The translations under genes and the position numbers were made by a program. 64,000 bases of DNA from Ignavibacteriales bacterium (GTDB lineage Bacteria; Bacteroidota; Ignavibacteria; Ignavibacteriales; Melioribacteraceae): positions 62,001 to 126,000 of the forward strand of contig JAIOYW010000002.1 of the NCBI GenBank assembly GCA_021740915.1, read 5' to 3'. Within the stretch, counting starts at the first letter, position 1; each line of letters begins with the position of its first letter. Shown here piece after piece: positions 1 through 64,000 of this stretch. The notes below the pieces were generated by a model. That model searched no databases. It was not told the DNA's origin and saw nothing but the letters and a program-made list of their open reading frames with translations.

Positions 1-475
1 GACCGTTAATGTTCGTGGAAGAAGGCTCCCCGATCTTACCTGAGAAATCAAATGTAAGTTCTTCCCATTGATTGATTAATGTATTCGGTACTTTAATTTC
101 CCCGGTTGAAGCACTGTTTGCTTCAAATTTAATCCCTACATCACTGATAACAGATTTCCAGACCATAATTTTTACAGTACAATTGGTCTGGTCAAGAGTA
201 AATACCCCGATATCCGGGGTTACACAACCTGCCCAGGGAGCTCCGGCAACTTTTGCAGTAAATTTTGCAACTGTTGCGGAAGTATTCGCGCCGGTACCAT
301 CCGGATTGGGAATGAATTCCAGCGGAGGATTATCCCCGTTTTCAAACACAGTCCAGTTCCATGTTGCTCCCAAACCGCCAGGCTCAAATGTAATAGGATT
401 GTTCTGTGCGAACAGCATCCCGGCAGCAAACAGAAGAAACAGAATAGCAATTTTGTTACTTATCATTTTATTCAT
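1..475 (-). CDS. Secreted carbohydrate-binding-type protein, 3' end cut by window edge
   Basis: This frame is open from the ATG at 475 to the left edge, so only about 158 N-terminal residues are visible. A GGAG six bases upstream favours this ATG over in-frame ATGs at 487 and 466. The protein starts with a signal peptide (MNKMISNKIAILFLL..., cleavage near FAQ). A beta-sandwich-like module follows that is closely similar to the first ~155 residues of the next gene (537-1919), sharing stretches such as NCTVKIMVWKSVISDVGIKFEAN. That makes the two a tandem duplicated pair. The module resembles carbohydrate-binding modules of glucan loci, but I cannot name the family. It lies at the distal end of the glucan cluster, so a surface glucan-binding role is inferred. 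Confidence 0.75.
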   Translation of the reverse strand, partial: MNKMISNKIAILFLLFAAGMLFAQNNPITFEPGGLGATWNWTVFENGDNPPLEFIPNPDGTGANTSATVAKFTAKVAGAPWAGCVTPDIGVFTLDQTNCTVKIMVWKSVISDVGIKFEANSASTGEIKVPNTLINQWEELTFDFSGKIGEPSSTNING

Positions 476-536
476 TTTTTTCTCCATGATTTATTTGAAT
501 CTAAATCATTTGAATTATCAAATACTAAAGCATAAA

Positions 537-1919
537 TTATTTTATTAGCATCATCTTTTTTACAGACTGAAAACTGCCTGCATTAAATGAATACAAATAA
601 ATTCCAGCCGGCAAGTCGAAAGCATCAAAAGAAATCTCGTAAGTACCTGCATTCATGAATTGACTAATTAAAGTCTGAACTTCCTGTCCCAAAGTGTTAT
701 AAATCCTCAACGAAACATTATTTGCTTCCGGAAGACTAAAACTTATTTTTGTTGTTGGGTTGAAAGGATTAGGATAATTTTGATCCAAATTAAATCCGGA
801 CGGAACAGCTCCGATTAGTTCTTTAACGTCTGTGGTTGAATTATGGAAATAAACATTATCGATGAAAATAGTGTTTGGATCGCCTGATATTATCATTTGG
901 GCTAAATGGGCTTTGGTCGTCAATCCTGTGAATTCAGACAAAGGGATATCAAAAGCTACCCATTGATTACTGATAAGCTGCGGAGTTGAATTAGCGTCAA
1001 ACGTAAGTTCATGTTCAACGTCGTCACCACCTGCATAACCACCATCCGCGCCGAAATCAACCAATTTAATTTTAAAGACTGCGGGGAGTGAGGTTGGATC
1101 CGGAGTCCAGAAATCCATATGGAAATTGGTCATTGAAGTTGCATCAATTGTCTGTGATGTAAACTCGATACCTGCATAAACAAGATTTGTGTACTGCTTG
1201 GCATCGTTACCTTCAATCTGCACATCAGTCAAATCTGCCTGATCCCATACTGCTGACCATGTATCAACGTTCACATTCGTGTATGCGTTGCTGAATAAGG
1301 AGATAACATTAGCTGCGGGTAAAGTTGGGGTCGGCGCTGCAATCGTAGGCAAGAGCGAAGTTGAATTTTTTGGTGAAAACGTAATATTATCAATATAAGC
1401 CACATTTTCAGTCGTTCTTGTGGTGAAATCCGGGAAAATTACTAGACCGTCAATGTTGGTCGAAGATGGTTCACCAATTTTACCTGAAAAATCAAATGTG
1501 ATCTCCTCCCACTGATTAACTAAGGTATTTGCTATCTTGATCTCGCCTGTAGAAGCAAAATTAGCTTCGAATTTAATACCGACATCACTTATTACAGATT
1601 TCCAGACCATGATTTTCACAGTACAATTTGTTTCATTTAAGGTAAAGACACTGATATTGCGTGTAACGAAACCAGCCCATGGCGCTCCGTCAACTCTGGC
1701 TATAAATTTGGCTACCGTTCCGGATGTATTCACGCCCGAAGCATCAGGGTTAGGAATAATTTCTAATGGCGGGTTATCAACATTTTCGAAAACTTCCCAC
1801 GTCCAGGCAGCACCAATACCAGGAGTCTCAAAATCAATCGGACTATCCTGTGCTGAAGTTTTCACACTCATCGAAACAATGAACAAGAGGGTGAATAAAT
1901 ATGTTAGTTTTATTTTCAT
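537..1919 (-). CDS. Secreted two-module glycan-binding-like protein with T9SS sorting tail
   Basis: The 460-residue protein has a signal peptide (to about SVKTSAQ), a first beta-rich module (about 27-185) and a second module (about 205-360, VISLFSNAY... to NVYFHN). It ends in a T9SS C-terminal sorting domain (about 375-460, with NYPNPFNPTTKI and final KKMMLIK). The first module is shared with the truncated neighbour at 1-475, and the second is nearly the same as both C-terminal modules of the lipoprotein at 12260-14194. No catalytic motif is visible. GGGAGG precedes the ATG. Export through T9SS and attachment at the cell surface follow from the tail. Beta-glucan binding is inferred from the four glucanases upstream in the same orientation. 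Confidence 0.8.
   Translation of the reverse strand: MKIKLTYLFTLLFIVSMSVKTSAQDSPIDFETPGIGAAWTWEVFENVDNPPLEIIPNPDASGVNTSGTVAKFIARVDGAPWAGFVTRNISVFTLNETNCTVKIMVWKSVISDVGIKFEANFASTGEIKIANTLVNQWEEITFDFSGKIGEPSSTNIDGLVIFPDFTTRTTENVAYIDNITFSPKNSTSLLPTIAAPTPTLPAANVISLFSNAYTNVNVDTWSAVWDQADLTDVQIEGNDAKQYTNLVYAGIEFTSQTIDATSMTNFHMDFWTPDPTSLPAVFKIKLVDFGADGGYAGGDDVEHELTFDANSTPQLISNQWVAFDIPLSEFTGLTTKAHLAQMIISGDPNTIFIDNVYFHNSTTDVKELIGAVPSGFNLDQNYPNPFNPTTKISFSLPEANNVSLRIYNTLGQEVQTLISQFMNAGTYEISFDAFDLPAGIYLYSFNAGSFQSVKKMMLIK
841..1317 (-). repeat. Copy 1 of a ~155-residue VISLFS/DTW module
   Basis: This segment encodes a module running from VISLFSNAY to DPNTIFIDNVYFH. Two more copies occur about 11 kb away in the gene at 12260-14194. 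Protein similarity is very high, with long shared strings such as GGDDVEHELTFDANSTP. Similar modules are known in flavobacterial laminarin-locus surface proteins, so glucan binding is the likely role. Confidence 0.75.
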
Positions 1920-2021
1920 TTTTTCCTCCCGGAAATTATATGGTTGATTTACAAATCGAATATTTTCTTTTATATAGGAGTATCCATGCAGATAGTTACT
2001 CCAAGCTCAAGTTTCATTTTT

Positions 2022-3122
2022 TTACGGATTATAAATATTTATGAAAGATTCTTTTGGCATCCGGTTTTCATAAAAAACACCCCAATGTTTTTCAATTTCG
2101 CGGGGATTTGAGTTTTCACCCCCGCCCTTCCATGGTTCATCGAATGCCTCAAATAGAAAAGTCGTTACCTTGTTTTGATTTGTCCATTTCGATAATTCCC
2201 GGAGAAATTTTTCTTGCGCTGAAAGTGATACTTCACCTTTAATCAATGAACCTTGCTGACCATCCCCGGTTTTAGAAGCATCATAATCTGTTGCCCAACC
2301 AATCTCACCTAATACTATTTCTTTTCCAGGGTGCTTTCTTTTTATATCATTAAAATATATATCGTTCATCCAGTCAATTGAATTTTCAAGTGTTATTCCG
2401 TTCCAGAGCGGATAAATATGGACTACAATAAAATCAATTTCAGATGCAACAGAATTACTTATAGGTTTATTCCAGAAATTATAATCATCGGCTGTTGTAA
2501 CAGGAACACTTGTATTATTTCTTATTAGTCTGATATATTTGATCAGATCAGATGTCTCCATTCGATGACCCGACCAGAATACCTGTGTCTCATTTCCAAC
2601 ACTGATTGCAGAAATAATATCAGCATATTGGTTGCCCAATTTTATGGCTTTTAATACCTGTTCTGAATTTTCTTTTTTTCGCTCCGGAAAATCTGTTTCA
2701 TTTTCCAGCCAAACACCCAGCATCATTTTTATTGGCAGATTATAGTCGCTTATCACTTTTAAGATTCGTTCCGAATCATCATCTGAACCATAAACACGAA
2801 TCAGATTCCAATAATTTTTAATAATCTCAAGATCTTCAAGGATTTCAGATTCGCTCGGCCCCTGGCCGTATGGAGCCTGACCCTTTCGGTAGCAGCCATA
2901 TGATACAGCTTCACCGATCCAATCTTCTCCAAGATAGGGACTAAATTCCCTGGTAATAAAAGGATTCTGTCTTTCGTCCTTTTTATTGTTTTCTATTATT
3001 TGAAGTATTTCATGCATATCTTTTCTTTGTTCTTTTTGTTTTTCCTCAATAATATCAGGTACCCGATTTTGGCAACTTAGTAACGAAATAATCAAACTGA
3101 TGAGAAATATTTTAATTTTCAT
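2022..3122 (-). CDS. GH17-like beta-1,3-glucanase lipoprotein
   Basis: Clan GH-A glycosidase of the GH17 type, which hydrolyses or rearranges beta-1,3-glucans. Numbered from an upstream in-frame TTG (3131), the likely acid/base is Glu181 (SVGNETQ) and the nucleophile Glu276 (LGEIGWA), both on typical barrel-strand ends. The N-terminus is a lipoprotein signal with lipobox LLSC (Cys20), followed by a charged linker (about 28-55), so the enzyme should be membrane-anchored in the periplasm or on the surface. I prefer the ATG at 3122 over the TTG at 3131 because it gives a compact MKIK signal peptide. It is one of two GH17-type genes in the cluster, the other lacking a signal peptide. Confidence 0.82.
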   Translation of the reverse strand: MKIKIFLISLIISLLSCQNRVPDIIEEKQKEQRKDMHEILQIIENNKKDERQNPFITREFSPYLGEDWIGEAVSYGCYRKGQAPYGQGPSESEILEDLEIIKNYWNLIRVYGSDDDSERILKVISDYNLPIKMMLGVWLENETDFPERKKENSEQVLKAIKLGNQYADIISAISVGNETQVFWSGHRMETSDLIKYIRLIRNNTSVPVTTADDYNFWNKPISNSVASEIDFIVVHIYPLWNGITLENSIDWMNDIYFNDIKRKHPGKEIVLGEIGWATDYDASKTGDGQQGSLIKGEVSLSAQEKFLRELSKWTNQNKVTTFLFEAFDEPWKGGGENSNPREIEKHWGVFYENRMPKESFINIYNP

Positions 3123-3153
3123 AATTCCCAATTATTCTTCTCATTAATAAATA

Positions 3154-4308
3154 TCATGGTAATTTTGTGACCGATACATATTCTATTTTCATGAATTGAT
3201 TATCTATCAGTTCCTTTCCCTCGCCCATAATGTACTCCTTACAATTGGAAAGAGACTTTTCCGTTCTATCAAATTCATTCCCTGCCCAGATGCCACAAAG
3301 TGTTATGTTGAAAATCATTTTCATGTTTGCGAACTCACAACGGTTTTTGCCTTTGCAAACTTCACACTGCCAATCCTGATACAACTCTTCATTGCACTTA
3401 TCCTCAGTTTCAAATAATTCAACATAATTTTTGAGGAAACTATTATTCCATTTATCAGGATCAGGTGAATCACTAAGCGGACCTCCATCAGCTTTTACTT
3501 CGGCTCCTGATTCCCAGTAATAAAATCGTATGGAAGTTTTTTCCCAGAGGCAGGCAAAAGTACCTTCAGGAGAACTAACCGGGTAAGCTCTTCCGCTGCA
3601 GCCTGAATTCGGGTCTCTCGCAGTTGCGTTAGCACAATTAATTCTGATTCCATCCCCATTCCACTCAGATTCACACATTTCCGGACATGTATGGATAGTA
3701 TTATGGATAATACTTTCGCCGTTTATATTCTCGATAATGTCAACTTCCCCGGCTGATGGCCAGTCAGTACAATTTACCGGGCTTGGTGTATTATAAAACT
3801 GACCTAAACCAGAATATTTATCGACATCATCGTCTGTAACGTTTCCTTCTTCGTATAACCATTCAGGCTGGCGGCTCCCATTTAACCACCATGCAGGCCA
3901 GACACCCTTTGCTGAGGGTAGCTTTCCTTTAAAAACAAATAGAATTCTCTTCACCTCGCCATCCAAATTGTAATATGGTTTTGAGGTCAGTCGAAAGGAG
4001 TCGAAATTTGAATCTGCAGGTCGTGATTTCACATACCCATAAAGTCCTTCATTCTCAGCTAATACAATAATGCTGTCATTTGACCATTTTAGTCTGTCAT
4101 AAACTACATCACCCTGAGTAGGATCATCATGCGCGAAAGTTGTGAAAAAATATTTCTGTACATCAGCCAATTCGTAATTTTGGGCTTCGAAATCAAGGAC
4201 GAAAAACATATTCTCATATTTTGCGTCCAGCTCTACCTGAGCACTTGACTTATTGCCCGCCGCGAGATAAATTATCCCAAGGAGCGATATTTGAAGTAAA
4301 TATTTCAT
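3154..4308 (-). CDS. Cysteine-rich GH16 endo-beta-1,3(4)-glucanase
   Basis: The 384-residue protein has a signal peptide cut near KSSAQ and a GH16 jelly-roll fold. The catalytic motif GEVDIIEN gives nucleophile Glu188, Asp190 and acid/base Glu193 in the E-x-D-x-x-E spacing of laminarinases. WPAWWL (about 137-142) and DWPSAGE are typical GH16 substrate-cleft segments. It carries about 12 cysteines after the signal peptide, for example HTCPEMC and a CEVCKGKNRC cluster near the C-terminus. This is unusual for a bacterial GH16 and recalls the disulfide-rich fungal/animal subgroup. The cysteines imply an oxidising, exported location. It lies between GH30 and GH17 genes with short gaps, so laminarin or mixed-link glucan is the likely substrate. 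Confidence 0.85.
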   Translation of the reverse strand: MKYLLQISLLGIIYLAAGNKSSAQVELDAKYENMFFVLDFEAQNYELADVQKYFFTTFAHDDPTQGDVVYDRLKWSNDSIIVLAENEGLYGYVKSRPADSNFDSFRLTSKPYYNLDGEVKRILFVFKGKLPSAKGVWPAWWLNGSRQPEWLYEEGNVTDDDVDKYSGLGQFYNTPSPVNCTDWPSAGEVDIIENINGESIIHNTIHTCPEMCESEWNGDGIRINCANATARDPNSGCSGRAYPVSSPEGTFACLWEKTSIRFYYWESGAEVKADGGPLSDSPDPDKWNNSFLKNYVELFETEDKCNEELYQDWQCEVCKGKNRCEFANMKMIFNITLCGIWAGNEFDRTEKSLSNCKEYIMGEGKELIDNQFMKIEYVSVTKLP

Positions 4309-4335
4309 GATTGCATCTATTTCTTAAGATTCGTT

Positions 4336-6012
4336 TTAAAGTTGAACCCTGACAGTCTGCACAGAATTCGGATCCATGGATATTTGAGCATACTGGTCCT
4401 GAATTTGAAGATTGACTAGTAAAGTTTTTTTTGTAGTATTCAGCAACTGAACGGATAGGAGATTTGAACTATTAATTGTGGCACATGTATGTAATGCATC
4501 GTTATCCACGTCATTCAGGATTCTCTCTGTCTTTACAGCCTGATCACCCGGTCTTATAGTTCTGCTAAATTGGGCAAGTACATAATAAATAGGGGTATAA
4601 TAGATATATTTGCTTTCAAGGTCGATCATAATCGGAGCACCGCAAAAATTCCCCACATGATTTGGACCGCCGCTCTGATCTAAAACTATATTCCAATCTA
4701 TCCAGCCTCTCATCCAGTGATCCAGGCTGACGATGATATTTCTTGCATATCGGTGGACAGGGGTATATATAGGGTGCTCGGCTGCATCGAGGCCCTGCCA
4801 GGTCGCAGAATAACCCCAGTCTGTAGCATTTTCATTCCACCAGAATGCGTCATTATTGAACCAATCTTTTTCTTTGAATCTTTCAGGATCCATTATACCG
4901 CCAGGAGCTTCCTTTCCCAGATCATCAATGCATCCCTCCGTATGAATAATAGCAAATTCTGGAAATTTGGAGTGCACTCTATCGAAAACTTCCTCATATA
5001 CCTTCTTTGTGCTCTCATACCAATGCACTGCAGCCCCATAAAGATACTGTGCTGTTTCCTTGTCGTTGTAAATAACATCAGTCCAGTGCTCCATACCATC
5101 GCGATTCTGATCGTAGATAAGCAACTTAATATTTCCAAATTCACTGTTTTTTAGTTTTGGGCCTAAATAATTTTTTATGAAATGGTTCTGGGATTCGGGC
5201 GTAAAATGCATACTTTCCCACTGACCGTTATTACCGTGCGGTTCATTAACCGGGGTAAGCCCCCAGATATCAACACCTTCTGATTTGTATGCTTCAAGAT
5301 ATTTTATGAGATACTTTGCATAGGTCTCTTCATATTCCGGCTTTAACTTTCCTCCGGTTCCCTGATGATTGTTTTCCGGAGTTCCCTTAATATACCAGTC
5401 ATTTATGTCCTTCATCCAAGCCGGGGCAGTCCATGCTGAGGATACGACTCTTAACGCATTATCTTTCTGCTGGTTTTTAATATCGATTGCTTCCTTGATC
5501 ATTGGCAATAAATCGTAGGAAGGATCCATGATGCCATTATACTTTTTCTTAGCGAACCCCTCTTTGTCGGGAGCAATACTGAAATTAACAAAATCAATAT
5601 CGCCGGGTCTGTCTAAATAGGAATATTTGCCTTCGACACTAAAATCACATGCACCAATGTGTGTCCTGGTAAGAGTAAAATTTGCCCCATCCTCACCAAA
5701 AATCTTTTTCATCAATTCTAAACGTTTTTCTTTCTCCAAATGCGCCAGAACAAAAGCTGAGGATTCAGTAAATGAAGAACCGATACCATCAATAGTCTGC
5801 TTTTTAACCGAAGGATAGATACGTATGATGTTTCCTTCATCAGGCTGCCCGGGAGAAAACCGTACATTTTCCTTTAATGATACCTTATCTCCACCCTCGG
5901 AAGTAACGTAAATTTCATTCGTCGATAAAAGTTCTTCAGTTTTGTTCGAACATGAACTGAAAACCGCTACTATTAATATAACCGCAGGAAAAATGGATAC
6001 TATTTTTAACAT
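4336..6012 (-). CDS. GH30 family glucanase lipoprotein (beta-1,6-glucanase-like)
   Basis: GH30 clan GH-A enzyme, a family that includes glucosylceramidases and endo-beta-1,6-glucanases. In numbering from an upstream ATG at 6027, TPVNEP places the acid/base at Glu262 and IHTEGC the nucleophile at Glu364. WTAPAWMKD and GIGSSFTESS are further GH30 signatures. The N-terminal lipobox FSSC indicates a lipoprotein. I chose the ATG at 6012 because GGAG lies nine bases before it and it begins directly with the lipoprotein signal. In a cluster with GH16 and GH17, removing the beta-1,6 branches of laminarin is the most sensible job. Activity on other beta-glucosides cannot be excluded. Confidence 0.87.
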   Translation of the reverse strand: MLKIVSIFPAVILIVAVFSSCSNKTEELLSTNEIYVTSEGGDKVSLKENVRFSPGQPDEGNIIRIYPSVKKQTIDGIGSSFTESSAFVLAHLEKEKRLELMKKIFGEDGANFTLTRTHIGACDFSVEGKYSYLDRPGDIDFVNFSIAPDKEGFAKKKYNGIMDPSYDLLPMIKEAIDIKNQQKDNALRVVSSAWTAPAWMKDINDWYIKGTPENNHQGTGGKLKPEYEETYAKYLIKYLEAYKSEGVDIWGLTPVNEPHGNNGQWESMHFTPESQNHFIKNYLGPKLKNSEFGNIKLLIYDQNRDGMEHWTDVIYNDKETAQYLYGAAVHWYESTKKVYEEVFDRVHSKFPEFAIIHTEGCIDDLGKEAPGGIMDPERFKEKDWFNNDAFWWNENATDWGYSATWQGLDAAEHPIYTPVHRYARNIIVSLDHWMRGWIDWNIVLDQSGGPNHVGNFCGAPIMIDLESKYIYYTPIYYVLAQFSRTIRPGDQAVKTERILNDVDNDALHTCATINSSNLLSVQLLNTTKKTLLVNLQIQDQYAQISMDPNSVQTVRVQL

Positions 6013-6050
6013 AACAATTGACTCCATTCTTGAATCAGATTTTTAAAGAA

Positions 6051-6938
6051 TTAACCAAATTTCAAAATTCCGTCTTTATCCCATAAACCCCAATAAGCGC
6101 CCACATCTCCTTCCTTTTCAATCTTCCAGGTTTCATCAAAACTTGAGAAATAAAAGACGTCAATATTTTCCTGATTTGCCCATGTATAAGTGTCGATAAA
6201 ATAATTGAGTGCATTTTCATAAGACGGCACAGCAGCGCGGTCAGGAGTTCCCAAATTTGGCCAGCCTGTTTCACTAATTATCACCTTTTTACCTTTAGCC
6301 GCCTTTACAGCCAGATAATACATATTTTTCAAATAAGCCAGGGAATGCTCGATTGGGTAACCTTCCCAGAAAGGATAGCAGTTTGCCAATATTACATCAC
6401 ATAGATCACAGATTCGAGGATGATCTGCAAATTCATAATAAGCATCAACGTATCCAACCGGTATATTGGGAAATTCAATTTTAACTCTTTTAATCAGATC
6501 TATTATTTGATCTTCTGTAAGATCATTGCGGAGAAGCACTTCGTTTCCAACAGCTATAATATCAGCATTTCCTTCTTTGGCGATTTTTATGATTCCTTCA
6601 ATTTCCAACTCGTTCTTTTCACTATCATTTCCAAGCCAGGCACCAACAAGAGTTTTTAATCCGTACTTGCGGGCGATACGAGGAATATTTTCATTCCCAT
6701 CAATACAGGAAAATGATCTTACCCATTTTACATAAGGCTGAATAATTTTCATTCTCGTTTCAATCTGATCTTCGCTGATCTGTGAACCGGGGCTTTGATT
6801 TTCAAGGTACGCGCTAAATGAAATTCCATGTAAGCCATGCTGCAATATTCTTAAAAATGCTGAATCTAAATCAGTTCTTTTAAAATGAGAGGTGTCTATA
6901 CCTGACAGAAATTTTTGTTTGGATTCACTACGGGACAT
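6051..6938 (-). CDS. GH17-like beta-1,3-glucan hydrolase/transferase without signal peptide
   Basis: The 295-residue barrel has GH17 motifs: AVGNEV with Glu133 as likely acid/base and ISETGWP with Glu223 as likely nucleophile, plus an FDETWK segment near the end. No signal peptide, lipobox or membrane segment is visible (start MSRSESKQKF), so the enzyme should be cytoplasmic. That fits a role on imported short glucan oligosaccharides, or as a glucanosyltransferase, downstream of the sugar symporter at 8561-10033. The gap to the UspA gene upstream is only eight bases, so the two are co-transcribed. The family call is secure from the motifs; the exact activity is not. Confidence 0.82.
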   Translation of the reverse strand: MSRSESKQKFLSGIDTSHFKRTDLDSAFLRILQHGLHGISFSAYLENQSPGSQISEDQIETRMKIIQPYVKWVRSFSCIDGNENIPRIARKYGLKTLVGAWLGNDSEKNELEIEGIIKIAKEGNADIIAVGNEVLLRNDLTEDQIIDLIKRVKIEFPNIPVGYVDAYYEFADHPRICDLCDVILANCYPFWEGYPIEHSLAYLKNMYYLAVKAAKGKKVIISETGWPNLGTPDRAAVPSYENALNYFIDTYTWANQENIDVFYFSSFDETWKIEKEGDVGAYWGLWDKDGILKFG

Positions 6939-6946
6939 ATTACCTC

Positions 6947-7441
6947 TTAATTTTTTTTATTTACATTATGTATAACTAAAACCGGCAATTTTGACTTATG
7001 TAATACCCGGCTGACTGTACTCCCAATTGCAGTATCCTCAGAAGTTCCTCTCCCGCTGAATCCCATCACAATCAGATCACAGTTCTTTTCCTCGGCGATG
7101 TTTAAAATAATTCTCGCTGGGTTACCCCTTTCAACAAGAATATCAATATCGTTTAATATATCATCGCTGTAAGATGAAGTCATTTTTTCAAGAATTTTTG
7201 TGCGGACGTTATTTGTAAAATCTTTTGCCTCAGTAAATTTTTTATCGATGCTCGGAAGCCTTTCAAGTCCCACATCGAAGGTCAATAGATCAATCAGTTC
7301 TGTGTTCAGAACATAAAGAAAAGTGAGTTTGGCATTGTAATGCTTAGAGATCCCAAGAGCGTGGGAAAATACATCCTGCCAGCTATCTGAAAATTCTGTT
7401 GTGTATAGAATATGTTTGTATGCTATTTCATATGATTCCAT
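6947..7441 (-). CDS. Universal stress protein, UspA family
   Basis: A single UspA domain of 164 residues. It has the N-terminal strand YKHILYTTEFSD and the nucleotide-binding signature near the C-terminus: GFSGRGTSEDTAIGST (G-x2-G-x9-G(S/T) type), followed by VSRVLHKSKLPVLVIH. ATP-binding UspA proteins act as cytoplasmic stress or energy-state sensors. Its place between the sugar-binding protein and a cytoplasmic GH17, with no promoter-sized gap before the GH17, suggests it is made only when glucan genes are expressed. What it senses here is unknown. Confidence 0.9.
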   Translation of the reverse strand: MESYEIAYKHILYTTEFSDSWQDVFSHALGISKHYNAKLTFLYVLNTELIDLLTFDVGLERLPSIDKKFTEAKDFTNNVRTKILEKMTSSYSDDILNDIDILVERGNPARIILNIAEEKNCDLIVMGFSGRGTSEDTAIGSTVSRVLHKSKLPVLVIHNVNKKN

Positions 7442-7495
7442 TTCTACCCCAATTTACTATCATTTGAACTGATAATTAAAATCGATTTATAAAAA

Positions 7496-8518
7496 TCACA
7501 TCCCGTAATATTTTTCCGGAATGTCCTGATAGCCCCATGCTTTCAACTGCCGCGACCATCCGCCAAGATTATCGATCGTCACAGGAATGGTGTTAAGCCT
7601 GTTAATCGGATTCACTTTTTTATCCCTATAAATTTTATCGATGACAGTTTCCACTGATACTGTGCCCCACTTAAAGGTAGGCTGCCCAAACAGTACCTGC
7701 ACAATATTTTTTTCCACATATTCCAATTGAACAGGAAGTGCATCAACGGCAACTATTTTAATTCTTCCTGGTTCTACTTTATTCATCAATTCTCTTCCAA
7801 AAGTTGGCCATCCTCCAACCATTGCCCACCCTTTAAGATCTGGATAAAGTTCCTGAACTCTCAGCATTTCTCTGATTGATTCGGTCTCATTTTCGGCATG
7901 ATAATAAACTCCAACCAGCTCAATTTCAGGATACTCAGCAGCAGCTTTCTGAATCCCGCTAACTCTCTCTCTCAAATTCGGAGCGTTGATGTTTCCACCC
8001 AGCACCGCAATTTTGCCCCTCCCGTCGATTAATTCTGCCAATCGCTTCATTACAGATTCGCCCATAGCAATATCATCCGGTCCATAAAATGCAAAGCGTT
8101 TGGACTGAGGTGAATCGCTGTCAAAAGTCATCACAGGAATACCGGCATCAACTGCTTCATTAATTGCTGAAGTTAGGGAATCCTGATCGGAGCATGAGAC
8201 AATAATTGCATCAGTTTTATCTTTGATTGCATTACGAATTCTTCTAACCTGTTCCAGGGCATCTTCAGTTTCAGGCGTATTCCAGTCAATTGTCACATCA
8301 ATTTTCTTGTACTTTTCCGATATCCTTTTCGCCTCTGAAATTGCTCCGTTTTTCGCAGTTAAAAAAACCGGGTTTGCTGAACTCTTGGCGATCATCGTAA
8401 TAACAATTTTTTTCACTCCGGCAGGCTTATCCCCTGTTTCCTGATCTTCGCCGCATCCGTACAAAAAAACCAGAGAGATCAATACCACACTGAAAGAAAT
8501 AATATATTTAATTTTCAT
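7496..8518 (-). CDS. Periplasmic sugar-binding lipoprotein (ribose/galactose-binding type)
   Basis: The 340-residue protein is of the periplasmic-binding-protein type related to RbsB and LacI effector domains. It has a lipobox (FLYGC, Cys22), an N-terminal segment KIVITMIAKSSANPVF, and hinge-type motifs DAIIVSCSDQDS and GIPVMTFDSDSP. Such proteins normally feed sugar to an ABC importer or to a sensor kinase. Neither an ABC permease/ATPase nor a sensor is present nearby. The next gene upstream is a GPH symporter instead. It may present sugar to an importer encoded elsewhere, or act in sensing. The fold is confident and the partner unknown. Confidence 0.85.
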   Translation of the reverse strand: MKIKYIISFSVVLISLVFLYGCGEDQETGDKPAGVKKIVITMIAKSSANPVFLTAKNGAISEAKRISEKYKKIDVTIDWNTPETEDALEQVRRIRNAIKDKTDAIIVSCSDQDSLTSAINEAVDAGIPVMTFDSDSPQSKRFAFYGPDDIAMGESVMKRLAELIDGRGKIAVLGGNINAPNLRERVSGIQKAAAEYPEIELVGVYYHAENETESIREMLRVQELYPDLKGWAMVGGWPTFGRELMNKVEPGRIKIVAVDALPVQLEYVEKNIVQVLFGQPTFKWGTVSVETVIDKIYRDKKVNPINRLNTIPVTIDNLGGWSRQLKAWGYQDIPEKYYGM

Positions 8519-8560
8519 TTTAAATACTGTCCTTCTTATCTTTAGATATCCTCAAATAAA

Positions 8561-10033
8561 CTATGAGTTTTGAATTAATGGATCAACACTAACGGTCTTA
8601 ATGCGCCGTTTTTCCAATTCACTCCTTATTTCATAAGATCTTTCTTCAGTAATCTTATAAGTAGCAACTGCGTAAATGGCTATTAAGGAGGCAATCGCAG
8701 GGATTCCTGCATCAATCAGAATCATCCAGAAGAATGTGCTTGACGACTGAGCACCGCCAAAATCCACCACAAATCCAGTAGCATTTAATAAAAAGCCTGA
8801 AAGCCCAAACGCTAATGCCATGCCGAGTTTCACCATCCACCAATAAATAGATCCGAACATGCCCTCGCGCCTTTCTCCCGTCTCAAGTTCATCAAGATCA
8901 CAAACATCCGCAACCATTGATCCCATAAGCGTAAAAAGAGCACCCATTCCAACAGCAATCAGCGGTGCAGGAAGCAGCACTTTCCAGGGGACAAGTGGAT
9001 CATAGCAAAACCATTTTAAAATACTGCCTATCAACGTCATTGATGTTGCAATAATAAAGGTTTTTCTCTTGCCAATTCTGGAGGATATCCAGGTTACTCC
9101 GACTATTGCTGCCATGGTGGAAAATGTGGTAATTGTTCCGAACAACCCCATGTATTTAGCTCCCTGATCAGTATCGCCGCCAAATACATAAAAGATTGTT
9201 ATGTAAGAACTAAATGCTCCAACGAGCATTATTCCGTTAAACAGAAAAAATGTGCCGGCACAAAGTTTTAAAAATTCCACCCTTTTAATTGTAATGAGCA
9301 ATCCCTTAAAGAAAAGAGCAATATTGGATTTCAGACCGTCCAAAAGTTTTGTTTTGTGTTTCGATTCACTTTCAGGTGCAACAAAACGTTCTTTGCTAAA
9401 AATTGCCGGCATAATACCAACAACAGCAACAAACACCCCTATTATAATGGCAAGTGTTCTCGCTCCCTGAACAGAGTTTGAGAAAAATCTGTCATTTTCC
9501 ATGATTGCATAAAACCAGGGCAGTGAGATCCAGGCGAACTGGCCCATAAAATTCATAACACCCATCAGACGGGTTCGTTCATGATAGTCCGATGTTAGTT
9601 CATATCCGAGTGCGACCCAGGGTGTTGCAAACATTGTATAAAAAAGATAAAATATTAGGGAGCCGATTAGAAAGAACCAAAAGTAGAACATCTCACTATA
9701 GCCTTCGGGTAACTGCCACATTAGTGCAAAAACTAACCCGACAAAGATAGCCCCGAAAAATATATATGGTCTTCGTCTGCCATATTTTGAACGTGTTTTA
9801 TCCGAGATATAGCCCATTATAGGATCTGTCAAGGCATCAGTAAAACGCGGAATTGCCTGAAGCGTGCCAACCAGTGCGGGATTAATCCCCAGACCAACGT
9901 TCAATACGATGGACATATAACCGATAACTCCACCGAGTAAGTTATTGACGATTGCTCCTAATCCGTATGCAAATTTCTGACCGCCGGATATTTTATCGGC
10001 GGGTGCTGTTTGATGAGTGTCTTTTGGGTTCAT
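8561..10033 (-). CDS. GPH-family sugar:cation symporter (MFS fold)
   Basis: A 490-residue, 12-helix inner-membrane transporter of the glycoside-pentoside-hexuronide family (MelB-like). The family signature is visible at about residues 60-95 (PRFTDALTDPIMGYISDKTRSKYGRRRPYI), with a second conserved region at VADVCDLDELETGERREGMF. Members bring di- or oligosaccharides into the cytoplasm with Na+ or H+. Co-orientation with GH16, GH17 and GH30 genes suggests import of laminaribiose or similar glucan fragments. It is the only inner-membrane sugar importer in the visible cluster. Confidence 0.9.
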   Translation of the reverse strand: MNPKDTHQTAPADKISGGQKFAYGLGAIVNNLLGGVIGYMSIVLNVGLGINPALVGTLQAIPRFTDALTDPIMGYISDKTRSKYGRRRPYIFFGAIFVGLVFALMWQLPEGYSEMFYFWFFLIGSLIFYLFYTMFATPWVALGYELTSDYHERTRLMGVMNFMGQFAWISLPWFYAIMENDRFFSNSVQGARTLAIIIGVFVAVVGIMPAIFSKERFVAPESESKHKTKLLDGLKSNIALFFKGLLITIKRVEFLKLCAGTFFLFNGIMLVGAFSSYITIFYVFGGDTDQGAKYMGLFGTITTFSTMAAIVGVTWISSRIGKRKTFIIATSMTLIGSILKWFCYDPLVPWKVLLPAPLIAVGMGALFTLMGSMVADVCDLDELETGERREGMFGSIYWWMVKLGMALAFGLSGFLLNATGFVVDFGGAQSSSTFFWMILIDAGIPAIASLIAIYAVATYKITEERSYEIRSELEKRRIKTVSVDPLIQNS

Positions 10034-10104
10034 TAACTCTCCTAAAATCTTGATCTAAATTCAGAGTAATTTTTCATTTCAACTTCAGTTATTCTTCAAT
10101 TTGA

Positions 10105-10923
10105 TTAGGATCCCTTATAAACTCTAACGTAATCAACAATCATACTCTGCGGAAATGAAGTCTGGCTGGTAGGAAACCCGACATAATTTCCCCCTACTGC
10201 AAGATTTAATATGATATAGAAAGGATGATCAAATACCCATTGCCCCGTTAAATCATCCGGTCTTATTTCCTGGTATAAAATATCGTCAACATAAAATCTT
10301 ATATAGTCTTTTCCCCATTCAGCAGCAAATAGATGGAAGTCCACATCAAATCTGTCTTTTTCAAATCCGAAACTTTTTGTAATTCCATTTCCTCCTGAGT
10401 ATCCAGGACCATGAATCGTCCCATGAATCAGATTCGGCTGCTGACCCCTATATTCCATAATGTCAATCTCACCGCATTCCGGCCAGTCAACAGTCTCAAC
10501 ATTTGAGCCGAGGAGCCAGAAAGCCGGCCACAACCCTGGTCCCCAGGGCATTTTAATCCTAGCTTCAAACCTGCCGTAAGTCTGCTCAAATAATCCCTGG
10601 GTTTTTATCCTTGCAGATGTGAACGAGCGCCCCAGGTAGGATTCTTTCCTGGCTGTAATCAAAAGATTTCCACTGCCGTCAAGAGAAACATTTTCCGGAC
10701 GGTCTGTATCGTATTCAAGCTGTGCATTACCCCAGTCTGTTCCAATATCATAAGTCCACTTTAGAGAATCCGGCAATTCCCCAGCGGTTCCTTCAAATTC
10801 ATCCTGCCACACAAGTTGCCAGTTAGGGATCTCCGGTTCATTTGAGTTGTCGCATGAGGGAACAGTTAGAATAATAAGTGCTCCAACAAAAAACATCGAA
10901 ATAATATTTTTAAAAGTGTTCAT
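10105..10923 (-). CDS. GH16 laminarinase lipoprotein
   Basis: Bacterial GH16 endo-beta-1,3-glucanase. The catalytic motif ECGEIDIMEY gives nucleophile Glu152, Asp154 and acid/base Glu157. WPAFWLLG and the C-terminal VDYVRVYK strand complete the fold. A lipobox (TVPSC) follows a short signal, so it is membrane-anchored. I place the start at the ATG at 10923 because a GGGAG sits five bases upstream and belongs to the codons following an in-frame ATG at 10938, which is therefore probably not used. In contrast to the second GH16 (3154-4308) it has few cysteines and the usual bacterial length. It follows the ROK regulator gene after a 51-base gap containing a near-palindrome. Confidence 0.9.
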   Translation of the reverse strand: MNTFKNIISMFFVGALIILTVPSCDNSNEPEIPNWQLVWQDEFEGTAGELPDSLKWTYDIGTDWGNAQLEYDTDRPENVSLDGSGNLLITARKESYLGRSFTSARIKTQGLFEQTYGRFEARIKMPWGPGLWPAFWLLGSNVETVDWPECGEIDIMEYRGQQPNLIHGTIHGPGYSGGNGITKSFGFEKDRFDVDFHLFAAEWGKDYIRFYVDDILYQEIRPDDLTGQWVFDHPFYIILNLAVGGNYVGFPTSQTSFPQSMIVDYVRVYKGS

Positions 10924-10951
10924 ATATTCTCCCTTCACATCTTATTTCTTT

Positions 10952-10973
10952 AATTAACAACATGTTAGTAATT
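10952..10973. promoter_or_regulatory. Near-palindrome between ROK gene and GH16, candidate operator
   Basis: Half-sites AATTAACAACA and TGTTAGTAATT abut and match in 9 of 11 paired positions. The element lies just past the ROK stop codon and about 28 bases before the GH16 start. It shares ATTAACAAC followed by ATGT with the leader of the first gene of the cluster (17435-17448). Control by the ROK protein is inference. Confidence 0.35.
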
Positions 10974-10974
10974 C

Positions 10975-12252
10975 TTAAATAATCACAGCCGGAACAATAT
11001 TCTTCCTCAGAATTTTTGGATCAATAAAAGCCTGTTCTATAGCTAAGGTAGCTGCACCAATAGCAATCCCTTTTGATCCCAATTTTGTAGCCCGTAACTT
11101 TGTTTTGCTAACAGAGCTTACCAGCGCACATGCATCCATAGTTTCCTGGATTGGATTTAATACTAATTCTCCCAGTCTTGATAAACTGCCGCCTATAATT
11201 ATCATATCGGGATTAAGCAAATTGACGAGACTTGTGATCGCACTTGTCAAATATCGGGTGGATTCTTTGACTATTTGAATTGCTAAAGGATCACCCATTA
11301 AAGCGGCATCTTCTATGTCATACACTCCAGGCTCAGAATTAACTAGCGGACTTTCGGGATAGAGGCTTGCAAGCGCGCCCACTCTTTCTTTCAAAGCCCA
11401 GGCAGAAATGACCGTTGCTAAACATCCTCTGAGTCCGCATCCGCATAATCTTCCGTTCGGGTCAATAGGCATATGGCTCATTTCACCGGCAATACCTCTT
11501 GCTCCGCGGTAAACCTTTCCTCCAAAAATATAACCGGCACCAATACCGTTTGATATTTTAATATAGATCAGCTCACTGGCATTTTTTCCTTCACCCCACC
11601 AATGTTCAGCTAAAGCGCCTAAATTTGCGTCATTATCTATATATACAGGAACTCCGTATTTATCGCGTAATCTTTCGAGTCCGCTTTTGCCATGCCAGGC
11701 TGGAATAATGGTCTCGGAGAGGTATTCCGGACGAATAGGATCCACTGGGCTTGGAACTGAAACTCCAATGCTTAGTAACATCTTCGGACCATATTTTAGT
11801 GTAGCCAGACATTCATCACATAATTCATCTATTAACTTCTGCGTTCCTTCAGGATCCTCTCTGACTGCGAATTTTTTTTCCTTCCAGATAAGCAGCTTAC
11901 CACGAAGATTTGTCATGGCCACCGAGACGTGAGTTGCACCAATATCTATTCCTATTATAACTTTTGCATCATCCTGAAACGCGAGAACAATGGGCTTTCT
12001 ACCGCCGCTCGATTCTCCAATACCGACTTCAGCAACAAAACCTGTAGGCAAAAGCTCCTTAATTATTTCTGTTACCGTTGAACGGGATAAATTTAGCTGC
12101 CGGGAGATTTCCGCTCTGGAAATCTGTGACTCACGCCAAATCAATCTAAGCACTGCATCCTTCAGGGAGACTTTGCTCTGTTGATCAAACTCAGTTTCTG
12201 GTGTGCTGTTAATTTTATTCATTTCAGAATATTTTTCCCGATGGTCATTCAA
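10975..12252 (-). CDS. ROK-family transcriptional repressor (NagC/XylR/Mlc type)
   Basis: The 425-residue protein has an N-terminal winged helix-turn-helix (about 30-80, ISRAEISRQLNLSRSTVTEII) and a ROK sugar-binding domain (about 98-400). The ROK zinc site is intact: His260, Cys270, Cys272 and Cys277 in GEMSH...CGCGLRGC. GIDIGATHVS is the phosphate-binding motif. Proteins of this form repress sugar catabolic genes until a sugar ligand binds. Lying between the glycan-binding lipoprotein and GH16, it is the obvious local regulator of the glucan genes. Candidate operators are the palindromes at 17650-17664, 17423-17440 and 10952-10973. Confidence 0.9.
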   Translation of the reverse strand: MNDHREKYSEMNKINSTPETEFDQQSKVSLKDAVLRLIWRESQISRAEISRQLNLSRSTVTEIIKELLPTGFVAEVGIGESSGGRKPIVLAFQDDAKVIIGIDIGATHVSVAMTNLRGKLLIWKEKKFAVREDPEGTQKLIDELCDECLATLKYGPKMLLSIGVSVPSPVDPIRPEYLSETIIPAWHGKSGLERLRDKYGVPVYIDNDANLGALAEHWWGEGKNASELIYIKISNGIGAGYIFGGKVYRGARGIAGEMSHMPIDPNGRLCGCGLRGCLATVISAWALKERVGALASLYPESPLVNSEPGVYDIEDAALMGDPLAIQIVKESTRYLTSAITSLVNLLNPDMIIIGGSLSRLGELVLNPIQETMDACALVSSVSKTKLRATKLGSKGIAIGAATLAIEQAFIDPKILRKNIVPAVII

Positions 12253-12259
12253 TAATCAT

Positions 12260-14194
12260 TTACTTATGAAATAATATATTGTCAACATATACTGTATTTG
12301 GATCCCCGACAATGATCATTTGAGCCAGATGTGATTTCGTAGTCAATGCCGTGAAATTTGTTAATGGAATATCAAACCTAACCCAACTTCCCGTTGCTAA
12401 GGCGGGAGTTGAATTTGCATCGAATGTAAGCTCATGCTCCACATCATCCCCTCCTCCGTATGCTCCATCGGCACCAAAATCAACAAGTTTTATCTTGAAG
12501 GTTGCCGGGAGTGCTGTAGCGTCGGGAGTCCAGATATCCATAAAGAAATTTGTCATCGTTGATGCATCAATTGTCTGGGTCGTAAATTCGATTCCGGCAA
12601 ATACCAGATTAGAATATTTTTTTACATTATTACCCGAAATCTGAACATCTGAAACATCAGCCTGATCCCATGTTGCAGACCAGGTATCCACAGTAACATT
12701 TGAGTATGAATTACTGAACAGGGATATTACATTGCCTGCAGGGAAAGTAGGAGCAGGTGCCGGTGCTGTCGGGACAGAAGGAGTGGTTCCGCCGGTTTTG
12801 TAGAAATAAACATTATCCACGTAAACTGTATTCGGGTCTCCGGATATCACGAGCTGGGCTAAATGTGCTTTTGTTGTAAGTCCTGAAAACGCAGATAAAG
12901 GAACATCGAGCTGTACCCATTGTTCAGTTTTCAGACCGGGATTGGTGTTTGCCGTAAATGTCAGTTCATGGGAAACATCATCGCCCCCATCAAACACACC
13001 ATTAGCGCCGAAATCAACTAAAAGCACCTTAAAAGCTGAAGGCATAGTTGTGGGATCAGGAGTCCAGATATCCATATGAAAACGAGTCATTGCCGAAGCA
13101 TCAATCGTCTGTGACGAAAACTCAATTCCATTAAAGTTAAGATCAGTATAGAGTTTTACTGCATCACCCTCAATCTGAATATCCTGCAGAATAGCGGTTG
13201 AATACAGCCAGCCAGTAGCCCAGGTATCAACAGGAACATTTGTATAAACATCGCTGAATAATGAGATTACATCAGTGGCTGGAATTGTTGGAACAGGAGC
13301 CTTTTCCGGTAGTATTTCTACATTTACAGTTATTGATCCGGCGGCGGCCAATGTACCAAATTTTGCCGTGATTATTGCTGTTCCTAATCCGAGGACAGCG
13401 ATCTGACCATTTCCATTGACAGTGGCAACAGCTTCATCGGAAGAAAAGTATGTGAAATAACCAGGTGATACATCAATTCGCTGGTCAACACCATCAGGCA
13501 TATTAAAAGAAATGTAGGTGCCGCCAATAGTCAGTGTCTGCCCAATTATTCCGGTCGTAGTCTGATTCTGTTTATTTAATATGGCTGGATCGGGATGAGC
13601 GATAGTTCCAAGTTTTTCAAATTTAACTTCGTCAAACCAGATAGTATAACCTGCATTGTTTTCGGGACCCTCAGAATAGAAAAACATCCCTCTTTCCGCA
13701 GTGAACTTTGAAGGATCAGGTATTGGGATAATATATTTTTTCCAGTTTGTGTTAACTGCTAATCCGGAGATTGTCGCTTGGTTCGCAGATAACCCCAAAT
13801 CATTACCGATACCAACTACATCAATTGAGGCTGATTGACTGGCTTTTGCCCAGAATGTCAGTGCATCATAACCGGAGAGGTCTCGGCCTGTACTGGTAAA
13901 ATAAACACCACCTGCATATGCGCCCTGAGGATCTTCATAATCCGGGACGTCAATACGCATAGAGGAGGTTCCACTATATTTTACATCATTATCCACATCA
14001 AACGCAGTAACTTTGGAGCCGCCAAATGCGGCATAATTCAGACCTGAACTGAATCCGTCAATAAAGACCTCGGCAATAACCGGATAAGTCGCAGGCTCTA
14101 AGATCTCAATGTCCCTCTCACAACTCGTAAAGAGAAACGCTGCCATGATTGTGAAGATTGTCAGTGTCGAATAAATAATATTTCGTTTTTTCAT
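12260..14194 (-). CDS. Multi-domain surface glycan-binding lipoprotein
   Basis: The 644-residue protein starts with a lipoprotein signal (lipobox FTSC). An N-terminal carbohydrate-binding-like beta-sandwich follows (about 45-195, RDLSGYDALTFWAKAS... IWFDEVKFEKLG), then a bacterial Ig-like BIG2-type domain (about 215-300, DEAVATVNGNGQIAVLGLGTAIITA). Two tandem copies of the VISLFS/DTW module complete it (about 305-470 and 485-644). No catalytic motif is seen. Being second in the operon, just downstream of the glycosidase-barrel fusion, it looks like the surface glycan-binding protein of the locus, replacing the SusD/SGBP pair of classical Bacteroidota loci. The same module recurs in the T9SS cargo at 537-1919. 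Confidence 0.8.
   Translation of the reverse strand: MKKRNIIYSTLTIFTIMAAFLFTSCERDIEILEPATYPVIAEVFIDGFSSGLNYAAFGGSKVTAFDVDNDVKYSGTSSMRIDVPDYEDPQGAYAGGVYFTSTGRDLSGYDALTFWAKASQSASIDVVGIGNDLGLSANQATISGLAVNTNWKKYIIPIPDPSKFTAERGMFFYSEGPENNAGYTIWFDEVKFEKLGTIAHPDPAILNKQNQTTTGIIGQTLTIGGTYISFNMPDGVDQRIDVSPGYFTYFSSDEAVATVNGNGQIAVLGLGTAIITAKFGTLAAAGSITVNVEILPEKAPVPTIPATDVISLFSDVYTNVPVDTWATGWLYSTAILQDIQIEGDAVKLYTDLNFNGIEFSSQTIDASAMTRFHMDIWTPDPTTMPSAFKVLLVDFGANGVFDGGDDVSHELTFTANTNPGLKTEQWVQLDVPLSAFSGLTTKAHLAQLVISGDPNTVYVDNVYFYKTGGTTPSVPTAPAPAPTFPAGNVISLFSNSYSNVTVDTWSATWDQADVSDVQISGNNVKKYSNLVFAGIEFTTQTIDASTMTNFFMDIWTPDATALPATFKIKLVDFGADGAYGGGDDVEHELTFDANSTPALATGSWVRFDIPLTNFTALTTKSHLAQMIIVGDPNTVYVDNILFHK
12263..12740 (-). 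repeat. Copy 3 (C-terminal) of the VISLFS/DTW module
   Basis: Encodes VISLFSNSY to DPNTVYVDNILFHK at the end of the lipoprotein. It is closer to the copy at 841-1317 than to its own neighbour: both share TWDQAD-type, FKIKLVDFGADG and GGDDVEHELTFDANSTP strings. This suggests exchange between the two genes. Confidence 0.75.
12797..13282 (-). repeat. Copy 2 (middle) of the VISLFS/DTW module
   Basis: Encodes VISLFSDVY to DPNTVYVDNVYFYK in the middle of the lipoprotein, separated from copy 3 by a Pro/Thr/Ala-rich linker. It is the most diverged of the three copies (ATGWLYSTAILQD in place of the WDQAD segment). Confidence 0.75.
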
Positions 14195-14218
14195 TAGAAA
14201 CTCAGCTAATTATTTTAA

Positions 14219-17200
14219 TTACATACCAAGGTTGAAATGTAAATATGATCGTATTTCCCATTCATTGCCATCTGCAAAACCGGGTGCTTCAGGATCACAA
14301 ACAAGTTCTCCGTTCACATTCAGAATTTGTGTGGGGCAATATCTTGGGGAGTATTTATCAAGAGAGCGCCAGGTTGAAATAATTCCAAGTCTGGTTTGGG
14401 GTAGATTAAACCAATCAGGCATTCCCAATTGGGTAGAGACATCCAATACGAATTGGAGTGGATAAGTCAGGTTAAAATCCCTGTGATAATCATATGGTCC
14501 CCAATCATTCACTTTGGCTTGGGTAATGATCTTTATTTTATTCATTACAAAACGAATATCACCGCCGTATCGGTGAATAAGTCTCGTGTCACTTCCGTTC
14601 GGTTCACCTAATCCAGCATAAAGGTTAGCGATGAAGCCAAAATCACGCCACAATTTTGATACGATTCGGCTATGAACTTCCCATAAGTCACGAGCAGGAG
14701 GCGCACCCGGGAAAGCAAAAATTGTTCTGCCATCAGCTAATATTCCAATTGCTGCATCCCTGGTTGTAGGCTGATGTCTGAAAACTATCCCGCCGCTTAT
14801 TGCAAACCTGGCATCTTCACGTGTATCACTGTCCCAAGCATACATCCAGGTAGCAGGAGTTGGATCATAGGTCACAAGTATTTCACCGGCTGTCGTTTCA
14901 CGATTCCCTCTGACCGCAAAAGGATCGGAAAGTATATTACGAGGTCTGCCAGGTGCCGGAACCGTATTCGGAATAGGTCCTTCAATAGGCTTTTGCCACA
15001 TAAAATTAGGTGCTATCTGGAAATCTCCCATTATTACTGCCAATCCGGTAAGAATACTGTATTGATTTCCGATTCCACTATTCTTCAGTCTCCAGCCAGT
15101 GAAAGTTAGCGATTGATTTACACCGCCATCCGCAACTAATCCCTGCACTCCTCCTTCGGCATACCAGTTCCATCTTCCGCTTGACATAGTAATCTTGAGT
15201 TTACCGCCGAAAGCATCACTTTCTTTTATTTGATCCTGCAGAATCCTGTAATTTCCTTCACTTCCAGCAGCAATCTGGAAAGTTTCACCCTTCTTTGTAC
15301 TTCCTGACCAAATACCCCCAACTTCGAAACCAAATAATCCATATTTGGTGGCAAGGTGTATTGTAGCCCTTCTTGTTGGCGGTAGCGGAACCGCAAAAGA
15401 ACTGACAGTTTCGCCCTGCTCATCAAGATCTTCGTGATAAATCATACTTATTTTGACCGGACCGACATCCCTGCTGTATTTTAACAGGATTGCCGGGTTG
15501 GCCCCCCACCACAATTCCGGCCCAAAAGCGACTTTCAAACCACTGAGCTGTTTTTTTCCAGTTATTTCAAATCCGAGAGGAGCATTTCCATTATACATAT
15601 CGATATTTGGACCATAATTGGCTTCGGGATAGAGTCCAAAGAAGTCGCCCTCATAACCCCAATGGTAGTGACCGGTTCTATAAAAACCATCTAAGTTGAA
15701 CCATGAATCTTCCCATGTAAGACTTGCTCTGTAAACTTTTACCCTGTCGAGACTTTCAACATTTATCCGTTCATCAGGAGTAAGAAGTGTTTGGGGTCGG
15801 CCTCTGTTTTCATAGAATATCTCATCAATTGGATTGGTTGGGATGTGACCGAGAAAATTAATTGCAACTTTTCCTGTAATATTTGCCGAAGGTTGTGCTT
15901 CAAATTCAGCATAGAAAGACTGCTTGTGATCAAAACCCAGGAAAGCCGGATAATTTGTACTACCAGCTACTTTTTTATCAGGTGTTGTAATGCTTTCCCC
16001 GCCTGTGTTATAGGTTTCGAATTCCATTCGTAATCCGCTCAACCGGATCGCACTCAGTGTATTTGTTTTTAGCACTGCTGCATCGCCTCTTGCTTTCAGC
16101 ACATATTCGAGCGGAACCAGTTTATCAAAGTGAGATCTAATGGCTGAAGCATCATATTTCTCATCAAAAGGATTAATTTTAAACGCATCTTTCAGTGCAT
16201 AATAAGCCGCCCTGGGATACAGTTGATACAGACCTTTTGCATCAGTCTGCCCTTTCGCACAAATCCCGAACCACTCTTCATTCATGTTGTTTTCGCCTTC
16301 AACATAGTCCTCAAGATATCCACCATTAGACCATGAGGCATGAGTATCATGTACCCGCAGATTGCTTTCCTGGAGATATTTCCACCATCCATCGCTGAAT
16401 TGAAATGTCATACCGCCGATCGAATTACCGGACTTACTCTTGCCATAAACATTTTCAAATATTTCTTTCCAGTTTCCGAGAAGATATTTTGTCTGCATCA
16501 ACTGATCTTCGCGCATTTCTGCAGCATTAAAGGCATCCGAGCCGAATTCCGTAAACATCACCGGCACACCAAGTTTTTCTTTTACTTTTTCAAAAGCATC
16601 CGTAAATGAAACTCCTCTATAAACGTTTGTACCGAATACGTCAAGTTGTTTGATTTCTTCAGCGATTATATCAATAAAAAGCAGATCACCGTTGCAGATT
16701 GCCACCGGATGTTTGGAATCTGTTTTTTTAATTTCCTGAATTGCCTCATTAAACAGATTATACATATGTCTGGCTCTTACAGATTCCAAAGTCTCACCGA
16801 CCGGAATATCTTCGGTCTCTGAACCACCCCAGAAAAGCCCGTAATTATTTTCATTCCCAAGCAGCCACATCAACAATCCGGGAACATTTCTAAACTCCTC
16901 AACAAGGTCCTTCACCTCAGTCAGAAGTTGAGCTCTCGACGGACTATCGGCGTAATCAGTATTGGATATGTAAACTCCGTCAACTGTTACTCCATAACGC
17001 CCAAATGAGTGGTTCAGGACTGTGTAAATCCCAAAGTTTTTATAAATATACTCTACCCACTTTGGCTGAACACCAGCATAAAGCCTGATCACGTTTACAC
17101 CCATATTCTTCAGCAGTGTCATTTCTCTGTCGAGTGCATTTCTAATCAGGTCATCGTTTTGTGACCAAAGGCTATATGAGTAATTTTCACCTATTGGGAA

Positions 17201-17374
17201 GTAATCCCAGTTCATGCCGATTACCATGAAGTCTTTGCCGTTTACTACCAACTTCGATCCGTTTTGATCGTTTAATACTTTCACACGATCCACTTGTGCA
17301 TAAACTGCTGAAAAGGACAATAAAAATGCAATGATCAGCAGCCTGGATCGAGTTTTAGTTTTGATTAAGGTCAT
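14219..17374 (-). CDS. Exported clan GH-A glycosidase fused to a predicted outer-membrane beta-barrel
   Basis: The 1,051-residue protein has a signal peptide cut near AVYAQ and a TIM-barrel glycosidase domain (about 30-415). It carries the clan GH-A pair Glu175 (LLGNENN) as likely acid/base and Glu276 (FTEFGSD) as likely nucleophile, about 100 residues apart. The overall sequence recalls the GH2 TIM barrel. From about 425 to the end the sequence is built of alternating polar/aromatic strands separated by turns (such as WEDSWFNLDGFYRTGHYHWGYEG), ending EIRSYLHFNLGM. I read this as an outer-membrane barrel. AGGAGG lies five bases before the ATG. It is the first gene after the strong promoter, so it is probably the key outer-membrane component of the glucan locus. 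The barrel call is from pattern, not computed. Confidence 0.75.
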   Translation of the reverse strand: MTLIKTKTRSRLLIIAFLLSFSAVYAQVDRVKVLNDQNGSKLVVNGKDFMVIGMNWDYFPIGENYSYSLWSQNDDLIRNALDREMTLLKNMGVNVIRLYAGVQPKWVEYIYKNFGIYTVLNHSFGRYGVTVDGVYISNTDYADSPSRAQLLTEVKDLVEEFRNVPGLLMWLLGNENNYGLFWGGSETEDIPVGETLESVRARHMYNLFNEAIQEIKKTDSKHPVAICNGDLLFIDIIAEEIKQLDVFGTNVYRGVSFTDAFEKVKEKLGVPVMFTEFGSDAFNAAEMREDQLMQTKYLLGNWKEIFENVYGKSKSGNSIGGMTFQFSDGWWKYLQESNLRVHDTHASWSNGGYLEDYVEGENNMNEEWFGICAKGQTDAKGLYQLYPRAAYYALKDAFKINPFDEKYDASAIRSHFDKLVPLEYVLKARGDAAVLKTNTLSAIRLSGLRMEFETYNTGGESITTPDKKVAGSTNYPAFLGFDHKQSFYAEFEAQPSANITGKVAINFLGHIPTNPIDEIFYENRGRPQTLLTPDERINVESLDRVKVYRASLTWEDSWFNLDGFYRTGHYHWGYEGDFFGLYPEANYGPNIDMYNGNAPLGFEITGKKQLSGLKVAFGPELWWGANPAILLKYSRDVGPVKISMIYHEDLDEQGETVSSFAVPLPPTRRATIHLATKYGLFGFEVGGIWSGSTKKGETFQIAAGSEGNYRILQDQIKESDAFGGKLKITMSSGRWNWYAEGGVQGLVADGGVNQSLTFTGWRLKNSGIGNQYSILTGLAVIMGDFQIAPNFMWQKPIEGPIPNTVPAPGRPRNILSDPFAVRGNRETTAGEILVTYDPTPATWMYAWDSDTREDARFAISGGIVFRHQPTTRDAAIGILADGRTIFAFPGAPPARDLWEVHSRIVSKLWRDFGFIANLYAGLGEPNGSDTRLIHRYGGDIRFVMNKIKIITQAKVNDWGPYDYHRDFNLTYPLQFVLDVSTQLGMPDWFNLPQTRLGIISTWRSLDKYSPRYCPTQILNVNGELVCDPEAPGFADGNEWEIRSYLHFNLGM

Positions 17375-17422
17375 GAAAACCTCCTTACAATATGAGACAC
17401 GTAAGTTTTATTAATGGATAAT

Positions 17423-17440
17423 GTTAATGAACTCATTAAC
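17423..17440. promoter_or_regulatory. Perfect palindrome in the glucan-operon leader, candidate operator
   Basis: GTTAATGA-AC-TCATTAAC is a perfect 8+2+8 inverted repeat, 48 bases upstream of the first gene's start codon and inside the predicted transcript. It could be a repressor site (ROK or LacI type) or an RNA hairpin near the ribosome site. Confidence 0.45.
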
Positions 17441-17649
17441 AACGATGTCATTAAAGCGTTTTAATCTGATTTCTTAACAGACCTGGAGTTTTTAAAACTA
17501 AAATGATTCATCCTCTTCTCTCATCCAGGTAAATTGCTTTCAACATACACAACAATTAAAATTCTTTAACGGCATTTTAAGCATCCAGCTTTGTTTCAAA
17601 ATATGTGCGAAAACAAAAATTTTGAAATTGAACCCTAAGAAAAAACTTA

Positions 17650-17694
17650 GTTCGCTATACGAACAAAGTTACTACTATTATTTAGATTTGTCAA
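17650..17694 (-). promoter_or_regulatory. Promoter of the glucan operon with overlapping palindrome
   Basis: On the minus strand TTGACA (17694-17689) and TAACTTTG (17671-17664) are separated by 17 bases. The second element fits the Bacteroidota TAnnTTTG -7 box exactly. The palindrome GTTCG-TATAG-CGAAC (17664-17650) starts at the last G of the -7 box and would cover the transcription start, the usual place for a repressor site. The transcript would have a leader of about 280 bases before the ATG at 17374. Confidence 0.6.
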
Positions 17695-17926
17695 GTAAAA
17701 AAAATCAAATACACTGATTGCGGAAAATATTATTCAAGAATTTTTAACTAATCAATCCAATTACTAAGACGATAATGGGATTTACGGTTTATTGGCAACC
17801 TAATTGTAATAAATTGATTGCTGAATGGAATATGCCCAGATCTAATTTGGCTGAGATATTATGTTCATTCAAATGCACTCAATGCTATAATTGTAACAGA
17901 TAGTACTGACCTGTTTGCCCTAAACA

Positions 17927-17959
17927 AAACAACCTCACCAGTTTAAGATGAGGTTGTTT
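17927..17959 (-). terminator. Rho-independent terminator after the PGA operon
   Basis: An 11-bp stem (AAACAACCTCA / TGAGGTTGTTT) with an 11-base loop is followed on the minus strand by a T-rich run (TTTTGTTT). It lies 50 bases beyond the stop codon of the last operon gene at 18009. Confidence 0.75.
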
Positions 17960-18008
17960 CAAAACTAAGTCGTGGACTTAATGAAGTTATTTGGAATAAG
18001 TTTGCAGA

Positions 18009-19292
18009 CTATTTCATCAGTGTTAATTTTTTAGTTATTGTCTGTCCTGCAGAACTGAGTTTATAGAAATAAACACCTGAACTGAGTCCTGATGCATTAA
18101 AACTTGCACTGTAATTGCCGGCATCTTTAACATCATTTACAAGTTCTGCAACCTGATTTCCCAGCAGATCATATACAATAAGTGAAACCTGTGATTTAGC
18201 TGAGACGGAATAATCAATTATTGTTGACGGGTTAAAAGGATTGGGGTAGTTTTGCGAAAGTCCGAAAGTTATTGGAGCAACAACTTCAAGTTCTATTTCA
18301 GATGAATAAGAAAAACTTCCATCAAAATCAATCTGTTTCAATCTGTATGTATATTTACCGTTAGCTACTCTTGAATCGGTAAAAGAATAGTGCAGCGGAG
18401 AACTGCTGCTGCCTGAACCTTCTGCAAATCCTACAACCTGATAATTGTTCTGAGAAGATTTTCTTTCAATCTCAAAGCCTTTGTTATTAGTTTCTGTTAC
18501 GGTTGACCAGTTCAGATTAACTGAATTACCAATTACAGAACCTTTGAAAGATGTTAGTTCAACAGGCAGAGGCAGGCTGTACCAGCTGTTTGCGACGCGA
18601 ATTCCATCAACATCAACTTCATACACCCGTGAACCTTGTCTCAGAGAAACTGCATTAACAATAATATCTGAAGCAGCATCGACTGAAGTCAGATCAGCCG
18701 GCGGTTCAGACCCAGGTAATGTAGGATTAACCCAAAGCTGCATAAAATCATTATCAGCGCCTTCAACATAATTATATTTTAGTACAAACAGCATTGTTGT
18801 GCCATAAGGAAAAACTGAGGGATAAAATTCGATAACGCTGGTTGATTGTTTTGTTAATCCAACTTTAAAATTCAATCCGGATCCATCATCCTGAATGTGG
18901 ATTCTTCCGCGTAAAATAGCATCGACAGGATGCTCCCTGAAATGAAATATATAATCAGCCGTTGTACTTGCCGAAATAATTTTTGCTAAAAAGCTTGCGT
19001 ACACATTTGAGACAGAATCTGGTTCAAAGACTCTTGTAAGATCTTCTCTTGAGCCGCTTCCGCCTATCAAGGTTGCTTTGTTTCCAATATCAGACGAAAC
19101 ATATCCGGGATAACTCAGACTGCCGTTTACAATAAATACCGGATTGACGTTTGGCTGAGAATGTCCATACCATCCATGATCATTAAGTGTATCCCCGGCG
19201 GGATAATCAAATTCCTCAACCATCAGTACCTGTGCTGATAACGAACTGACGGCGAACATTAAGAAAAGGGTGAGAAGTATTAGTTTTTTCAT
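18009..19292 (-). CDS. T9SS-secreted protein, lectin/LamG-like N-terminus with FN3-like domain
   Basis: The 427-residue protein has a signal peptide (to SSLSAQ) and a concanavalin-like beta-sandwich region (about 22-245, VEEFDYPAGDTL... FLAKI). An Ig/FN3-like domain follows (about 250-335, LPVELTSFKGSVIGNSVNLNWSTVTETNNKGFEIERK), then a T9SS sorting tail (about 345-427, NYPNPFNPSTII, final KKLTLMK). The gap to the upstream gene is 20 bases and contains its ribosome site, so it is the last gene of the operon starting at 28037. It may bind or hold a polymer at the cell surface; no enzyme motif is visible. Confidence 0.8.
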   Translation of the reverse strand: MKKLILLTLFLMFAVSSLSAQVLMVEEFDYPAGDTLNDHGWYGHSQPNVNPVFIVNGSLSYPGYVSSDIGNKATLIGGSGSREDLTRVFEPDSVSNVYASFLAKIISASTTADYIFHFREHPVDAILRGRIHIQDDGSGLNFKVGLTKQSTSVIEFYPSVFPYGTTMLFVLKYNYVEGADNDFMQLWVNPTLPGSEPPADLTSVDAASDIIVNAVSLRQGSRVYEVDVDGIRVANSWYSLPLPVELTSFKGSVIGNSVNLNWSTVTETNNKGFEIERKSSQNNYQVVGFAEGSGSSSSPLHYSFTDSRVANGKYTYRLKQIDFDGSFSYSSEIELEVVAPITFGLSQNYPNPFNPSTIIDYSVSAKSQVSLIVYDLLGNQVAELVNDVKDAGNYSASFNASGLSSGVYFYKLSSAGQTITKKLTLMK

Positions 19293-19312
19293 GAATCCTC
19301 CTGATGAAGTTG

Positions 19313-20632
19313 TTATTTAATGAAAAGAATTTTTTTTACAATAGTATAATTCTCGCTACTGAATTTACAATAATAAACACCAGAAACCAATTGAAATTTT
19401 GAAACATCGATAGCAATATTATGATTGCCCGAACTATAACTTTTATCGGAAATTTCACCTCTATTTCTTCCCAATGCATCAATAATTTCCACTTTGATGT
19501 GCTGGCGGTCATTAAGAGAAATTATGAAATTTGTTGATGGGTTGAAAGGATTGGGATAATTATGAGAGATTTGGAATTGAGGCACAAGATCTGCTGGCTC
19601 CTGAAAGAAGGTCGTTGAATCTTCAGGAATGACGGCGTTAACCGCATTCAACATTTTATTCCAATTGCTTTCAGAATCCCTCAGACGTGAATAGGCTTGC
19701 TCAATATGCAGAAATCTTCCGCTGTTGTATGTTGCATTATTAAAACAGGGATTGCTTGACCTGTTGATAAACCTTCCCTGCGTATTTGAAGTTGCAATTA
19801 GTCTTGTCCAAGCTGCATCTCGATGTGCGATTACAAAATCAATTACAGGATCAGCTGCCTGAATATTCAGCGCTAATTCATAGAGCAAATCATTGCCGGG
19901 AATGGATTTTGTGCCGTTGCTCATAATCATATACGGATCTGTGCTTAATTTACTGAAACCATGAAGTTGAAGAAAAATAGTGTTAGGGTTATAAGTATCA
20001 ACTTCAATTGTTCCTGCCTGGAAAAGGCCGTTGACTGAATGAGCCTGATCAGAAATTCTGTAGCTTTCTGAACTTGAATTGCATGCAGTTGTTGTTCCAC
20101 TGCAATCAGTATATAATGAACTGTTGCAGCGGTGTGTCCCCGAAATAAAAAGTGCCTTTGCACCTGAATTCATAAAAATGTGTAACGATTGAGTACCGGT
20201 ATTTCGGTCGTAAAGCGGATGCGGAACCTCCAAAACAAGGTTTTGTCGCTTCGGCTGTGTATTAAAAATATAAATCCCCCAATAATTTGAACTGTTGTGT
20301 TTTTCCAGAATCAAATAAGCGCTCGTAGGGGTTGTAAATGTATCGATATAGCTGATCACACGGTAGCCGAATAAAAATGCAAGAGAATCGGCAGCATAGG
20401 AATTCTCTTCTAAAAGCTGCCTGATGGACTCCCGTGCTAATAAAAATTCATTATCATCTGGTAATTGGTAGTTATCGCCTGCACTTCCGGGGATATTATT
20501 GATATATGACGTAATGTACGATTTTAAGGAACCGGTTATTGTTACTTGTCCGTTCGTCTCAATTATCGGGAAAAAGCATATTAAAAGCATAAGTATTAAC
20601 ATTAAGGCGCGATATATAATTTTCTCTTTCAT
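19313..20632 (-). CDS. T9SS-secreted putative metal-dependent amidohydrolase of the PGA operon
   Basis: I do not recognise a named family. After a signal peptide (about 1-29) comes a domain (about 60-330) with a spaced set of likely metal/catalytic residues: His138 and Asp142 in VPHPLYDRNT, His167 in SGTHR, His224 in LQLHGF and Glu311 in RFLHIEQ. The order and spacing recall N-formylglutamate amidohydrolase and phage PGA hydrolase (HG/NRD/HxH/E patterns). The tail (about 355-439, NYPNPFNPSTNF) is a T9SS sorting domain. The gene starts one base beyond the pgsW stop, so it belongs to the PGA operon. An extracellular PGA hydrolase is my inference; a plain surface protein is the alternative. Confidence 0.65.
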   Translation of the reverse strand: MKEKIIYRALMLILMLLICFFPIIETNGQVTITGSLKSYITSYINNIPGSAGDNYQLPDDNEFLLARESIRQLLEENSYAADSLAFLFGYRVISYIDTFTTPTSAYLILEKHNSSNYWGIYIFNTQPKRQNLVLEVPHPLYDRNTGTQSLHIFMNSGAKALFISGTHRCNSSLYTDCSGTTTACNSSSESYRISDQAHSVNGLFQAGTIEVDTYNPNTIFLQLHGFSKLSTDPYMIMSNGTKSIPGNDLLYELALNIQAADPVIDFVIAHRDAAWTRLIATSNTQGRFINRSSNPCFNNATYNSGRFLHIEQAYSRLRDSESNWNKMLNAVNAVIPEDSTTFFQEPADLVPQFQISHNYPNPFNPSTNFIISLNDRQHIKVEIIDALGRNRGEISDKSYSSGNHNIAIDVSKFQLVSGVYYCKFSSENYTIVKKILFIK

Positions 20633-20633
20633 T

Positions 20634-21668
20634 TTATCTGAATTTTATTAATAGAAACATAGTTGCAAGTAAACCGGTAACTGCCAGAAACTTGTTGTAT
20701 TTATTAGTATAAACAACGCTTTCAAGGTCAGATGGGCTGAAGAGACCACTCTCATTTATGCCATTACTTTGAGCAAGTTGTTTAATGTTCAATAAATTTA
20801 TTACGTGAATTCTCCCTGAATATTCCGCGATAAGACCACGGTCATGGTGTCTGCATATAACCTCATCAATTATTCCGTTAGGAATCTGGCTGCTGTGAGC
20901 ACATTTGCCCAAAGCAGTTTCATTCCCGCCTATATTAATTAACAGCGCTATTTTCTCCTCATCAAAAATTTCGCGTCTTATCCTTTTTGCATCTTCAAAA
21001 TCTTTTGGAATTAACATTTTTGAATTTGTTCGTTCAACGGCTAATTCTGCAAGACTTAGAGAATTTTCAAAAAGACCAGCCTTTAAATCATCATCACCCC
21101 CTGGGGTTATTAATCTTGATCGGGAATGAATCCTGCCGGCAGAATAGAGACTGTATTCCATATCAGCCCATGTCAGCAAGGGGTTATTAGCTCCGAATGA
21201 TGAGGCTCCTATGGAACTTACCATAATGACATTATGTCCCAATTTCTCACAGGCAGCTAAGGCGGCAATAGTCAAAGCAGGAAAAGAGCCGGAAGCGATA
21301 ATACCAATTTTTTCTTTATTCCTAATTTTAAGATCACTAATATATTTAACTATCAGAGCAGCAAAGGATGGGTTTAGTGATGATATTTTTGAATCAAGAT
21401 AACCAACGGTAGTTGTAATTTCACTGAAATCTTCCCCAATCAATGACTTTCCAGGAATCTTGTAGTGGGTTGAATTGTGAACTGCACCAGCAAACAACGA
21501 ATCAAGATAACACAATGCTTCACTCTGAGCCTTAACTGCCTCAATAGCTAGAGAATAATATTCCGCCCGAATTTTTTCCCGCCCAAAACTAATCAGGAGA
21601 AACACAATACCTGCAACGAAGAAAGCTGCAACAATAATTTTTTGGTTTTTTCTCAGATCACTTTTCAT
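20634..21668 (-). CDS. pgsW: Poly-gamma-glutamate system protein PgsW-like
   Basis: The 344-residue protein has an N-terminal membrane helix (about 10-30), a large extracytoplasmic domain (SGSFPALTIAALAACEKLGHNVIMVSSIGASSFGANNP) and a C-terminal hydrophobic segment (about 325-343). This form, next to PgsB and PgsC, matches the PgsW-type poly-gamma-glutamate system proteins found where the classical export factor PgsA/CapA is absent. Its start overlaps the pgsC stop by one base. The role in PGA synthesis or export is inferred from that constant linkage; no catalytic site is clear. The IASGSFP and NIGGNETALG segments might form a binding pocket. Confidence 0.78.
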   Translation of the reverse strand: MKSDLRKNQKIIVAAFFVAGIVFLLISFGREKIRAEYYSLAIEAVKAQSEALCYLDSLFAGAVHNSTHYKIPGKSLIGEDFSEITTTVGYLDSKISSLNPSFAALIVKYISDLKIRNKEKIGIIASGSFPALTIAALAACEKLGHNVIMVSSIGASSFGANNPLLTWADMEYSLYSAGRIHSRSRLITPGGDDDLKAGLFENSLSLAELAVERTNSKMLIPKDFEDAKRIRREIFDEEKIALLINIGGNETALGKCAHSSQIPNGIIDEVICRHHDRGLIAEYSGRIHVINLLNIKQLAQSNGINESGLFSPSDLESVVYTNKYNKFLAVTGLLATMFLLIKFR

Positions 21669-22096
21669 CAGAAAATAATCATAGCTATTAGGAATGTCAA
21701 TCCTGAAACAATCGTAATTCCGGATAAAGTAGGAATTATTTTTTGCCTGTAACTCTCATTGGCTATTAAACCGGGAATAATATAACCAATAGAATTTATG
21801 GATGCTATATTCTGAGCAAATTCCACTGATATTCCTGTAAACAATAATTTCACCGATATTCCAAACAGTATTGCAAGCAGCAACCTGCGCCGCCCAAAAA
21901 TAATTAAGTGTGATGCGGCCATTTTAATCATTATAAAAACAAAAATCCCAAAAACCACAGTAATTAATATCTCAACCGGTCTGTAAATATTCATAGCAAA
22001 ATAAGCAGGAGTTACGACACCACCAGGAGAAATTCCAGTCATCTCATAAAAGATGAAACCAATTACAAGACCTATTGCGAAATATTCGTAAGTCAA
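21668..22096 (-). CDS. pgsC: Poly-gamma-glutamate synthase membrane subunit PgsC/CapC
   Basis: The 142-residue, highly hydrophobic protein has about four or five membrane helices, the size usual for PgsC/CapC (about 150). It begins MTYEYFAIGLVIGFIFYEMTGISPGGVVTPAY, where the TGISPGGVVTPAY segment is typical of the family. PgsC pairs with PgsB in the membrane to polymerise glutamate through gamma-amide bonds. The start overlaps the pgsB end by four bases (ATGA), indicating translational coupling. Confidence 0.88.
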   Translation of the reverse strand: MTYEYFAIGLVIGFIFYEMTGISPGGVVTPAYFAMNIYRPVEILITVVFGIFVFIMIKMAASHLIIFGRRRLLLAILFGISVKLLFTGISVEFAQNIASINSIGYIIPGLIANESYRQKIIPTLSGITIVSGLTFLIAMIIF

Positions 22097-23199
22097 ATCG
22101 CCATCATCTCCCTGGTCAGTCTTTCACCTGCACCTTTATAATTACCAAGTCCAATTATCTCAAGTTGTTTTTCAGTTTTAATATAGTCCTGAAGTATTGC
22201 AGTAAATGGAACTGATGATTCTTTCTGAATCGTAATTTTTTCTCCAAATTTTTTCTTCAATATTCTGTATCCATATTCTTTATGTGTACCAAATATAAGA
22301 ATACTGTCAATATCAGGGTGCTCTTTGATCCAATCAATAAATTCAAGCGTTCTTAAAGGTCTGTCCGCTCTGGTATTAAATAATAAAACTCTTTTCCCGG
22401 ACTTTTGTCTCGTAAGATTAACTTTCGGGAGCAAGAAATCTAATGATATGCAATCATTGGCAGAAAAAGCCGGATACATATCAATATTACACCCGCCTAT
22501 CGTTTTTGTAATCTTTAATGATTCTTTCGGTTTAGATATTGCTTTCAAAGAATCATTATCAATTCCAAGCATCTTCAGCGTCTTATGTGCCAGGTTCAAA
22601 TTACTTTCCAGGTACTCATCGGTTCGGCTATCTGAATAAATCAGCCTGCCGCTGTCCATTCCCCGTTCAAGGCAGAATTTATAGAATTCATGATCGGAGG
22701 TGATTACTCTGCTTTTATGAGGAATAGCTTCGAAAAAAGCATTCATAATAGCAGAAATATCTCCGCCAAATTCCTCCTGATGGTCGTTTCGGACATTAGT
22801 TACAATATAAATCTCCGGTTCAATAATTCTTGCCTCCTGAATCATCAATTCAGGAGATACAGACATATTCTCAATTGCAAGGAATTCTGAATTGAAACGA
22901 ACTGCCCTGAATAAAACTTTTATCTGTTCACTAATCCTTGCCGGACCAATTCTTTTAATAAGCTGATTAGTGCCATCCGAATAAAATATTCTTGGTTCAT
23001 CGCCTGTTATTTTGGCAATACCGGTTAAACCATCACGTATGTTGGAGAGGAGTAATCGTGTGACCGAAGATTTGCCCCTCGTCCCATTAACTAATACTCT
23101 TTTGCTGATCTTCTTTTGCAGTTTTTTGATAAGTGTTTTTTCCGCAAAGAATAAAAGCAGCGTGAGAAATGTCAAAGCGAGAAAAAATTCCGGTCTCAT
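22093..23199 (-). CDS. pgsB: Poly-gamma-glutamate synthase ATP-dependent ligase PgsB/CapB
   Basis: The 368-residue Mur-ligase-like enzyme has an N-terminal membrane helix (about 5-20) and a P-loop NGTRGKSSVTR (residues 38-48), as in PgsB/CapB (B. subtilis protein about 390). Further ligase segments include YIVTNVRNDHQEEFG (ATP/Mg site) and LLFNTRADRPLRT. It catalyses ATP-dependent addition of glutamate to the growing gamma-linked chain on the cytoplasmic face, with PgsC. It overlaps its neighbours on both sides by four bases. All key motifs look intact, so the synthase is probably active. Confidence 0.9.
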   Translation of the reverse strand: MRPEFFLALTFLTLLLFFAEKTLIKKLQKKISKRVLVNGTRGKSSVTRLLLSNIRDGLTGIAKITGDEPRIFYSDGTNQLIKRIGPARISEQIKVLFRAVRFNSEFLAIENMSVSPELMIQEARIIEPEIYIVTNVRNDHQEEFGGDISAIMNAFFEAIPHKSRVITSDHEFYKFCLERGMDSGRLIYSDSRTDEYLESNLNLAHKTLKMLGIDNDSLKAISKPKESLKITKTIGGCNIDMYPAFSANDCISLDFLLPKVNLTRQKSGKRVLLFNTRADRPLRTLEFIDWIKEHPDIDSILIFGTHKEYGYRILKKKFGEKITIQKESSVPFTAILQDYIKTEKQLEIIGLGNYKGAGERLTREMMAI

Positions 23200-24941
23200 T
23201 CAACCGCTTTTGCAGTGCCTCCCCTACGGGGATCGGCGCTGCCAAAAAATGTATTTGAATTCATGTCCAATTCTACAATATGAACACCTCCAAAAAACTT
23301 ATCATATTCCGGATACAATTGGATATTATGCCCCATTGCTTTCAATGTGCTGTAAATATCTTCCGTGAAACGATTTTCGGCGTGTATAAATTCTTCGTTC
23401 TTTCTGCAATAAAACCGGGGTGCGTCATTCGCTTCCTGAATATTCATCCCGAAATCCAGAATGTTGAGAGTCACTTCAATAATAGCAGAAACAATCCTTC
23501 CGGCACCAGGAGAGCCGATTGCAATCGCACCATTATTTTTAGTAAGAATGATTGTCGGACTGATAGCACTCGCAGGTTGTTTTGCTTTATCAATAATATT
23601 TGGCTTATAACTCCTGGAAAAGTTAGTCATAATCGAATTGAGCAGGACTCCATCAACAGTTAATCCTGAACCAAAAAAAGTACCGAGTGTCTGAGTAAGA
23701 GATACTATATTGCCATCTTTATCGATAACCGAAAGATGTGAAGTATGTCCTCCCGAATGATCCGGTGAGTTAAGATATTCCAGATATGCCATGGTGCTGT
23801 TCTCATCGGTCGATAGTTCGCCGGCTTCAGAATCCTGCAAATATTCGAAAGGATTTCCGGTTTCGGTGTCCTTGTAGTTTTCGGGAGACATCTTTTCAGG
23901 ATTGATCATCAGCGATCTGCTTCTGCCATAAGGCTTCGATATTATTCCTTCTACCGGAATATCGCTGAAATTCGGGTCGCCAAGGAATTCTGATCTGTCA
24001 GTGTACATCCGTTTAAGAGTTTCTGCGATCAGGTGAAAAGATTTGGCTGATTTAACAGGTGAGCCCAAAGCCGGAATATCAAAATTCTCAAGAATATTCA
24101 AAGATTCAATTATGAAAGCTCCTGACTGGGGAATGTCTGCTGAAATTATTTTATTCCCACGATAATCTGAAATTAACGGATTCGAAATTTCGGTCCGGAA
24201 ATTCCGGAAATCATCCTTCGTCAGATACCCGCCCCGGCTATTCACTTCTGTAATGATGTGGTCGGCAATCACACTTTCATAAAAGGCGGATCTACCACCT
24301 GAGGCAATCTGCCGTAAAGTTTTAGCCAGATCGCCTTGGATAAGCAGCTCACCTTCCATTCTTGGAAATCCCTCGTTGAAGTAAATTTCAGCGCTTGAAG
24401 GATACTTTGAAACCAGTTCAAAATTATCAAGGATTATCTGCGCCACTATATTATCGAGGGGAAAACCATTTTCAGCCATTTCCGCTGAAGGAAGAATTAA
24501 TTCTGCAAGCGGTTTTGATCCGAATTTCTCAACTGCTGTTATAAGTCCGTCAACCTGCCCAGGAACACAAACAACATTTTGATCATTTTTTGATCCAAGC
24601 GATCGGTATTGTTTTACCTCCTCTTTGCTTCCCGATTTAGGATAAAAGTTGAGATAATAAAATTTATCCTCAGCCTTAATATAAATAAGCATTCCGCCGC
24701 CGCCGCCAAGTCCTGAAGCATCCGGTTCCACAACACCAAGCATAAATGAAGCTGCAACTGCGGCATCGATTGCGTTCCCGCCATTCTGAAGGATTTTAAC
24801 AGCAATATCAGTTGCATAGGGATTGGCAGTCGCAGCCATCCCTCCCTTTCCAACAACTGGATCACCTGAAGCAAGAATAATTACCGGGAGTAAAAAGACC
24901 AGAACATATGAGAAATATTTCCTTTTCATATCTGCCTGCAT
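23196..24941 (-). CDS. ggt: Gamma-glutamyltransferase, exported (CapD/GGT family)
   Basis: The 581-residue Ntn-hydrolase precursor has a signal peptide (to about ILASGD). The N-terminal large subunit contains NGGNAIDAAVAASFMLGVVEPDASGLGGGGGML. The autocleavage nucleophile is Thr400 in GGHTSHLSVIDKDGN, followed by small-subunit motifs TLGTFFGSG and GSPGAGRI. GGT cleaves gamma-glutamyl bonds, and the relative CapD anchors or trims PGA capsule. Four-base overlap with pgsB makes PGA the likely substrate: chain-end hydrolysis, length control or anchoring. Ordinary periplasmic glutathione breakdown is the alternative. Processing residues are present, so the enzyme should mature. Confidence 0.92.
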   Translation of the reverse strand: MQADMKRKYFSYVLVFLLPVIILASGDPVVGKGGMAATANPYATDIAVKILQNGGNAIDAAVAASFMLGVVEPDASGLGGGGGMLIYIKAEDKFYYLNFYPKSGSKEEVKQYRSLGSKNDQNVVCVPGQVDGLITAVEKFGSKPLAELILPSAEMAENGFPLDNIVAQIILDNFELVSKYPSSAEIYFNEGFPRMEGELLIQGDLAKTLRQIASGGRSAFYESVIADHIITEVNSRGGYLTKDDFRNFRTEISNPLISDYRGNKIISADIPQSGAFIIESLNILENFDIPALGSPVKSAKSFHLIAETLKRMYTDRSEFLGDPNFSDIPVEGIISKPYGRSRSLMINPEKMSPENYKDTETGNPFEYLQDSEAGELSTDENSTMAYLEYLNSPDHSGGHTSHLSVIDKDGNIVSLTQTLGTFFGSGLTVDGVLLNSIMTNFSRSYKPNIIDKAKQPASAISPTIILTKNNGAIAIGSPGAGRIVSAIIEVTLNILDFGMNIQEANDAPRFYCRKNEEFIHAENRFTEDIYSTLKAMGHNIQLYPEYDKFFGGVHIVELDMNSNTFFGSADPRRGGTAKAVE

Positions 24942-24944
24942 TAA

Positions 24945-25490
24945 TTATTTTTTGACAAATAAATTTTCAAGCGGTTCTCCAGCATCCGACATCTTTTCTA
25001 CTACTGACATTGGACAATTTTTCGCCTTGGCTATATCTGTAAAAAAGCCATCTTCATTTCCTTGTTTTACAACAATCATATACTTTGCGATATCACCAAC
25101 CATTTTATTAAAGTTATCAGATTGTCCTTTTCTCCTTGCATTTCCTCCCAGATGCATCAACAGAACTGGTATTTTTCTGTCAGCAGCAGTTTTAAGCAAA
25201 GCTTTGACCCTCGCAAGTTCTTCTTCAGCACTTATTCCCGCAGCGCCAAGACCCTTTGAGCTAAAACCGGGAACAACAACCAGCGTTTTGATACCATTCA
25301 GATCTTCATCCTTTGCCATAAGTTTGGAAGTAGCCTGAATACCAGCTTTCTTGAATATCACTCCTGCAAGTTTTGCATCAGCCGATTGGCCCGCAGATGT
25401 AATAAGAACGGGTAATTCAAAATTATTTTTATTTTGTGCTTCTGTCACAAAAAAAGCCAGCATTATAAACAACATCAGTTTACTTTTCAT
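24945..25490 (-). CDS. Exported DUF6305-like protein of the PGA operon
   Basis: The 181-residue protein has a signal peptide (to about FVTEAQ) and a small alpha/beta domain beginning PVLITSAGQSADAKLAGVIFKKAG, with further conserved stretches KTLVVVPGFSSKGLGAAG and KIPVLLMHLGGNARR. These match my memory of DUF6305, a family seen beside M14-type and GGT genes in PGA clusters. Its function is unknown. The start overlaps the upstream amidohydrolase gene by 11 bases and the gap to ggt is three bases. A periplasmic binding or accessory role in polymer or oligomer handling is a guess. Confidence 0.7.
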   Translation of the reverse strand: MKSKLMLFIMLAFFVTEAQNKNNFELPVLITSAGQSADAKLAGVIFKKAGIQATSKLMAKDEDLNGIKTLVVVPGFSSKGLGAAGISAEEELARVKALLKTAADRKIPVLLMHLGGNARRKGQSDNFNKMVGDIAKYMIVVKQGNEDGFFTDIAKAKNCPMSVVEKMSDAGEPLENLFVKK

Positions 25491-26622
25491 TTTTTTCTCC
25501 TTTTAACAAATAAAAATTTAACCCTTTTTCAATAATGTCCTCAAACGAGGGAAAGCCTGAAATAATAATCGACTCATCCGGATTATTTTCGTTATACACA
25601 TCAATTATCGAATTAATACCAACAATATGTCGTCCAACCCTTAGTTTCAGAGGTACACCTTCATCAAGATATTCAAGCCGTAATGCGCCTGACTGTTTTG
25701 CACTGAAATATGTATCGCTGTTTCCTTCAATAATAAGACTCTCATTTGTAATTCCCCTTAATCTTCCCTGGATTGGATTGCATGTTTCCATCAAAAATGC
25801 ATATGCATTTGTATTATCGCCCCATTCCCTGTGGCTTAAACCATGAAAATTCACAGGGGAGCGCTCGGGCGAATACTTTAATCCTTCAAATTCCAGATTA
25901 AAAACGGCGTTCAGGGCAATATCTTCGCCTTTTTCATGATAAACCAATGCATTGATTATCGGAATTTCAGGAGCAGCTTCATGCAGATCGATCGCGACAT
26001 TAATATTTTCAGATTTGATTAATTGCACAATCGCAAATGCAGTCATTTCTGTAATATTTCCTTCAGCCTTTCCCGGATAAGCACGGTTCAAATTTCTGGT
26101 TTCGAATCCTGAAAGTTTTTGTCCTGAAGGGTAATGTGAATAGACTAATGGGTCTGGCCACTGATGAAGCGGATTGGAGACCCTCGAACCGAATCTGAAC
26201 GATCTGGCTTCGTTGGAATCTTTGAAAGAAAATTTCATCGGTTGTGCTTCCATCGGATCGGTACAGGAAAATCCACTCAGACAGGTTTGTGGGATAATGT
26301 AAACATCCCCATTTAATGGTATAATATTCTCTGTCAGAATGAGTGCAGCAATAAATCCTGAAGGTTCATTTGGGTGAGTTCCCCCAAGAACAAGCATTGA
26401 ACCACCATCACCCGAACCCCGGAAATAATATATATCTGTATCCGCTGGTCCATCCTTTAAGTTAGGGTTGTACTGGCTTAATTTCCTGATCTCAGTTACA
26501 CCCCTGGAAGGATAAATTTTATCAGGGGCTCTCATATCAAGGAAAGAGACTGCTGAGATAGCGGTAAAAACAATCAGCAGGAAAAACACTATAATATTCA
26601 ATTTAGAATTTTTTGTCATCAT
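25480..26622 (-). CDS. M14-type zinc amidohydrolase (succinylglutamate desuccinylase/aspartoacylase-like), exported or anchored
   Basis: The 380-residue protein has an N-terminal hydrophobic segment (about 8-28) acting as a signal or anchor. The zinc site is complete: His83 and Glu86 in GGTHPNEPSG and His213 in AIDLHEA. NLNRAYPG (177-184) is the substrate-binding signature of the AstE/ASPA branch, and Glu279 (METCNP) is a likely additional active-site residue. The family removes acyl groups from N-acyl-glutamate/aspartate or cleaves C-terminal residues. In this operon, cutting gamma-glutamyl oligomers outside the cytoplasm is the natural inference. It overlaps its upstream neighbour by four bases (ATGA). 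Confidence 0.82.
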   Translation of the reverse strand: MMTKNSKLNIIVFFLLIVFTAISAVSFLDMRAPDKIYPSRGVTEIRKLSQYNPNLKDGPADTDIYYFRGSGDGGSMLVLGGTHPNEPSGFIAALILTENIIPLNGDVYIIPQTCLSGFSCTDPMEAQPMKFSFKDSNEARSFRFGSRVSNPLHQWPDPLVYSHYPSGQKLSGFETRNLNRAYPGKAEGNITEMTAFAIVQLIKSENINVAIDLHEAAPEIPIINALVYHEKGEDIALNAVFNLEFEGLKYSPERSPVNFHGLSHREWGDNTNAYAFLMETCNPIQGRLRGITNESLIIEGNSDTYFSAKQSGALRLEYLDEGVPLKLRVGRHIVGINSIIDVYNENNPDESIIISGFPSFEDIIEKGLNFYLLKGEKNEK

Positions 26623-26762
26623 TTAACTAATAAAATCCTTAATATGAACGGGAGAAGTATCATTGCGGCTGCAATTTTCTTTTTCCAATCCTGCTCCAGA
26701 ATAATTATTCTGATGATCAACCCAGAAAGCATCACCAAAATAAACCAGTAAATCCAAAACAT
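26619..26762 (-). CDS. 47-residue single- or double-helix membrane protein in the PGA operon
   Basis: The small frame reads MFWIYWFILVMLSG... then a basic turn EQDWKKK and a second hydrophobic stretch ending RILLVK. The first 20-odd residues form a clear membrane helix and the second stretch may be another. It starts three bases after the stop of the permease gene, and its TGA stop overlaps the ATG of the next gene in an ATGA arrangement. Such tight packing on both sides supports translation. In Bacilli a small peptide (CapE/PgsE, 47-55 residues) is needed for PGA synthesis. The size and context invite comparison, but I see no sequence proof of homology. Confidence 0.7.
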   Translation of the reverse strand: MFWIYWFILVMLSGLIIRIIILEQDWKKKIAAAMILLPFILRILLVK

Positions 26763-26765
26763 TTG

Positions 26766-28037
26766 TTAACCTATTATTTTAAGAAACGAATTGATATCGT
26801 TTGCAAAGTAAATCATCAGCAAGCCAAATATTCCAATGAGAATCAGCAATGGCAAACTCTTTTTTAATATCCGAAAATGGTTACTTTCTTTTACCATCTG
26901 TCCGGCATATGCACACAGCAGTGAAGGCGGCGGCATCATATCTCCCATAGCTGCAAGTAAAGCAAGAGCCGATACAACAACAATCGAGTTTTTTCCCAGA
27001 AAAACGAAAACAAGTGGAACGCCTATTACGGATGCTGCAGCGTATGCTGATCCAAAAAACGGCATAACGAGGGCCGCAAGATATTTCACTTCCTCAGGCA
27101 TATACAAAGCTTTAACAGCAAGATCACCTCTTACACCTGTGAGAGTCAGAATTTGCAAAAACATTCCGACACCAACAAGTATCGACATTACAGGAAGTGC
27201 ATCCTTAATTGCTTCTTCAGCCAGCTTTAGAATATTAAATTTCCTTCCTGTGCCAAATCCCAGTAATGCTCCTATAATAAAGATGAGTGGAACCCCAAGA
27301 TGCGGAAAGTATTGTGTGAAAACCTGTTCTCCTGTGAGCCAAACCAGAATAAAAATTACCGGAATAAACAGCTTAATTCTATACTCAGCATAAACAGGTT
27401 TATCAAGTTTATTCAGTACTTCGTTAATATCGAATTGCCCCAGGTACCTGTATCTGAAATAAACTGAAGTGAGGAGTGCCGCCGGCATCGAGGCAACAAG
27501 AAGTGGTCCATTGAAACCAATATAAGGCATGTCCACTCCACCGCCTATTATCATCACTGGTATAGAAATTGGCGGAGCGATTTCACCGAGCACCGCAGCA
27601 ATTGCGATAAAAGATCCAGCGGCTTTTTTTTCAATTCCCATCGCTAAAAGCGCCGGGATAATCAGAGCGCCTGTTGTAAGAATACATGCAGATGAAAGGC
27701 CTGTGAGCATCCCCGGAAACATTACAAAAAGACAAAGGACAATCATTAAAACCAATGGAGAACGATAAAACATTTTTATTATTCCATAACTTATCGTTCC
27801 CAAAGCCCCTGAAGCATTAACCACTTTCATAAAGATCATTGCAGAAGCTATTATCATTATTGCTTCAAGAAATCCAAAAGCCCCCTCAGCCAGGTGTCTG
27901 ACCGGGAAAAAATGTCCGCCGGCAAAACTGCCGAGAATTGCTGCAAGCATTAAAGAAACACCTGATGGAAGCCGTAAAGCAAAAACTGAAACCGCAAAAG
28001 TAATCAGCATTACTAATAAAATAATTTCGGGAGACAT
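26766..28037 (-). CDS. TRAP-type large permease (DctM-like)
   Basis: A 423-residue inner-membrane protein with about 10-12 hydrophobic helices, of DctM size. DctM-like segments include PGMLTGLSSACILTTGALIIPALLAMGI and LGEIAPPISIPVMIIGGGVDMPYIGFNGP. TRAP permeases import organic acids with a Na+ gradient but normally need the small permease DctQ and binding protein DctP, neither of which is in the window. It is the first gene of the PGA operon, so glutamate or a gamma-glutamyl product is a reasonable cargo, in or out. The direction of transport cannot be read from sequence. Confidence 0.82.
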   Translation of the reverse strand: MSPEIILLVMLITFAVSVFALRLPSGVSLMLAAILGSFAGGHFFPVRHLAEGAFGFLEAIMIIASAMIFMKVVNASGALGTISYGIIKMFYRSPLVLMIVLCLFVMFPGMLTGLSSACILTTGALIIPALLAMGIEKKAAGSFIAIAAVLGEIAPPISIPVMIIGGGVDMPYIGFNGPLLVASMPAALLTSVYFRYRYLGQFDINEVLNKLDKPVYAEYRIKLFIPVIFILVWLTGEQVFTQYFPHLGVPLIFIIGALLGFGTGRKFNILKLAEEAIKDALPVMSILVGVGMFLQILTLTGVRGDLAVKALYMPEEVKYLAALVMPFFGSAYAAASVIGVPLVFVFLGKNSIVVVSALALLAAMGDMMPPPSLLCAYAGQMVKESNHFRILKKSLPLLILIGIFGLLMIYFANDINSFLKIIG

Positions 28038-28069
28038 TCTTTCCTGTAATTTTGGACTTCATATAGTTA

Positions 28070-28084
28070 GAAAATATTATGCCA
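28070..28084 (-). promoter_or_regulatory. Sigma-54-like promoter element before the PGA operon
   Basis: Minus-strand TGGCATAATATTTTC fits the -24/-12 pattern TGGCAcg-N4-TTgC: the GG and the C are correctly spaced, but the G of the -12 GC is T. It ends 33 bases before the ATG of the permease gene. A divergent NtrC-type activator gene lies next to it. A sigma-70-like reading (TTTGGC-N17-TATGAA) over the same bases is also possible. Confidence 0.4.
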
Positions 28085-28116
28085 AAGATTTCTATTGATA
28101 AGGGTCATTTGTTACT

Positions 28117-28133
28117 AATATTTATTAAATATT
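28117..28133. promoter_or_regulatory. Palindrome upstream of the sigma-54-like element, possible activator site
   Basis: AATATTT-ATT-AAATATT is a perfect 7+3+7 palindrome between the divergent operons, about 35 bases upstream of the -24 element. It is pure A/T, so chance is likely. It would serve as a binding site for the adjacent NtrC-type regulator only if the sigma-54 promoter is real. Confidence 0.25.
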
Positions 28134-28206
28134 GAGAGTTTTTGTTTCACTTTGATAGATAAGTGTGTTAATTTAGCGCATATTCTTTTTATTTAGGAGC
28201 ATTTAT

Positions 28207-29724
28207 TTGCACTATCCAAAAATTAAATCGCGCACATCATTTTTCGGAGGAGTGATTACTCTAACCTTCTTCGCTTTAATCTTCATATCATATCTATGGA
28301 TTAGCAGCAGAGAGAATCAGATTGTTAGCGATAGTCAGAACCTTACAGCAAAAGTTATATACGATTTTATCCATCACTCCGATGAACAACTAAGTCTTGC
28401 TTTAGTCAATTTTGGTACAGATTTCAATAATATGCCCGAAAAAAAAGTTAAAAGTATCGATTCGATACTTTCAAGAATTTCAGAAACTTTTTTTCATTCA
28501 CGTAAAGGCATGGAAGGCGGATTTTACATCCCTGGTGCCGACAGATTTATGGGCTATTCTTTTCCGACATCACCACCTCCTATACCTGCATACGGACCTC
28601 CTCCAAGATCTTACAATTTAATCCGCGACCAACTTCTCCAAAGTGTAATAAGAAAAGTGGTGATAATTGATATGCATAAGTTTGACCCGGCAGTCTTCCC
28701 CTTGGCTACTGGCTATGTTGAGATTTCCCCCGGTCAATTCATTGGTATCTGGACCAGGGTGCATATTGAACGTGAATTGGCTTTTTTTACTCTGAAAGAT
28801 CTTCTGCTTATCGCCGGAGTTCTCTCAATCTTAGGTTTTATTATAATTGTTATTGTTACTTTGGGCGTCCACCGGAAACTTGAAAAGCTTAAAAATGATC
28901 TTGAATTGATGAAAATTGATAATTCTCACAGGGTTTCTTCCGAAAATGGCATCTTCGGCTATATTAACTCTTTTATAAATGATACCCTTGAAAATTTATA
29001 TGAGCAGAATAGAAAAAGAGAACATTTGGAAAAAGAACTTTCCCAAAAAGAAAAAATGGCTTCACTTGGAAAACTGATTGCCGGTGTGGCGCATGAGGTA
29101 AAAACCCCGCTCGCCATTATTAAACCGAGGCTTCAGTATTGGAAAAGCAAAATTGATGACGACAACAATATTGTTTTATCAGAATTAATAAATTCCGAAT
29201 CAATTCAAATGATCGTCAATCAAATCGACAGGCTTTCCATATTAGTAAATAAATTACTCGTTTTTTCAAAACCAGCTAAAAATCAAATTAAACAAGTGAA
29301 TCTTAGCAATCTTATCCTGGAAATAATTCAGACTCTTCAGGAAAGATATGAAAATCAAGTTGTCTTTTCTCTTAAAAACGATGATTCAGGCGATACGGTT
29401 ATGGCAGACCCCAATGGTTTAGAGCAGGTCTTACTGAATATAATCATTAATTCAATAGAGGCAGCAAATCACCAGGCACATATTGAGATAGAAACCGGGC
29501 ATACAAATAAGGAGTCCGTGATCACGATAAAAGATGATGGCCCGGGAATTCCTCAGGAATTAGCCGGAAAAATATTTGATCCTTTTTTTTCGACCAAGGA
29601 CCAGGGAAGCGGATTAGGTTTATCTATTGCTTATGAAATAATCAGCGCCCATAAAGGTAGGATCGAATTCTTTCCTAACCTGCAGACAGGCACAGTATTC
29701 AAGTTAACATTACCAGGAAAATAA
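28207..29724 (+). CDS. Membrane sensor histidine kinase of the NtrB/ZraS type
   Basis: The 505-residue protein has a first membrane helix (about 13-32) and a periplasmic sensor (about 33-195) containing a proline-rich loop (PTSPPPIPAYGPPP, about 120-133). A second helix (about 197-220) is followed by a linker, HisKA with His296 (GVAHEVKTPLAI) and a HATPase domain (IINSIEAAN, DDGPGIP, GSGLGLSIAYE). The start is a TTG at 28207, supported by AGGAG seven bases upstream. It overlaps the regulator gene start (ATAATGG junction at 29724), forming a two-gene operon. It should phosphorylate the NtrC-type partner in response to a periplasmic signal, plausibly glutamate or PGA fragments. Confidence 0.92.
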   Translation: MHYPKIKSRTSFFGGVITLTFFALIFISYLWISSRENQIVSDSQNLTAKVIYDFIHHSDEQLSLALVNFGTDFNNMPEKKVKSIDSILSRISETFFHSRKGMEGGFYIPGADRFMGYSFPTSPPPIPAYGPPPRSYNLIRDQLLQSVIRKVVIIDMHKFDPAVFPLATGYVEISPGQFIGIWTRVHIERELAFFTLKDLLLIAGVLSILGFIIIVIVTLGVHRKLEKLKNDLELMKIDNSHRVSSENGIFGYINSFINDTLENLYEQNRKREHLEKELSQKEKMASLGKLIAGVAHEVKTPLAIIKPRLQYWKSKIDDDNNIVLSELINSESIQMIVNQIDRLSILVNKLLVFSKPAKNQIKQVNLSNLILEIIQTLQERYENQVVFSLKNDDSGDTVMADPNGLEQVLLNIIINSIEAANHQAHIEIETGHTNKESVITIKDDGPGIPQELAGKIFDPFFSTKDQGSGLGLSIAYEIISAHKGRIEFFPNLQTGTVFKLTLPGK

Positions 29725-31094
29725 TGGAAAATAAAAGAATATTAATTGTGGATGACGAGCCTGAAATGAGGCTTACGATGATGGATATCCTTGAAGAAGA
29801 GGGCATCGTTTTTGATGAGACCGGAACTGGTACTGAGGCAATTGATATGGCTTGCAGGACAAAATACAATCTCATATTGCTGGATATTAATCTTCCCGGA
29901 TATAGCGGTCTCGAAGTTCTGAAAAATATTAAAGCCAAACAAATTGATGTTCCTGTTATTGTCTTTACTGCCTTTGGTACTCCTGAAAGAGCTATTGAGG
30001 CAATGAAAAATGGTGCTTTTGACTACCTCGAAAAACCATTTGAACTTAGTGAATTCTTTTCGGTAGTGAGAGAAGCATTGGATTTTTCGAAACTTGCAAC
30101 CGAAATTTTAATAACTGGTAATTCAGCAAAGGTTGAATTACTTTCACCCAAGCCTGGGTTAACACTTATCGGTAAGAATCAAAAAATGCAGGAAATATTT
30201 AAATTGATCGGAGTTGTCTCACAATCCGATGCTACTGTACTTATTCAAGGCGATAGTGGTACTGGGAAAGAAATGATTGCCGATGCAATTCAGAAATATT
30301 CCTCCCGCAACAACAGACCCTATATAAAAGTCAATTGTGGTGCTTTATCTGAGACAATTTTGGAAAGTGAAATTTTTGGACACGAAAAGGGTTCATTTAC
30401 CGGAGCTTTAGCTCAAAAAAAAGGCAGATTTGAATTAGCTGACGGAGGGACCATTTTCCTCGATGAAATTAATAATATGCCGTCTTCGCTCCAGGTCAGG
30501 TTGCTGCGGATATTACAGAATCAGGCATTTTACCGCGTTGGTGGGGAAATGCCCCTTAAGGTCAATGTGCGAGTGATTGCAGCATCCAATGTGGATATTG
30601 AGAAAGAAGTGGAATCCGGTAAATTCAGAAAAGATCTTTTCTACCGGTTAAATGTAGTCAGAATTAATATACCTCCTCTAAGAGAGCGGTCTGATGATAT
30701 CCCAATGCTGGCAAAATATTTTGTAAGGAAATACAGCCCTTCCAAGCAACTCGAAATTCCCCCAAGTATAATGGAAAAACTGGTAAACTATGATTGGCCC
30801 GGGAATGTTAGAGAATTGGAAAACACTATACAGAGGGCAGCTGTTATCTCAAGGGAAAACATACTTAACATCAAAGATATGAATGAGGAGATACGAAAAG
30901 CTCAGCCAAAATTCGATTACGATTCAGTATTCAGGGATGGACTGTCACTAAGGAATTATGTTGCCTTGATCGAAAAAAAATTAATATTAAAGGCTCTCGA
31001 AATATCAGGCGATAATAAAAGTAAAGCAGCAAAGATTCTAAAGATGAATCGAAGACTGCTCTATTCAAAGCTTAAGGAGTATTCAATCTCATAA
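29724..31094 (+). CDS. Sigma-54-dependent response regulator (NtrC family)
   Basis: The 456-residue protein has a receiver domain (1-125, phosphoacceptor Asp54 in LLDINLPG) and an AAA+ sigma-54 interaction domain (about 147-375). The AAA+ domain has Walker A GDSGTGKE (176-183), the sigma-54 contact loop GSFTGA (223-228) and DEINNMPSSLQVRLLRILQ. A Fis-type helix-turn-helix ends the protein (about 430-455, NKSKAAKILKMNRRLLYSKLKEY). All motifs for activating sigma-54 polymerase are intact. It sits between two convergent or divergent PGA-related operons, so both are candidate targets. The best promoter candidate is at 28070-28084. Confidence 0.94.
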   Translation: MENKRILIVDDEPEMRLTMMDILEEEGIVFDETGTGTEAIDMACRTKYNLILLDINLPGYSGLEVLKNIKAKQIDVPVIVFTAFGTPERAIEAMKNGAFDYLEKPFELSEFFSVVREALDFSKLATEILITGNSAKVELLSPKPGLTLIGKNQKMQEIFKLIGVVSQSDATVLIQGDSGTGKEMIADAIQKYSSRNNRPYIKVNCGALSETILESEIFGHEKGSFTGALAQKKGRFELADGGTIFLDEINNMPSSLQVRLLRILQNQAFYRVGGEMPLKVNVRVIAASNVDIEKEVESGKFRKDLFYRLNVVRINIPPLRERSDDIPMLAKYFVRKYSPSKQLEIPPSIMEKLVNYDWPGNVRELENTIQRAAVISRENILNIKDMNEEIRKAQPKFDYDSVFRDGLSLRNYVALIEKKLILKALEISGDNKSKAAKILKMNRRLLYSKLKEYSIS

Positions 31095-31126
31095 ACATCC
31101 CGAAAGGAATAAACTTTTGTAATGGT

Positions 31127-32107
31127 TCAAAAAAGACTTCGTTCCAGGTGATAGTTTTCCAGACCGCTGGAGATTAAAGGCATTGTATTATGAAAGTAGT
31201 CAGATATGGAATTTACAGCCTCCGCGGAAATTCCTACTTTTGAAAATACACTAAAAACGATCCTCATTTTATTCGTTTCCGTTATTCTCGCATGCAGATT
31301 ACTGCAGACTTGATCTGCCATTTCAAGATTCGGATCAATGATACCGGATAGAACTATACCTGAATTCATAAATGCTTGAAGCCACAAATCTTTTGCATAT
31401 CCAAAATGAGTGCAGTTTAGGCTTGCATAAAGTCGGGCATCTCCTGTATTCGTAGTCTGCAAAGCTTCCTCAACATAAGATTGAATTAAAAAGGAGGCTG
31501 CTTCTCCGTAAGGATCAGTTTCTATATAGGATTGCAATTGAGGACATGACTGATTAATAATCATTCTGCTATCGTATCCTTTTGAGATGAGTCCCTGTCG
31601 ATAAACATCTTCCTGAATTGTGGTTTCAGTCCCGAATATAATTATCCGGTCATTCTCGGATGTTGATTTTTTAATTGCATTGATTCCGCTCTCAACTATA
31701 TCAATCACAGGAATAGTGACACTATTAGCAAAATGTGTTTTCTTATAAAATGTTGAAAGTGTGTTGCAGGCTATTATAATAAGATCAGGCGAAAAGCGCT
31801 CAGAGATTGCGTTTAATACTTCATCAAATTGTTTAATTTTTGCTTCTCTATCTGGCAGGCTGTTATAACCTGTTGCCGAATCAAAAAGCGCATTAAAAAA
31901 AACGATGTCAACTTTTCCTTCATAACCGGAAGCCATAAAGTTTGAAGCAATTCTGGAAGCAATTGATAATCCACCCAATCCGGAGTCGGTCACAACAATC
32001 CTGATTGAATCTCCCTTCATCAAGTCAGCAGGGAGCAGAGTCTGTGCTGTTACAATCAAATTCCCCGTCAATAGCAGGATAAGCAGATGCAGCACATTCA
32101 TTCGCAA
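31127..32107 (-). CDS. Glutamate racemase with signal peptide (exported)
   Basis: The racemase has both catalytic cysteines: Cys114 in IIACNTLS and Cys232 in LNCTHFG, with Asp41-Ser42 in VVTDSGLGG. These are the hallmark residues of MurI-type enzymes interconverting L- and D-glutamate. Unlike MurI it begins with a hydrophobic signal peptide (MRMNVLHLLILLLTGNLIVTAQ) and has a C-terminal extension (about 275-326). It therefore probably works in the periplasm, not in peptidoglycan precursor synthesis. As PGA often contains D-Glu, converting released D-Glu to L-Glu for uptake is the likely role. It is the last gene of the operon that begins with the TonB-dependent receptor. Confidence 0.87.
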   Translation of the reverse strand: MRMNVLHLLILLLTGNLIVTAQTLLPADLMKGDSIRIVVTDSGLGGLSIASRIASNFMASGYEGKVDIVFFNALFDSATGYNSLPDREAKIKQFDEVLNAISERFSPDLIIIACNTLSTFYKKTHFANSVTIPVIDIVESGINAIKKSTSENDRIIIFGTETTIQEDVYRQGLISKGYDSRMIINQSCPQLQSYIETDPYGEAASFLIQSYVEEALQTTNTGDARLYASLNCTHFGYAKDLWLQAFMNSGIVLSGIIDPNLEMADQVCSNLHARITETNKMRIVFSVFSKVGISAEAVNSISDYFHNTMPLISSGLENYHLERSLF

Positions 32108-32164
32108 ACTCTGGTATGTCTAAAATCTATTCATAAAATTGTCTTTAAATCCTAAAAAATGCAA

Positions 32165-33082
32165 TTACTTCTCCGGGAAATATAATTGCATATAATTATA
32201 AAGAATTTCAGAAAATTTTTGCCCAAAATTCAGAATATTTTCTTTTGAATCTCTGATTCCTTTAAAATGAGTCTCAATCTGCATTGCAGCAATTACACCT
32301 TTTTTGATCACAGAATGAGTCTCGGTATTGAAGCCTCCTGCAAAATAATCTTCGGTTATTGGTGAGGGTATTTTTTTGCTTGGAACCGTCTCATAACCTT
32401 GTTCAATTAACATCTGCCCAAAACTTGTTTTTCCTCTGATCAATTCCGCCAAAGATTTCCCTGTGTGTCTTGTCATCAATCTGTAACTGCTTTTTTCAAC
32501 AAAAACCTCATCATTCAATTCTGAATCCGGCAGCGCAAGTATGGAAGCATCGAGCAGATAACCCAGTTCAATCCTGTCAACTTTATTTTTATGTGCATGA
32601 ATATCAAAATACAGACAGTAACCAAACCGATCTAACGCTTCGTTGATCGAGGCTGAGATGTAATCATGAAAAATGCTCCAATACTTCTCAGCGGTTGAAT
32701 CACCTTGTGCAGCAGCTTCACGATCCCTGTTTGGATCCAGCTTTTTTCTGTGAATCCTGTTAATAACAGCGTATGGCGTTTTTTCGAATTTTTTATGAAT
32801 TGAATTAATAATTGAAAGTGACAGTTCAAGAGTTTTTATATCCTGGTTAACTCTCCCCTTTGTTCTGTCCTTCATGTCATTTGGCTTAAGATATCCGCCA
32901 TGAGGTGCAGAAATAACAACCGGAATTTCGCCCTTTATTTGCTGGATTAAATCCCTTTCACTAAAAATACTCCCAATCTGTACTTCACTGAAAAGTGAGT
33001 CAGCCCAACGATAATCAAAATCATTTTGTGCATGTAAGAATGTAGTCAAAAAAAGAAGTGTATATATGACAGAAGTTTTCAT
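32165..33082 (-). CDS. Exported N-formylglutamate-amidohydrolase-family enzyme, candidate PGA hydrolase
   Basis: The 305-residue protein has a signal peptide cut near LHAQ. N-formylglutamate amidohydrolase motifs are present in order: VVISAPHGG (His61), DPNRDREAA (Asn118-Asp120), FDIHAHK (Asp160, His162, His164) and MQIETHF (Glu270). True N-formylglutamate deformylases of histidine degradation are cytoplasmic, so an exported copy should have another substrate, such as gamma-glutamyl oligomers. It starts one base beyond the stop of the PorV-like gene and is followed by the exported glutamate racemase 57 bases later. No histidine-degradation gene is nearby, which argues further against the textbook role. 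Confidence 0.82.
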   Translation of the reverse strand: MKTSVIYTLLFLTTFLHAQNDFDYRWADSLFSEVQIGSIFSERDLIQQIKGEIPVVISAPHGGYLKPNDMKDRTKGRVNQDIKTLELSLSIINSIHKKFEKTPYAVINRIHRKKLDPNRDREAAAQGDSTAEKYWSIFHDYISASINEALDRFGYCLYFDIHAHKNKVDRIELGYLLDASILALPDSELNDEVFVEKSSYRLMTRHTGKSLAELIRGKTSFGQMLIEQGYETVPSKKIPSPITEDYFAGGFNTETHSVIKKGVIAAMQIETHFKGIRDSKENILNFGQKFSEILYNYMQLYFPEK

Positions 33083-33083
33083 T

Positions 33084-34112
33084 CTATAATCCGATATTGG
33101 TTGAAAAAGTATGGACTGGTCCTAAAATATCGAGATCGGCAAAGGCGTAATCAAATCCAACCTCAAATGAACCACCTGCGGACCAATTTAATCCGAGACC
33201 AAGGCTATATGAATATACATCATGGTTAAAATGATAACCCCCTCTCAGAAACAGCATACCATTATAACCATATTCCATTCCACACAATAAATTTTCAGGA
33301 CCGTCATTCGGATGGTTAGCATCAATCTCAACTTTGAGGCTGTGAATATTACTTAAGTGATATGCATCATATTTTGCTATCACATCCCAGCCGATCCCTA
33401 CCCTGAAATTCACCGGCAATTCCCATTCTTCAGTAGTAAGATCACTCTTTACTCCTGTATTCGTTGCATTTGTCGGATTGGGATCATAGGTTTTCTGCAG
33501 ATCCCGTCCCTCAAGTTTCATTTTTGTTCCAAAATTAGAATAATTCATTCCGATTTTTATTCCATTGAAACCAGTGTTTAACTGCGTTCCGAGATCAATT
33601 GCTATTGCCGAAGCACTTTCGTTGTAAATGTTTTGTGTGATGTATTTTATAGTTGCACCAAAGGAGAAAAAATCGACGAGCTTTCCTGCATAGGAAACAC
33701 CGATTGCGATATCATTTGCTTCAAAAAATTCTCCCGTACCCTGAGGTTTAAGCTCAGTAGTTATTTCCATTTTACCCATTGTCAGTACCGTGGCACTTAA
33801 ACCAAACCTATGATCTTCGCCAACAGGCATGACAATACCAAAAAAATTATGCGAAATATCTGCAAACCAGTTCGTATGGGAAGCATAAAATGTCATTTTG
33901 TAAAGCCCTGTCATCCCGGCAGGGTTCCAATACATCGAATTACCATTGCTGATCAGTGCTGTATTTGCTCCAGCCATTGCCATCTCAGCAGCTCCCACTC
34001 CAATTTTCAAAAATTGTGCAGATGTAGTCCCGACTTTATTGGTTTCCTGAGCTGCTGTCGGAAGGTAAAAACACAATATCAAAAGAATAATTACTAACTT
34101 TTTCATTTGCAC
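33084..34112 (-). CDS. PorV/PorQ-family outer-membrane barrel protein
   Basis: The 342-residue protein has a signal peptide (to TAAQ) and begins with the PorV/PorQ-like segment TSAQFLKIGVGAAEMAMAGANTALISNGNSMYWNPAGMTGL. Alternating beta strands follow to the C-terminus (FSTNIGL). This FadL-like barrel family includes PorV, which shuttles T9SS cargo to the surface attachment machinery. It lies immediately downstream (two bases) of a large surface protein and could serve as that protein's specific partner or anchor. Short spacing on both sides shows one transcript. Confidence 0.85.
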   Translation of the reverse strand: MQMKKLVIILLILCFYLPTAAQETNKVGTTSAQFLKIGVGAAEMAMAGANTALISNGNSMYWNPAGMTGLYKMTFYASHTNWFADISHNFFGIVMPVGEDHRFGLSATVLTMGKMEITTELKPQGTGEFFEANDIAIGVSYAGKLVDFFSFGATIKYITQNIYNESASAIAIDLGTQLNTGFNGIKIGMNYSNFGTKMKLEGRDLQKTYDPNPTNATNTGVKSDLTTEEWELPVNFRVGIGWDVIAKYDAYHLSNIHSLKVEIDANHPNDGPENLLCGMEYGYNGMLFLRGGYHFNHDVYSYSLGLGLNWSAGGSFEVGFDYAFADLDILGPVHTFSTNIGL

Positions 34113-34114
34113 AC

Positions 34115-36973
34115 CTATTTGATTAGAGCGAATTTATCGATGTGTTTATTACCAAACGGATCTTCAACAACATAAACGTAAACTCCGAAAGACAGAGCCT
34201 GATTCCAATCTGTCAAAAGGTTCCATGATAATGATCCATCGCTGCTTTTATGCTCAATTGTCTTGACAAGTTCACCTGCTATTGTAAAGATTTTTATTGT
34301 GCATTCGGGAGGAAGATACATAAACTTAATTTCCCTGACGTTCTGCATATTTTCGAATTTTGAAACAACAATGTATGGATTCGGAACCACTCTTATTTTT
34401 GATAAATCAGTCAAATTTTTGTCAAATGTTTCCAGTTCAAACGAAAATCTAAAAACATCTCCCTGCTTAAGCGGATTATAAGATGCTAACTGTATCACAG
34501 TACCTGTTGCCGGAGGCGTTCCAGGCGCTGATCCCGGAGCATTGATAATAGACACCTGATATGCAAATTGAGTCCCGCTTGTCGCCGGATTCGGCGATCC
34601 CATGGCAGGGCTGGGATCAGGATAGGGTGCAGTAGTTATAAATATTGTTTCCCCTTCATCCCACTCATTATTATTATTCAGATCTCTTATCTCAAAAGCA
34701 ACTTTTTCTGTAGTCGTTATATTTGTTATACTGAAAGGCACTGTATATTTAGCTACCGAGCCGGTAAGACCCCAGGAGTATGCAACAGTATTACTACCAT
34801 CAAATCTTATCTCATAAGTGGATGTTTTGGCCAATGTATCAGCCTGCGAAAATAATGCGGCAGTAACGTACCAGGAACTATCGCTGCTGACATTATTTAC
34901 TCCGTCAACACTCTTCCCTTCCTGATCATTTATTGATTTTAAACCTCCGATCCTGTCATCGTTATTGATACTTACTTTAAAACCATCAATTACAGGAAGA
35001 TCAGTTTCATTAATTGGTTTTGAATCATAAAGGACAACATCTGTATTATCTTTTCTTATAACTGAGAAGAATTTTGAAGGAGAACCCTCCATTCTGATTT
35101 CATAGTCTGCGTTAGTAAGATAGTCCTGATCTATGATAGAAATCGAAACTTCGCCTTCTCCGGTGCCGGAAAACTTCGAAAAAGTTTTTACCGCACCGGG
35201 AAGTATCCCGACAGCTTTCGGCGTAGGAATAACATTAACAAAATTTTGAACCTGCGGACCATCTCCCCTCACCGTTTCTAAGGAAAAGAGAGTGGAAGTG
35301 CCGCGGTCATAAGATACAATCGTATAAGAATAGGACATTCCGTTAACAACATTCTTATCTGTCCAGCTATGTTTCAGTCCGGTATTATTACCAAGATAAA
35401 CAAGTGGATTTATAGGATCAACACCGCTGATATTATTATCGATATCAAATTGTGCAACCGGCACATAGCCATAAGTCCTTCCCTGGGAATCGGTTATTTT
35501 TGTACCCCAGGTTAAACCGCCATCCTCACTTTTGTATATTTTATACCCTTCGAAGTCATTTTCGCCGCTTGAGGGATCAATAAAATTTTCAGGACTATCA
35601 TCCCAATAAAGTGTGATTTCACCATCTCCGGGTACAACGGAAAGATTTGGAGCGGGAGGGGCAATAGGTCCATTAAACTTTGCATCAAAGAGTGTCTTTG
35701 CCTGGTCAAGCACCCTGTAATAGTGTGCATCATCATCTCCAACAGCAACTGCGACGGTGAGTTTAACAGTATCACCAGCGGTCATGTCAAATGGACCGGA
35801 GGATATGATCCATGCAAGATCAAGATTTGGTACAATCGTATTAACATCATCTTTTCTTGTATCAGTACCATGGAAATACGAGGCTGCCTCACCGGAAATA
35901 TTTGGATTAGTCGGGTCGCTCGAAATGATTGGCCACAATCTGTGGTCATCAACTGGTCCCGGATCTACAAAATAATGAAAATCGGTGATTCCAAGATTGT
36001 AAGGTGTCTCTAAAACTATGGTTCCGAAAGTCTGATCCTCGGCAATACCAAGAGAATTGGGCACTGTGGCTCCGCCAATATCTCCGTCATAGTCCCTTTG
36101 TGCTAGCGAAAATAATTTTGAACCATCCGGATAAGTTGAATCCACAACCTGGAGTATTTCCTGCCCGTAGTCACTGCAGTCAGGATCCTGATAAAAGCCC
36201 ACATAACACCCGTTAAGAGGAGCCCCGCTTTTGTTGATAATCCAGAGTTCATAGAATAGCACGTTGTCAGCATAGACTCGCCCATAGGAATAAGCCATTT
36301 CATTCACTTCAATTCCGATAACGCTCCCATCCTGGTTGTTGTTATCGTTATACTCCATATAAATATCTCTATCTGAAGCAAATTCGCCCGGTATTTCAAT
36401 TCCCGTCACAGGATCCCGCCTGAAGATTCCAGGCCAAAAGGGTTCTCCCAAAGCATCAACCGGCCAAGTATCCTTAAGATCGCTATGAGCAAGATATGGG
36501 GTGGTTCCGTTGTAGAGAATCTCATCATGCGGAGTAGGATCAACTGCTTTATTGTAATGGGTTTTACCATAACTTCCATCTTTGGCAATAAAGTCTTCGT
36601 TGTCATTATCTGTCCATGCATCGACAACGTTCCCCTGATCACCATTTTTTGAATTCTGCTTAATAGCAAAAAATAATGAGAAATCATCCACAAGTCCGGT
36701 AAAATTCTCTTTAGGGTATCTGTAATTAAAGAAAAGGTCGGTTGGGGCATTTCCCCTGTCTTCATATCTTGTATCACTCAACTGACCGTAATTCATGGTA
36801 AGATTTTGGAGCTGCCCTTTCGTCTGCACCCCGACACCTTCATCGGCGAAAGAGGTTTTTTTCCGGATTCGGTTTCCAGATTTTATCGGATCATTATCCT
36901 GAGCCAAAATACTTCCGAAAGCGATCAGCAGGAACAATACCAAAAGAGATGTTAAATTTTTATTTTTCCACAT
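34115..36973 (-). CDS. Large T9SS-exported surface protein with FN3-like repeats
   Basis: The 952-residue protein has a signal peptide (to SILAQD) and a long N-terminal domain with many acidic, Ca2+-site-like loops (DNDNEDFIAKDGSYG, EYNDNNNQDGS). An FN3-like domain (about 440-580, GDGEITLYWDDSPENF) and further beta domains follow, with a divergent C-terminal sorting-like domain (IRVVPNPYIVVSKF... IKIFTIAGELVKTI... IDKFALIK). The VPNPY/FTIAGELV pattern is the other common T9SS tail in this lineage. No catalytic motif is visible. Placed between a TonB-dependent receptor and a PorV-like barrel, it may be a surface substrate-binding partner of the receptor. Confidence 0.8.
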   Translation of the reverse strand: MWKNKNLTSLLVLFLLIAFGSILAQDNDPIKSGNRIRKKTSFADEGVGVQTKGQLQNLTMNYGQLSDTRYEDRGNAPTDLFFNYRYPKENFTGLVDDFSLFFAIKQNSKNGDQGNVVDAWTDNDNEDFIAKDGSYGKTHYNKAVDPTPHDEILYNGTTPYLAHSDLKDTWPVDALGEPFWPGIFRRDPVTGIEIPGEFASDRDIYMEYNDNNNQDGSVIGIEVNEMAYSYGRVYADNVLFYELWIINKSGAPLNGCYVGFYQDPDCSDYGQEILQVVDSTYPDGSKLFSLAQRDYDGDIGGATVPNSLGIAEDQTFGTIVLETPYNLGITDFHYFVDPGPVDDHRLWPIISSDPTNPNISGEAASYFHGTDTRKDDVNTIVPNLDLAWIISSGPFDMTAGDTVKLTVAVAVGDDDAHYYRVLDQAKTLFDAKFNGPIAPPAPNLSVVPGDGEITLYWDDSPENFIDPSSGENDFEGYKIYKSEDGGLTWGTKITDSQGRTYGYVPVAQFDIDNNISGVDPINPLVYLGNNTGLKHSWTDKNVVNGMSYSYTIVSYDRGTSTLFSLETVRGDGPQVQNFVNVIPTPKAVGILPGAVKTFSKFSGTGEGEVSISIIDQDYLTNADYEIRMEGSPSKFFSVIRKDNTDVVLYDSKPINETDLPVIDGFKVSINNDDRIGGLKSINDQEGKSVDGVNNVSSDSSWYVTAALFSQADTLAKTSTYEIRFDGSNTVAYSWGLTGSVAKYTVPFSITNITTTEKVAFEIRDLNNNNEWDEGETIFITTAPYPDPSPAMGSPNPATSGTQFAYQVSIINAPGSAPGTPPATGTVIQLASYNPLKQGDVFRFSFELETFDKNLTDLSKIRVVPNPYIVVSKFENMQNVREIKFMYLPPECTIKIFTIAGELVKTIEHKSSDGSLSWNLLTDWNQALSFGVYVYVVEDPFGNKHIDKFALIK

Positions 36974-36982
36974 AATATCCTC

Positions 36983-39721
36983 TTAAAAATCGAAATAGAA
37001 TCCGGCTTTAATCGAGCGTCGGGGTCCGGCATTCGAAGGATTAGCCTGCCTGTCCTTTGATCTGGTACTTGTTGGACCCTCGTTCCAGGCTTCACCGGTT
37101 CTTGACCAGATGAGACGAGTGTTAATTTCATCAAACACATTTTCAACATCTACATAAAAAGTTACATCGACAGGACTGATCTTGATTTTTCGGGATATCC
37201 TAAGATCAAGGTTTACAGTCCATGGTCTTCTTGCACTGTTAGGTTCAGGAACGATGTTGCTTTCTTCTGTGGCTCTTGAAGAAGGAGTATAGGGTAAACC
37301 ACTTCCGGCGCTGAAAACCGCTGCCATTGATAGATTTTCGAGCGGGTAAAATCCGAATGTTTCAGGTCCGAAACGGTCATTTGTTTTCCCAATCAAGACA
37401 GCATCAATTTTATGCCGTTGATCGAAATCAAGAGGGAAATTCCTGTTTGGTCTCAAATGAGCCTGATCTTCACGGTATGAATTGAATCCTTCTGTAGGGT
37501 CGGATTCATTACCCAGGGCATACATTAGCGAATAGCTGAGCCGCAGACTGTAATTATCTGCAAACCTTTTATCTAAAGTTAAATCCATTCCCTGCACTCT
37601 GCCGAAATCGGCGTTCGTAAATATTGTGTAATCACGCGCTGAGAAATAATAATAACTTGAGATTAGATTTGAAATATCTTTTGAATAAACAGTAACATTC
37701 AGCCCCCACTCATCAGATAATTCCTGTTGAAGTCCCACCTCGTAGGAAACCGTTTTCTCCGGTTTTAATGCCGGATTGCCGACTAGTGCATCGTTGACCA
37801 GAATGTTATCCAAAGCATCATTTCTGTATAAGTCATAAAATCTGGGAATCTGGAAGAAGTGCCCATAAGCAAAATGAATGGAAGTTTTATCCGAGATAGG
37901 ATGGGCTATTCCAATCCTGGGGCTGATCTGAAGATGCGGCTCAACCGGATCTTTTTCAGCGGCATAAATGGCTGAGTTTCCTTCTGTGTCAGTAAGTGTG
38001 TAGAGTATATCGGAAGGATCAGTATAAGCTGAGGCTTTGGGGTCAAAATAATCCACTCTAAGTCCAAGCTTGAGAATCATAAAACTATATTCAATTTTAT
38101 CCTGTATAAATCCCGCAATTTCAATAGGTTTATAATTGAAATATTCAAGATTACCTCTCGGAAGCATTCCAATCCGGTGCCTGAAAATTTCATGTGATTT
38201 CGTCTCGAAACCTGTCCTCAACTGATGATTTTTGGTTAACTGATTTTCGTACGTTCCTTTCAGGATATACTGCGTGCTGTGTGTCATGATCCAATAGCGC
38301 ACATCGCCATACATAAAATTACCTTCAGTGCCGCCAACATAAAGCCTTGTCAGGTATTCACTGGAAATCAATTCTCCGGTATTCGGATCATACTGGACCA
38401 ATCTGTCCGGAACAATGGTACTGCTATAATCATAAACACGTCCGACTGTCAGGTCATAGAAGGAATTATTTGAAACTACATGACGGAGCCGGACACTCTG
38501 CCTGTTGGAGAGTTCTTTGTTCATTGGATAACTGCCCTTACGACCAAGTGTATCAAGTCCGGTATTAAACCACCTCCAATACTTGTACTGGTGATCGTAG
38601 GACTGTGAGAAATTCTGTGACCAGTCATATGAACCGCGGATTGAAAGTGCATCATTAATTGGATATGAAAGTTTTACTCCAACATTCCGATACAATGTGT
38701 ACCCAAAAGGAAGATAACTGTCTTCATTTCTCAAACGCCCGGAGATAAAATACTTCAGCTTGTTAATGAAAGGAATCGGTCCGGAAAGATTTAACCCCCA
38801 TGTTCCCAATGCAGGAATGATGAGATAATCAGAAGCAGCCGGATCATCAAGTACACTCATAAAATCGTACGCCGAACTTCCATCAGGTTTGCGAACCTGG
38901 TCCAGATAAAGGTCCTTCTGCTCCTGCGGAAGTCCTGTTACCTCTTCACGGTTGAGACTCCAATCCTTCTCATGGTATGGCGAAGAATTTAACATCGGAG
39001 ATTCATAGCTGAATTTACCTGTCATCTTTTCACCGCCATCTTTGGTGCTGATTGAAATAACGGCATCACCCGCGTTTCCGTATTCAGCATCAAATGTGCC
39101 GATATGTGCCTGAAGTTCCTGAACATTCTCAACCTCTACCTCGCCGGCAACACTCCTTGTAAATGGATTCATCATTGAAATTCCATCAACCTGATAGAGG
39201 ATACCTCCGGTTCTTCCTCCTCTAACATGAAAGGCACCATCAGTACCGACAGTCACACCAGCCTGAAGTTTAATAACTTCATTAATATTCTGAGCCCTTA
39301 GGTCTTCTGAGATGGTCTTGCCGTCAATAACAACTCTCGTTGCAGTCTGATCTTTTTGTACCACAGGCTTTTTAGCCATCACTACGATTGATTCCATCTG
39401 TATGGACTCACCGGAAAGTTCATAATTCAACTCGGTGGTCAGGTCAGCCATTATTCTAATATCATTAATTGTTACAGATTGATATCCGATCATTGATAGT
39501 TTGACAGAATACTTCCCCGGGGGTATCCGGTTAATTAGAAAAAAACCGGCATTGTCAGTTGCGGCACCAAATGTGGAGCCCACAATAATAATATTTACAC
39601 CCATCAAAGGTTCCAGTGTCTCCTTGTCAGAAATTACTCCCTGAAGTTTACCTGTATCTCCTGCCGGGCAAATACTATTAATGAAAATTATCGCTGAGAT
39701 CAGCATTATTATTTTGTTCAC
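36983..39721 (-). CDS. TonB-dependent outer-membrane receptor with carboxypeptidase-like N-domain
   Basis: The 912-residue protein has a signal peptide (to about CPAG) and a carboxypeptidase-regulatory-like domain (about 24-110, GKLQGVISDKETLEPLMGVNI... GKYSVKLSMIGYQSV). A plug domain (about 120-235, EVIKLQAGVTVGTDGAFHVRGGRTGGILYQVDG) precedes a 22-strand-type barrel ending SIKAGFYFDF. Such receptors import ligands through the outer membrane with TonB energy; a TonB gene lies at 58166. The GTG start at 39721 is preferred to the ATG at 39706 because it supplies the positively charged N-terminus of the signal. It heads an operon ending in glutamate-specific enzymes, so gamma-glutamyl oligomers are a candidate ligand. 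It is not accompanied by a SusD. Confidence 0.92.
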   Translation of the reverse strand: MNKIIMLISAIIFINSICPAGDTGKLQGVISDKETLEPLMGVNIIIVGSTFGAATDNAGFFLINRIPPGKYSVKLSMIGYQSVTINDIRIMADLTTELNYELSGESIQMESIVVMAKKPVVQKDQTATRVVIDGKTISEDLRAQNINEVIKLQAGVTVGTDGAFHVRGGRTGGILYQVDGISMMNPFTRSVAGEVEVENVQELQAHIGTFDAEYGNAGDAVISISTKDGGEKMTGKFSYESPMLNSSPYHEKDWSLNREEVTGLPQEQKDLYLDQVRKPDGSSAYDFMSVLDDPAASDYLIIPALGTWGLNLSGPIPFINKLKYFISGRLRNEDSYLPFGYTLYRNVGVKLSYPINDALSIRGSYDWSQNFSQSYDHQYKYWRWFNTGLDTLGRKGSYPMNKELSNRQSVRLRHVVSNNSFYDLTVGRVYDYSSTIVPDRLVQYDPNTGELISSEYLTRLYVGGTEGNFMYGDVRYWIMTHSTQYILKGTYENQLTKNHQLRTGFETKSHEIFRHRIGMLPRGNLEYFNYKPIEIAGFIQDKIEYSFMILKLGLRVDYFDPKASAYTDPSDILYTLTDTEGNSAIYAAEKDPVEPHLQISPRIGIAHPISDKTSIHFAYGHFFQIPRFYDLYRNDALDNILVNDALVGNPALKPEKTVSYEVGLQQELSDEWGLNVTVYSKDISNLISSYYYFSARDYTIFTNADFGRVQGMDLTLDKRFADNYSLRLSYSLMYALGNESDPTEGFNSYREDQAHLRPNRNFPLDFDQRHKIDAVLIGKTNDRFGPETFGFYPLENLSMAAVFSAGSGLPYTPSSRATEESNIVPEPNSARRPWTVNLDLRISRKIKISPVDVTFYVDVENVFDEINTRLIWSRTGEAWNEGPTSTRSKDRQANPSNAGPRRSIKAGFYFDF

Positions 39722-39762
39722 TTCCGGACCTATTAGGATTTTAATATTTTTTCGGGGCAGAA

Positions 39763-39810
39763 GTCAGCATTGTAATGGCAGTATTCATTAACTGTTTATA
39801 CAATGCTGAC
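39763..39810 (-). terminator. 12-bp perfect stem-loop between BNR-like gene and receptor operon
   Basis: GTCAGCATTGTA and TACAATGCTGAC pair perfectly over 12 bp around a 24-base loop that itself holds a CAGT/ACTG inner pair. It follows the stop of the upstream gene (39830) by 20 bases, as a terminator would, but no T-run follows on the minus strand. It may instead be a processing or read-through control element 42 bases before the receptor start. Confidence 0.5.
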
Positions 39811-39829
39811 CAGAGCCTAATATAATTGT

Positions 39830-41395
39830 CTATTTGAGCATCAGCATCTTAAAAAACGAACTGGTGCTTCCAGTTCTCAGAACGGCAATATATACACCAC
39901 TGGGCATCCTGTGCCCGCTATCATTCAAACCATTCCAGAATGAAGCATATCCCCCGCTATTTTTGGTTTCATTCACGAGAGTCCTCACTATTCTGCCTAA
40001 AGCATCATATATCAATATTGAAACTGGTCCGGACTGTGATATATTATAATCAAGTTTTATTGATGGGTTAAAAGGATTTGGATAACCAGAAATTAAATCG
40101 TAGGATTGTGGTTTAACAGGATTGGGACTCACACTGACTAACTGATCATATGGGAAATTACCATAAACCACTGCTGTTGTGTCAAAATCGTTAACTTCAG
40201 GTTTGTAGGATTCCCTCCAAACCATATCAATACCATAGGCTTTTCTGACTCTGTTCGACATCGTGGCATAACCTGCGTCATATCCGGCACGGTTCATTGC
40301 CAGAGGTGCTGACCATGTATTCCCTTGATCGGCGGAATAAGTATATACATTCTCATCTATTGAATTGCTGTCTTCAGCGTCTCTTTGGTAGATCAGGTGA
40401 ATTATTCCATTAGAATCTGCCACAGCGGATGTTCCTAACATATCGGTAGCATAGTTGATATCTATTACTTTAGTTACCGATTGGTCCCACGTCTGATCCC
40501 ATTCTTTTTTCTGAACGAGCATTTTTCTCGCCCTTATAGAATCAGTTGAGACATCGTTAGTATGGTAGATCGCATAAATATTTCCTGCAAGGTCTAAGGC
40601 AACTGTGGGATACCAGTTCGCCGAACGATCGGCTGTTGTCGTATCCGAAATCATTACCTCTCCCTGCCAGGAAGTTCCGTCATACTGGTTCGCCGAAATT
40701 TCTCTCCGGGCGCTATCCCAGGGTTGTCCGTTATGCCAGATTGCTACAAGTTTTCCATCTGCACCTGCTGATAATGTGCATCTTCCATTGGTAATCGAAC
40801 CATCAATCAACCCTGATGAGGAAAGTTGTTCACCAATAGTTGACCAGGTGCTGCCGCTATCCTCACTTTTTACAGCCCAGACGAATTCATTTGGAGCTCC
40901 GGCGCCATCATTATTATAAACTACCCAAATATATCCCCTCGAATCAACTTCTATTGAAGTCTCCTCACAATTATCAGTATCCTGCAGCGACACCTTAATT
41001 GGTGTGGACCAGGAAATGCCATCAAACTTGGCATACATTATCTGATATTTTGCGCTGCTGGAGGCTCTTTCCTGCCAACTTGCATGAATATTGCCTAATT
41101 CATCAGCAGCTATTGCAGGTTTATCAGCCCTGTCTGCGGCAGAAGATACCGCTGCAGCAGGTGACCATACATCAAAATCATTGTCATAGACAGAATAATT
41201 GATCTGCCCTCCGGTGAGAGCTCTATCAACCCATACCACCATAAGTAATCCGCTTGGGGTTCTTGCAACTTTTTTTCCATGAAAATAGTACAGAGGACCA
41301 TTATTGGCAACAGCATCAATAACGACGGAAGTCTGCTGACCAAATGTCATTGATACGAAAAGGGAAAAAAATATTATTGTAAAATATTTTTTCAT
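39830..41395 (-). CDS. T9SS-secreted BNR/sialidase-like beta-propeller protein
   Basis: The 521-residue protein has a signal peptide (to TFGQ) and a propeller-like region (about 30-420). Repeated Asp-box-type motifs are visible: SEDSGSTWSTIG, SADQGNTWSAPL, and the variants DNDFDVWSPAA and FDGISWSTP. A T9SS sorting tail ends it (about 430-521, GYPNPFNPSIKL, final KMLMLK). Asp-box propellers include sialidases but many are only binding scaffolds, and I do not see the sialidase arginine triad or Tyr/Glu pair with confidence. It is transcribed alone from the promoter at about 41458 and ends before the stem-loop at 39763-39810. Confidence 0.78.
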   Translation of the reverse strand: MKKYFTIIFFSLFVSMTFGQQTSVVIDAVANNGPLYYFHGKKVARTPSGLLMVVWVDRALTGGQINYSVYDNDFDVWSPAAAVSSAADRADKPAIAADELGNIHASWQERASSSAKYQIMYAKFDGISWSTPIKVSLQDTDNCEETSIEVDSRGYIWVVYNNDGAGAPNEFVWAVKSEDSGSTWSTIGEQLSSSGLIDGSITNGRCTLSAGADGKLVAIWHNGQPWDSARREISANQYDGTSWQGEVMISDTTTADRSANWYPTVALDLAGNIYAIYHTNDVSTDSIRARKMLVQKKEWDQTWDQSVTKVIDINYATDMLGTSAVADSNGIIHLIYQRDAEDSNSIDENVYTYSADQGNTWSAPLAMNRAGYDAGYATMSNRVRKAYGIDMVWRESYKPEVNDFDTTAVVYGNFPYDQLVSVSPNPVKPQSYDLISGYPNPFNPSIKLDYNISQSGPVSILIYDALGRIVRTLVNETKNSGGYASFWNGLNDSGHRMPSGVYIAVLRTGSTSSFFKMLMLK

Positions 41396-41835
41396 TTTTA
41401 CTCCGGGTTTGTTAATACGTAAAATATTAAAGGTAATTTAACAATAATGATGCCACAATTTGCAAGCAGGAATCATAAAATTGAAGAGAAATTGATAGTT
41501 AATTGTGCTGATTTCACTCAAAAGATAATTTGCTTTGTGATTTTGAGACACAGGAGAACATTCAGATTATTTTTGTTACTTAATTTTTAATGATGATCTA
41601 CGCTTTTTGGCATTGAATGGCAAAAGATTGATTTGCCGAATTATCATCCTTATAAAATTGGGAAGAACCAGAGAAGATTGTTCATAAAGCTAAACATAAA
41701 AACGCTACTGCTGATCAGATCAGTTTATTAAGGAAGTTAAAAGTTCGAATAATTGAATGTCGGTCGAATAAAAACCATATGGAATATCGCTTGTCTGACT
41801 TTTAACTGATGTGAAAACTTAAAATAGTAATAAGT
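41396..41835. other. 440-base gap without a recognisable gene
   Basis: It contains the promoter of the BNR-like gene at the left. At the right is a 10-bp inverted repeat (AGTTAAAAGT 41735-41744 / ACTTTTAACT 41798-41807) 53 bases apart. A plus-strand frame at 41656-41805 is open for 49 codons but has no credible start or ribosome site. I see no RNA gene. Confidence 0.5.
41428..41458 (-). promoter_or_regulatory. Promoter of the BNR-like gene
   Basis: Minus-strand TTGTGG (41458-41453) and TACCTTTA (41435-41428) are 17 bases apart, close to the Bacteroidota TTG/TAnnTTTG form, with the ATG 33 bases further. An overlapping sigma-54-like string (TGGCATCATTATTGT) is also present but fits less well with this lone gene. 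Confidence 0.4.
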
Positions 41836-42900
41836 TCAGCTTCGTGGAAGTTTAATAATAAAGGTACTCCCCTCGCCAAAAATACTTTTCACCTCAATTT
41901 CACCTCCATGGAGATGAACTATTTTGCGGCAGATCGCTAGACCGATTCCGGTTGATTTCTCACCCTTTGTTGCTCGGGAGCTAACTTTAACATTGGAAAA
42001 TAATTTAAACAGATACTGGAGTTCCGATTCTTTTATGCCGGGACCATTGTCTCTGACAGTAAAAACAACATTATTCTCAGTTGTGTTAACTTCAAGGATA
42101 ATTGTGCCTCCGATGTGAGAATATTTTATAGCATTATCAATAAGATTTGAAATCACTTCATCCATTCTCTGTGGATCAAATCGCAAATAAATACTTTCCG
42201 AATCAGTTTTTAATTCTATTGTAACCTGTTTTCTTTCAGTCTGTATTTTGAAATTGTGAACAACTTTCCGAATGAAACCGACAAAATCAAGCACCGATAT
42301 TTCAAGAGGAATTGTCCCAAGGTCAATCCTTGTAATATCAAGCAACTTATTTATCATGTTCAGGAGATATTCTGATCGCTCAGTGATTATTTCATAAATT
42401 TCTGTTTTATCCGATTCATTAAAATCCTCTGATTTGAGCAAATAAGAGAAGCCGAGGATCGTGGTCAGCGGGTTTCGTAATTCATGGGCAGCAATCCCAA
42501 GCAGTGCATTTCTCTCTTTCTCTAATTCCCAGCGCTCAAGTGCATTATTTATTGTTTTCACCAACTCGAATGGATCAAGCCGCTGTTTTGGAAGATAATC
42601 AGCAGCCCCTGCCTTGATTGCCTGTGCCGCTGTAATTTCATCCCCCGATCCTGTCAGCATTACAATCGGAGCCAGATTTTTTTTTCGCAGAATTGAGAGC
42701 CATTCAAACCCGCTTCTTCCTGGCATATTATTATCAAGGAAAATAATATCAATTCTCTGACCGTTTTCCGATAGAATCGCCTCAAAGGACTCTACCGAAT
42801 CAACTTCGATAAGCTCAGATTCAGCCAGAATCGATCTTTGAACATTACTTCTGAACAGTTTCAGATCAGCTTTGTCGTCATCGCATACTAATATTACCAT
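41836..42900 (-). CDS. Receiver-histidine kinase hybrid (REC-HisKA-HATPase)
   Basis: The 354-residue soluble protein has a receiver domain (1-120, Asp56 in FLDNNMPG), a HisKA domain with His139 (GIAAHELRNPLTTI) and a HATPase domain (about 235-354, LIDNAIKYSHIGG, DNGPGIKESE, TGIGLAICRK). No membrane segment is seen. An N-terminal receiver means it is probably phosphorylated by another kinase and then controls its own kinase activity. It is the last gene of the four-gene sensory operon, 14 bases after the Rcp1-type regulator. No DNA-binding output domain occurs in the operon, so the output target is elsewhere. Confidence 0.92.
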   Translation of the reverse strand: MVILVCDDDKADLKLFRSNVQRSILAESELIEVDSVESFEAILSENGQRIDIIFLDNNMPGRSGFEWLSILRKKNLAPIVMLTGSGDEITAAQAIKAGAADYLPKQRLDPFELVKTINNALERWELEKERNALLGIAAHELRNPLTTILGFSYLLKSEDFNESDKTEIYEIITERSEYLLNMINKLLDITRIDLGTIPLEISVLDFVGFIRKVVHNFKIQTERKQVTIELKTDSESIYLRFDPQRMDEVISNLIDNAIKYSHIGGTIILEVNTTENNVVFTVRDNGPGIKESELQYLFKLFSNVKVSSRATKGEKSTGIGLAICRKIVHLHGGEIEVKSIFGEGSTFIIKLPRS

Positions 42901-42914
42901 AAGGAATCCTAACT

Positions 42915-43337
42915 TTACTTGCCACGAGAATTAACAATCCCAGAAGCAGAAAATATTTCATTAAATATCGCATGAAACCCGTCCAATGAAAGCGGCTTCG
43001 TATAAAATGCCTTTGCAACTTTAATAACATCCCGGTTTGAATTGCTCTCTTTTGTCGAAGTGCTGAGAATTATTACCGGCGTTTTAATACCTTTTCTTGA
43101 AATAAGATCAAGAAGTTCATATCCTGAAATTCTGGGAATATTTAAATCCAAAATAATAAGATTGAGATCAATAGATTCCGGAAGTTTATTTAGAAAATCA
43201 TAGGCGATTTCACCATCACCAATAATTTGTAAATTAGTTTCACTATTCGATTTCTTCAGCGCAAGTCTGATAAGTTTTTGATCTCCGGGATCATCCTCGA
43301 TTAGAAGGATATTTACTTTTTCCTTGATGTTTGTCAT
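42915..43337 (-). CDS. Single-domain response regulator, Rcp1 type
   Basis: The 140-residue receiver has the acidic pair in LLIEDDPGD (Glu14, Asp15/16), phosphoacceptor Asp64 in ILDLNIPRISG, the Thr/Ser position in ILSTSTKESN and Lys in FYTKPL. The DDPGD start and the extended TSTKES...DV.K.A..F..KP pattern are typical of Rcp1-like regulators that pair with phytochrome and other light-sensing kinases. There is no output domain. It overlaps the LOV kinase gene by four bases, so that kinase is its likely phosphodonor, with the downstream hybrid kinase as possible relay. Confidence 0.92.
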   Translation of the reverse strand: MTNIKEKVNILLIEDDPGDQKLIRLALKKSNSETNLQIIGDGEIAYDFLNKLPESIDLNLIILDLNIPRISGYELLDLISRKGIKTPVIILSTSTKESNSNRDVIKVAKAFYTKPLSLDGFHAIFNEIFSASGIVNSRGK

Positions 43338-46096
43338 AACTTCAGAGGTAATTTAATAATAAAAGTTGATCCAGATAATTCATTTGAACGCACATGTATT
43401 CCCCCGCCATATAATTCAGTAATCTTCTTGCATATTGCAAGTCCGATTCCACTTCCACTCACATCTTTTCTCAAATTTAATCTTTTAAACATCATAAAAA
43501 TCTGGTCGTGATATTTCTCTTCAATACCAATACCATTATCCTCAATTTCGAATATTTTATAGTTCGATAGAAGATAAGTTCTTATCCTTATTTCTGGATT
43601 AACATTTTTCCTGCAGTATTTGATTCCATTACTGATAACATTTTGGAATAATTGTCGCACATGAAGCACTTCCATAAATATATTACCGATTTCGTTTTCG
43701 ATAATTATTTTAGCTGCCCTTTCTTCGATTATTGAGGAAAGTTCAAACCTGACAAGATCATTTATTATCGAATCAACATTAACCGGCTCAGAATCAATTA
43801 CCTCGGCTGAAATTCTTGAGTAAGATAACAAATCATTAATCATGTTTTCCATTCTGCCGGCGCCATCGATCATAAATTCAAGATTTTCGCGTTCATCAAT
43901 ACTCAATTTTTCAGAAACACTTTCAGCAAGCAATTTTCCAAATGCAGTGATTTTTCTTAATGGTTCTCTCAGGTCATGTGATGCAATATAAGCAAATTCG
44001 CTAAGCGCTTTGTTTGATTGCTCAAGTTTTTTTAAAAGAATTTTTAATTCGCTCAAATCATGTACAGCCGCAGTAAAGTATTTTCGTCCTGAGATAATAG
44101 TCTCTTTTATTGTCATCTCAATTGGGAATTCGCTTCCGTTTTTCCTAAGTCCCTCCAATTCAAGCTTTTTATTAAGAACATGAATTACCCCGCTCTTAAT
44201 ATATCGCTTCATACCATCAATGTGCATCTGGCGGTATTTCCGGGGCATTAAAATATCTACTCCGGAACCTGTCAATTCATCCTTACTATAACCCCACATC
44301 AACTCTGCTTCACGATTTGCCATAGTAATCACACCATTTTCATCAGCGGTCACAATTGCTTCGGCAGCAGTATCCAGAACAGCCTGAAGTTGATTTTTTG
44401 AATTTTCAACTTCTATTTCTGCAAGTTTACGTTTCGTGATATCAAAACCGTATGCGAGAATTCTTGTTATATTTCCATTCTCATTAAATACCGGGCTTAG
44501 AACCCTGAGAAAATGGAGAGTTTCGCCATCTGCTCTTCGAAATTCTTCCTCGAATCTTATATCATTCTTCTCGTTGTACGCTTGTAATAATTTCTCTCTC
44601 CTTTGATGAGCAATTTCGATTGGAACACCCCTGTAAGCACAATATTCGTAATCGTCTTTTCCGATTATCCATTCTCGAATTTCTGATTTCGAAATGCTCG
44701 AAGTGTTTACAAATAGGTATTTGAAATCTGTATCAAATACGGCAATCTGTGCGGGTAAATCATATAATATATGCTCATAGAATGCCTTTAATCTTCTTAT
44801 TTCGACTGCATGTGCTTTTTCATTTGTAATGTCCCGATATTGCCATAAATGTCCGAAATATCTCTCCTCATGAAAAATCGGGACAAAACTTCTGAGATAT
44901 GTTCTATTATTCTTTAATTCCAGTTCTTCATTCTTTATGTGCTTTCTTTCAGTAAGTATTTTTCTTATTCTACTCAGAAAACCAGTTTCATCCTTAAAGA
45001 GATACTTTGCTTGTTCTCCGGCTTCTTCACAATCATAACCAATTAATTGAGCGGGATCAGCCTGGATACCGAAAAGTCTGCAAAATTCGCTGTTTACCAG
45101 GACAATTTTACGATTACTATCTTCCAGAAGGATTCCCTCGTCGAGATTGCTTATCAAAGCAGTTAATCGAGATGCCATTTCAACCCGGGTTTCCTCACGC
45201 TTAACTCTGTCGGTAACATCCGATTGTATTCCGATGAAGTGAGTAGTTACGCCTTCAGAATCAGTTATTGGTGAAATAGATAACTGATTATAAAATAGTT
45301 CACCGTTTTTCCTGTAATTCCTTAAAAGTACGGTACAAGATTTTTTTTGTTTTATTGTCTCTCTTAATGTTGTCAGTGCGTCCTGCGAATTATCGTCTCT
45401 CTGCAAGAACCTGCAATTTTGCCCCAATACTTCCTCAGAAGAATAACCTGTAATTTGCTCAAAAGCTTTATTTACATAAAGAATTGGATTGTATTCAAGC
45501 GTCGCATCCGAAATCACAACTCCATTACTTATCGATTCGAGTGCTCTATCGTGCAGGCGTAAACGTGTTTCTGTTATCTGTAATTGCTTCCCCGAATAGA
45601 TTTCTTTATAAACGGCGCCTGCTATTTTTGCGATAAAAGTCAGAATGGCGAGATGTTCTTCAGTAAATCTGTGTGATACTGTGCTCACGATACCAAATGC
45701 TCCGACGCATTCTGATCCGTTCATAATTGGAATATATAGCCTGGATCTGGCAGTGAAACTGCTTGGATTCTCATTTGAAAGGTTGTCGGGATCTGATTGG
45801 ACATCAGGAATATATAGCAGAGTCCGGGTTCGGAAAACCTTACCTGGATGTGTCTGCATTGCAGTTTTTTCTGCAATCTCCTTTTCTTCCTGAGAGAAGC
45901 CCCGGGCGTAATAAAGTTTTAACCTTCCTTCATCAAAATCATATAGATATAGCCCGGTCTGTTCAACTTTTACGACATCATCAATCAATTCCTCAATAAC
46001 TTTCGTCAATCTATCGAGCGACTTAACTGTGGAAAGAGCTGATGAAAACCGATCCATTTTTTTTATGAGAGCCAGATTACACGAATTTTGCATCAT
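43334..46096 (-). CDS. GAF-LOV-PAS multi-sensor histidine kinase, putative blue-light receptor
   Basis: The 920-residue soluble kinase has: GAF (about 15-165); LOV/PAS1 (about 183-300); PAS2 (about 305-425); PAS3 (about 435-555); PAS4 (about 563-690); HisKA with His707 (YIASHDLREPL); HATPase (about 800-920, NGIKYC, DNGIGI, GSGIGLAICKK). PAS1 carries the LOV signature GQNCRFLQ with photoactive Cys228, and flavin-contact residues Asn260 (LLRNYRKNG), Asn270 (FYNQLS) and Gln291 (GIQSDVT). Their spacing of +32, +42 and +63 from the cysteine equals that of plant phototropin LOV2. Blue-light sensing with FMN is therefore well supported. It is translationally coupled to a GlcG/HbpS-like gene upstream and an Rcp1-type regulator downstream. 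Confidence 0.93.
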   Translation of the reverse strand: MMQNSCNLALIKKMDRFSSALSTVKSLDRLTKVIEELIDDVVKVEQTGLYLYDFDEGRLKLYYARGFSQEEKEIAEKTAMQTHPGKVFRTRTLLYIPDVQSDPDNLSNENPSSFTARSRLYIPIMNGSECVGAFGIVSTVSHRFTEEHLAILTFIAKIAGAVYKEIYSGKQLQITETRLRLHDRALESISNGVVISDATLEYNPILYVNKAFEQITGYSSEEVLGQNCRFLQRDDNSQDALTTLRETIKQKKSCTVLLRNYRKNGELFYNQLSISPITDSEGVTTHFIGIQSDVTDRVKREETRVEMASRLTALISNLDEGILLEDSNRKIVLVNSEFCRLFGIQADPAQLIGYDCEEAGEQAKYLFKDETGFLSRIRKILTERKHIKNEELELKNNRTYLRSFVPIFHEERYFGHLWQYRDITNEKAHAVEIRRLKAFYEHILYDLPAQIAVFDTDFKYLFVNTSSISKSEIREWIIGKDDYEYCAYRGVPIEIAHQRREKLLQAYNEKNDIRFEEEFRRADGETLHFLRVLSPVFNENGNITRILAYGFDITKRKLAEIEVENSKNQLQAVLDTAAEAIVTADENGVITMANREAELMWGYSKDELTGSGVDILMPRKYRQMHIDGMKRYIKSGVIHVLNKKLELEGLRKNGSEFPIEMTIKETIISGRKYFTAAVHDLSELKILLKKLEQSNKALSEFAYIASHDLREPLRKITAFGKLLAESVSEKLSIDERENLEFMIDGAGRMENMINDLLSYSRISAEVIDSEPVNVDSIINDLVRFELSSIIEERAAKIIIENEIGNIFMEVLHVRQLFQNVISNGIKYCRKNVNPEIRIRTYLLSNYKIFEIEDNGIGIEEKYHDQIFMMFKRLNLRKDVSGSGIGLAICKKITELYGGGIHVRSNELSGSTFIIKLPLKL

Positions 46097-46518
46097 AGAT
46101 CCGCGAGACTAAAAGCATTCTTCACACACTGTGCATAATGGCGGTAGTGACTGCCGGAAACACCTTTCGATTCAATTACGGCTTTATTTTTGAGAATAGG
46201 AGAACGACCGCCAAGGAAAATGAAATCTTTACTGCCTTGAACACCATGAGTTAAGATTGGATCATTTTTAACGTGATCATACCATTCATTTCCGGAAGAT
46301 ATGCCCATTCCAATAGCTTTTACAGTTTTCTTCCTCGATAAATCGATTGAAATCTGAGGAGCATTATCCATCCTATTAAAAGTATTAATATTGCCGCTTT
46401 CGTCAAGGATTGTTAATGAGATGGCATTACCCAGCTCAGCAGCTTTTTCAATAATTAATGTCATCATCCTTTCAGCAAGGGGGACTGAGATTGAACTTTG
46501 TGTATGTACATAGTGCAT
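46093..46518 (-). CDS. GlcG/HbpS-family protein
   Basis: The 141-residue protein has the GlcG/HbpS fold signature: SVPLAERMMTLIIEKAAELGNAISLTILDESGNINTF, then DLSRKKTVKAIGMGISS, and a C-terminal GVSGSHYRHYAQCVKNA. HbpS of Streptomyces binds haem and modulates a sensor kinase; GlcG-type proteins occur widely with unknown function. Usually the family has GGxP near FxGG and DAxCA near the end; here FLGGRSPIL and YAQCVK occupy those places. It has no signal peptide. A four-base overlap with the LOV kinase gene suggests it acts with that kinase, perhaps as a redox or haem input. Ligand binding is inference. Confidence 0.83.
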   Translation of the reverse strand: MHYVHTQSSISVPLAERMMTLIIEKAAELGNAISLTILDESGNINTFNRMDNAPQISIDLSRKKTVKAIGMGISSGNEWYDHVKNDPILTHGVQGSKDFIFLGGRSPILKNKAVIESKGVSGSHYRHYAQCVKNAFSLADL

Positions 46519-46738
46519 AAGGTCTCATGGTTGATCTGCTGAAAATTAATAAAAATAAATCATTTATGAGATTAGAAATAAAAGAATAATTTGCAGAATA
46601 TTGCGGTATTGAGTTCATTCATTTTCTAGTAACTAAAAGAAAATTCACTCAAAAATAAAATTCTGATATATCGAAAGCAAATAACTACGTTTACCTCATT
46701 GGTAAATCCACAGAATCATTTAGCTGATAATTGCCTGT

Positions 46739-48022
46739 CTATTCAGACTGTTCCTTAGCGGGCTCATCAACTTTGCCAATAAGAATTATTCCGACTATAA
46801 AGAAAAACAAGACGGTTAATATTGCGATTCTCTGGCTCCCTGTGAGATAAGAGACACTTCCGAAAACCAGAGGCCCAACTATCGCCGAACTTTTACCAAA
46901 AAACGAATAAAATCCGAAAAATTCGGTACGCTTGTGTTCAGGAGTCAGTCTTGACATGAGTGATCTGCTCGTAGCCTGAGTTGCACCCATCACTCCGCCG
47001 GCAAATAATCCGACTACATAAAATCCGTATTTTAGGATATCCCTTGCCGGTAAATCAAGTTTCTCCACTAAAAATACCACAAATGCACCTGTTTCACTTG
47101 ATACCAGGAAAGCAAGTATGATTGTACCAATCCAAATATATAAACTCAGAATTATTGTTTTCTTTTGACCAACAGAGTCAGAAATCACACCGAAAACAAC
47201 TGAACCCGCTATCGCCGTGGTCTGAACAATAATAAAAAATACAATCAATTCCTCCATTGAAAAACCAAGGGTCGTGGAGGCATAATTACCAGAAAAATAA
47301 ATTACTGTATTAACACCTTCTATATAAAAAAAGAACGCCAGTAAGAATCTGGAGAGATTTTTATACTGTCTGACATGGGTGATTGTAAACTTAACACGTT
47401 CAAAACCGATGCGTAGATAAGATTTGTCTTTATTAAAAGCCTTTCGGGAATCTGCGAGAAAAATGAAAATTGGTATTGCAAAGATTAAAAAGAATAATGC
47501 TGAAACAGGAAAAGTTTCACGAATCATCTTTTCCTGGATGAAAGGGAGCGCTATTGCCAGTGAAGCAAGCGATCCGGCATAACCAAAGGCAAAACCATAT
47601 CCGCTTACCCTTCCGTAATTTTTAGGTGTGGTTATTTCGGGAATAAAAGAATCATAGAAAACCAGTCCCGCTTCAAAACCAACATTTGCAAGAATGAAAA
47701 GTAACAACCCCCAGAACACATCGCCCGGGCCAATAAAATAGAGAGATGCAGTGGCTAAAACACATAGTAAGGTGAAAAACAACAGAAATCTTTTACGTCC
47801 TGCAGAATAATCTGATATAGCCCCTAAAATGGGCGAGATGATAGCAGTGATAAGCATTGAAAGACTTATGCCAAGACTCCAGTAAAAGTCCCCTCTGGAT
47901 TCGCCGCCAGCTACGGTTTCTTTAAAATAAACCGCATATATGAAGGTCACAACGACAATAGCAAATGATGTGTTTGCGAAATCGTACAGTGCCCAAACGA
48001 ATATCCTGCCTTTATCTCTCAG
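46739..48022 (-). CDS. MFS transporter of the UMF1/Atg22-like family
   Basis: An approximately 427-residue, 12-helix inner-membrane protein. Family marks are WALYDFANTSF in helix 1, ISPILGAISDYSAGRKRFL in the helix 2-3 loop, and VSGYGFAFGYAGS. Related proteins export amino acids or have unknown cargo. The reading frame extends 72 bases upstream of the GTG at 47950 and restores the conserved YDFAN helix, so I extend it to a CTG at 48022. That CTG lies one codon after the nusB stop and seven bases after AGGA. A CTG start is rare, so the exact start is uncertain, but the extra residues are clearly part of the protein. Confidence 0.78.
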   Translation of the reverse strand: MRDKGRIFVWALYDFANTSFAIVVVTFIYAVYFKETVAGGESRGDFYWSLGISLSMLITAIISPILGAISDYSAGRKRFLLFFTLLCVLATASLYFIGPGDVFWGLLLFILANVGFEAGLVFYDSFIPEITTPKNYGRVSGYGFAFGYAGSLASLAIALPFIQEKMIRETFPVSALFFLIFAIPIFIFLADSRKAFNKDKSYLRIGFERVKFTITHVRQYKNLSRFLLAFFFYIEGVNTVIYFSGNYASTTLGFSMEELIVFFIIVQTTAIAGSVVFGVISDSVGQKKTIILSLYIWIGTIILAFLVSSETGAFVVFLVEKLDLPARDILKYGFYVVGLFAGGVMGATQATSRSLMSRLTPEHKRTEFFGFYSFFGKSSAIVGPLVFGSVSYLTGSQRIAILTVLFFFIVGIILIGKVDEPAKEQSE

Positions 48023-48025
48023 AGA

Positions 48026-48505
48026 TCAGTCCTGTTTTTTGGGTAATGAACTATCCAGAAGACCCCTGCCTTGTTTTTTAAGTTTTCCTTCTTTGTTAAG
48101 ATCGTCAAGAATACTATCCAGAACACCATTGATGAACTTTCCGCTTTTTTCGGTACTGAACTCCTTGGCAATCTCAATAACCTCATTAATCGACACTTTC
48201 GGAGGAATATCTGTAAAATATTGAATCTCGGTGATCCCGATACGAAGCAGCAAACGATCCATTAGAGCTATTCTCTCAACTTCCCAATTGCTGACTTTCA
48301 TCTTAATTTTCCGGTCTAACTCTTTCTGGTAAGCTACTACTCTATTTACAAGAGTCGTGCAGAATTCTTTATCGGAAACGCTGATCACATCCGATAGAAT
48401 TCCATCAATCAGCCTTGATAAACCTTCTCCATTCATTTCGTATGCGTAAAGAATCTGTAATGCTTTAACTCTTAATTCACGCCGGCTTGTCTTTTCTTTT
48501 AACAT
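48026..48505 (-). CDS. nusB: Transcription antitermination factor NusB
   Basis: The 159-residue all-helical protein has the NusB pattern: SRRELRVKALQILYAYEMNG at the start, WEVERIALMDRLLLRIGITEI in the middle, and KVSINEVIEIAKEFSTEKSGKFINGVLDSIL near the end. NusB binds boxA RNA with S10 (NusE) to allow antitermination in rRNA operons. Its stop codon shares frame with, and is followed directly by, the MFS gene. Confidence 0.96.
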   Translation of the reverse strand: MLKEKTSRRELRVKALQILYAYEMNGEGLSRLIDGILSDVISVSDKEFCTTLVNRVVAYQKELDRKIKMKVSNWEVERIALMDRLLLRIGITEIQYFTDIPPKVSINEVIEIAKEFSTEKSGKFINGVLDSILDDLNKEGKLKKQGRGLLDSSLPKKQD

Positions 48506-48586
48506 TTACTGAAATATTATCTAAATTTATTCAAAAATATACTGGAATCGGCTTAACTGAACCACTAAAATCAACTCCAAATTAAA

Positions 48587-49699
48587 TTACCTTTTCTGGT
48601 ACTCGACAGACCTGGAATTGTGAGATTTCGATGCTGAGTAAATCTGAGTAATTCCCCCAATCTTGGCAAGCCTGTCTTCAGCCTTGCGGTTCGAAGCCGT
48701 ATTAGTAGGAATACTTTGCTGCTTGGAAATTTTAAATATTTCTCTTACGATTTCATAGATGCTTTCGGCTTGTTTCATTGCACGGTCCTGACGATAACCT
48801 TCAATCTCATTCGCCACGTTGATAAGTCCGCCTGAATTAATAACATAATCCGGTGCATAAAGGATTCCTTTTTCAAGAAGCATATTACCATGCTTTTCAT
48901 CATCTTCAAGCTGATTATTAGCACCCCCTGCAATTATCTCTGCTTTTATTCGCGGCACATTTTCATCATTGATTATTCCACCTAATGCACAGGGAGAGAA
49001 TATATCAACATCCAGATCGTAAATCTCATCAGGTTTAACAACGAAAGCCTTCACGGTTTCGAGAACCCTTTTTACTTTTTCATCAATAATATCAGTGATA
49101 TAAATTTCGGCACCTTCATTATAGAGATGTTCGCACAGGTACCTTGCAAGCTGACCAGCCCCCTGGATAGCAATTTTTCTACCCCTTAGTGAGTCGGAGC
49201 CCCATTTTTCATGAGCACAGGCTTTCATTCCGATATAAACACCATAGGCAGTCACTGGTGAAGGATCACCTGATCCGCCGAGGGCTTTTGAAATACCCGT
49301 AACATAAGGTGTTTCCATTCTTACGAATTCCATATCCCTGACATCAGTACCAACGTCTTCGGCAGTAATGTATCTGCCTCCCAACCCATCGATAAATTTA
49401 CCGAAAGTCCGGAATAAAAACTCCGATTTCTGATTTGCAGAATCCCCAATTATTACCGCAGTTCCCCCTCCAAGATTAAGTCCGGCTACGGCTGCTTTAT
49501 ATGTCATACCCCTTGATAATCTCAATGCATCAAGAAGTGCGTCATCCATCGATCGGTAATTCCACATCCTGGTACCGCCAATTGCAGGTCCCAAAGTTGT
49601 ATCATGGATTGCGATAATAGCCTTAAGCCCAGCTTCTTTGTTAGAACAGAACACTAATTGTTCATGACCAAATTTTTCTAAGAGTTCAAATGAAAGCAT
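48587..49699 (-). CDS. Leucine-dehydrogenase-like amino acid dehydrogenase with altered active site
   Basis: The 370-residue Glu/Leu/Phe/Val dehydrogenase has an N-terminal catalytic domain (GPAIGGTRMW, GMTYKAAVAGLNLGGGT), an NAD-binding Rossmann domain (GRKIAIQGAGQLARYL) and the conserved YAPDYVINSGGLINVANE segment. Leucine dehydrogenases use two lysines: the first, Lys68 in MTYK, is present. The second, normally Lys80 in GGGK, is threonine here (GGGTAVIIGD), confirmed from the codon ACT. Loss of the catalytic lysine could alter or abolish the oxidative deamination of branched-chain amino acids. The rest of the fold is intact. It stands alone, 81 bases from nusB. Confidence 0.88.
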   Translation of the reverse strand: MLSFELLEKFGHEQLVFCSNKEAGLKAIIAIHDTTLGPAIGGTRMWNYRSMDDALLDALRLSRGMTYKAAVAGLNLGGGTAVIIGDSANQKSEFLFRTFGKFIDGLGGRYITAEDVGTDVRDMEFVRMETPYVTGISKALGGSGDPSPVTAYGVYIGMKACAHEKWGSDSLRGRKIAIQGAGQLARYLCEHLYNEGAEIYITDIIDEKVKRVLETVKAFVVKPDEIYDLDVDIFSPCALGGIINDENVPRIKAEIIAGGANNQLEDDEKHGNMLLEKGILYAPDYVINSGGLINVANEIEGYRQDRAMKQAESIYEIVREIFKISKQQSIPTNTASNRKAEDRLAKIGGITQIYSASKSHNSRSVEYQKR

Positions 49700-49724
49700 T
49701 ATTTTCTCCCTGTTAATATTAATA

Positions 49725-50765
49725 TCAGATCGCCGCGAACCAGAATAGCAATAGTCCTATGCTATCCCGCAAGCGGTAGAAGAGAAGTTGTTCAAATCCC
49801 ATTGAATAATCTGATGCAATACCTTTTGCATTTATACCATAAAATTTACACATTTCCAGAATTCTTTTCAGGTGAAAATGATCAGAAATAATCACAACCT
49901 CTCTATAATTCATCGAATTTACTAATTTTCTTCTTATATGCCTGATCTGTTCGGCTGTAGTAGATGTCTTTTCTTCCAGCATTAAATCTTTTTTGGGAAC
50001 ACCTTTTCGAATGAGATAGTTAAAAGCTGCCCGGGCTTCAGTAAGTTCACCAGGCGCTTTCCCACCTGTGAGATAAATTTTTTTAATCTTATTTTTTTTC
50101 CATAATTCAAAAGCTTTCTCTATTCTGCCTTCGAATAATGTGCTCGGTTGATTATTGCTCCAGACCGCCGCACCAAGAACCACGCCAATCTGAAAATTTT
50201 CTCTGTTTCCTGAAACCAGTTCATTTTCTGAAAAACTCTGACTAAAGGCAAATGATATTATTATCAACAAAAGAATAAGCAGCAGACTGTTAACAAACGC
50301 TTTAAAAAAAATAAGCGCCCCTTTGGAGAAGAAAGATCCGAATAAAATTAGCAGTACAAATATATTGAGTACATGCGGCAGCATCAGCATACCCGACATA
50401 AGAATTTTCTTATAAGTGAAACTATAAATATAACCAACAGGTATGCCGACATCATACCTGAAGATCAGAAATGCAGTGAGCAATTCAATGATTGCAAAAA
50501 TCTTAAGAACGATTGCTGCCTTAAAAAGCAAGACCGAGGATTGTTTAAATCGGACATGAATTAATGCTGCAACAGATAGTGTGGCAATCGAAATAATAAA
50601 ACTTAGCAGATTACCAGTTGCCTGAAAGGAAAGCTCAGATAACGGAACGTAATTAATTCTGTACTTAAGAAAAAAAACAAAAACCATCAAGACAATTTCC
50701 AGCACAGAGAAAAAAGCGAGTAGAAGAAATGAATTATGTGATTGATTCCCGGACAAATTTTTCAT
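49725..50765 (-). CDS. DUF218/YdcF-like membrane protein
   Basis: The 346-residue protein has four or five N-terminal membrane helices (about 12-180) and a C-terminal DUF218 domain (about 190-346). Visible motifs are VVLGAAVW, GRIEKAFELWKKNKIKKIYLTGG, EARAAFNYLIRKGVPKKDLMLEEKTSTTAEQ and VVIISDHFHLKRILEMC. Relatives (SanA, ElyC, YdcF) act in envelope biogenesis and the domain probably faces the periplasm. Its start is overlapped by four bases by the ABC ATPase gene upstream, so the two are coupled, though no functional link is obvious. Confidence 0.87.
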   Translation of the reverse strand: MKNLSGNQSHNSFLLLAFFSVLEIVLMVFVFFLKYRINYVPLSELSFQATGNLLSFIISIATLSVAALIHVRFKQSSVLLFKAAIVLKIFAIIELLTAFLIFRYDVGIPVGYIYSFTYKKILMSGMLMLPHVLNIFVLLILFGSFFSKGALIFFKAFVNSLLLILLLIIISFAFSQSFSENELVSGNRENFQIGVVLGAAVWSNNQPSTLFEGRIEKAFELWKKNKIKKIYLTGGKAPGELTEARAAFNYLIRKGVPKKDLMLEEKTSTTAEQIRHIRRKLVNSMNYREVVIISDHFHLKRILEMCKFYGINAKGIASDYSMGFEQLLFYRLRDSIGLLLFWFAAI

Positions 50766-51538
50766 TGGAAATTGAACCTGATATTTATCTGTTCACTTAA
50801 TTCCACATCTGCATTAACACCAAAAGTATTCATTATCGTTTCAGGGGTGATAGCATTTGCCGGTGAATCAAACTGTCTAACATTTCCCCTTTCGAGAAGA
50901 ACAACTTTATCTGAAAAATTGGCGGCTAATTCAAGATCATGCGAAACAATAATAATTGTTTTAGATTTTCCGAGATTCAGTTTTTTTAATGTTTTAAAAA
51001 ATGTAATTTGGTTCTGTATATCAAGATGCGTTGATGGCTCATCAAAAAGCAAAATCGGAGTATCCTGGAATAGCGACCTCGCGAGCAGAACTTTTTGTGC
51101 TTCTCCCCCCGAACAAGAAATAATTGGTTTGTCCAGAAGTTTTCCAATATCCAGTAATTCTATTATCTTTACAAAATATTCTTTATCAAATCGGATTTTG
51201 AGTCCCAAATAATCAGAGTGAGGGTATCTACCCATCATGATGATCTGCCGGACAGAAAAAGGCATTTTATAAGAATAACTTTGCGGCAAATACGAAACCA
51301 GTCGGGCAATTTCATTTTGCCTTAAATGACTGATCGACTGAGCATCAAAAAACAGATTGCCCTCAAAATCTCTCAATAAACCCGCAATTATTTTTAGCAA
51401 AGTGGATTTACCTGCACCATTCGGTCCTAATATTGAAACGAATTCTCCATCAATCAGCTTCAAACTGATATCAGATAGCACCTTTTTTCTGTTTCCTTTG
51501 CTGCCGTAAAAGTATGTTAGGTTTTTAATTTCAATCAT
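50762..51538 (-). CDS. ABC transporter ATPase, iron/cobalamin-type (FecE/BtuD-like), orphan
   Basis: A complete nucleotide-binding domain: Walker A GPNGAGKST, Q-loop YLPQSY, signature SCSGGEAQKVLLARSL, Walker B ILLFDEPSTHLD and switch His in VSHD. The YLPQS and THLDIQNQ features match siderophore/haem/B12 importers. No permease or binding protein is adjacent. I place the start at the ATG at 51538. A start at 51568 would translate the terminator hairpin (51544-51563) into ten residues not belonging to the family. Position 51538 follows directly on the T-run of that terminator, leaving no ribosome site, so translation may be weak or leaderless. Confidence 0.85.
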   Translation of the reverse strand: MIEIKNLTYFYGSKGNRKKVLSDISLKLIDGEFVSILGPNGAGKSTLLKIIAGLLRDFEGNLFFDAQSISHLRQNEIARLVSYLPQSYSYKMPFSVRQIIMMGRYPHSDYLGLKIRFDKEYFVKIIELLDIGKLLDKPIISCSGGEAQKVLLARSLFQDTPILLFDEPSTHLDIQNQITFFKTLKKLNLGKSKTIIIVSHDLELAANFSDKVVLLERGNVRQFDSPANAITPETIMNTFGVNADVELSEQINIRFNFQ

Positions 51539-51543
51539 AAAAA

Positions 51544-51563
51544 AAGAGCCGTTTCCGGCTCTT
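51544..51563 (-). terminator. Rho-independent terminator of the RND efflux operon
   Basis: An 8-bp perfect stem, AAGAGCCG / CGGCTCTT, with a four-base loop is followed on the minus strand by seven T. It starts eight bases after the stop of the RND pump gene. Its T-run leads straight into the ATG of the ABC ATPase gene. Confidence 0.9.
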
Positions 51564-51570
51564 AACATAA

Positions 51571-54500
51571 TTAATTCCTGACTTTTCTGAAAGTAGCCCT
51601 TAGGGCAATTGGTGTATCGGAAATTAAGGAAAATAGTGCAGGCACAATTACTAATGTGAGAATTGTACCAAAACTTAGCCCGAAAATAACTGCAACTCCC
51701 ATTGATCGCCAGAAATCAGCTTCAGCTCCCCCGCTCTCAAATGAGAATGAGTATATATCAAACCCAAAACCAAATGTAAGTGGGATCAATCCAAGAATTG
51801 TAGTAATTGCCGTAAGCGTAACAGGACGAAATCTCCTTATACCCGCCTGGATGGCTGCATTTCTTGCGCTCTCACCTCTTTTGCGAAGTATGTTTATGTA
51901 ATCAATAAGCACAATATTATTGTTCACAACAACTCCTGCAAGACTTATTACCCCAATACCGGTCATAATTATTCCGAAAGGCATCGCAAAAACAGTCAGT
52001 CCGAGAAAAACTCCAATCAGCGATATTCCGACGGCGGCCATAATTATTAGAGGTTGAGACAACGAGTTGAACTGTATAACGAGGATAAGAAATATTCCAA
52101 AAAATGCAATCATAAATGCCTGCCCGAGAAAATCCTGAGCTTTTTTCTGTTCCTCGTTCTGACCTGTAAATTCTATTTTATATCCAGGCGGCAAAGGAAA
52201 ATCTTTCAGGTCCGCCATTACATTTTTTAAAACTTCATTTTGATTATAAGCTGCATCAACATTGGAATTTACAGTAACTACTCTCGAAAGATTTTTTCTT
52301 CTGATGGCTCCCGGTCCGGTTTCATAACTTACTTCAGCAACTGAATTCAGCGGGACACTAAGCGTATTTCCCTTTTTATCGTTGTAGTTTATCCGAAGAT
52401 ATTTCAACACGGCAGCACTTTCTCTCTGGTTTTCCTCGAGCCGGACTGTAATATCATATTCATCATCATCAATCCTGTACTGAGAAGCCTCGAAACCGTT
52501 GATTGCTGTCCGTATGCTGTTTGCAATAACAGAAGTATTCATCGAAAGTAATGCAGCTTTTTCCCTGTCAATTATTACCCTGAGTTCGGGACGCCCGCTA
52601 TCATAATCGTCTTTAAGATCGACCACACCAGGAACCTTATAAACTCGATTTTGAACCAATCCGGAAAGTTTTCCCAAAACTCCAAAATCATCGCCAATGA
52701 TCTCGACATTAATTGGTTTACCCACCGGTGGTCCCATACTCTGTTTAGAAACTTCAATCTCTGCACCGGGAACATTTAAGACTGCATCCCTGATTCTCTC
52801 GGTCGTTATTAAAGATGCAATTGATCGGGCTTCATAATCCACATATTGAACAGTAATTGTACTCTTATTTGGCGTTGAACTGCCACCATCAAATGGATTA
52901 TTCGATTTACCGACATCGGCAACATATTGTTGAACATCAGCTTTTAACTCGGGAGCGAGAATCTGTTCGATTTTTCTTGCGATTTTATCTGACATATTAA
53001 GATTCGAACCCGATGCACTCTCAACACTAATATAGACTCTCGGAGGATCAGTTTCAGGGAAAAATTCAATACCATGATCAAATTCACGATAAATCAGAAT
53101 TATCAGAATGAGAGTAAGTACTGTTGCTGAAACAACTCTTAATTTTGGATTGGTAAAAATCATTATAACTCCAATCCCGGCAATAACACTCCCTATCAGC
53201 ACAAACACATTTGGAACAGCAGGATTTGCAATAAATGACAGCACCAAAAAAAGATAAACAAAAATACTTACAAGCCCAATCCATGTTCTTTTGCTTATTT
53301 TTTTCTCTACAACTCTTTCCGGACCCAGTAATCTCTCAAGCAATTTGCTGTATTGAGTGATTGTCCTCCCCAATAATTTTTCACTGAAGTAAATTGTCAT
53401 CACATTAAAGGGGTGGATAATCTTATCGAAAACCGTAACAGGTTTATGATCCCTGTGTGATAATTTCATAAATTTTGAAGCAACAACAGGGTTAATAACC
53501 AGAGCAACAAAAAGAGAAGATGAGAGTGTAATAATTAATGTCACAGGCAAATACCACATAAAATCACCAACGACCCCGGGCCAGAACAATAATGGGGCGA
53601 ACGCTATCAGTGTGGTCAGTGTCGAAGTAGTTATAGGCCATGCTACCTCAGCCGAAGCAAGTTTAGCTGACTTAATCAGGCCATTTCCTTCCTCAAGAAA
53701 CTTATAGATATTCTCGATAATCACAATTGCATTATCAACGAGCATTCCTAATGCGAGAACAAGCGAAAAGAGCACAATGAAATTCAGAGTAATATTCATC
53801 GCGCTGAATACGACAAAGCTTATCAGCATACTTAGTGGAATCGCAATTGCAACAAAAAAGGCGTTTCTTAAACCAAGTAACGAAAACAAAACAATTAGTA
53901 CAAGAACCAGACCGGAAAAAATGTTATTTTCCAGATTCCTTACACTCTTCTGAATATCTTTCGATTGATCCACTGTTAGAATAAATTTTACACTTTCAGG
54001 TAATTTCTCCTCATACTGTGCAATAATAGTTTTAACCTCATCAGCAATATCAATGATATTAGAGCCAATTCGCTTGGAAATACTGACGGAAACACCCTCC
54101 AGTCCGTTAAGTCTGGAATAAGTAGTTCTCTCCTTAAAATCGTAAATTACTTTTGCGACATCTCTGATATATATTGGCAGTCCCTCACGGGTTCTGACCA
54201 TGAGGTTTTCAATCATATAGGGAGTATCAAATTCGCCTGGAATTCGTACGAGGAAACTCTTATCATTCAGATCTATAGAGCCTCCCGGAATTGTCTTATT
54301 TTCATTCCGGACTGCGTCTATCACATCATCGAACCGGATGTTGTAAAAAGTCAGTTTATCAGCATCTACATCTATTTTAACTTCTCTTTCCAACCCGCCG
54401 GCTATTTTGACTTCAAGCACTCCATCGATGTTTTCGATATCATCTTTAATATCATCAGCAATATCCTTTAACTGTACCAGCCCCTGCGGACCGTTGATAT

Positions 54501-54924
54501 TAAATACCATAATAGGGAATTCGGAAAAATTGATCTCTATTATTTCGGGTTTTTCCACGTCAGTGGGCAATTTAGATTCAGCTTTGTCAACTTTTTCTCT
54601 TATCTTCTGCAGCGCTTCATCAATATCATAACCGGACTGAAATTCAACTCTGATTAGTGAATACCCCTCAAAGGAAGACGATGTGATTTTCTCAACCTGG
54701 GGAATTGCATTAATCTCTTTTTCAAGAGGCTGTGTTATCAGGGATTCAATATCTTCTGGTGACACTCCAAAATATGGTGTAGATACAATCACTAATGGAA
54801 TCTGAATGTCAGGCGAAGATTCCCTCGGTAAATTCACATAAGTGGAAAAACCTATTATGATAAGTATAGCGACAAAAATAAAAACGCTGGTCCGGTTATC
54901 AATACTTACTTCAGTAATTTTCAT
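51571..54924 (-). CDS. RND efflux pump inner-membrane transporter (AcrB/MexB-like)
   Basis: The 1,117-residue protein has 12 helices in two halves and two large periplasmic loops. The TM4 proton-relay aspartate is visible in LALGMLVDNAIVIIENIYKF, and the N-terminus VFIFVAILIIIGFSTYVNLPRESSPDIQIPLV is typical. It is slightly longer than AcrB (about 1,050), with an extra hydrophobic segment in the middle (about 545-620). With the adaptor and outer-membrane channel genes upstream it forms a tripartite pump expelling drugs or toxic metabolites with the proton gradient. Adaptor and pump genes are ten bases apart. Confidence 0.94.
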   Translation of the reverse strand: MKITEVSIDNRTSVFIFVAILIIIGFSTYVNLPRESSPDIQIPLVIVSTPYFGVSPEDIESLITQPLEKEINAIPQVEKITSSSFEGYSLIRVEFQSGYDIDEALQKIREKVDKAESKLPTDVEKPEIIEINFSEFPIMVFNINGPQGLVQLKDIADDIKDDIENIDGVLEVKIAGGLEREVKIDVDADKLTFYNIRFDDVIDAVRNENKTIPGGSIDLNDKSFLVRIPGEFDTPYMIENLMVRTREGLPIYIRDVAKVIYDFKERTTYSRLNGLEGVSVSISKRIGSNIIDIADEVKTIIAQYEEKLPESVKFILTVDQSKDIQKSVRNLENNIFSGLVLVLIVLFSLLGLRNAFFVAIAIPLSMLISFVVFSAMNITLNFIVLFSLVLALGMLVDNAIVIIENIYKFLEEGNGLIKSAKLASAEVAWPITTSTLTTLIAFAPLLFWPGVVGDFMWYLPVTLIITLSSSLFVALVINPVVASKFMKLSHRDHKPVTVFDKIIHPFNVMTIYFSEKLLGRTITQYSKLLERLLGPERVVEKKISKRTWIGLVSIFVYLFLVLSFIANPAVPNVFVLIGSVIAGIGVIMIFTNPKLRVVSATVLTLILIILIYREFDHGIEFFPETDPPRVYISVESASGSNLNMSDKIARKIEQILAPELKADVQQYVADVGKSNNPFDGGSSTPNKSTITVQYVDYEARSIASLITTERIRDAVLNVPGAEIEVSKQSMGPPVGKPINVEIIGDDFGVLGKLSGLVQNRVYKVPGVVDLKDDYDSGRPELRVIIDREKAALLSMNTSVIANSIRTAINGFEASQYRIDDDEYDITVRLEENQRESAAVLKYLRINYNDKKGNTLSVPLNSVAEVSYETGPGAIRRKNLSRVVTVNSNVDAAYNQNEVLKNVMADLKDFPLPPGYKIEFTGQNEEQKKAQDFLGQAFMIAFFGIFLILVIQFNSLSQPLIIMAAVGISLIGVFLGLTVFAMPFGIIMTGIGVISLAGVVVNNNIVLIDYINILRKRGESARNAAIQAGIRRFRPVTLTAITTILGLIPLTFGFGFDIYSFSFESGGAEADFWRSMGVAVIFGLSFGTILTLVIVPALFSLISDTPIALRATFRKVRN

Positions 54925-54934
54925 TTAGCAACCC

Positions 54935-55978
54935 TTAATTTACTACTGTTATCTTTTCATCCTCGATCAGATTCTGGTATCCGACCACAATTAGCTTCTC
55001 ATCAACACTTAACCCGCTTTTAACAGCAACTTTGTTTCCAAACCTTCCGATAATCTCAATGTTTTTCTTCACTGCTTTCCCATCTTTAGCAACAAAAACA
55101 GTATATCCATTTTCCTCTTTTCTGATGATTTCATCAGGAATGGTTACCACATTATCATATTTTTTATTTTGTACTAAGACTTCGACAATCATTTCAGGTT
55201 TTAATGAAAGACTTGTATTTTCAACTTCAATCTCAATATTAAAAGTTCTATTGGCAGTATTGACAGTAGAACTTACAAAACTAATAACACCCTGTCTGTC
55301 AGGTGAAATATTGTCTTTGAATTTTATTAAAACATTCATCCCCTTTTTAACAACCAGTGCATATCTCTCTGGAATTCCAGCTTCCACTTTTATCCTTCTG
55401 ATCTCCATCAAATCAACTATCGGCATCCCGGGTGCAGCAAATTCCCCGACTTCAAGAAACTTATCAACAATAACACCGGCAAAAGGAGCACAGATAAAAG
55501 TTTTCCCGAATCTGCTAACTGCCTGCTCATAATTTGCCTTTACTTGTTCATACTGATATTTTGATTGCAGAAATTCAAATTCACTATTAACATTCTCTTT
55601 AAAGATGGCAGATTGTTTATCATAAGTCAATTTCGCGAGATCGTGCTGAGCCTTCAGTGCATTTAGTCCTGACTTAATAATCTCATTGTCCATTACAGCT
55701 ATTGTATCCCCTTCTTTTACGAAACTACCTTTTGTGAGTCTGAATGTTTTGATAACTCCGCCTTCCTGAAAACTAAGATTTGACTTTTTTAGTGGTTTCG
55801 TAATACCCATAACTGACAGATAATCTATGTATTCAGAACTTGTGAGATTCTGGATTTCAACGAGCGCACCTTTTTCTTCAGGATTTGAATTTTCTTTTTT
55901 CGCAGAATCGGAACTACATCCCGAAAAATTAATTATTGCGATTAAAATAATCGTAATACCCGACAATATTTTTTTCAT
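54935..55978 (-). CDS. RND efflux periplasmic adaptor (MFP/HlyD family) lipoprotein
   Basis: The 347-residue adaptor has a lipobox (INFSGC) and a lipoyl-like half motif (GSFVKEGDTIAVMDN). A helical hairpin follows (about 95-155, ALKAQHDLAKLTYDKQSAIFKEN), then the returning half (TFICAPFAGVIVDKFLEVGEFAAPG) and beta-barrel and membrane-proximal domains. It bridges the RND pump and the TolC-like channel. It lies 18 bases downstream of the channel gene and ten bases before the pump gene in one operon. Confidence 0.93.
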   Translation of the reverse strand: MKKILSGITIILIAIINFSGCSSDSAKKENSNPEEKGALVEIQNLTSSEYIDYLSVMGITKPLKKSNLSFQEGGVIKTFRLTKGSFVKEGDTIAVMDNEIIKSGLNALKAQHDLAKLTYDKQSAIFKENVNSEFEFLQSKYQYEQVKANYEQAVSRFGKTFICAPFAGVIVDKFLEVGEFAAPGMPIVDLMEIRRIKVEAGIPERYALVVKKGMNVLIKFKDNISPDRQGVISFVSSTVNTANRTFNIEIEVENTSLSLKPEMIVEVLVQNKKYDNVVTIPDEIIRKEENGYTVFVAKDGKAVKKNIEIIGRFGNKVAVKSGLSVDEKLIVVGYQNLIEDEKITVVN

Positions 55979-55996
55979 TTTATAACCTTATTTCTA

Positions 55997-57313
55997 TTAA
56001 TTTTTATCTTTACCGAACAGAGCCTGAAGTTTGGAGTATGTTATTCTATAATCAGCAATAGCTTTAAGATAATTTACCTTCGAAGCTGAAAAATCGACCA
56101 TAGAATTTGTTACCTCAATCTGAGATCCTAATCCGGTATTAAAACGTTTCACTGCGATATCGTAACCTCTTTCAGCTTCCTTTAATGCTGCTTCGAGAGA
56201 TGGAATTTGCTGCTCATATTTTTCAAGAGTCAACAATGTTGATTGCATTTGATTTAAAAGTGCCTTTTTAGTGCTTTCGAGCGATTCCTGTGCAATTTTA
56301 AAATCTATCTGAGATTGCTCTACTCTTGACATTTGAGAGAGTCCGCTAAAAATTGGAACTTTCAAATTCAGCCCGATTCCAATTGAATTTTTGTACCGCC
56401 ATTCACCAAAACTGCGGTCATCATTTTCCTGAGCCTGAACTTGCCAGTTACCAAAAGCATTAAGAGTTGGAAGATGTTTTGTCCATTCATAGCTTGCTGA
56501 AAGGTCACGTAAATCTGTATTAAGCTTTAATTGTTGAAGAAGATTATTTTTCTGCAGCAGCAGAATGGAGGCAGATTCATAATCAGGCTTCTCAAATAAT
56601 GAATATTCGAGTTTATCATTGATGTGAATATCATCCGATATCTTAAGCCCCATCAATAGTCTGAGATTATTCAGCGCCAGATTAGAATTATTCTCTGCTT
56701 CAGTAAGCATCGGTTGAGAATTTTGATACTGAACACTTGCTTTGATTTTATCATATTCAGATACAAGTCCGGCTCTGAATCTGGATTCTGTATTTCGGTA
56801 ATTCTCCTCTGAAAGTTGAACTTGCAATTTTGTCAGCGCAACAACTTCTTTAGAGAGTAGATAATTATAATAGGCAGATGTAACTGATGCAATCAATTCC
56901 GATCTCTCACCGAATACTCCCTTTTTTGATATCTCGGCAAAAGTATTAGCGATCCTGATGGCAAGGAACATAGCGCCTGTGAATAACGGTTGTTCGGCTC
57001 GAACAGAAGCAGTAAGCGTGTTTATTGTTCCTGCCGGGAATGAACCACTAAAAAAAGGAGTTTCAATAATTATTTCGCCTCTTTTTATCGCGCGATTATA
57101 ATTCACTGTTCCATCAATTTTTGGGAAAAGTGAATTACCGTAAGCTTCCCTTACCTGCTCTTCAGCTTTTTCAAATTCAAATTGTCGTTGTTGCAAATCA
57201 TGGTTGTTTTTTAATGCCAGATCGATACACTGATCAAGATCGAAATTTAATCTTTCCTGACCAAAATAAACCGATGTCGTGAGTAATAGCATAGCTATCA
57301 TGAGCTTCTTCAA
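55997..57313 (-). CDS. TolC-like outer-membrane efflux channel
   Basis: The 438-residue protein has a signal peptide (to about VYFGQ) and two repeats of the outer-membrane efflux domain (about 22-215 and 240-430). They show the typical starts NFDLDQCIDLALKNNHDLQQRQ and LNLKVPIFSGLSQMSRVEQ, followed by long coiled coils. It supplies the outer-membrane exit duct of the tripartite pump. Its start overlaps the TetR-type regulator stop by four bases. Confidence 0.93.
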   Translation of the reverse strand: MKKLMIAMLLLTTSVYFGQERLNFDLDQCIDLALKNNHDLQQRQFEFEKAEEQVREAYGNSLFPKIDGTVNYNRAIKRGEIIIETPFFSGSFPAGTINTLTASVRAEQPLFTGAMFLAIRIANTFAEISKKGVFGERSELIASVTSAYYNYLLSKEVVALTKLQVQLSEENYRNTESRFRAGLVSEYDKIKASVQYQNSQPMLTEAENNSNLALNNLRLLMGLKISDDIHINDKLEYSLFEKPDYESASILLLQKNNLLQQLKLNTDLRDLSASYEWTKHLPTLNAFGNWQVQAQENDDRSFGEWRYKNSIGIGLNLKVPIFSGLSQMSRVEQSQIDFKIAQESLESTKKALLNQMQSTLLTLEKYEQQIPSLEAALKEAERGYDIAVKRFNTGLGSQIEVTNSMVDFSASKVNYLKAIADYRITYSKLQALFGKDKN

Positions 57314-57948
57314 ATCTCGGCTCCTTTTTGAGTTAAAATTCCATTAAATAAAATCGATACTATAAATTCTGACTCCCTTTCCATATCAACTTTTTCCAAA
57401 GGTAAACAAAATATCAGGTTGTATATATAGGGAAGTATAAGATTTCTGTAAAGTATTATTAGGGCATCCAAATCCATGCTGCGGATAATTCCCATATCCA
57501 TTCCTTTAATAAATACGTTTCGATATATTGCTATTATCCGGTCGTGAATTTCTTTCAGAGTTACGGATTTCACCATCCAATTATCATTAAACATTTCAAG
57601 CCTTATCCGTAATAAAAGCTTAAATTCATCCCTGTTGCTCAAACAATAGTTAACAAAGGAATAAGTTAATTTCTTCAGATATTCTCTGGGATCCTCAACT
57701 TCTGTATCCAGCTTTTCCATCTCAGCTAATTGATCGGAAAATAATTTCTCTATAATACCAAGATACAAATCTTCTTTACTATCAAAGTAATTATAGATAG
57801 TTCCTTTTCCATATTCCGATATCTCAGCGATCTCATCTAACGTCGTATGGTTGAAACCTTTTTCAGCAAATATTTTAATTGCAACAGAAATAATATCGTT
57901 TCTGCGAAATTGGCGTTCACGTTCCTTTCTACTGTAATTTTCTGTCAT
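57310..57948 (-). CDS. TetR/AcrR-family repressor of the efflux operon
   Basis: The TetR protein has an N-terminal helix-turn-helix (RRNDIISVAIKIFAEKGFNHTTLDEIAEISEYGKGTIYNYFDSKEDL) and a helical ligand domain. I chose the ATG at 57948, giving 212 residues and the usual short basic lead MTENYSRKERERQF. An upstream TTG at 58002 would add 18 residues not typical of the family. It is the first gene of the pump operon and overlaps tolC, so it probably represses itself and the pump genes, through palindromes such as those at 58047-58065. Confidence 0.9.
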   Translation of the reverse strand: MTENYSRKERERQFRRNDIISVAIKIFAEKGFNHTTLDEIAEISEYGKGTIYNYFDSKEDLYLGIIEKLFSDQLAEMEKLDTEVEDPREYLKKLTYSFVNYCLSNRDEFKLLLRIRLEMFNDNWMVKSVTLKEIHDRIIAIYRNVFIKGMDMGIIRSMDLDALIILYRNLILPYIYNLIFCLPLEKVDMERESEFIVSILFNGILTQKGAEI

Positions 57949-58046
57949 TTCACTTATAATAATTTTGAAAATATTGACTGCGTGGTCATAAAATCTAACC
58001 AATAAGTCATTTTACTAACTATTAAACCACTATGAATTTAATAAAG

Positions 58047-58065
58047 TTCTAATATTAGAATATTA
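58047..58065. promoter_or_regulatory. Overlapping palindromes before tetR, candidate operator
   Basis: TTCTAATATTAGAA (58047-58060) is a perfect 14-bp palindrome, and TAATATT-AG-AATATTA (58050-58065) overlaps it. They lie about 100 bases upstream of the chosen tetR start. TetR repressors bind such repeats, but the AT-rich content makes this a weak call. Confidence 0.35.
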
Positions 58066-58137
58066 TTCCTAAAATAATACATTGAGTTACATTTTTGACG
58101 CAGGATTCTTTAAAAGGTTTTAAGGAAGGATAAAAAA

Positions 58138-58157
58138 AAGCTGCCCGAGGGCAGCTT
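58138..58157 (-). terminator. Rho-independent terminator after tonB
   Basis: AAGCTGCC / GGCAGCTT pairs over 8 bp (9 bp with a two-base loop) and is followed on the minus strand by eight T. It begins nine bases after the tonB stop codon. Confidence 0.9.
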
Positions 58158-58165
58158 CTAAAAGA

Positions 58166-58825
58166 CTATTGAAGTCTGAAAAGTATTGGTATTGATACCT
58201 GAACACGAACAGCTTTTCCACGCTGTTTCCCAGGTTTAAATTTTGTCTGTTTTACAGCATCCATGGCGGCTTCATCACATCCAGCCCCGATACCTTTGAT
58301 AAGTTCAACTTTTTGTACATTGCCCGATTCGTCAACAAAAGCTTTAACAAAAACTCTGCCCTGTACACCTGCCCTTTTAGCTATTTCCGGATAAACAATT
58401 CTTGACTGAATTCCAGCAATCCCACCAATCGGATCCGGCATCTCTTCAACTGCAACGAAGAAAGCAGGTTCCTCTTCCTCTTCCTGTTCTTTCTGAGCAG
58501 GTGGCGGTGGTGGAGCAGAAATCTGTTCGGTCAGATCAATTTCTGTGTCTTTAATCTCAATGTCTTCGAGAACGTCATCACTCGGAGCTTCAATAGGAAT
58601 TGGTGGTTTGGGAGGAGGCGGCGGTGCGCTTTCCTGTTTAGTCACCTCAACATCTTCAACATTCACTAACTCCTGAGGTCCATCTAACTTTACCGTATCT
58701 TTTTGGAAAGTCGGGAAAAATTTGAATGCGCCGATAAGTATAACAAGAGCAAGTATAATACTTATCTCAAGCACTCGCTGATACTTTAGCTTCAGATCAA
58801 ATTTGGGGTTTTTCTTTAATGACAC
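58166..58825 (-). CDS. tonB: TonB-family energy transducer
   Basis: The 219-residue protein has one N-terminal membrane helix (about 20-40) and a periplasmic proline-rich region with PPPPPKPPIPIEAP and APPPPPAQ plus an acidic run. Its C-terminal TonB domain (about 130-219) shows IVYPEIAKRAGVQGRVFVKAFVDESGNV and AVKQTKFKPGKQRGKAVRVQVSIPILF. It couples the proton gradient, via ExbB/ExbD not seen here, to TonB-dependent receptors such as the one at 36983-39721. It is bounded by its own terminator. Confidence 0.92.
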   Translation of the reverse strand: MSLKKNPKFDLKLKYQRVLEISIILALVILIGAFKFFPTFQKDTVKLDGPQELVNVEDVEVTKQESAPPPPPKPPIPIEAPSDDVLEDIEIKDTEIDLTEQISAPPPPPAQKEQEEEEEPAFFVAVEEMPDPIGGIAGIQSRIVYPEIAKRAGVQGRVFVKAFVDESGNVQKVELIKGIGAGCDEAAMDAVKQTKFKPGKQRGKAVRVQVSIPILFRLQ

Positions 58826-58896
58826 TTAATCCTCCGAAAGAAAAAAAATTTTGTCAAAACTTAAATAATCCTGACTGAATATGCAAGTAATAAATC

Positions 58897-59298
58897 TTAC
58901 ACTACTACTTTTTCTCTTTTTATTATAAATATTACTGTAAAAAAAGTTCCTGCGATTGCTCCCAAAGTATCTGCCGTAAAGTCCAGCGGATCACAAAATC
59001 GCCCGGGAATAAATAGTTGGTGAATTTCATCCAATAATCCGTAAAGAATCACAATTGAGAGGCTAAAAAATATATACTGTTTTTTTAACCTTTGATATTT
59101 TTGCTGAAGAAATAATGCAATTGTAAACAGAACAGACAAAATAAAATAAGCAATAAAATGTTTGAATTTATCACTGAAAGTCAAAATATTATCAAGTGGT
59201 GTTGTTGGAACGCTTGTCAGATATACTAACAATAACCAGTAAATAGCCAAAGGATAATACACCAGGTAAATTTTATTTTGGCGAAGAATTTTAATCAA
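58897..59298 (-). CDS. VanZ-like membrane protein
   Basis: The 133-residue protein has four hydrophobic helices. The family marks are FSDKFKHFIAYFILSVLFTIAL and the motif YGLLDEIHQLFIPGRFCDPLDFTADTLGAIAGT. VanZ-like proteins are linked to envelope processes, and the exact biochemical role is unknown. Its start overlaps the NAD(P)HX-repair gene by eight bases, so it is co-transcribed with it. Confidence 0.88.
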   Translation of the reverse strand: MIKILRQNKIYLVYYPLAIYWLLLVYLTSVPTTPLDNILTFSDKFKHFIAYFILSVLFTIALFLQQKYQRLKKQYIFFSLSIVILYGLLDEIHQLFIPGRFCDPLDFTADTLGAIAGTFFTVIFIIKREKVVV

Positions 59299-60838
59299 AA
59301 GTAGCCTGTAAAAATTTAATGGTTGAAGGAATCCCGTTAATCAGCTTTTCCGGGTCAATTCCATAATATCCTTCCTTTTCAGCAATGATGTCAGCCGCAA
59401 GGCTATGAATATAAACGGAAGCAATGACAGAATCCTCTATAATTCCGCTTTGTGCAATAAAAGAAGCAATTATACCCGCTAAAACATCACCTGAGCCAAA
59501 TTTGGCGAGCCCCTGGTTGCCGGCACTATTAATAAAGCACTCACCGGAAGCATTAAAGATAATGGTTTTCATACCTTTCAGTACTAATGTTGTCCGGTTC
59601 TTCACAGCATAATTCCTGCCATGGAGCAAAAGATTTTTATTCAATTCTTCAATTGAAACATTGGTCATCAAACTGAATTCTTTAAGATGCGGCGTTAATA
59701 CGGCAGTGCTCAGATCATATTTTTTCTTATTCAGCACTAATAATCCATCAGCATCGATAACTTTGAATTTTTCAGGGTATTCCAGCAGAATAGATTCAAC
59801 TGCTGCCAGTGTATCAGGATCGTTTCCCAAACCAGGACCAATGAGCATTGTATTATAGCTTATAATTCTTTCATTACCGAAATTAAAGTATTCAGTTTTC
59901 AGCTTTCCTGTACCTTTGTCATCGTACCCATTTATTGTCGCAGCCCTCAGCGTTGAAACCACCCAGCCTTTCACAGAATCTGGAAGGAAGACGGTAACCG
60001 CACCACAGCCCGAGCCAGAAGCAGCGTTCGCAGAAAAAACAGATGCACCAGGATAATCCGAAGAGCCGGCAATAATCATCAGTTTTCCGGCAGAATATTT
60101 CTGAATATCTTTAGCTTTCTTCGGAATTCCTTTGTATGCGTCCTCGGGTTCTATTAGATAATCATTAACTTCCAGTTCATCAAAATATTTCGGATTTAAA
60201 CCGATGTATCCCTTATGGATGATCCCTGCAGAATAAGCTCCTTTGCCAAAAAACAGACCTCGTTTGAACTCTCCGAGAGTTATCGTTGATGTAGCGTTTA
60301 CAACAGGGTTACCCCATCCGGTAGATGAGTCGAGCCCGGAAGGCAGGTCTATCGATAAGACTTTCTTTCTAAGACTATTTAGTTCATCAATTACAGTATA
60401 GAAAGGTTCAGTTATCTCCCCTATGATCCCGGTACCCAAAAGAGCGTCAATGACTAAATCGCAACTTTGAATTTTTCTTAGAGTATGGGAATCTTTATAC
60501 TGAATTATTTCGAGGAGTGAATTTTCTAAAGCTAAATTTTTAGTGAGATAAAAGTTAAACTGGGCGTCACCGGAAAATATTTGCGGTTCAGCTACAAGTA
60601 CGATGGAAACATAAATTCCTTTGATTGCCAAATGTCTTGCAACAGCAATACCATCGCCGGCGTTATTACCTTTTCCGCAGATAATCCCGACATGCCTGAG
60701 ATCAGGATTTTCAGCAAGAACAAACTCGGCAATGGTTCGGGCGGCATTCTCCATAAGGATCAACCCTGGAATACCCAGTTTGTCAATGCAATAATTATCT
60801 GCTTCCCTGACCTGTTCCGGCGAAAAAAGGGGAATCAT
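59291..60838 (-). CDS. nnr: Bifunctional NAD(P)HX epimerase/ADP-dependent dehydratase
   Basis: The 515-residue protein has an N-terminal YjeF epimerase domain (about 1-215, MENAARTIAEFV, GKGNNAGDGIAVARHL, IDALLGTG, DLPSGLDSSTG). The C-terminal ribokinase-like dehydratase domain (about 225-510) has AGSSDYPGASVFSANAASGSGCGAVTV, LIGPGLGNDP, LTPHLKEFSLM and GSGDVLAGIIASF. It repairs hydrated NADH/NADPH in the cytoplasm. It follows nuoN by 25 bases, a sensible neighbour for NADH-oxidising complex I. Confidence 0.95.
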   Translation of the reverse strand: MIPLFSPEQVREADNYCIDKLGIPGLILMENAARTIAEFVLAENPDLRHVGIICGKGNNAGDGIAVARHLAIKGIYVSIVLVAEPQIFSGDAQFNFYLTKNLALENSLLEIIQYKDSHTLRKIQSCDLVIDALLGTGIIGEITEPFYTVIDELNSLRKKVLSIDLPSGLDSSTGWGNPVVNATSTITLGEFKRGLFFGKGAYSAGIIHKGYIGLNPKYFDELEVNDYLIEPEDAYKGIPKKAKDIQKYSAGKLMIIAGSSDYPGASVFSANAASGSGCGAVTVFLPDSVKGWVVSTLRAATINGYDDKGTGKLKTEYFNFGNERIISYNTMLIGPGLGNDPDTLAAVESILLEYPEKFKVIDADGLLVLNKKKYDLSTAVLTPHLKEFSLMTNVSIEELNKNLLLHGRNYAVKNRTTLVLKGMKTIIFNASGECFINSAGNQGLAKFGSGDVLAGIIASFIAQSGIIEDSVIASVYIHSLAADIIAEKEGYYGIDPEKLINGIPSTIKFLQATFD

Positions 60839-60863
60839 AAATTATTCATATATATTGAAACTT

Positions 60864-62297
60864 TCAGACACTTATAATATATTCAATAACACTAAGAAAG
60901 GTATCCGGGAATAAGCCAAGGCTAAGAATCAGAATACCGGCAAAAATCACAGCAGCATATGCACTATAGTCAGATTTCACTGATATTTCTTCACCAGGTT
61001 CTTTAAAGTACATATACACTACAACTCTTAAGTAGAAATAGACACTAATAACACTTGAGAGAATACCAACTAATGCCAGCCAGGTCATATTACTTTGAAT
61101 CGCAGAAATGAAAACATAATACTTTCCGAAAAAGCCTGCCATTGGTGGTATTCCTGCCAATGCAAACATAATAAGCGCCATCATTCCAGCAAGAAAAGGA
61201 AATCTTTTGGCTAAACCGGCATATGAGTTCAGATCAGTCTGTTTATCTTCCTCTCCCTCAATTATCGAAATAATACCGAAAGCGCCTAAATTCATAAAGG
61301 TATATGCTGCAAGGTAAAACATAATACCCGCAAGCGCAGCCTTATTGCCAGCCGCAAGACCAATTGCCATATACCCGGCATGGGATATGGATGAATATGC
61401 AAGCATTCTTTTTAGATTATTCTGTGAAAGGGCAACAATGCTGCCGTACAACATTGAAAGGGTGGCAATCACAGCAAAATAGTTACCTAATTTACTCCCG
61501 GCATCATTCATAAAAACAGCAGTGAGGAGAATGAAAATAACACTAAATGCGGCAGATTTTCCCATTGTTGACATAAGACCTGTAACGTTAGTTGCCGCGC
61601 CCTGATAAACATCAGGAACCCACATATGGAATGGAAATGCTGCGATTTTAAATGAGAAACCGATAAGAATCAGTATAAAACCAGTTATAAATATGATGTT
61701 TTCAGAATATATATAAAAATTCTCAGTCAAATCGATCAAGGATGTATTACCCATAATCCCATAAATCAAAGCGATGCCATATACAATAAAACCTGTGGCA
61801 AAAGCTCCCAGTAAAAAATATTTCATTGCTGCTTCGTTCGCTGAAACTTTTTTGCGGTTCATTCCAACGAGAACGTAAAAGGGAATAGACATAAGTTCAA
61901 GGCCTAAGAAAACAGTCACCAGATCACCGGAACCAGCCATCAGCATCATTCCCAAAACTGATAACTGAGTCAGCAGATAAAACTCACCATGATAAAAACC
62001 ATACTTTTTAAGAAATCCTATAGAATTAAGCATCACGAGAACACCGGCTGCCGCGAACAGCAGATTGAAGATTGCGGGTATTCCCCCGGTAATAAGCATG
62101 CCGCCGAATAACACATTTTTCTCATAAATCTGCCCGACGGAGAGATAAGCAACGATCAGAAATAAGGCTATGCTTAAGTATGGAAGTAGCTCTTTCCCTT
62201 TCCTGAAGAATAATTCAACGCAAAGAGAGACAATAATTCCTGCGCTGAGTACCAAAAATGGAAGGATTAATAAATATTCATTAGTTGTTTGAGGCAT
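60864..62297 (-). CDS. nuoN: NADH-quinone oxidoreductase subunit N
   Basis: The 477-residue antiporter-like complex I subunit has about 14 helices. Typical stretches are FLGLELMSIPFYVLVGMNRKKVSANEAAMKYFLLGAFATGF (with the TM5 glutamate and following lysine), AFPFHMWVPDVYQGAATNVTGLMSTMGKSAAF and NNLKRMLAYSSISHAGYMAIGL. It forms part of the proton- or sodium-pumping membrane arm. It is separated from nuoM by an antiporter-like gene, and the gap between that gene and nuoN is nine bases. Confidence 0.95.
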   Translation of the reverse strand: MPQTTNEYLLILPFLVLSAGIIVSLCVELFFRKGKELLPYLSIALFLIVAYLSVGQIYEKNVLFGGMLITGGIPAIFNLLFAAAGVLVMLNSIGFLKKYGFYHGEFYLLTQLSVLGMMLMAGSGDLVTVFLGLELMSIPFYVLVGMNRKKVSANEAAMKYFLLGAFATGFIVYGIALIYGIMGNTSLIDLTENFYIYSENIIFITGFILILIGFSFKIAAFPFHMWVPDVYQGAATNVTGLMSTMGKSAAFSVIFILLTAVFMNDAGSKLGNYFAVIATLSMLYGSIVALSQNNLKRMLAYSSISHAGYMAIGLAAGNKAALAGIMFYLAAYTFMNLGAFGIISIIEGEEDKQTDLNSYAGLAKRFPFLAGMMALIMFALAGIPPMAGFFGKYYVFISAIQSNMTWLALVGILSSVISVYFYLRVVVYMYFKEPGEEISVKSDYSAYAAVIFAGILILSLGLFPDTFLSVIEYIISV

Positions 62298-62306
62298 ATT
62301 AATATC

Positions 62307-63722
62307 TCAGTGAATAATTCCATATATGTTTAGATGAAAAAATAAGTACCAGATTATGAAGAAAATCGGCAACAATATTGGTAAAGAATATTTTAGAATA
62401 TAGCCGAAAAAACTCGGCATTTTTATCCCGGCTTTTTCACATATTGATTTGACCATAAAATTTGGCCCGTTCCCTATATATGTCATTGCACCGAAAAATA
62501 CCGCTGCAATGGAAATTGAAGCAAGATAAATCGGGTAAGCAAAGGAAAAATCATGAACCTCACCTGGACTGTTAACATCCATGCCGAATTTTCCGAGTGC
62601 GGCGCTCAGGAAATTAAGATAGGTTGGAGCATTATCAAGAAAAGATGAAAGAATCCCGGTTGACCAGTAAAATAATCCTGGTGTCAGTTTATCACCGAGA
62701 ACATTTGCTTCATGAGCTATGAGTTGCAGAGCCGGAACCATGGTGGCGAAGATGCCGACAAACAAATAAGCAACTTCTTTAATAGGTTCAAAATTGAAAT
62801 CGTTGCCCTCATGAGCCTTTTTGTCAGCGAAGCGGTAAGATAAATAAACCACTGAAAACATTACAATTTCACGTATTCCAAATGGCAGCGGTTTCAAAGA
62901 AGGAACCCATGAAAATATTACCGGATCGATAAATACTGAGAGAACAATAATTATGAGGAATATTACATTCTTTAGTCCGCGGAATTCAATTTTATTAGAG
63001 TAAGTGCCGGTTGATTCAGTATGATTATGCCTGTCTATAAAATAAAATACTAACAGGAGCAGAACAAGACAGAATAACCAAGCAGACCAAACATGCTGTA
63101 CTACCCAGAAAAAAGAAACACCCCTGAGAAAACCTAAAAAGAGCGGAGGGTCACCTATTGGAGTCAATGCTCCACCAATGTTACTTACCGAAAAAATAAA
63201 AAAGATAATATGATAAGGCTTTATCCTGCCTTTATTAATTTTGATAAAGGGTCTTATCAGAAGCATCGATGCGCCGGTCGTTCCGATAATATTCGAAATT
63301 ATTGAACCAAATAACAAGAATATCGTATTAAAAGCAGGAGTCGATTTTCTGTCAACTTTAATCAGAATTCCCCCCGAAGCAACGAAGAGGGATGCTAAAA
63401 GTGCAATAAATGAAATATATTCTGTAAGTGTATGAACCAGACTGATCGAGTCTTTTAGTACAATGATATAATACAAAGCTGTGACAGAACCAAGAGCAAC
63501 TGATATTTTTGGATAATGTTTTTCCCAAAAATGATGATAAAAGAGAGGGCCTGTAGCGATCATCAACAGCAGCAAGACAAACGGCAGCACCATATAGGTC
63601 GGGGGGAGAACTGAACTGTGCCCGGACTCACCACCACCTGATGCCGTAACTGCGTAGATATCAGCGTTTATGGTCAATAAAAAAAATGTTAACAGACTGA
63701 TGAATCCTTTAATTTTTTTCAT
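62307..63722 (-). CDS. Na+/H+-antiporter-like ion transporter (CitMHS/NhaD-type) inside the nuo operon
   Basis: The 471-residue protein has a signal-like first helix and about 12 further helices. Conserved stretches of the ion-transporter superfamily are SNIIGTTGASMLLIRPFI, NIGGALTPIGDPPLFLGFLRG and SSFLDNAPTYLNFLSAA. These recall NhaD/ArsB-type carriers and the CitMHS_2 branch. It lies between nuoM and nuoN with a TAATG overlap at nuoM and nine bases at nuoN, so it is made together with complex I. A role in exchanging Na+ for H+ alongside complex I is inferred; the ion is not proven. Confidence 0.87.
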   Translation of the reverse strand: MKKIKGFISLLTFFLLTINADIYAVTASGGGESGHSSVLPPTYMVLPFVLLLLMIATGPLFYHHFWEKHYPKISVALGSVTALYYIIVLKDSISLVHTLTEYISFIALLASLFVASGGILIKVDRKSTPAFNTIFLLFGSIISNIIGTTGASMLLIRPFIKINKGRIKPYHIIFFIFSVSNIGGALTPIGDPPLFLGFLRGVSFFWVVQHVWSAWLFCLVLLLLVFYFIDRHNHTESTGTYSNKIEFRGLKNVIFLIIIVLSVFIDPVIFSWVPSLKPLPFGIREIVMFSVVYLSYRFADKKAHEGNDFNFEPIKEVAYLFVGIFATMVPALQLIAHEANVLGDKLTPGLFYWSTGILSSFLDNAPTYLNFLSAALGKFGMDVNSPGEVHDFSFAYPIYLASISIAAVFFGAMTYIGNGPNFMVKSICEKAGIKMPSFFGYILKYSLPILLPIFFIIWYLFFHLNIYGIIH

Positions 63723-64000
63723 TATTGTAAAAAGTTAAATGTGAATTCTTTTACATGTCCTAAAATACTTGCCGAGTTAACATCAGTAAGTTCAAGAAAA
63801 GAACCTGGATAAATTCCGATCCATACGGCAAAAACGAGCAGCGGCAGCAGAATAAAAAGTTCCCTCGAATTAAGATCAGGGATGGCTAATAATTTGTCAT
63901 TAGTAACTTTACCAAATGCTACTCGCTGATACATCCAAAGAAGATAAACCGCAGCGAAAATTACACCTGTTGCAGCAAAAATTGTGTACCACCAGTTATT
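63722..64000 (-). CDS. nuoM: NADH-quinone oxidoreductase subunit M, C-terminal part, cut by window edge
   Basis: The frame is open to the right edge; 92 residues are visible, starting NNWWYTIFAATGVIFAAVYLLWMYQRVAFGKV. The segment AAVYLLWMYQRVAFG followed by ELFILLPLLVFAVWIGIYPGSFLEL is typical of the NuoM C-terminus. The stop codon overlaps the start of the antiporter-like gene by one base. The remainder of the complex I operon presumably lies to the right. Confidence 0.9.
   Translation of the reverse strand, partial: NNWWYTIFAATGVIFAAVYLLWMYQRVAFGKVTNDKLLAIPDLNSRELFILLPLLVFAVWIGIYPGSFLELTDVNSASILGHVKEFTFNFLQ

Follow-up and report, generated by a model that had tools for sequence, protein, structure and literature searches.

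How does a beta-1,3-glucan locus take up its substrate when its genome has no recognizable SusC/SusD pair and its first gene appears to encode both a glycosidase and a membrane barrel? The window, a 64,000-nucleotide stretch of an Ignavibacteriales genome, contains this gene as an ORF of 1,051 aa at 14219–17374 (minus strand, ATG start). ORF calling, Pfam, Foldseek and structural models identified the product as a fusion of a GH158-like glycosidase and an outer-membrane beta-barrel: a signal peptide is followed by a clan GH-A barrel, and the outer-membrane beta-barrel forms the C-terminal part. The signal peptide (residues 1–26; 17297–17374) is of the SAVYA-Q type and lacks a lipobox when read by eye, and the model places a helix at residues 8–25; the lipobox pattern was matched in only 1 of 107 fusion-type ORFs. 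The TIM barrel occupies residues 28–415 (16130–17293), and a linker helix at residues 421–436 (16067–16114), defined by the alignment and the full-length model, connects it to 26 strands spanning residues 443–1049 (14228–16048). Three residues of this helix, A428, R429 and D431, are invariant among the aligned fusion sequences. The full-length model reached a pTM of 0.60 and does not fix the position of one half against the other.

Of 80 loci retrieved from other genomes, 78 contain a closed ORF of 1,017–1,116 aa with both halves, at 58–78% identity; L021 and L058, in which the match reaches a contig end and leaves no closed ORF, were excluded. Two alignments (A1 and A2) were built from the window sequence and 72 of these 78 intact loci, with L014, L026, L053, L055, L060 and L077 omitted by choice. 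In an even draw of 296 genomes the barrel profile matched 30, and this search detected no barrel without an enzyme half. Both halves were intact in 26/28 evenly drawn loci, which had been picked for matching and comprised the full-length matches, less the window and G204 (whose contig ends within the gene), together with the broken copies L144 and L145. The enzyme half stands alone in three barrel-less relatives (L112, L113 and L114), whose starts resemble those of lipoproteins by eye.

Pfam matched the enzyme half to Glyco_hydro_2_C at residues 40–297 (E 5e-7; 29.6 bits, cut-off 21) and otherwise only to GH72 below threshold. In GH2 enzymes, sugar-binding and Ig-like domains precede the TIM barrel; here the TIM barrel directly follows the signal peptide with no leading domains, and GH2 membership was rejected. 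Foldseek with the full-length model ranked GH158 first (6pal, E 1.8e-13), followed by 9oro, and GH-A type enzymes fill both its top rows and those listed by VIA for the enzyme half. Searching the PDB with the single protein sequence produced one weak match, again 6pal (E 0.0087). A profile search performed better and returned GH158 as the best PDB family (E 6.4e-6 and 0.0023), with partial coverage of the domain. The closest solved relatives by profile and Foldseek are BuGH158 (6pal) and GH158(Pro) (9oro), which share the catalytic Asn-Glu and Glu with the fusion but have no outer-membrane barrel and are distant in sequence. In the profile alignment the GNE and TEFG of the fusion family pair with the GNE and TEWG of GH158. 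The Glu175/Glu276 pair singled out in the earlier note proved to be invariant in 73/73 aligned sequences, as is N174; E175 (16850–16852), preceded by N174, is the predicted acid/base and E276 (16547–16549) the predicted nucleophile. Judged by sequence and model, the enzyme half is a clan GH-A barrel closest to the GH158 endo-beta-1,3-glucanases, and this activity is predicted for it.

Since matches to the enzyme half filled the VIA output for the full-length model, a separate model of the barrel was built and used for the searches. In it, residues 418–1051 folded into 26 long strands (pLDDT 80.2, pTM 0.78), and the 50 VIA rows listed were all outer-membrane beta-barrel proteins (Z 12.7–16.0, 219–377 residues aligned), AlgE and maltoporin being among the matches listed. 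The globular beta-sandwich that would have contradicted the earlier note did not appear, and its proposal of a GH-A glycosidase and an outer-membrane barrel in a single chain is borne out by Pfam, Foldseek, VIA and the 26-strand model. No single barrel family stood out among the matches listed by Foldseek and VIA; the Mtr complex chain 6r2q_B (Foldseek E 2.5e-7, TM 0.36), considered as a possible relative among 26-strand barrels of the MtrB type, was no better than other barrels, and neither Pfam nor NCBIfam assigned a family to this half. The topology statistics also fit an outer-membrane barrel: a signal peptide comes first, and the amphipathic strands are even in number. Their hydrophobic alternation was 2.31, whereas 2,000 shuffles within strands gave 1.43 ± 0.20 with a maximum of 2.19; strands 1 and 4 show little alternation (dH 0.01 and 0.66). 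Loops average 20 aa after odd strands versus 4.8 aa after even strands, as expected of long outer loops and short inner turns, and the last strand (1036–1049) lies at the end of the chain. Membership of the SusC/TonB-dependent receptors was rejected: the GH domain occupies the plug position, and Pfam matched neither Plug nor CarboxypepD_reg at E 0.1.

The loop-length pattern in the model leads us to infer that both barrel ends, and hence the enzyme half, are on the periplasmic side. A periplasmic enzyme would cut glucan on arrival and not before entry. The earlier suggestion of an enzyme tethered to its own pore, cutting at the point of entry, holds as regards the joining of enzyme and barrel in one chain, while cutting ahead of entry does not fit the loop pattern. 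Column entropy was 0.82 at lumen-facing versus 1.38 at lipid-facing positions (p 6e-9); the faces were assigned by hydrophobicity, and some excess on the lipid side is expected in any outer-membrane barrel. Three predicted outer loops, 567–599, 620–626 and 958–970, are near-invariant and rich in aromatic residues (entropy 0.34, 0.17 and 0.15), parts of these conserved loops being modelled at pLDDT <50, and others are variable (461–479, entropy 1.80; 1006–1035, entropy 1.47). The near-invariant lumen residues and some of the outer loops suggest a specific channel.

The fusion heads a conserved beta-1,3-glucan cluster containing an SGBP-like lipoprotein, a GH16 enzyme and often a GH149 phosphorylase. 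Its position as first gene, claimed earlier, is upheld by an upstream gap of 634 bp with promoter-like and operator-like elements. Sequence reading located a TTGACA, a 17-bp spacer and TAACTTTG (17664–17694, minus strand), the last of which we take to be a -7 element of the Bacteroidota type. Overlapping this promoter-like element is an operator-like palindrome, CTTTGTTCG-N5-CGAAC (17650–17668, minus strand), the sole mismatch-free match in a genome-wide motif search; its core also heads the fusion gene in relatives L002–L007, L016, L121 and L122.

All genes given with coordinates here are on the minus strand. Directly downstream lies the SGBP-like lipoprotein (12260–14194; Pfam matches, all below cut-offs, to Big_2 in this protein and to CBM30/CBM11 in a relative), followed by a ROK-family regulator (10975–12252; Pfam, NCBIfam), a candidate binder of the operator, and a GH16 lipoprotein (10105–10938; Pfam, lipobox by eye and family lipobox counts), the predicted surface endo-glucanase. 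Pfam further identified a GPH-type inner-membrane sugar symporter (8561–10033; also NCBIfam), a periplasmic sugar-binding protein (Peripla_BP_4, 7496–8518), a universal stress protein (6947–7441), a GH17 (6051–6938) of a type without lipobox in 28/28 members, and a GH30 (4336–6027). Beyond these are a GH16-like protein with no Pfam match (3154–4308; phmmer against the PDB, 3wdu, E 3e-9), a second GH17 (2022–3131; 27.7 bits, below the Pfam cut-off of 28.2) and a protein with a T9SS sorting tail (537–1919), with which the same-strand run inside the window ends. The GH149 of the source genome lies just outside the window. The SGBP-like gene is near the fusion in 67/78 best-matching loci (flanks of about 10 kb) and 25/26 evenly drawn loci (flanks of 8 kb), where GH16 also occurs in 25/26 and GH149, identified by an E 0 match to 6hq6, in 20/26; these counts are lower bounds because flanks were cut at contig ends. 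The co-occurrence with GH16, GH17 and GH30 genes for which the earlier note proposed a search recurs in the loci of relatives.

Taken with the conserved lumen, this setting leads us to favor, at a probability of roughly 0.58, a role of the fusion as an outer-membrane glucan-uptake protein, namely a 26-strand channel with a GH158-like beta-1,3-glucanase at its periplasmic mouth. The SGBP-like and GH16 lipoproteins would bind beta-1,3-glucan and cut it coarsely at the cell surface; cutting and binding there are predicted for these neighbors and not for the fusion enzyme. Glucan chains would then pass inward through the conserved lumen and be shortened on the periplasmic side by the attached enzyme, which, without TonB, would maintain an inward gradient. 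The GPH symporter would carry short oligosaccharides into the cytoplasm, where the GH149 phosphorylase and other enzymes would complete the breakdown. Conduction of glucan, the enzyme activity and location, and TonB independence are all inferred components of this scheme.

The alternative that survives best is that the barrel merely tethers a periplasmic glucanase, with no specific conduction, and that a TonB-dependent receptor or a general porin lets the glucan in. Here the SusC/SusD evidence is pertinent. As the earlier note had stated for the locus, the pair is missing: profile searches of the source genome gave 0 SusD matches and 0 SusC matches over the cut-off, the 37 SusC-profile matches below it covering mostly the N-terminal part. 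The genome does contain TonB-dependent receptors, one of which, identified by Pfam, is encoded past GH149 and GH94 on the same strand; when the stretches downstream of the locus in three relatives were searched by BLAST, none matched this receptor. In BLAST searches based on four reference pairs, SusC/SusD occurred near the fusion in 3/26 evenly drawn loci and 1/78 best-matching loci, and strict replacement of the pair by the fusion was dropped as an idea. A Pfam scan of unclustered ORFs from the 78 loci (72 mid-sized and 30 of 37 large, the remaining 7 large ones being scanned separately) showed SusD and a TonB plug in L011 alone among the matches listed, where a two-member family with such E-values would appear. 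Nor did barrel loss follow the presence of SusC/SusD, a coupling that holds in just 1/3 barrel-less relatives: L112 comes directly after SusC, SusD and GH16, and no SusC/SusD match was found near L113, which starts at a contig end, or L114. Published accounts of laminarin users also lend weight to a receptor route. In Formosa, the laminarin PULs that bear GH149 also include TonB receptors and SusD (PMC6246565), and Maribacter strains induce SusC/SusD on laminarin (PMC11345257). Two Maribacter bins, L059 and L070, carry the fusion. Against a mere anchor stand the 26 strands, which anchoring does not need, the lipoprotein-like starts of the barrel-less relatives, the conserved lumen and outer loops, the lack of a SusD match in the source genome and the lack of a BLAST match to the nearby receptor in the downstream stretches of the three relatives. 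We judge this reading to be rather improbable.

A further alternative is that the barrel, in the manner of an autotransporter, threads its own enzyme to the surface with helix 421–436 in the pore, uptake being left to something else. The esterase autotransporter EstA has its enzyme ahead of a C-terminal barrel and a helix between them, an order that the fusion resembles. Classical autotransporter barrels have 12 strands, against the 26 predicted here over some 610 residues, and neither Pfam nor NCBIfam matched the fusion to an autotransporter family at E 0.1; type V membership was rejected on these grounds. Display would fit with BuGH158, a relative of the enzyme half whose report places it at the cell surface (PMC7157763). 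The lumen and outer loops of the fusion are conserved beyond what display alone would seem to need, and we regard surface display as unlikely.

The barrel of GfcD has 26 strands. The paper on this polysaccharide-linked barrel, which is modelled for capsule export, contains the term 26-stranded and, in the material covered, shows no enzyme half (PMC11494523). A glycan-cutting enzyme beside an outer-membrane channel is likewise found in the barrel PgaA and the GH-bearing PgaB, which differ from the fusion in being two separate proteins that export a self-made polymer, as far as the covered parts of the sources describe them (PMC9384988, PMC5933820). A fused counterpart of PgaA/PgaB, exporting and trimming a self-made glucan, would accord with the presence of the exporter AlgE among the best structural matches listed (Z 15.9, rmsd 4.6, 279 aligned). 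The recurrent neighbors are catabolic (GH16, GH17, GH30, GH149, GPH symporter, SGBP-like), and no glycosyltransferase was found among the Pfam-scanned recurrent neighbor types; export was set aside as highly improbable because synthesis genes are missing there. That an assembly or annotation error joined two genes, for which nothing was found in favor, is refuted by the closed full-length ORFs in 78/80 loci and by a correlation of 0.67 between enzyme-half and barrel-half pairwise distances over 73 sequences.

The uptake protein that we favor has its nearest described counterpart in FORMB_24740, a fusion from a Formosa laminarin locus whose single chain likewise contains a transporter and a GH active on laminarin, but combines a 12-helix MFS transporter with GH17 in place of an outer-membrane barrel with a GH158-like enzyme. 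According to the sections covered, fusions of this type are common in marine Flavobacteriia and, to their authors' knowledge, undescribed in other bacteria (PMC6246565). By our reading, the 12-helix MFS part places FORMB_24740 in the inner membrane. The beta-1,3-glucan locus of Bacteroides uniformis shares an outer-membrane barrel, surface binders, GH16, GH158 and the substrate class; in the part of that report covered, it differs in using a TonB-dependent transporter with a SusD partner and in having its glucanases as separate proteins (PMC7157763). A 'GH2 beta-glycosidase' gene in a Muricauda laminarin PUL is probably the fusion gene itself and has matching neighbors (LuxR first, GH16, GH149 or GH3, GH17, GH30 and MFS); the description presents it as a GH2 enzyme only, and the main text contains neither 'outer membrane' nor 'porin' (PMC13188888). 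None of the matches listed from open-licence PMC papers described a GH/outer-membrane-barrel fusion in the titles, abstract openings and passages covered.

We put forward more tentatively, as a possibility short of even odds, that the fusion represents a separate class of outer-membrane glycan importer, made of one chain and independent of TonB: a glucan-specific channel of 26 strands, with hydrolysis at the exit as its driving force. The class would be old in Bacteroidota and sister phyla and would work without, or sometimes beside, SusC/SusD. Glucan uptake in Bacteroidota and their relatives is usually read from SusC/SusD genes, and the predicted function could make this widespread bacterial protein a new route for the import of glucans, algal ones for example. 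Should the fusion indeed be a channel equipped with a glucanase of its own, many clusters that lack SusC/SusD would be complete uptake systems, overlooked by current annotation because the gene takes its name from the GH part only. The fusion would then also offer a testable case of transport driven by the cutting of its cargo, and such a test is within reach since the fusion occurs in named species, among them Flavobacterium terrisoli, F. lotistagni, F. agri, F. silvaticum, F. degerlachei, Cloacibacterium rupense and Halpernia humi.

A 1,051-residue protein is encoded by the open reading frame at 14219–17374 on the minus strand of the window, with ATG as its start codon. A Pfam search placed a GH2-type TIM barrel at residues 40–297 (E 5e-7, above the cut-off) and returned no match for the last 600 residues. 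The whole-protein model (pLDDT 76, pTM 0.60) had as its top Foldseek matches two GH158 endo-laminarinases, 6pal (E 1.8e-13) followed by 9oro; outer-membrane barrels (OccAB3, BtuB types, MOMP and one Mtr-complex chain) appeared at rank 33 and below. In structure comparison, the 50 matches listed for the enzyme half (residues 28–415) spanned Z 24.7–26.8, with GH157, GH158, GH2 glucuronidases and GH5 among them; matches less than 1 Z apart were treated as tied, so Z does not decide between these families, and GH158 was assigned from Foldseek, the sequence profile and the active site. A profile of 73 sequences matched 6pal (E 6.4e-6) and 9oro (E 0.0023) in the PDB, and its alignment paired GNE and TEFG of the fusion with GNE and TEWG of GH158. 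N174, E175 and E276 were invariant in all 73 sequences. In BuGH158, mutating N136, E137 or E220 is reported to abolish activity (PMC7157763). The glycosidase barrel with a Glu175/Glu276 pair, proposed in the earlier note, is thus borne out.

The same note had proposed a porin-type barrel for the C-terminal half, and the structural data agree. Modelled alone, residues 418–1051 gave 26 long strands (pLDDT 80.2, pTM 0.78), and the best Foldseek matches were outer-membrane receptors and porins. All 50 structure-comparison matches listed were outer-membrane barrels, the best being a BenF-like porin (Z 16.0, rmsd 3.6, 249 aligned), with AlgE at Z 15.9 (rmsd 4.6, 279 aligned); among the matches listed, none covered the full 634 residues. 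Strand alternation was 2.31, against 1.43 ± 0.20 in 2,000 shuffles (largest 2.19). We are highly confident that this half is an outer-membrane barrel. Mean loop length was 20.2 residues after odd strands and 4.8 after even ones; in such barrels long loops face outside and short turns inside. From this pattern and the usual rule both barrel ends would be periplasmic, and therefore the enzyme half is probably periplasmic too. Lumen-facing columns were more conserved than lipid-facing ones (entropy 0.82 and 1.38; Mann-Whitney p 6e-9). Ordinary porins show their greatest variation in the outer loops. Here, some predicted outer loops were variable (461–479, entropy 1.80; 716–721, 1.67; 1006–1035, 1.47) and others ranked with the most conserved stretches (567–599, 0.34; 620–626, 0.17; 745–770, 0.53; 958–970, 0.15); the latter are rich in aromatic and acidic residues, have pLDDT below 50 in parts, and may form a sugar-binding mouth or constriction.

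A contig scan yielded at least 586 candidate stretches, at least 569 of them with a relative, and the best 80 of these were kept (58–78% identity over the best segment); a closed fusion ORF of 1,017–1,116 residues was present in 78 of the 80. The 73-row tree contained 60 Bacteroidota, four Ignavibacteriota, three rows without a group, and one row each from Calditrichota, Zixibacteria, Gemmatimonadota, Rhodothermota, Fidelibacterota and an Acidobacteriota-labelled bin. The last (L018) nests among Saprospiraceae and its contig may be mis-binned. The window fusion clusters with Ignavibacteriota, its nearest relative being L002 (78%). In an even draw of 296 genomes from the phylum, 53 gave a match with E no higher than 0.001. 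Of these matches, 28 spanned most of the protein, counting the window and G204, 20 were distant, two were broken copies with in-frame stops (G119, locus L144; G235, locus L145) and three were the enzyme half alone (G104, G123, G242), these three being 54–57% identical to the window enzyme half. The barrel profile matched 30 of the 296, and in none of these 30 was a barrel found without the enzyme, the copies in G119 and G235 being broken and that in G204 split between contigs. Distances between relatives, taken for each half, correlate at 0.67. The barrel-less enzyme halves L112:8707–10062, L113:3565–4911 (minus strand) and L114:8668–10008 have lipoprotein-like starts. We put the probability that the fusion is real at about 0.99.

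The window run comprises the fusion, a putative surface-glycan-binding lipoprotein gene (SGBP-like), a ROK regulator, GH16, a GPH symporter, a periplasmic binding protein, Usp and GH17, then GH30, a GH16-like gene, a second GH17 and a T9SS-tail protein. Beyond the window the run continues with a further T9SS-tail protein and then a GH149 phosphorylase (C31:56726–60109), a type identified among these loci by an E 0 match to the β-1,3-oligosaccharide phosphorylase 6hq6. The ORF at 3154–4308 lacks a Pfam match and resembles GH16 β-glucanases in the PDB (3wdu, E 3e-9); at 20634–26622 lies a cluster of a poly-γ-glutamate system protein, a PgsB-like ligase, γ-glutamyltranspeptidase, DUF6305 and an AstE/AspA-like gene. 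The earlier note had proposed a search for the same fusion beside GH16, GH17 and GH30 genes, and this setting recurred: counted as lower bounds in the 78 best-matching intact loci, the neighbours were SGBP-like 67, GH16 66, GH17 53, GH149 42, GPH 39, a Y_Y_Y/LuxR-type regulator 36 (both signals below Pfam cut-offs in the one member scanned), GH30 31 and SusC/SusD 1; in the 26 evenly drawn intact loci they were SGBP-like 25, GH16 25, GH149 20, GH17 16, GPH 5, GH30 4 and SusC/SusD 3. Two loci of this kind also hold another transporter-enzyme fusion, a GPH symporter joined to a GH3 β-glucosidase, at L005:1391–4711 (minus strand, 1,107 aa) and L006:12414–15746 (minus strand, 1,111 aa); its site is presumably the inner membrane. 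In Bacteroidota, acidic signals after the lipobox mark surface lipoproteins. A lipobox was found in 66 of 106 SGBP-like and 64 of 96 GH16 ORFs (mean net acidic signal 1.64 and 1.72 at +2 to +7), and in 31 of 64 GH17 and 14 of 35 GH30 ORFs (−0.39 and −0.93); on this measure the former two come nearer to the three SusD ORFs (2.5 and 3.0). These signals suggest a binder and a cutter outside; the fusion would sit in the membrane, and symporter and phosphorylase inside.

The predicted absence of SusC/SusD from the locus also stood: the genome gave no SusD match and no SusC match above the cut-off. TonB-dependent receptors are present in it, with 37 SusC-profile matches below that cut-off. Since published laminarin users, Formosa (PMC6246565) and Maribacter (PMC11345257), induce SusC/SusD, care is needed. 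One TonB-dependent receptor (Pfam) lies beyond the left end of the window, where L155 2843–18488 carries, on the same strand, a T9SS-tail protein, GH149, a T9SS-tail protein with a CBM9-like part, a LacI regulator, a GH94 phosphorylase, a further T9SS-tail protein and the receptor. The run reaches GH149 in the downstream stretches of the relatives G066, G051 and G255, and the receptor had no BLAST match in these three; it was left out of the core and may belong to it. The barrel-less enzyme half of L112 directly follows SusC, SusD and GH16 (called by BLAST to the L011 pair, itself named by Pfam), and the other two barrel-less cases had no SusC/SusD match within the stretch examined.

Upstream of the fusion, at 17650–17694, sequence and recurrence point to a promoter-like element (TTGACA, 17-bp spacer, TAACTTTG) and an operator-like palindrome, CTTTGTTCG-N5-CGAAC. 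The form CTTTGTTCG-N5-CGAAC(A)AAG overlaps a TTGACA/TAACTTTG-like promoter and recurs at glucan operon heads in several phyla. The core GTTCG-N5-CGAAC occurred without mismatch in 13 of 155 loci, 12 of them at the fusion-gene head: L001 (the window), L002:9665, L003:9711, L004:8972, L005:9493, L006:7561 and 20481 (also before the SGBP-like gene), L007:4228, L016:9853 (inside the extended ORF start), and L083/L121 (L121:8104) and L084/L122 (L122:7940), two places each counted twice. That of L045 lies elsewhere, and the mismatch-free core was absent from L120 (the 75% relative, G066), L008, L027, L072 and L073. With one mismatch the window alone held two core matches, against 0.83 by chance (at least two in 24 of 100 shuffles); the longer form occurred once without mismatch in the genome and, with one mismatch, as often as the reversed-pattern control. 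What speaks for the palindrome is that it turns up at the same position in different phyla, and the ROK regulator is the likely binder of this predicted operator.

In a paper on the Muricauda laminarin cluster, the genes listed upstream of GH17, GH30 and MFS are a 'GH2 beta-glycosidase', a GH16 gene and either GH149 or GH3, and many of the clusters begin with a LuxR gene (PMC13188888). Since the loci studied here share this gene order, it is very probable that the fusion was encountered there and named by its GH part; 'porin' and 'outer membrane' each occur 0 times in the main text of that paper. GH149 is also reported from Bacteroidetes CAZyme clusters without susCD pairs (PMC5827456). No description of a GH/outer-membrane-barrel fusion was found in the open literature searched, where the architecture is apparently undescribed.

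In the proposed mechanism, β-1,3-glucan, very likely the substrate, would be held and cut at the cell surface, would then pass the barrel channel and, as it emerges, would be cleaved a second time by the tethered enzyme, probably in the periplasm; product removal could sustain inward flow without TonB. The architecture, the two fold classes, the conserved active site and lumen and the genomic setting come from the computed data, and conduction, enzymatic activity and the side on which the enzyme sits are deductions from them. We lean towards a specific channel, and regard a separate class of TonB-independent importer as a tentative idea. The fusion architecture is real and conserved, and the mechanism is plausible and testable. 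An MFS-GH17 fusion has been described in Formosa (PMC6246565); the present protein would carry the same idea, a transporter-CAZyme fusion, over to the outer membrane.
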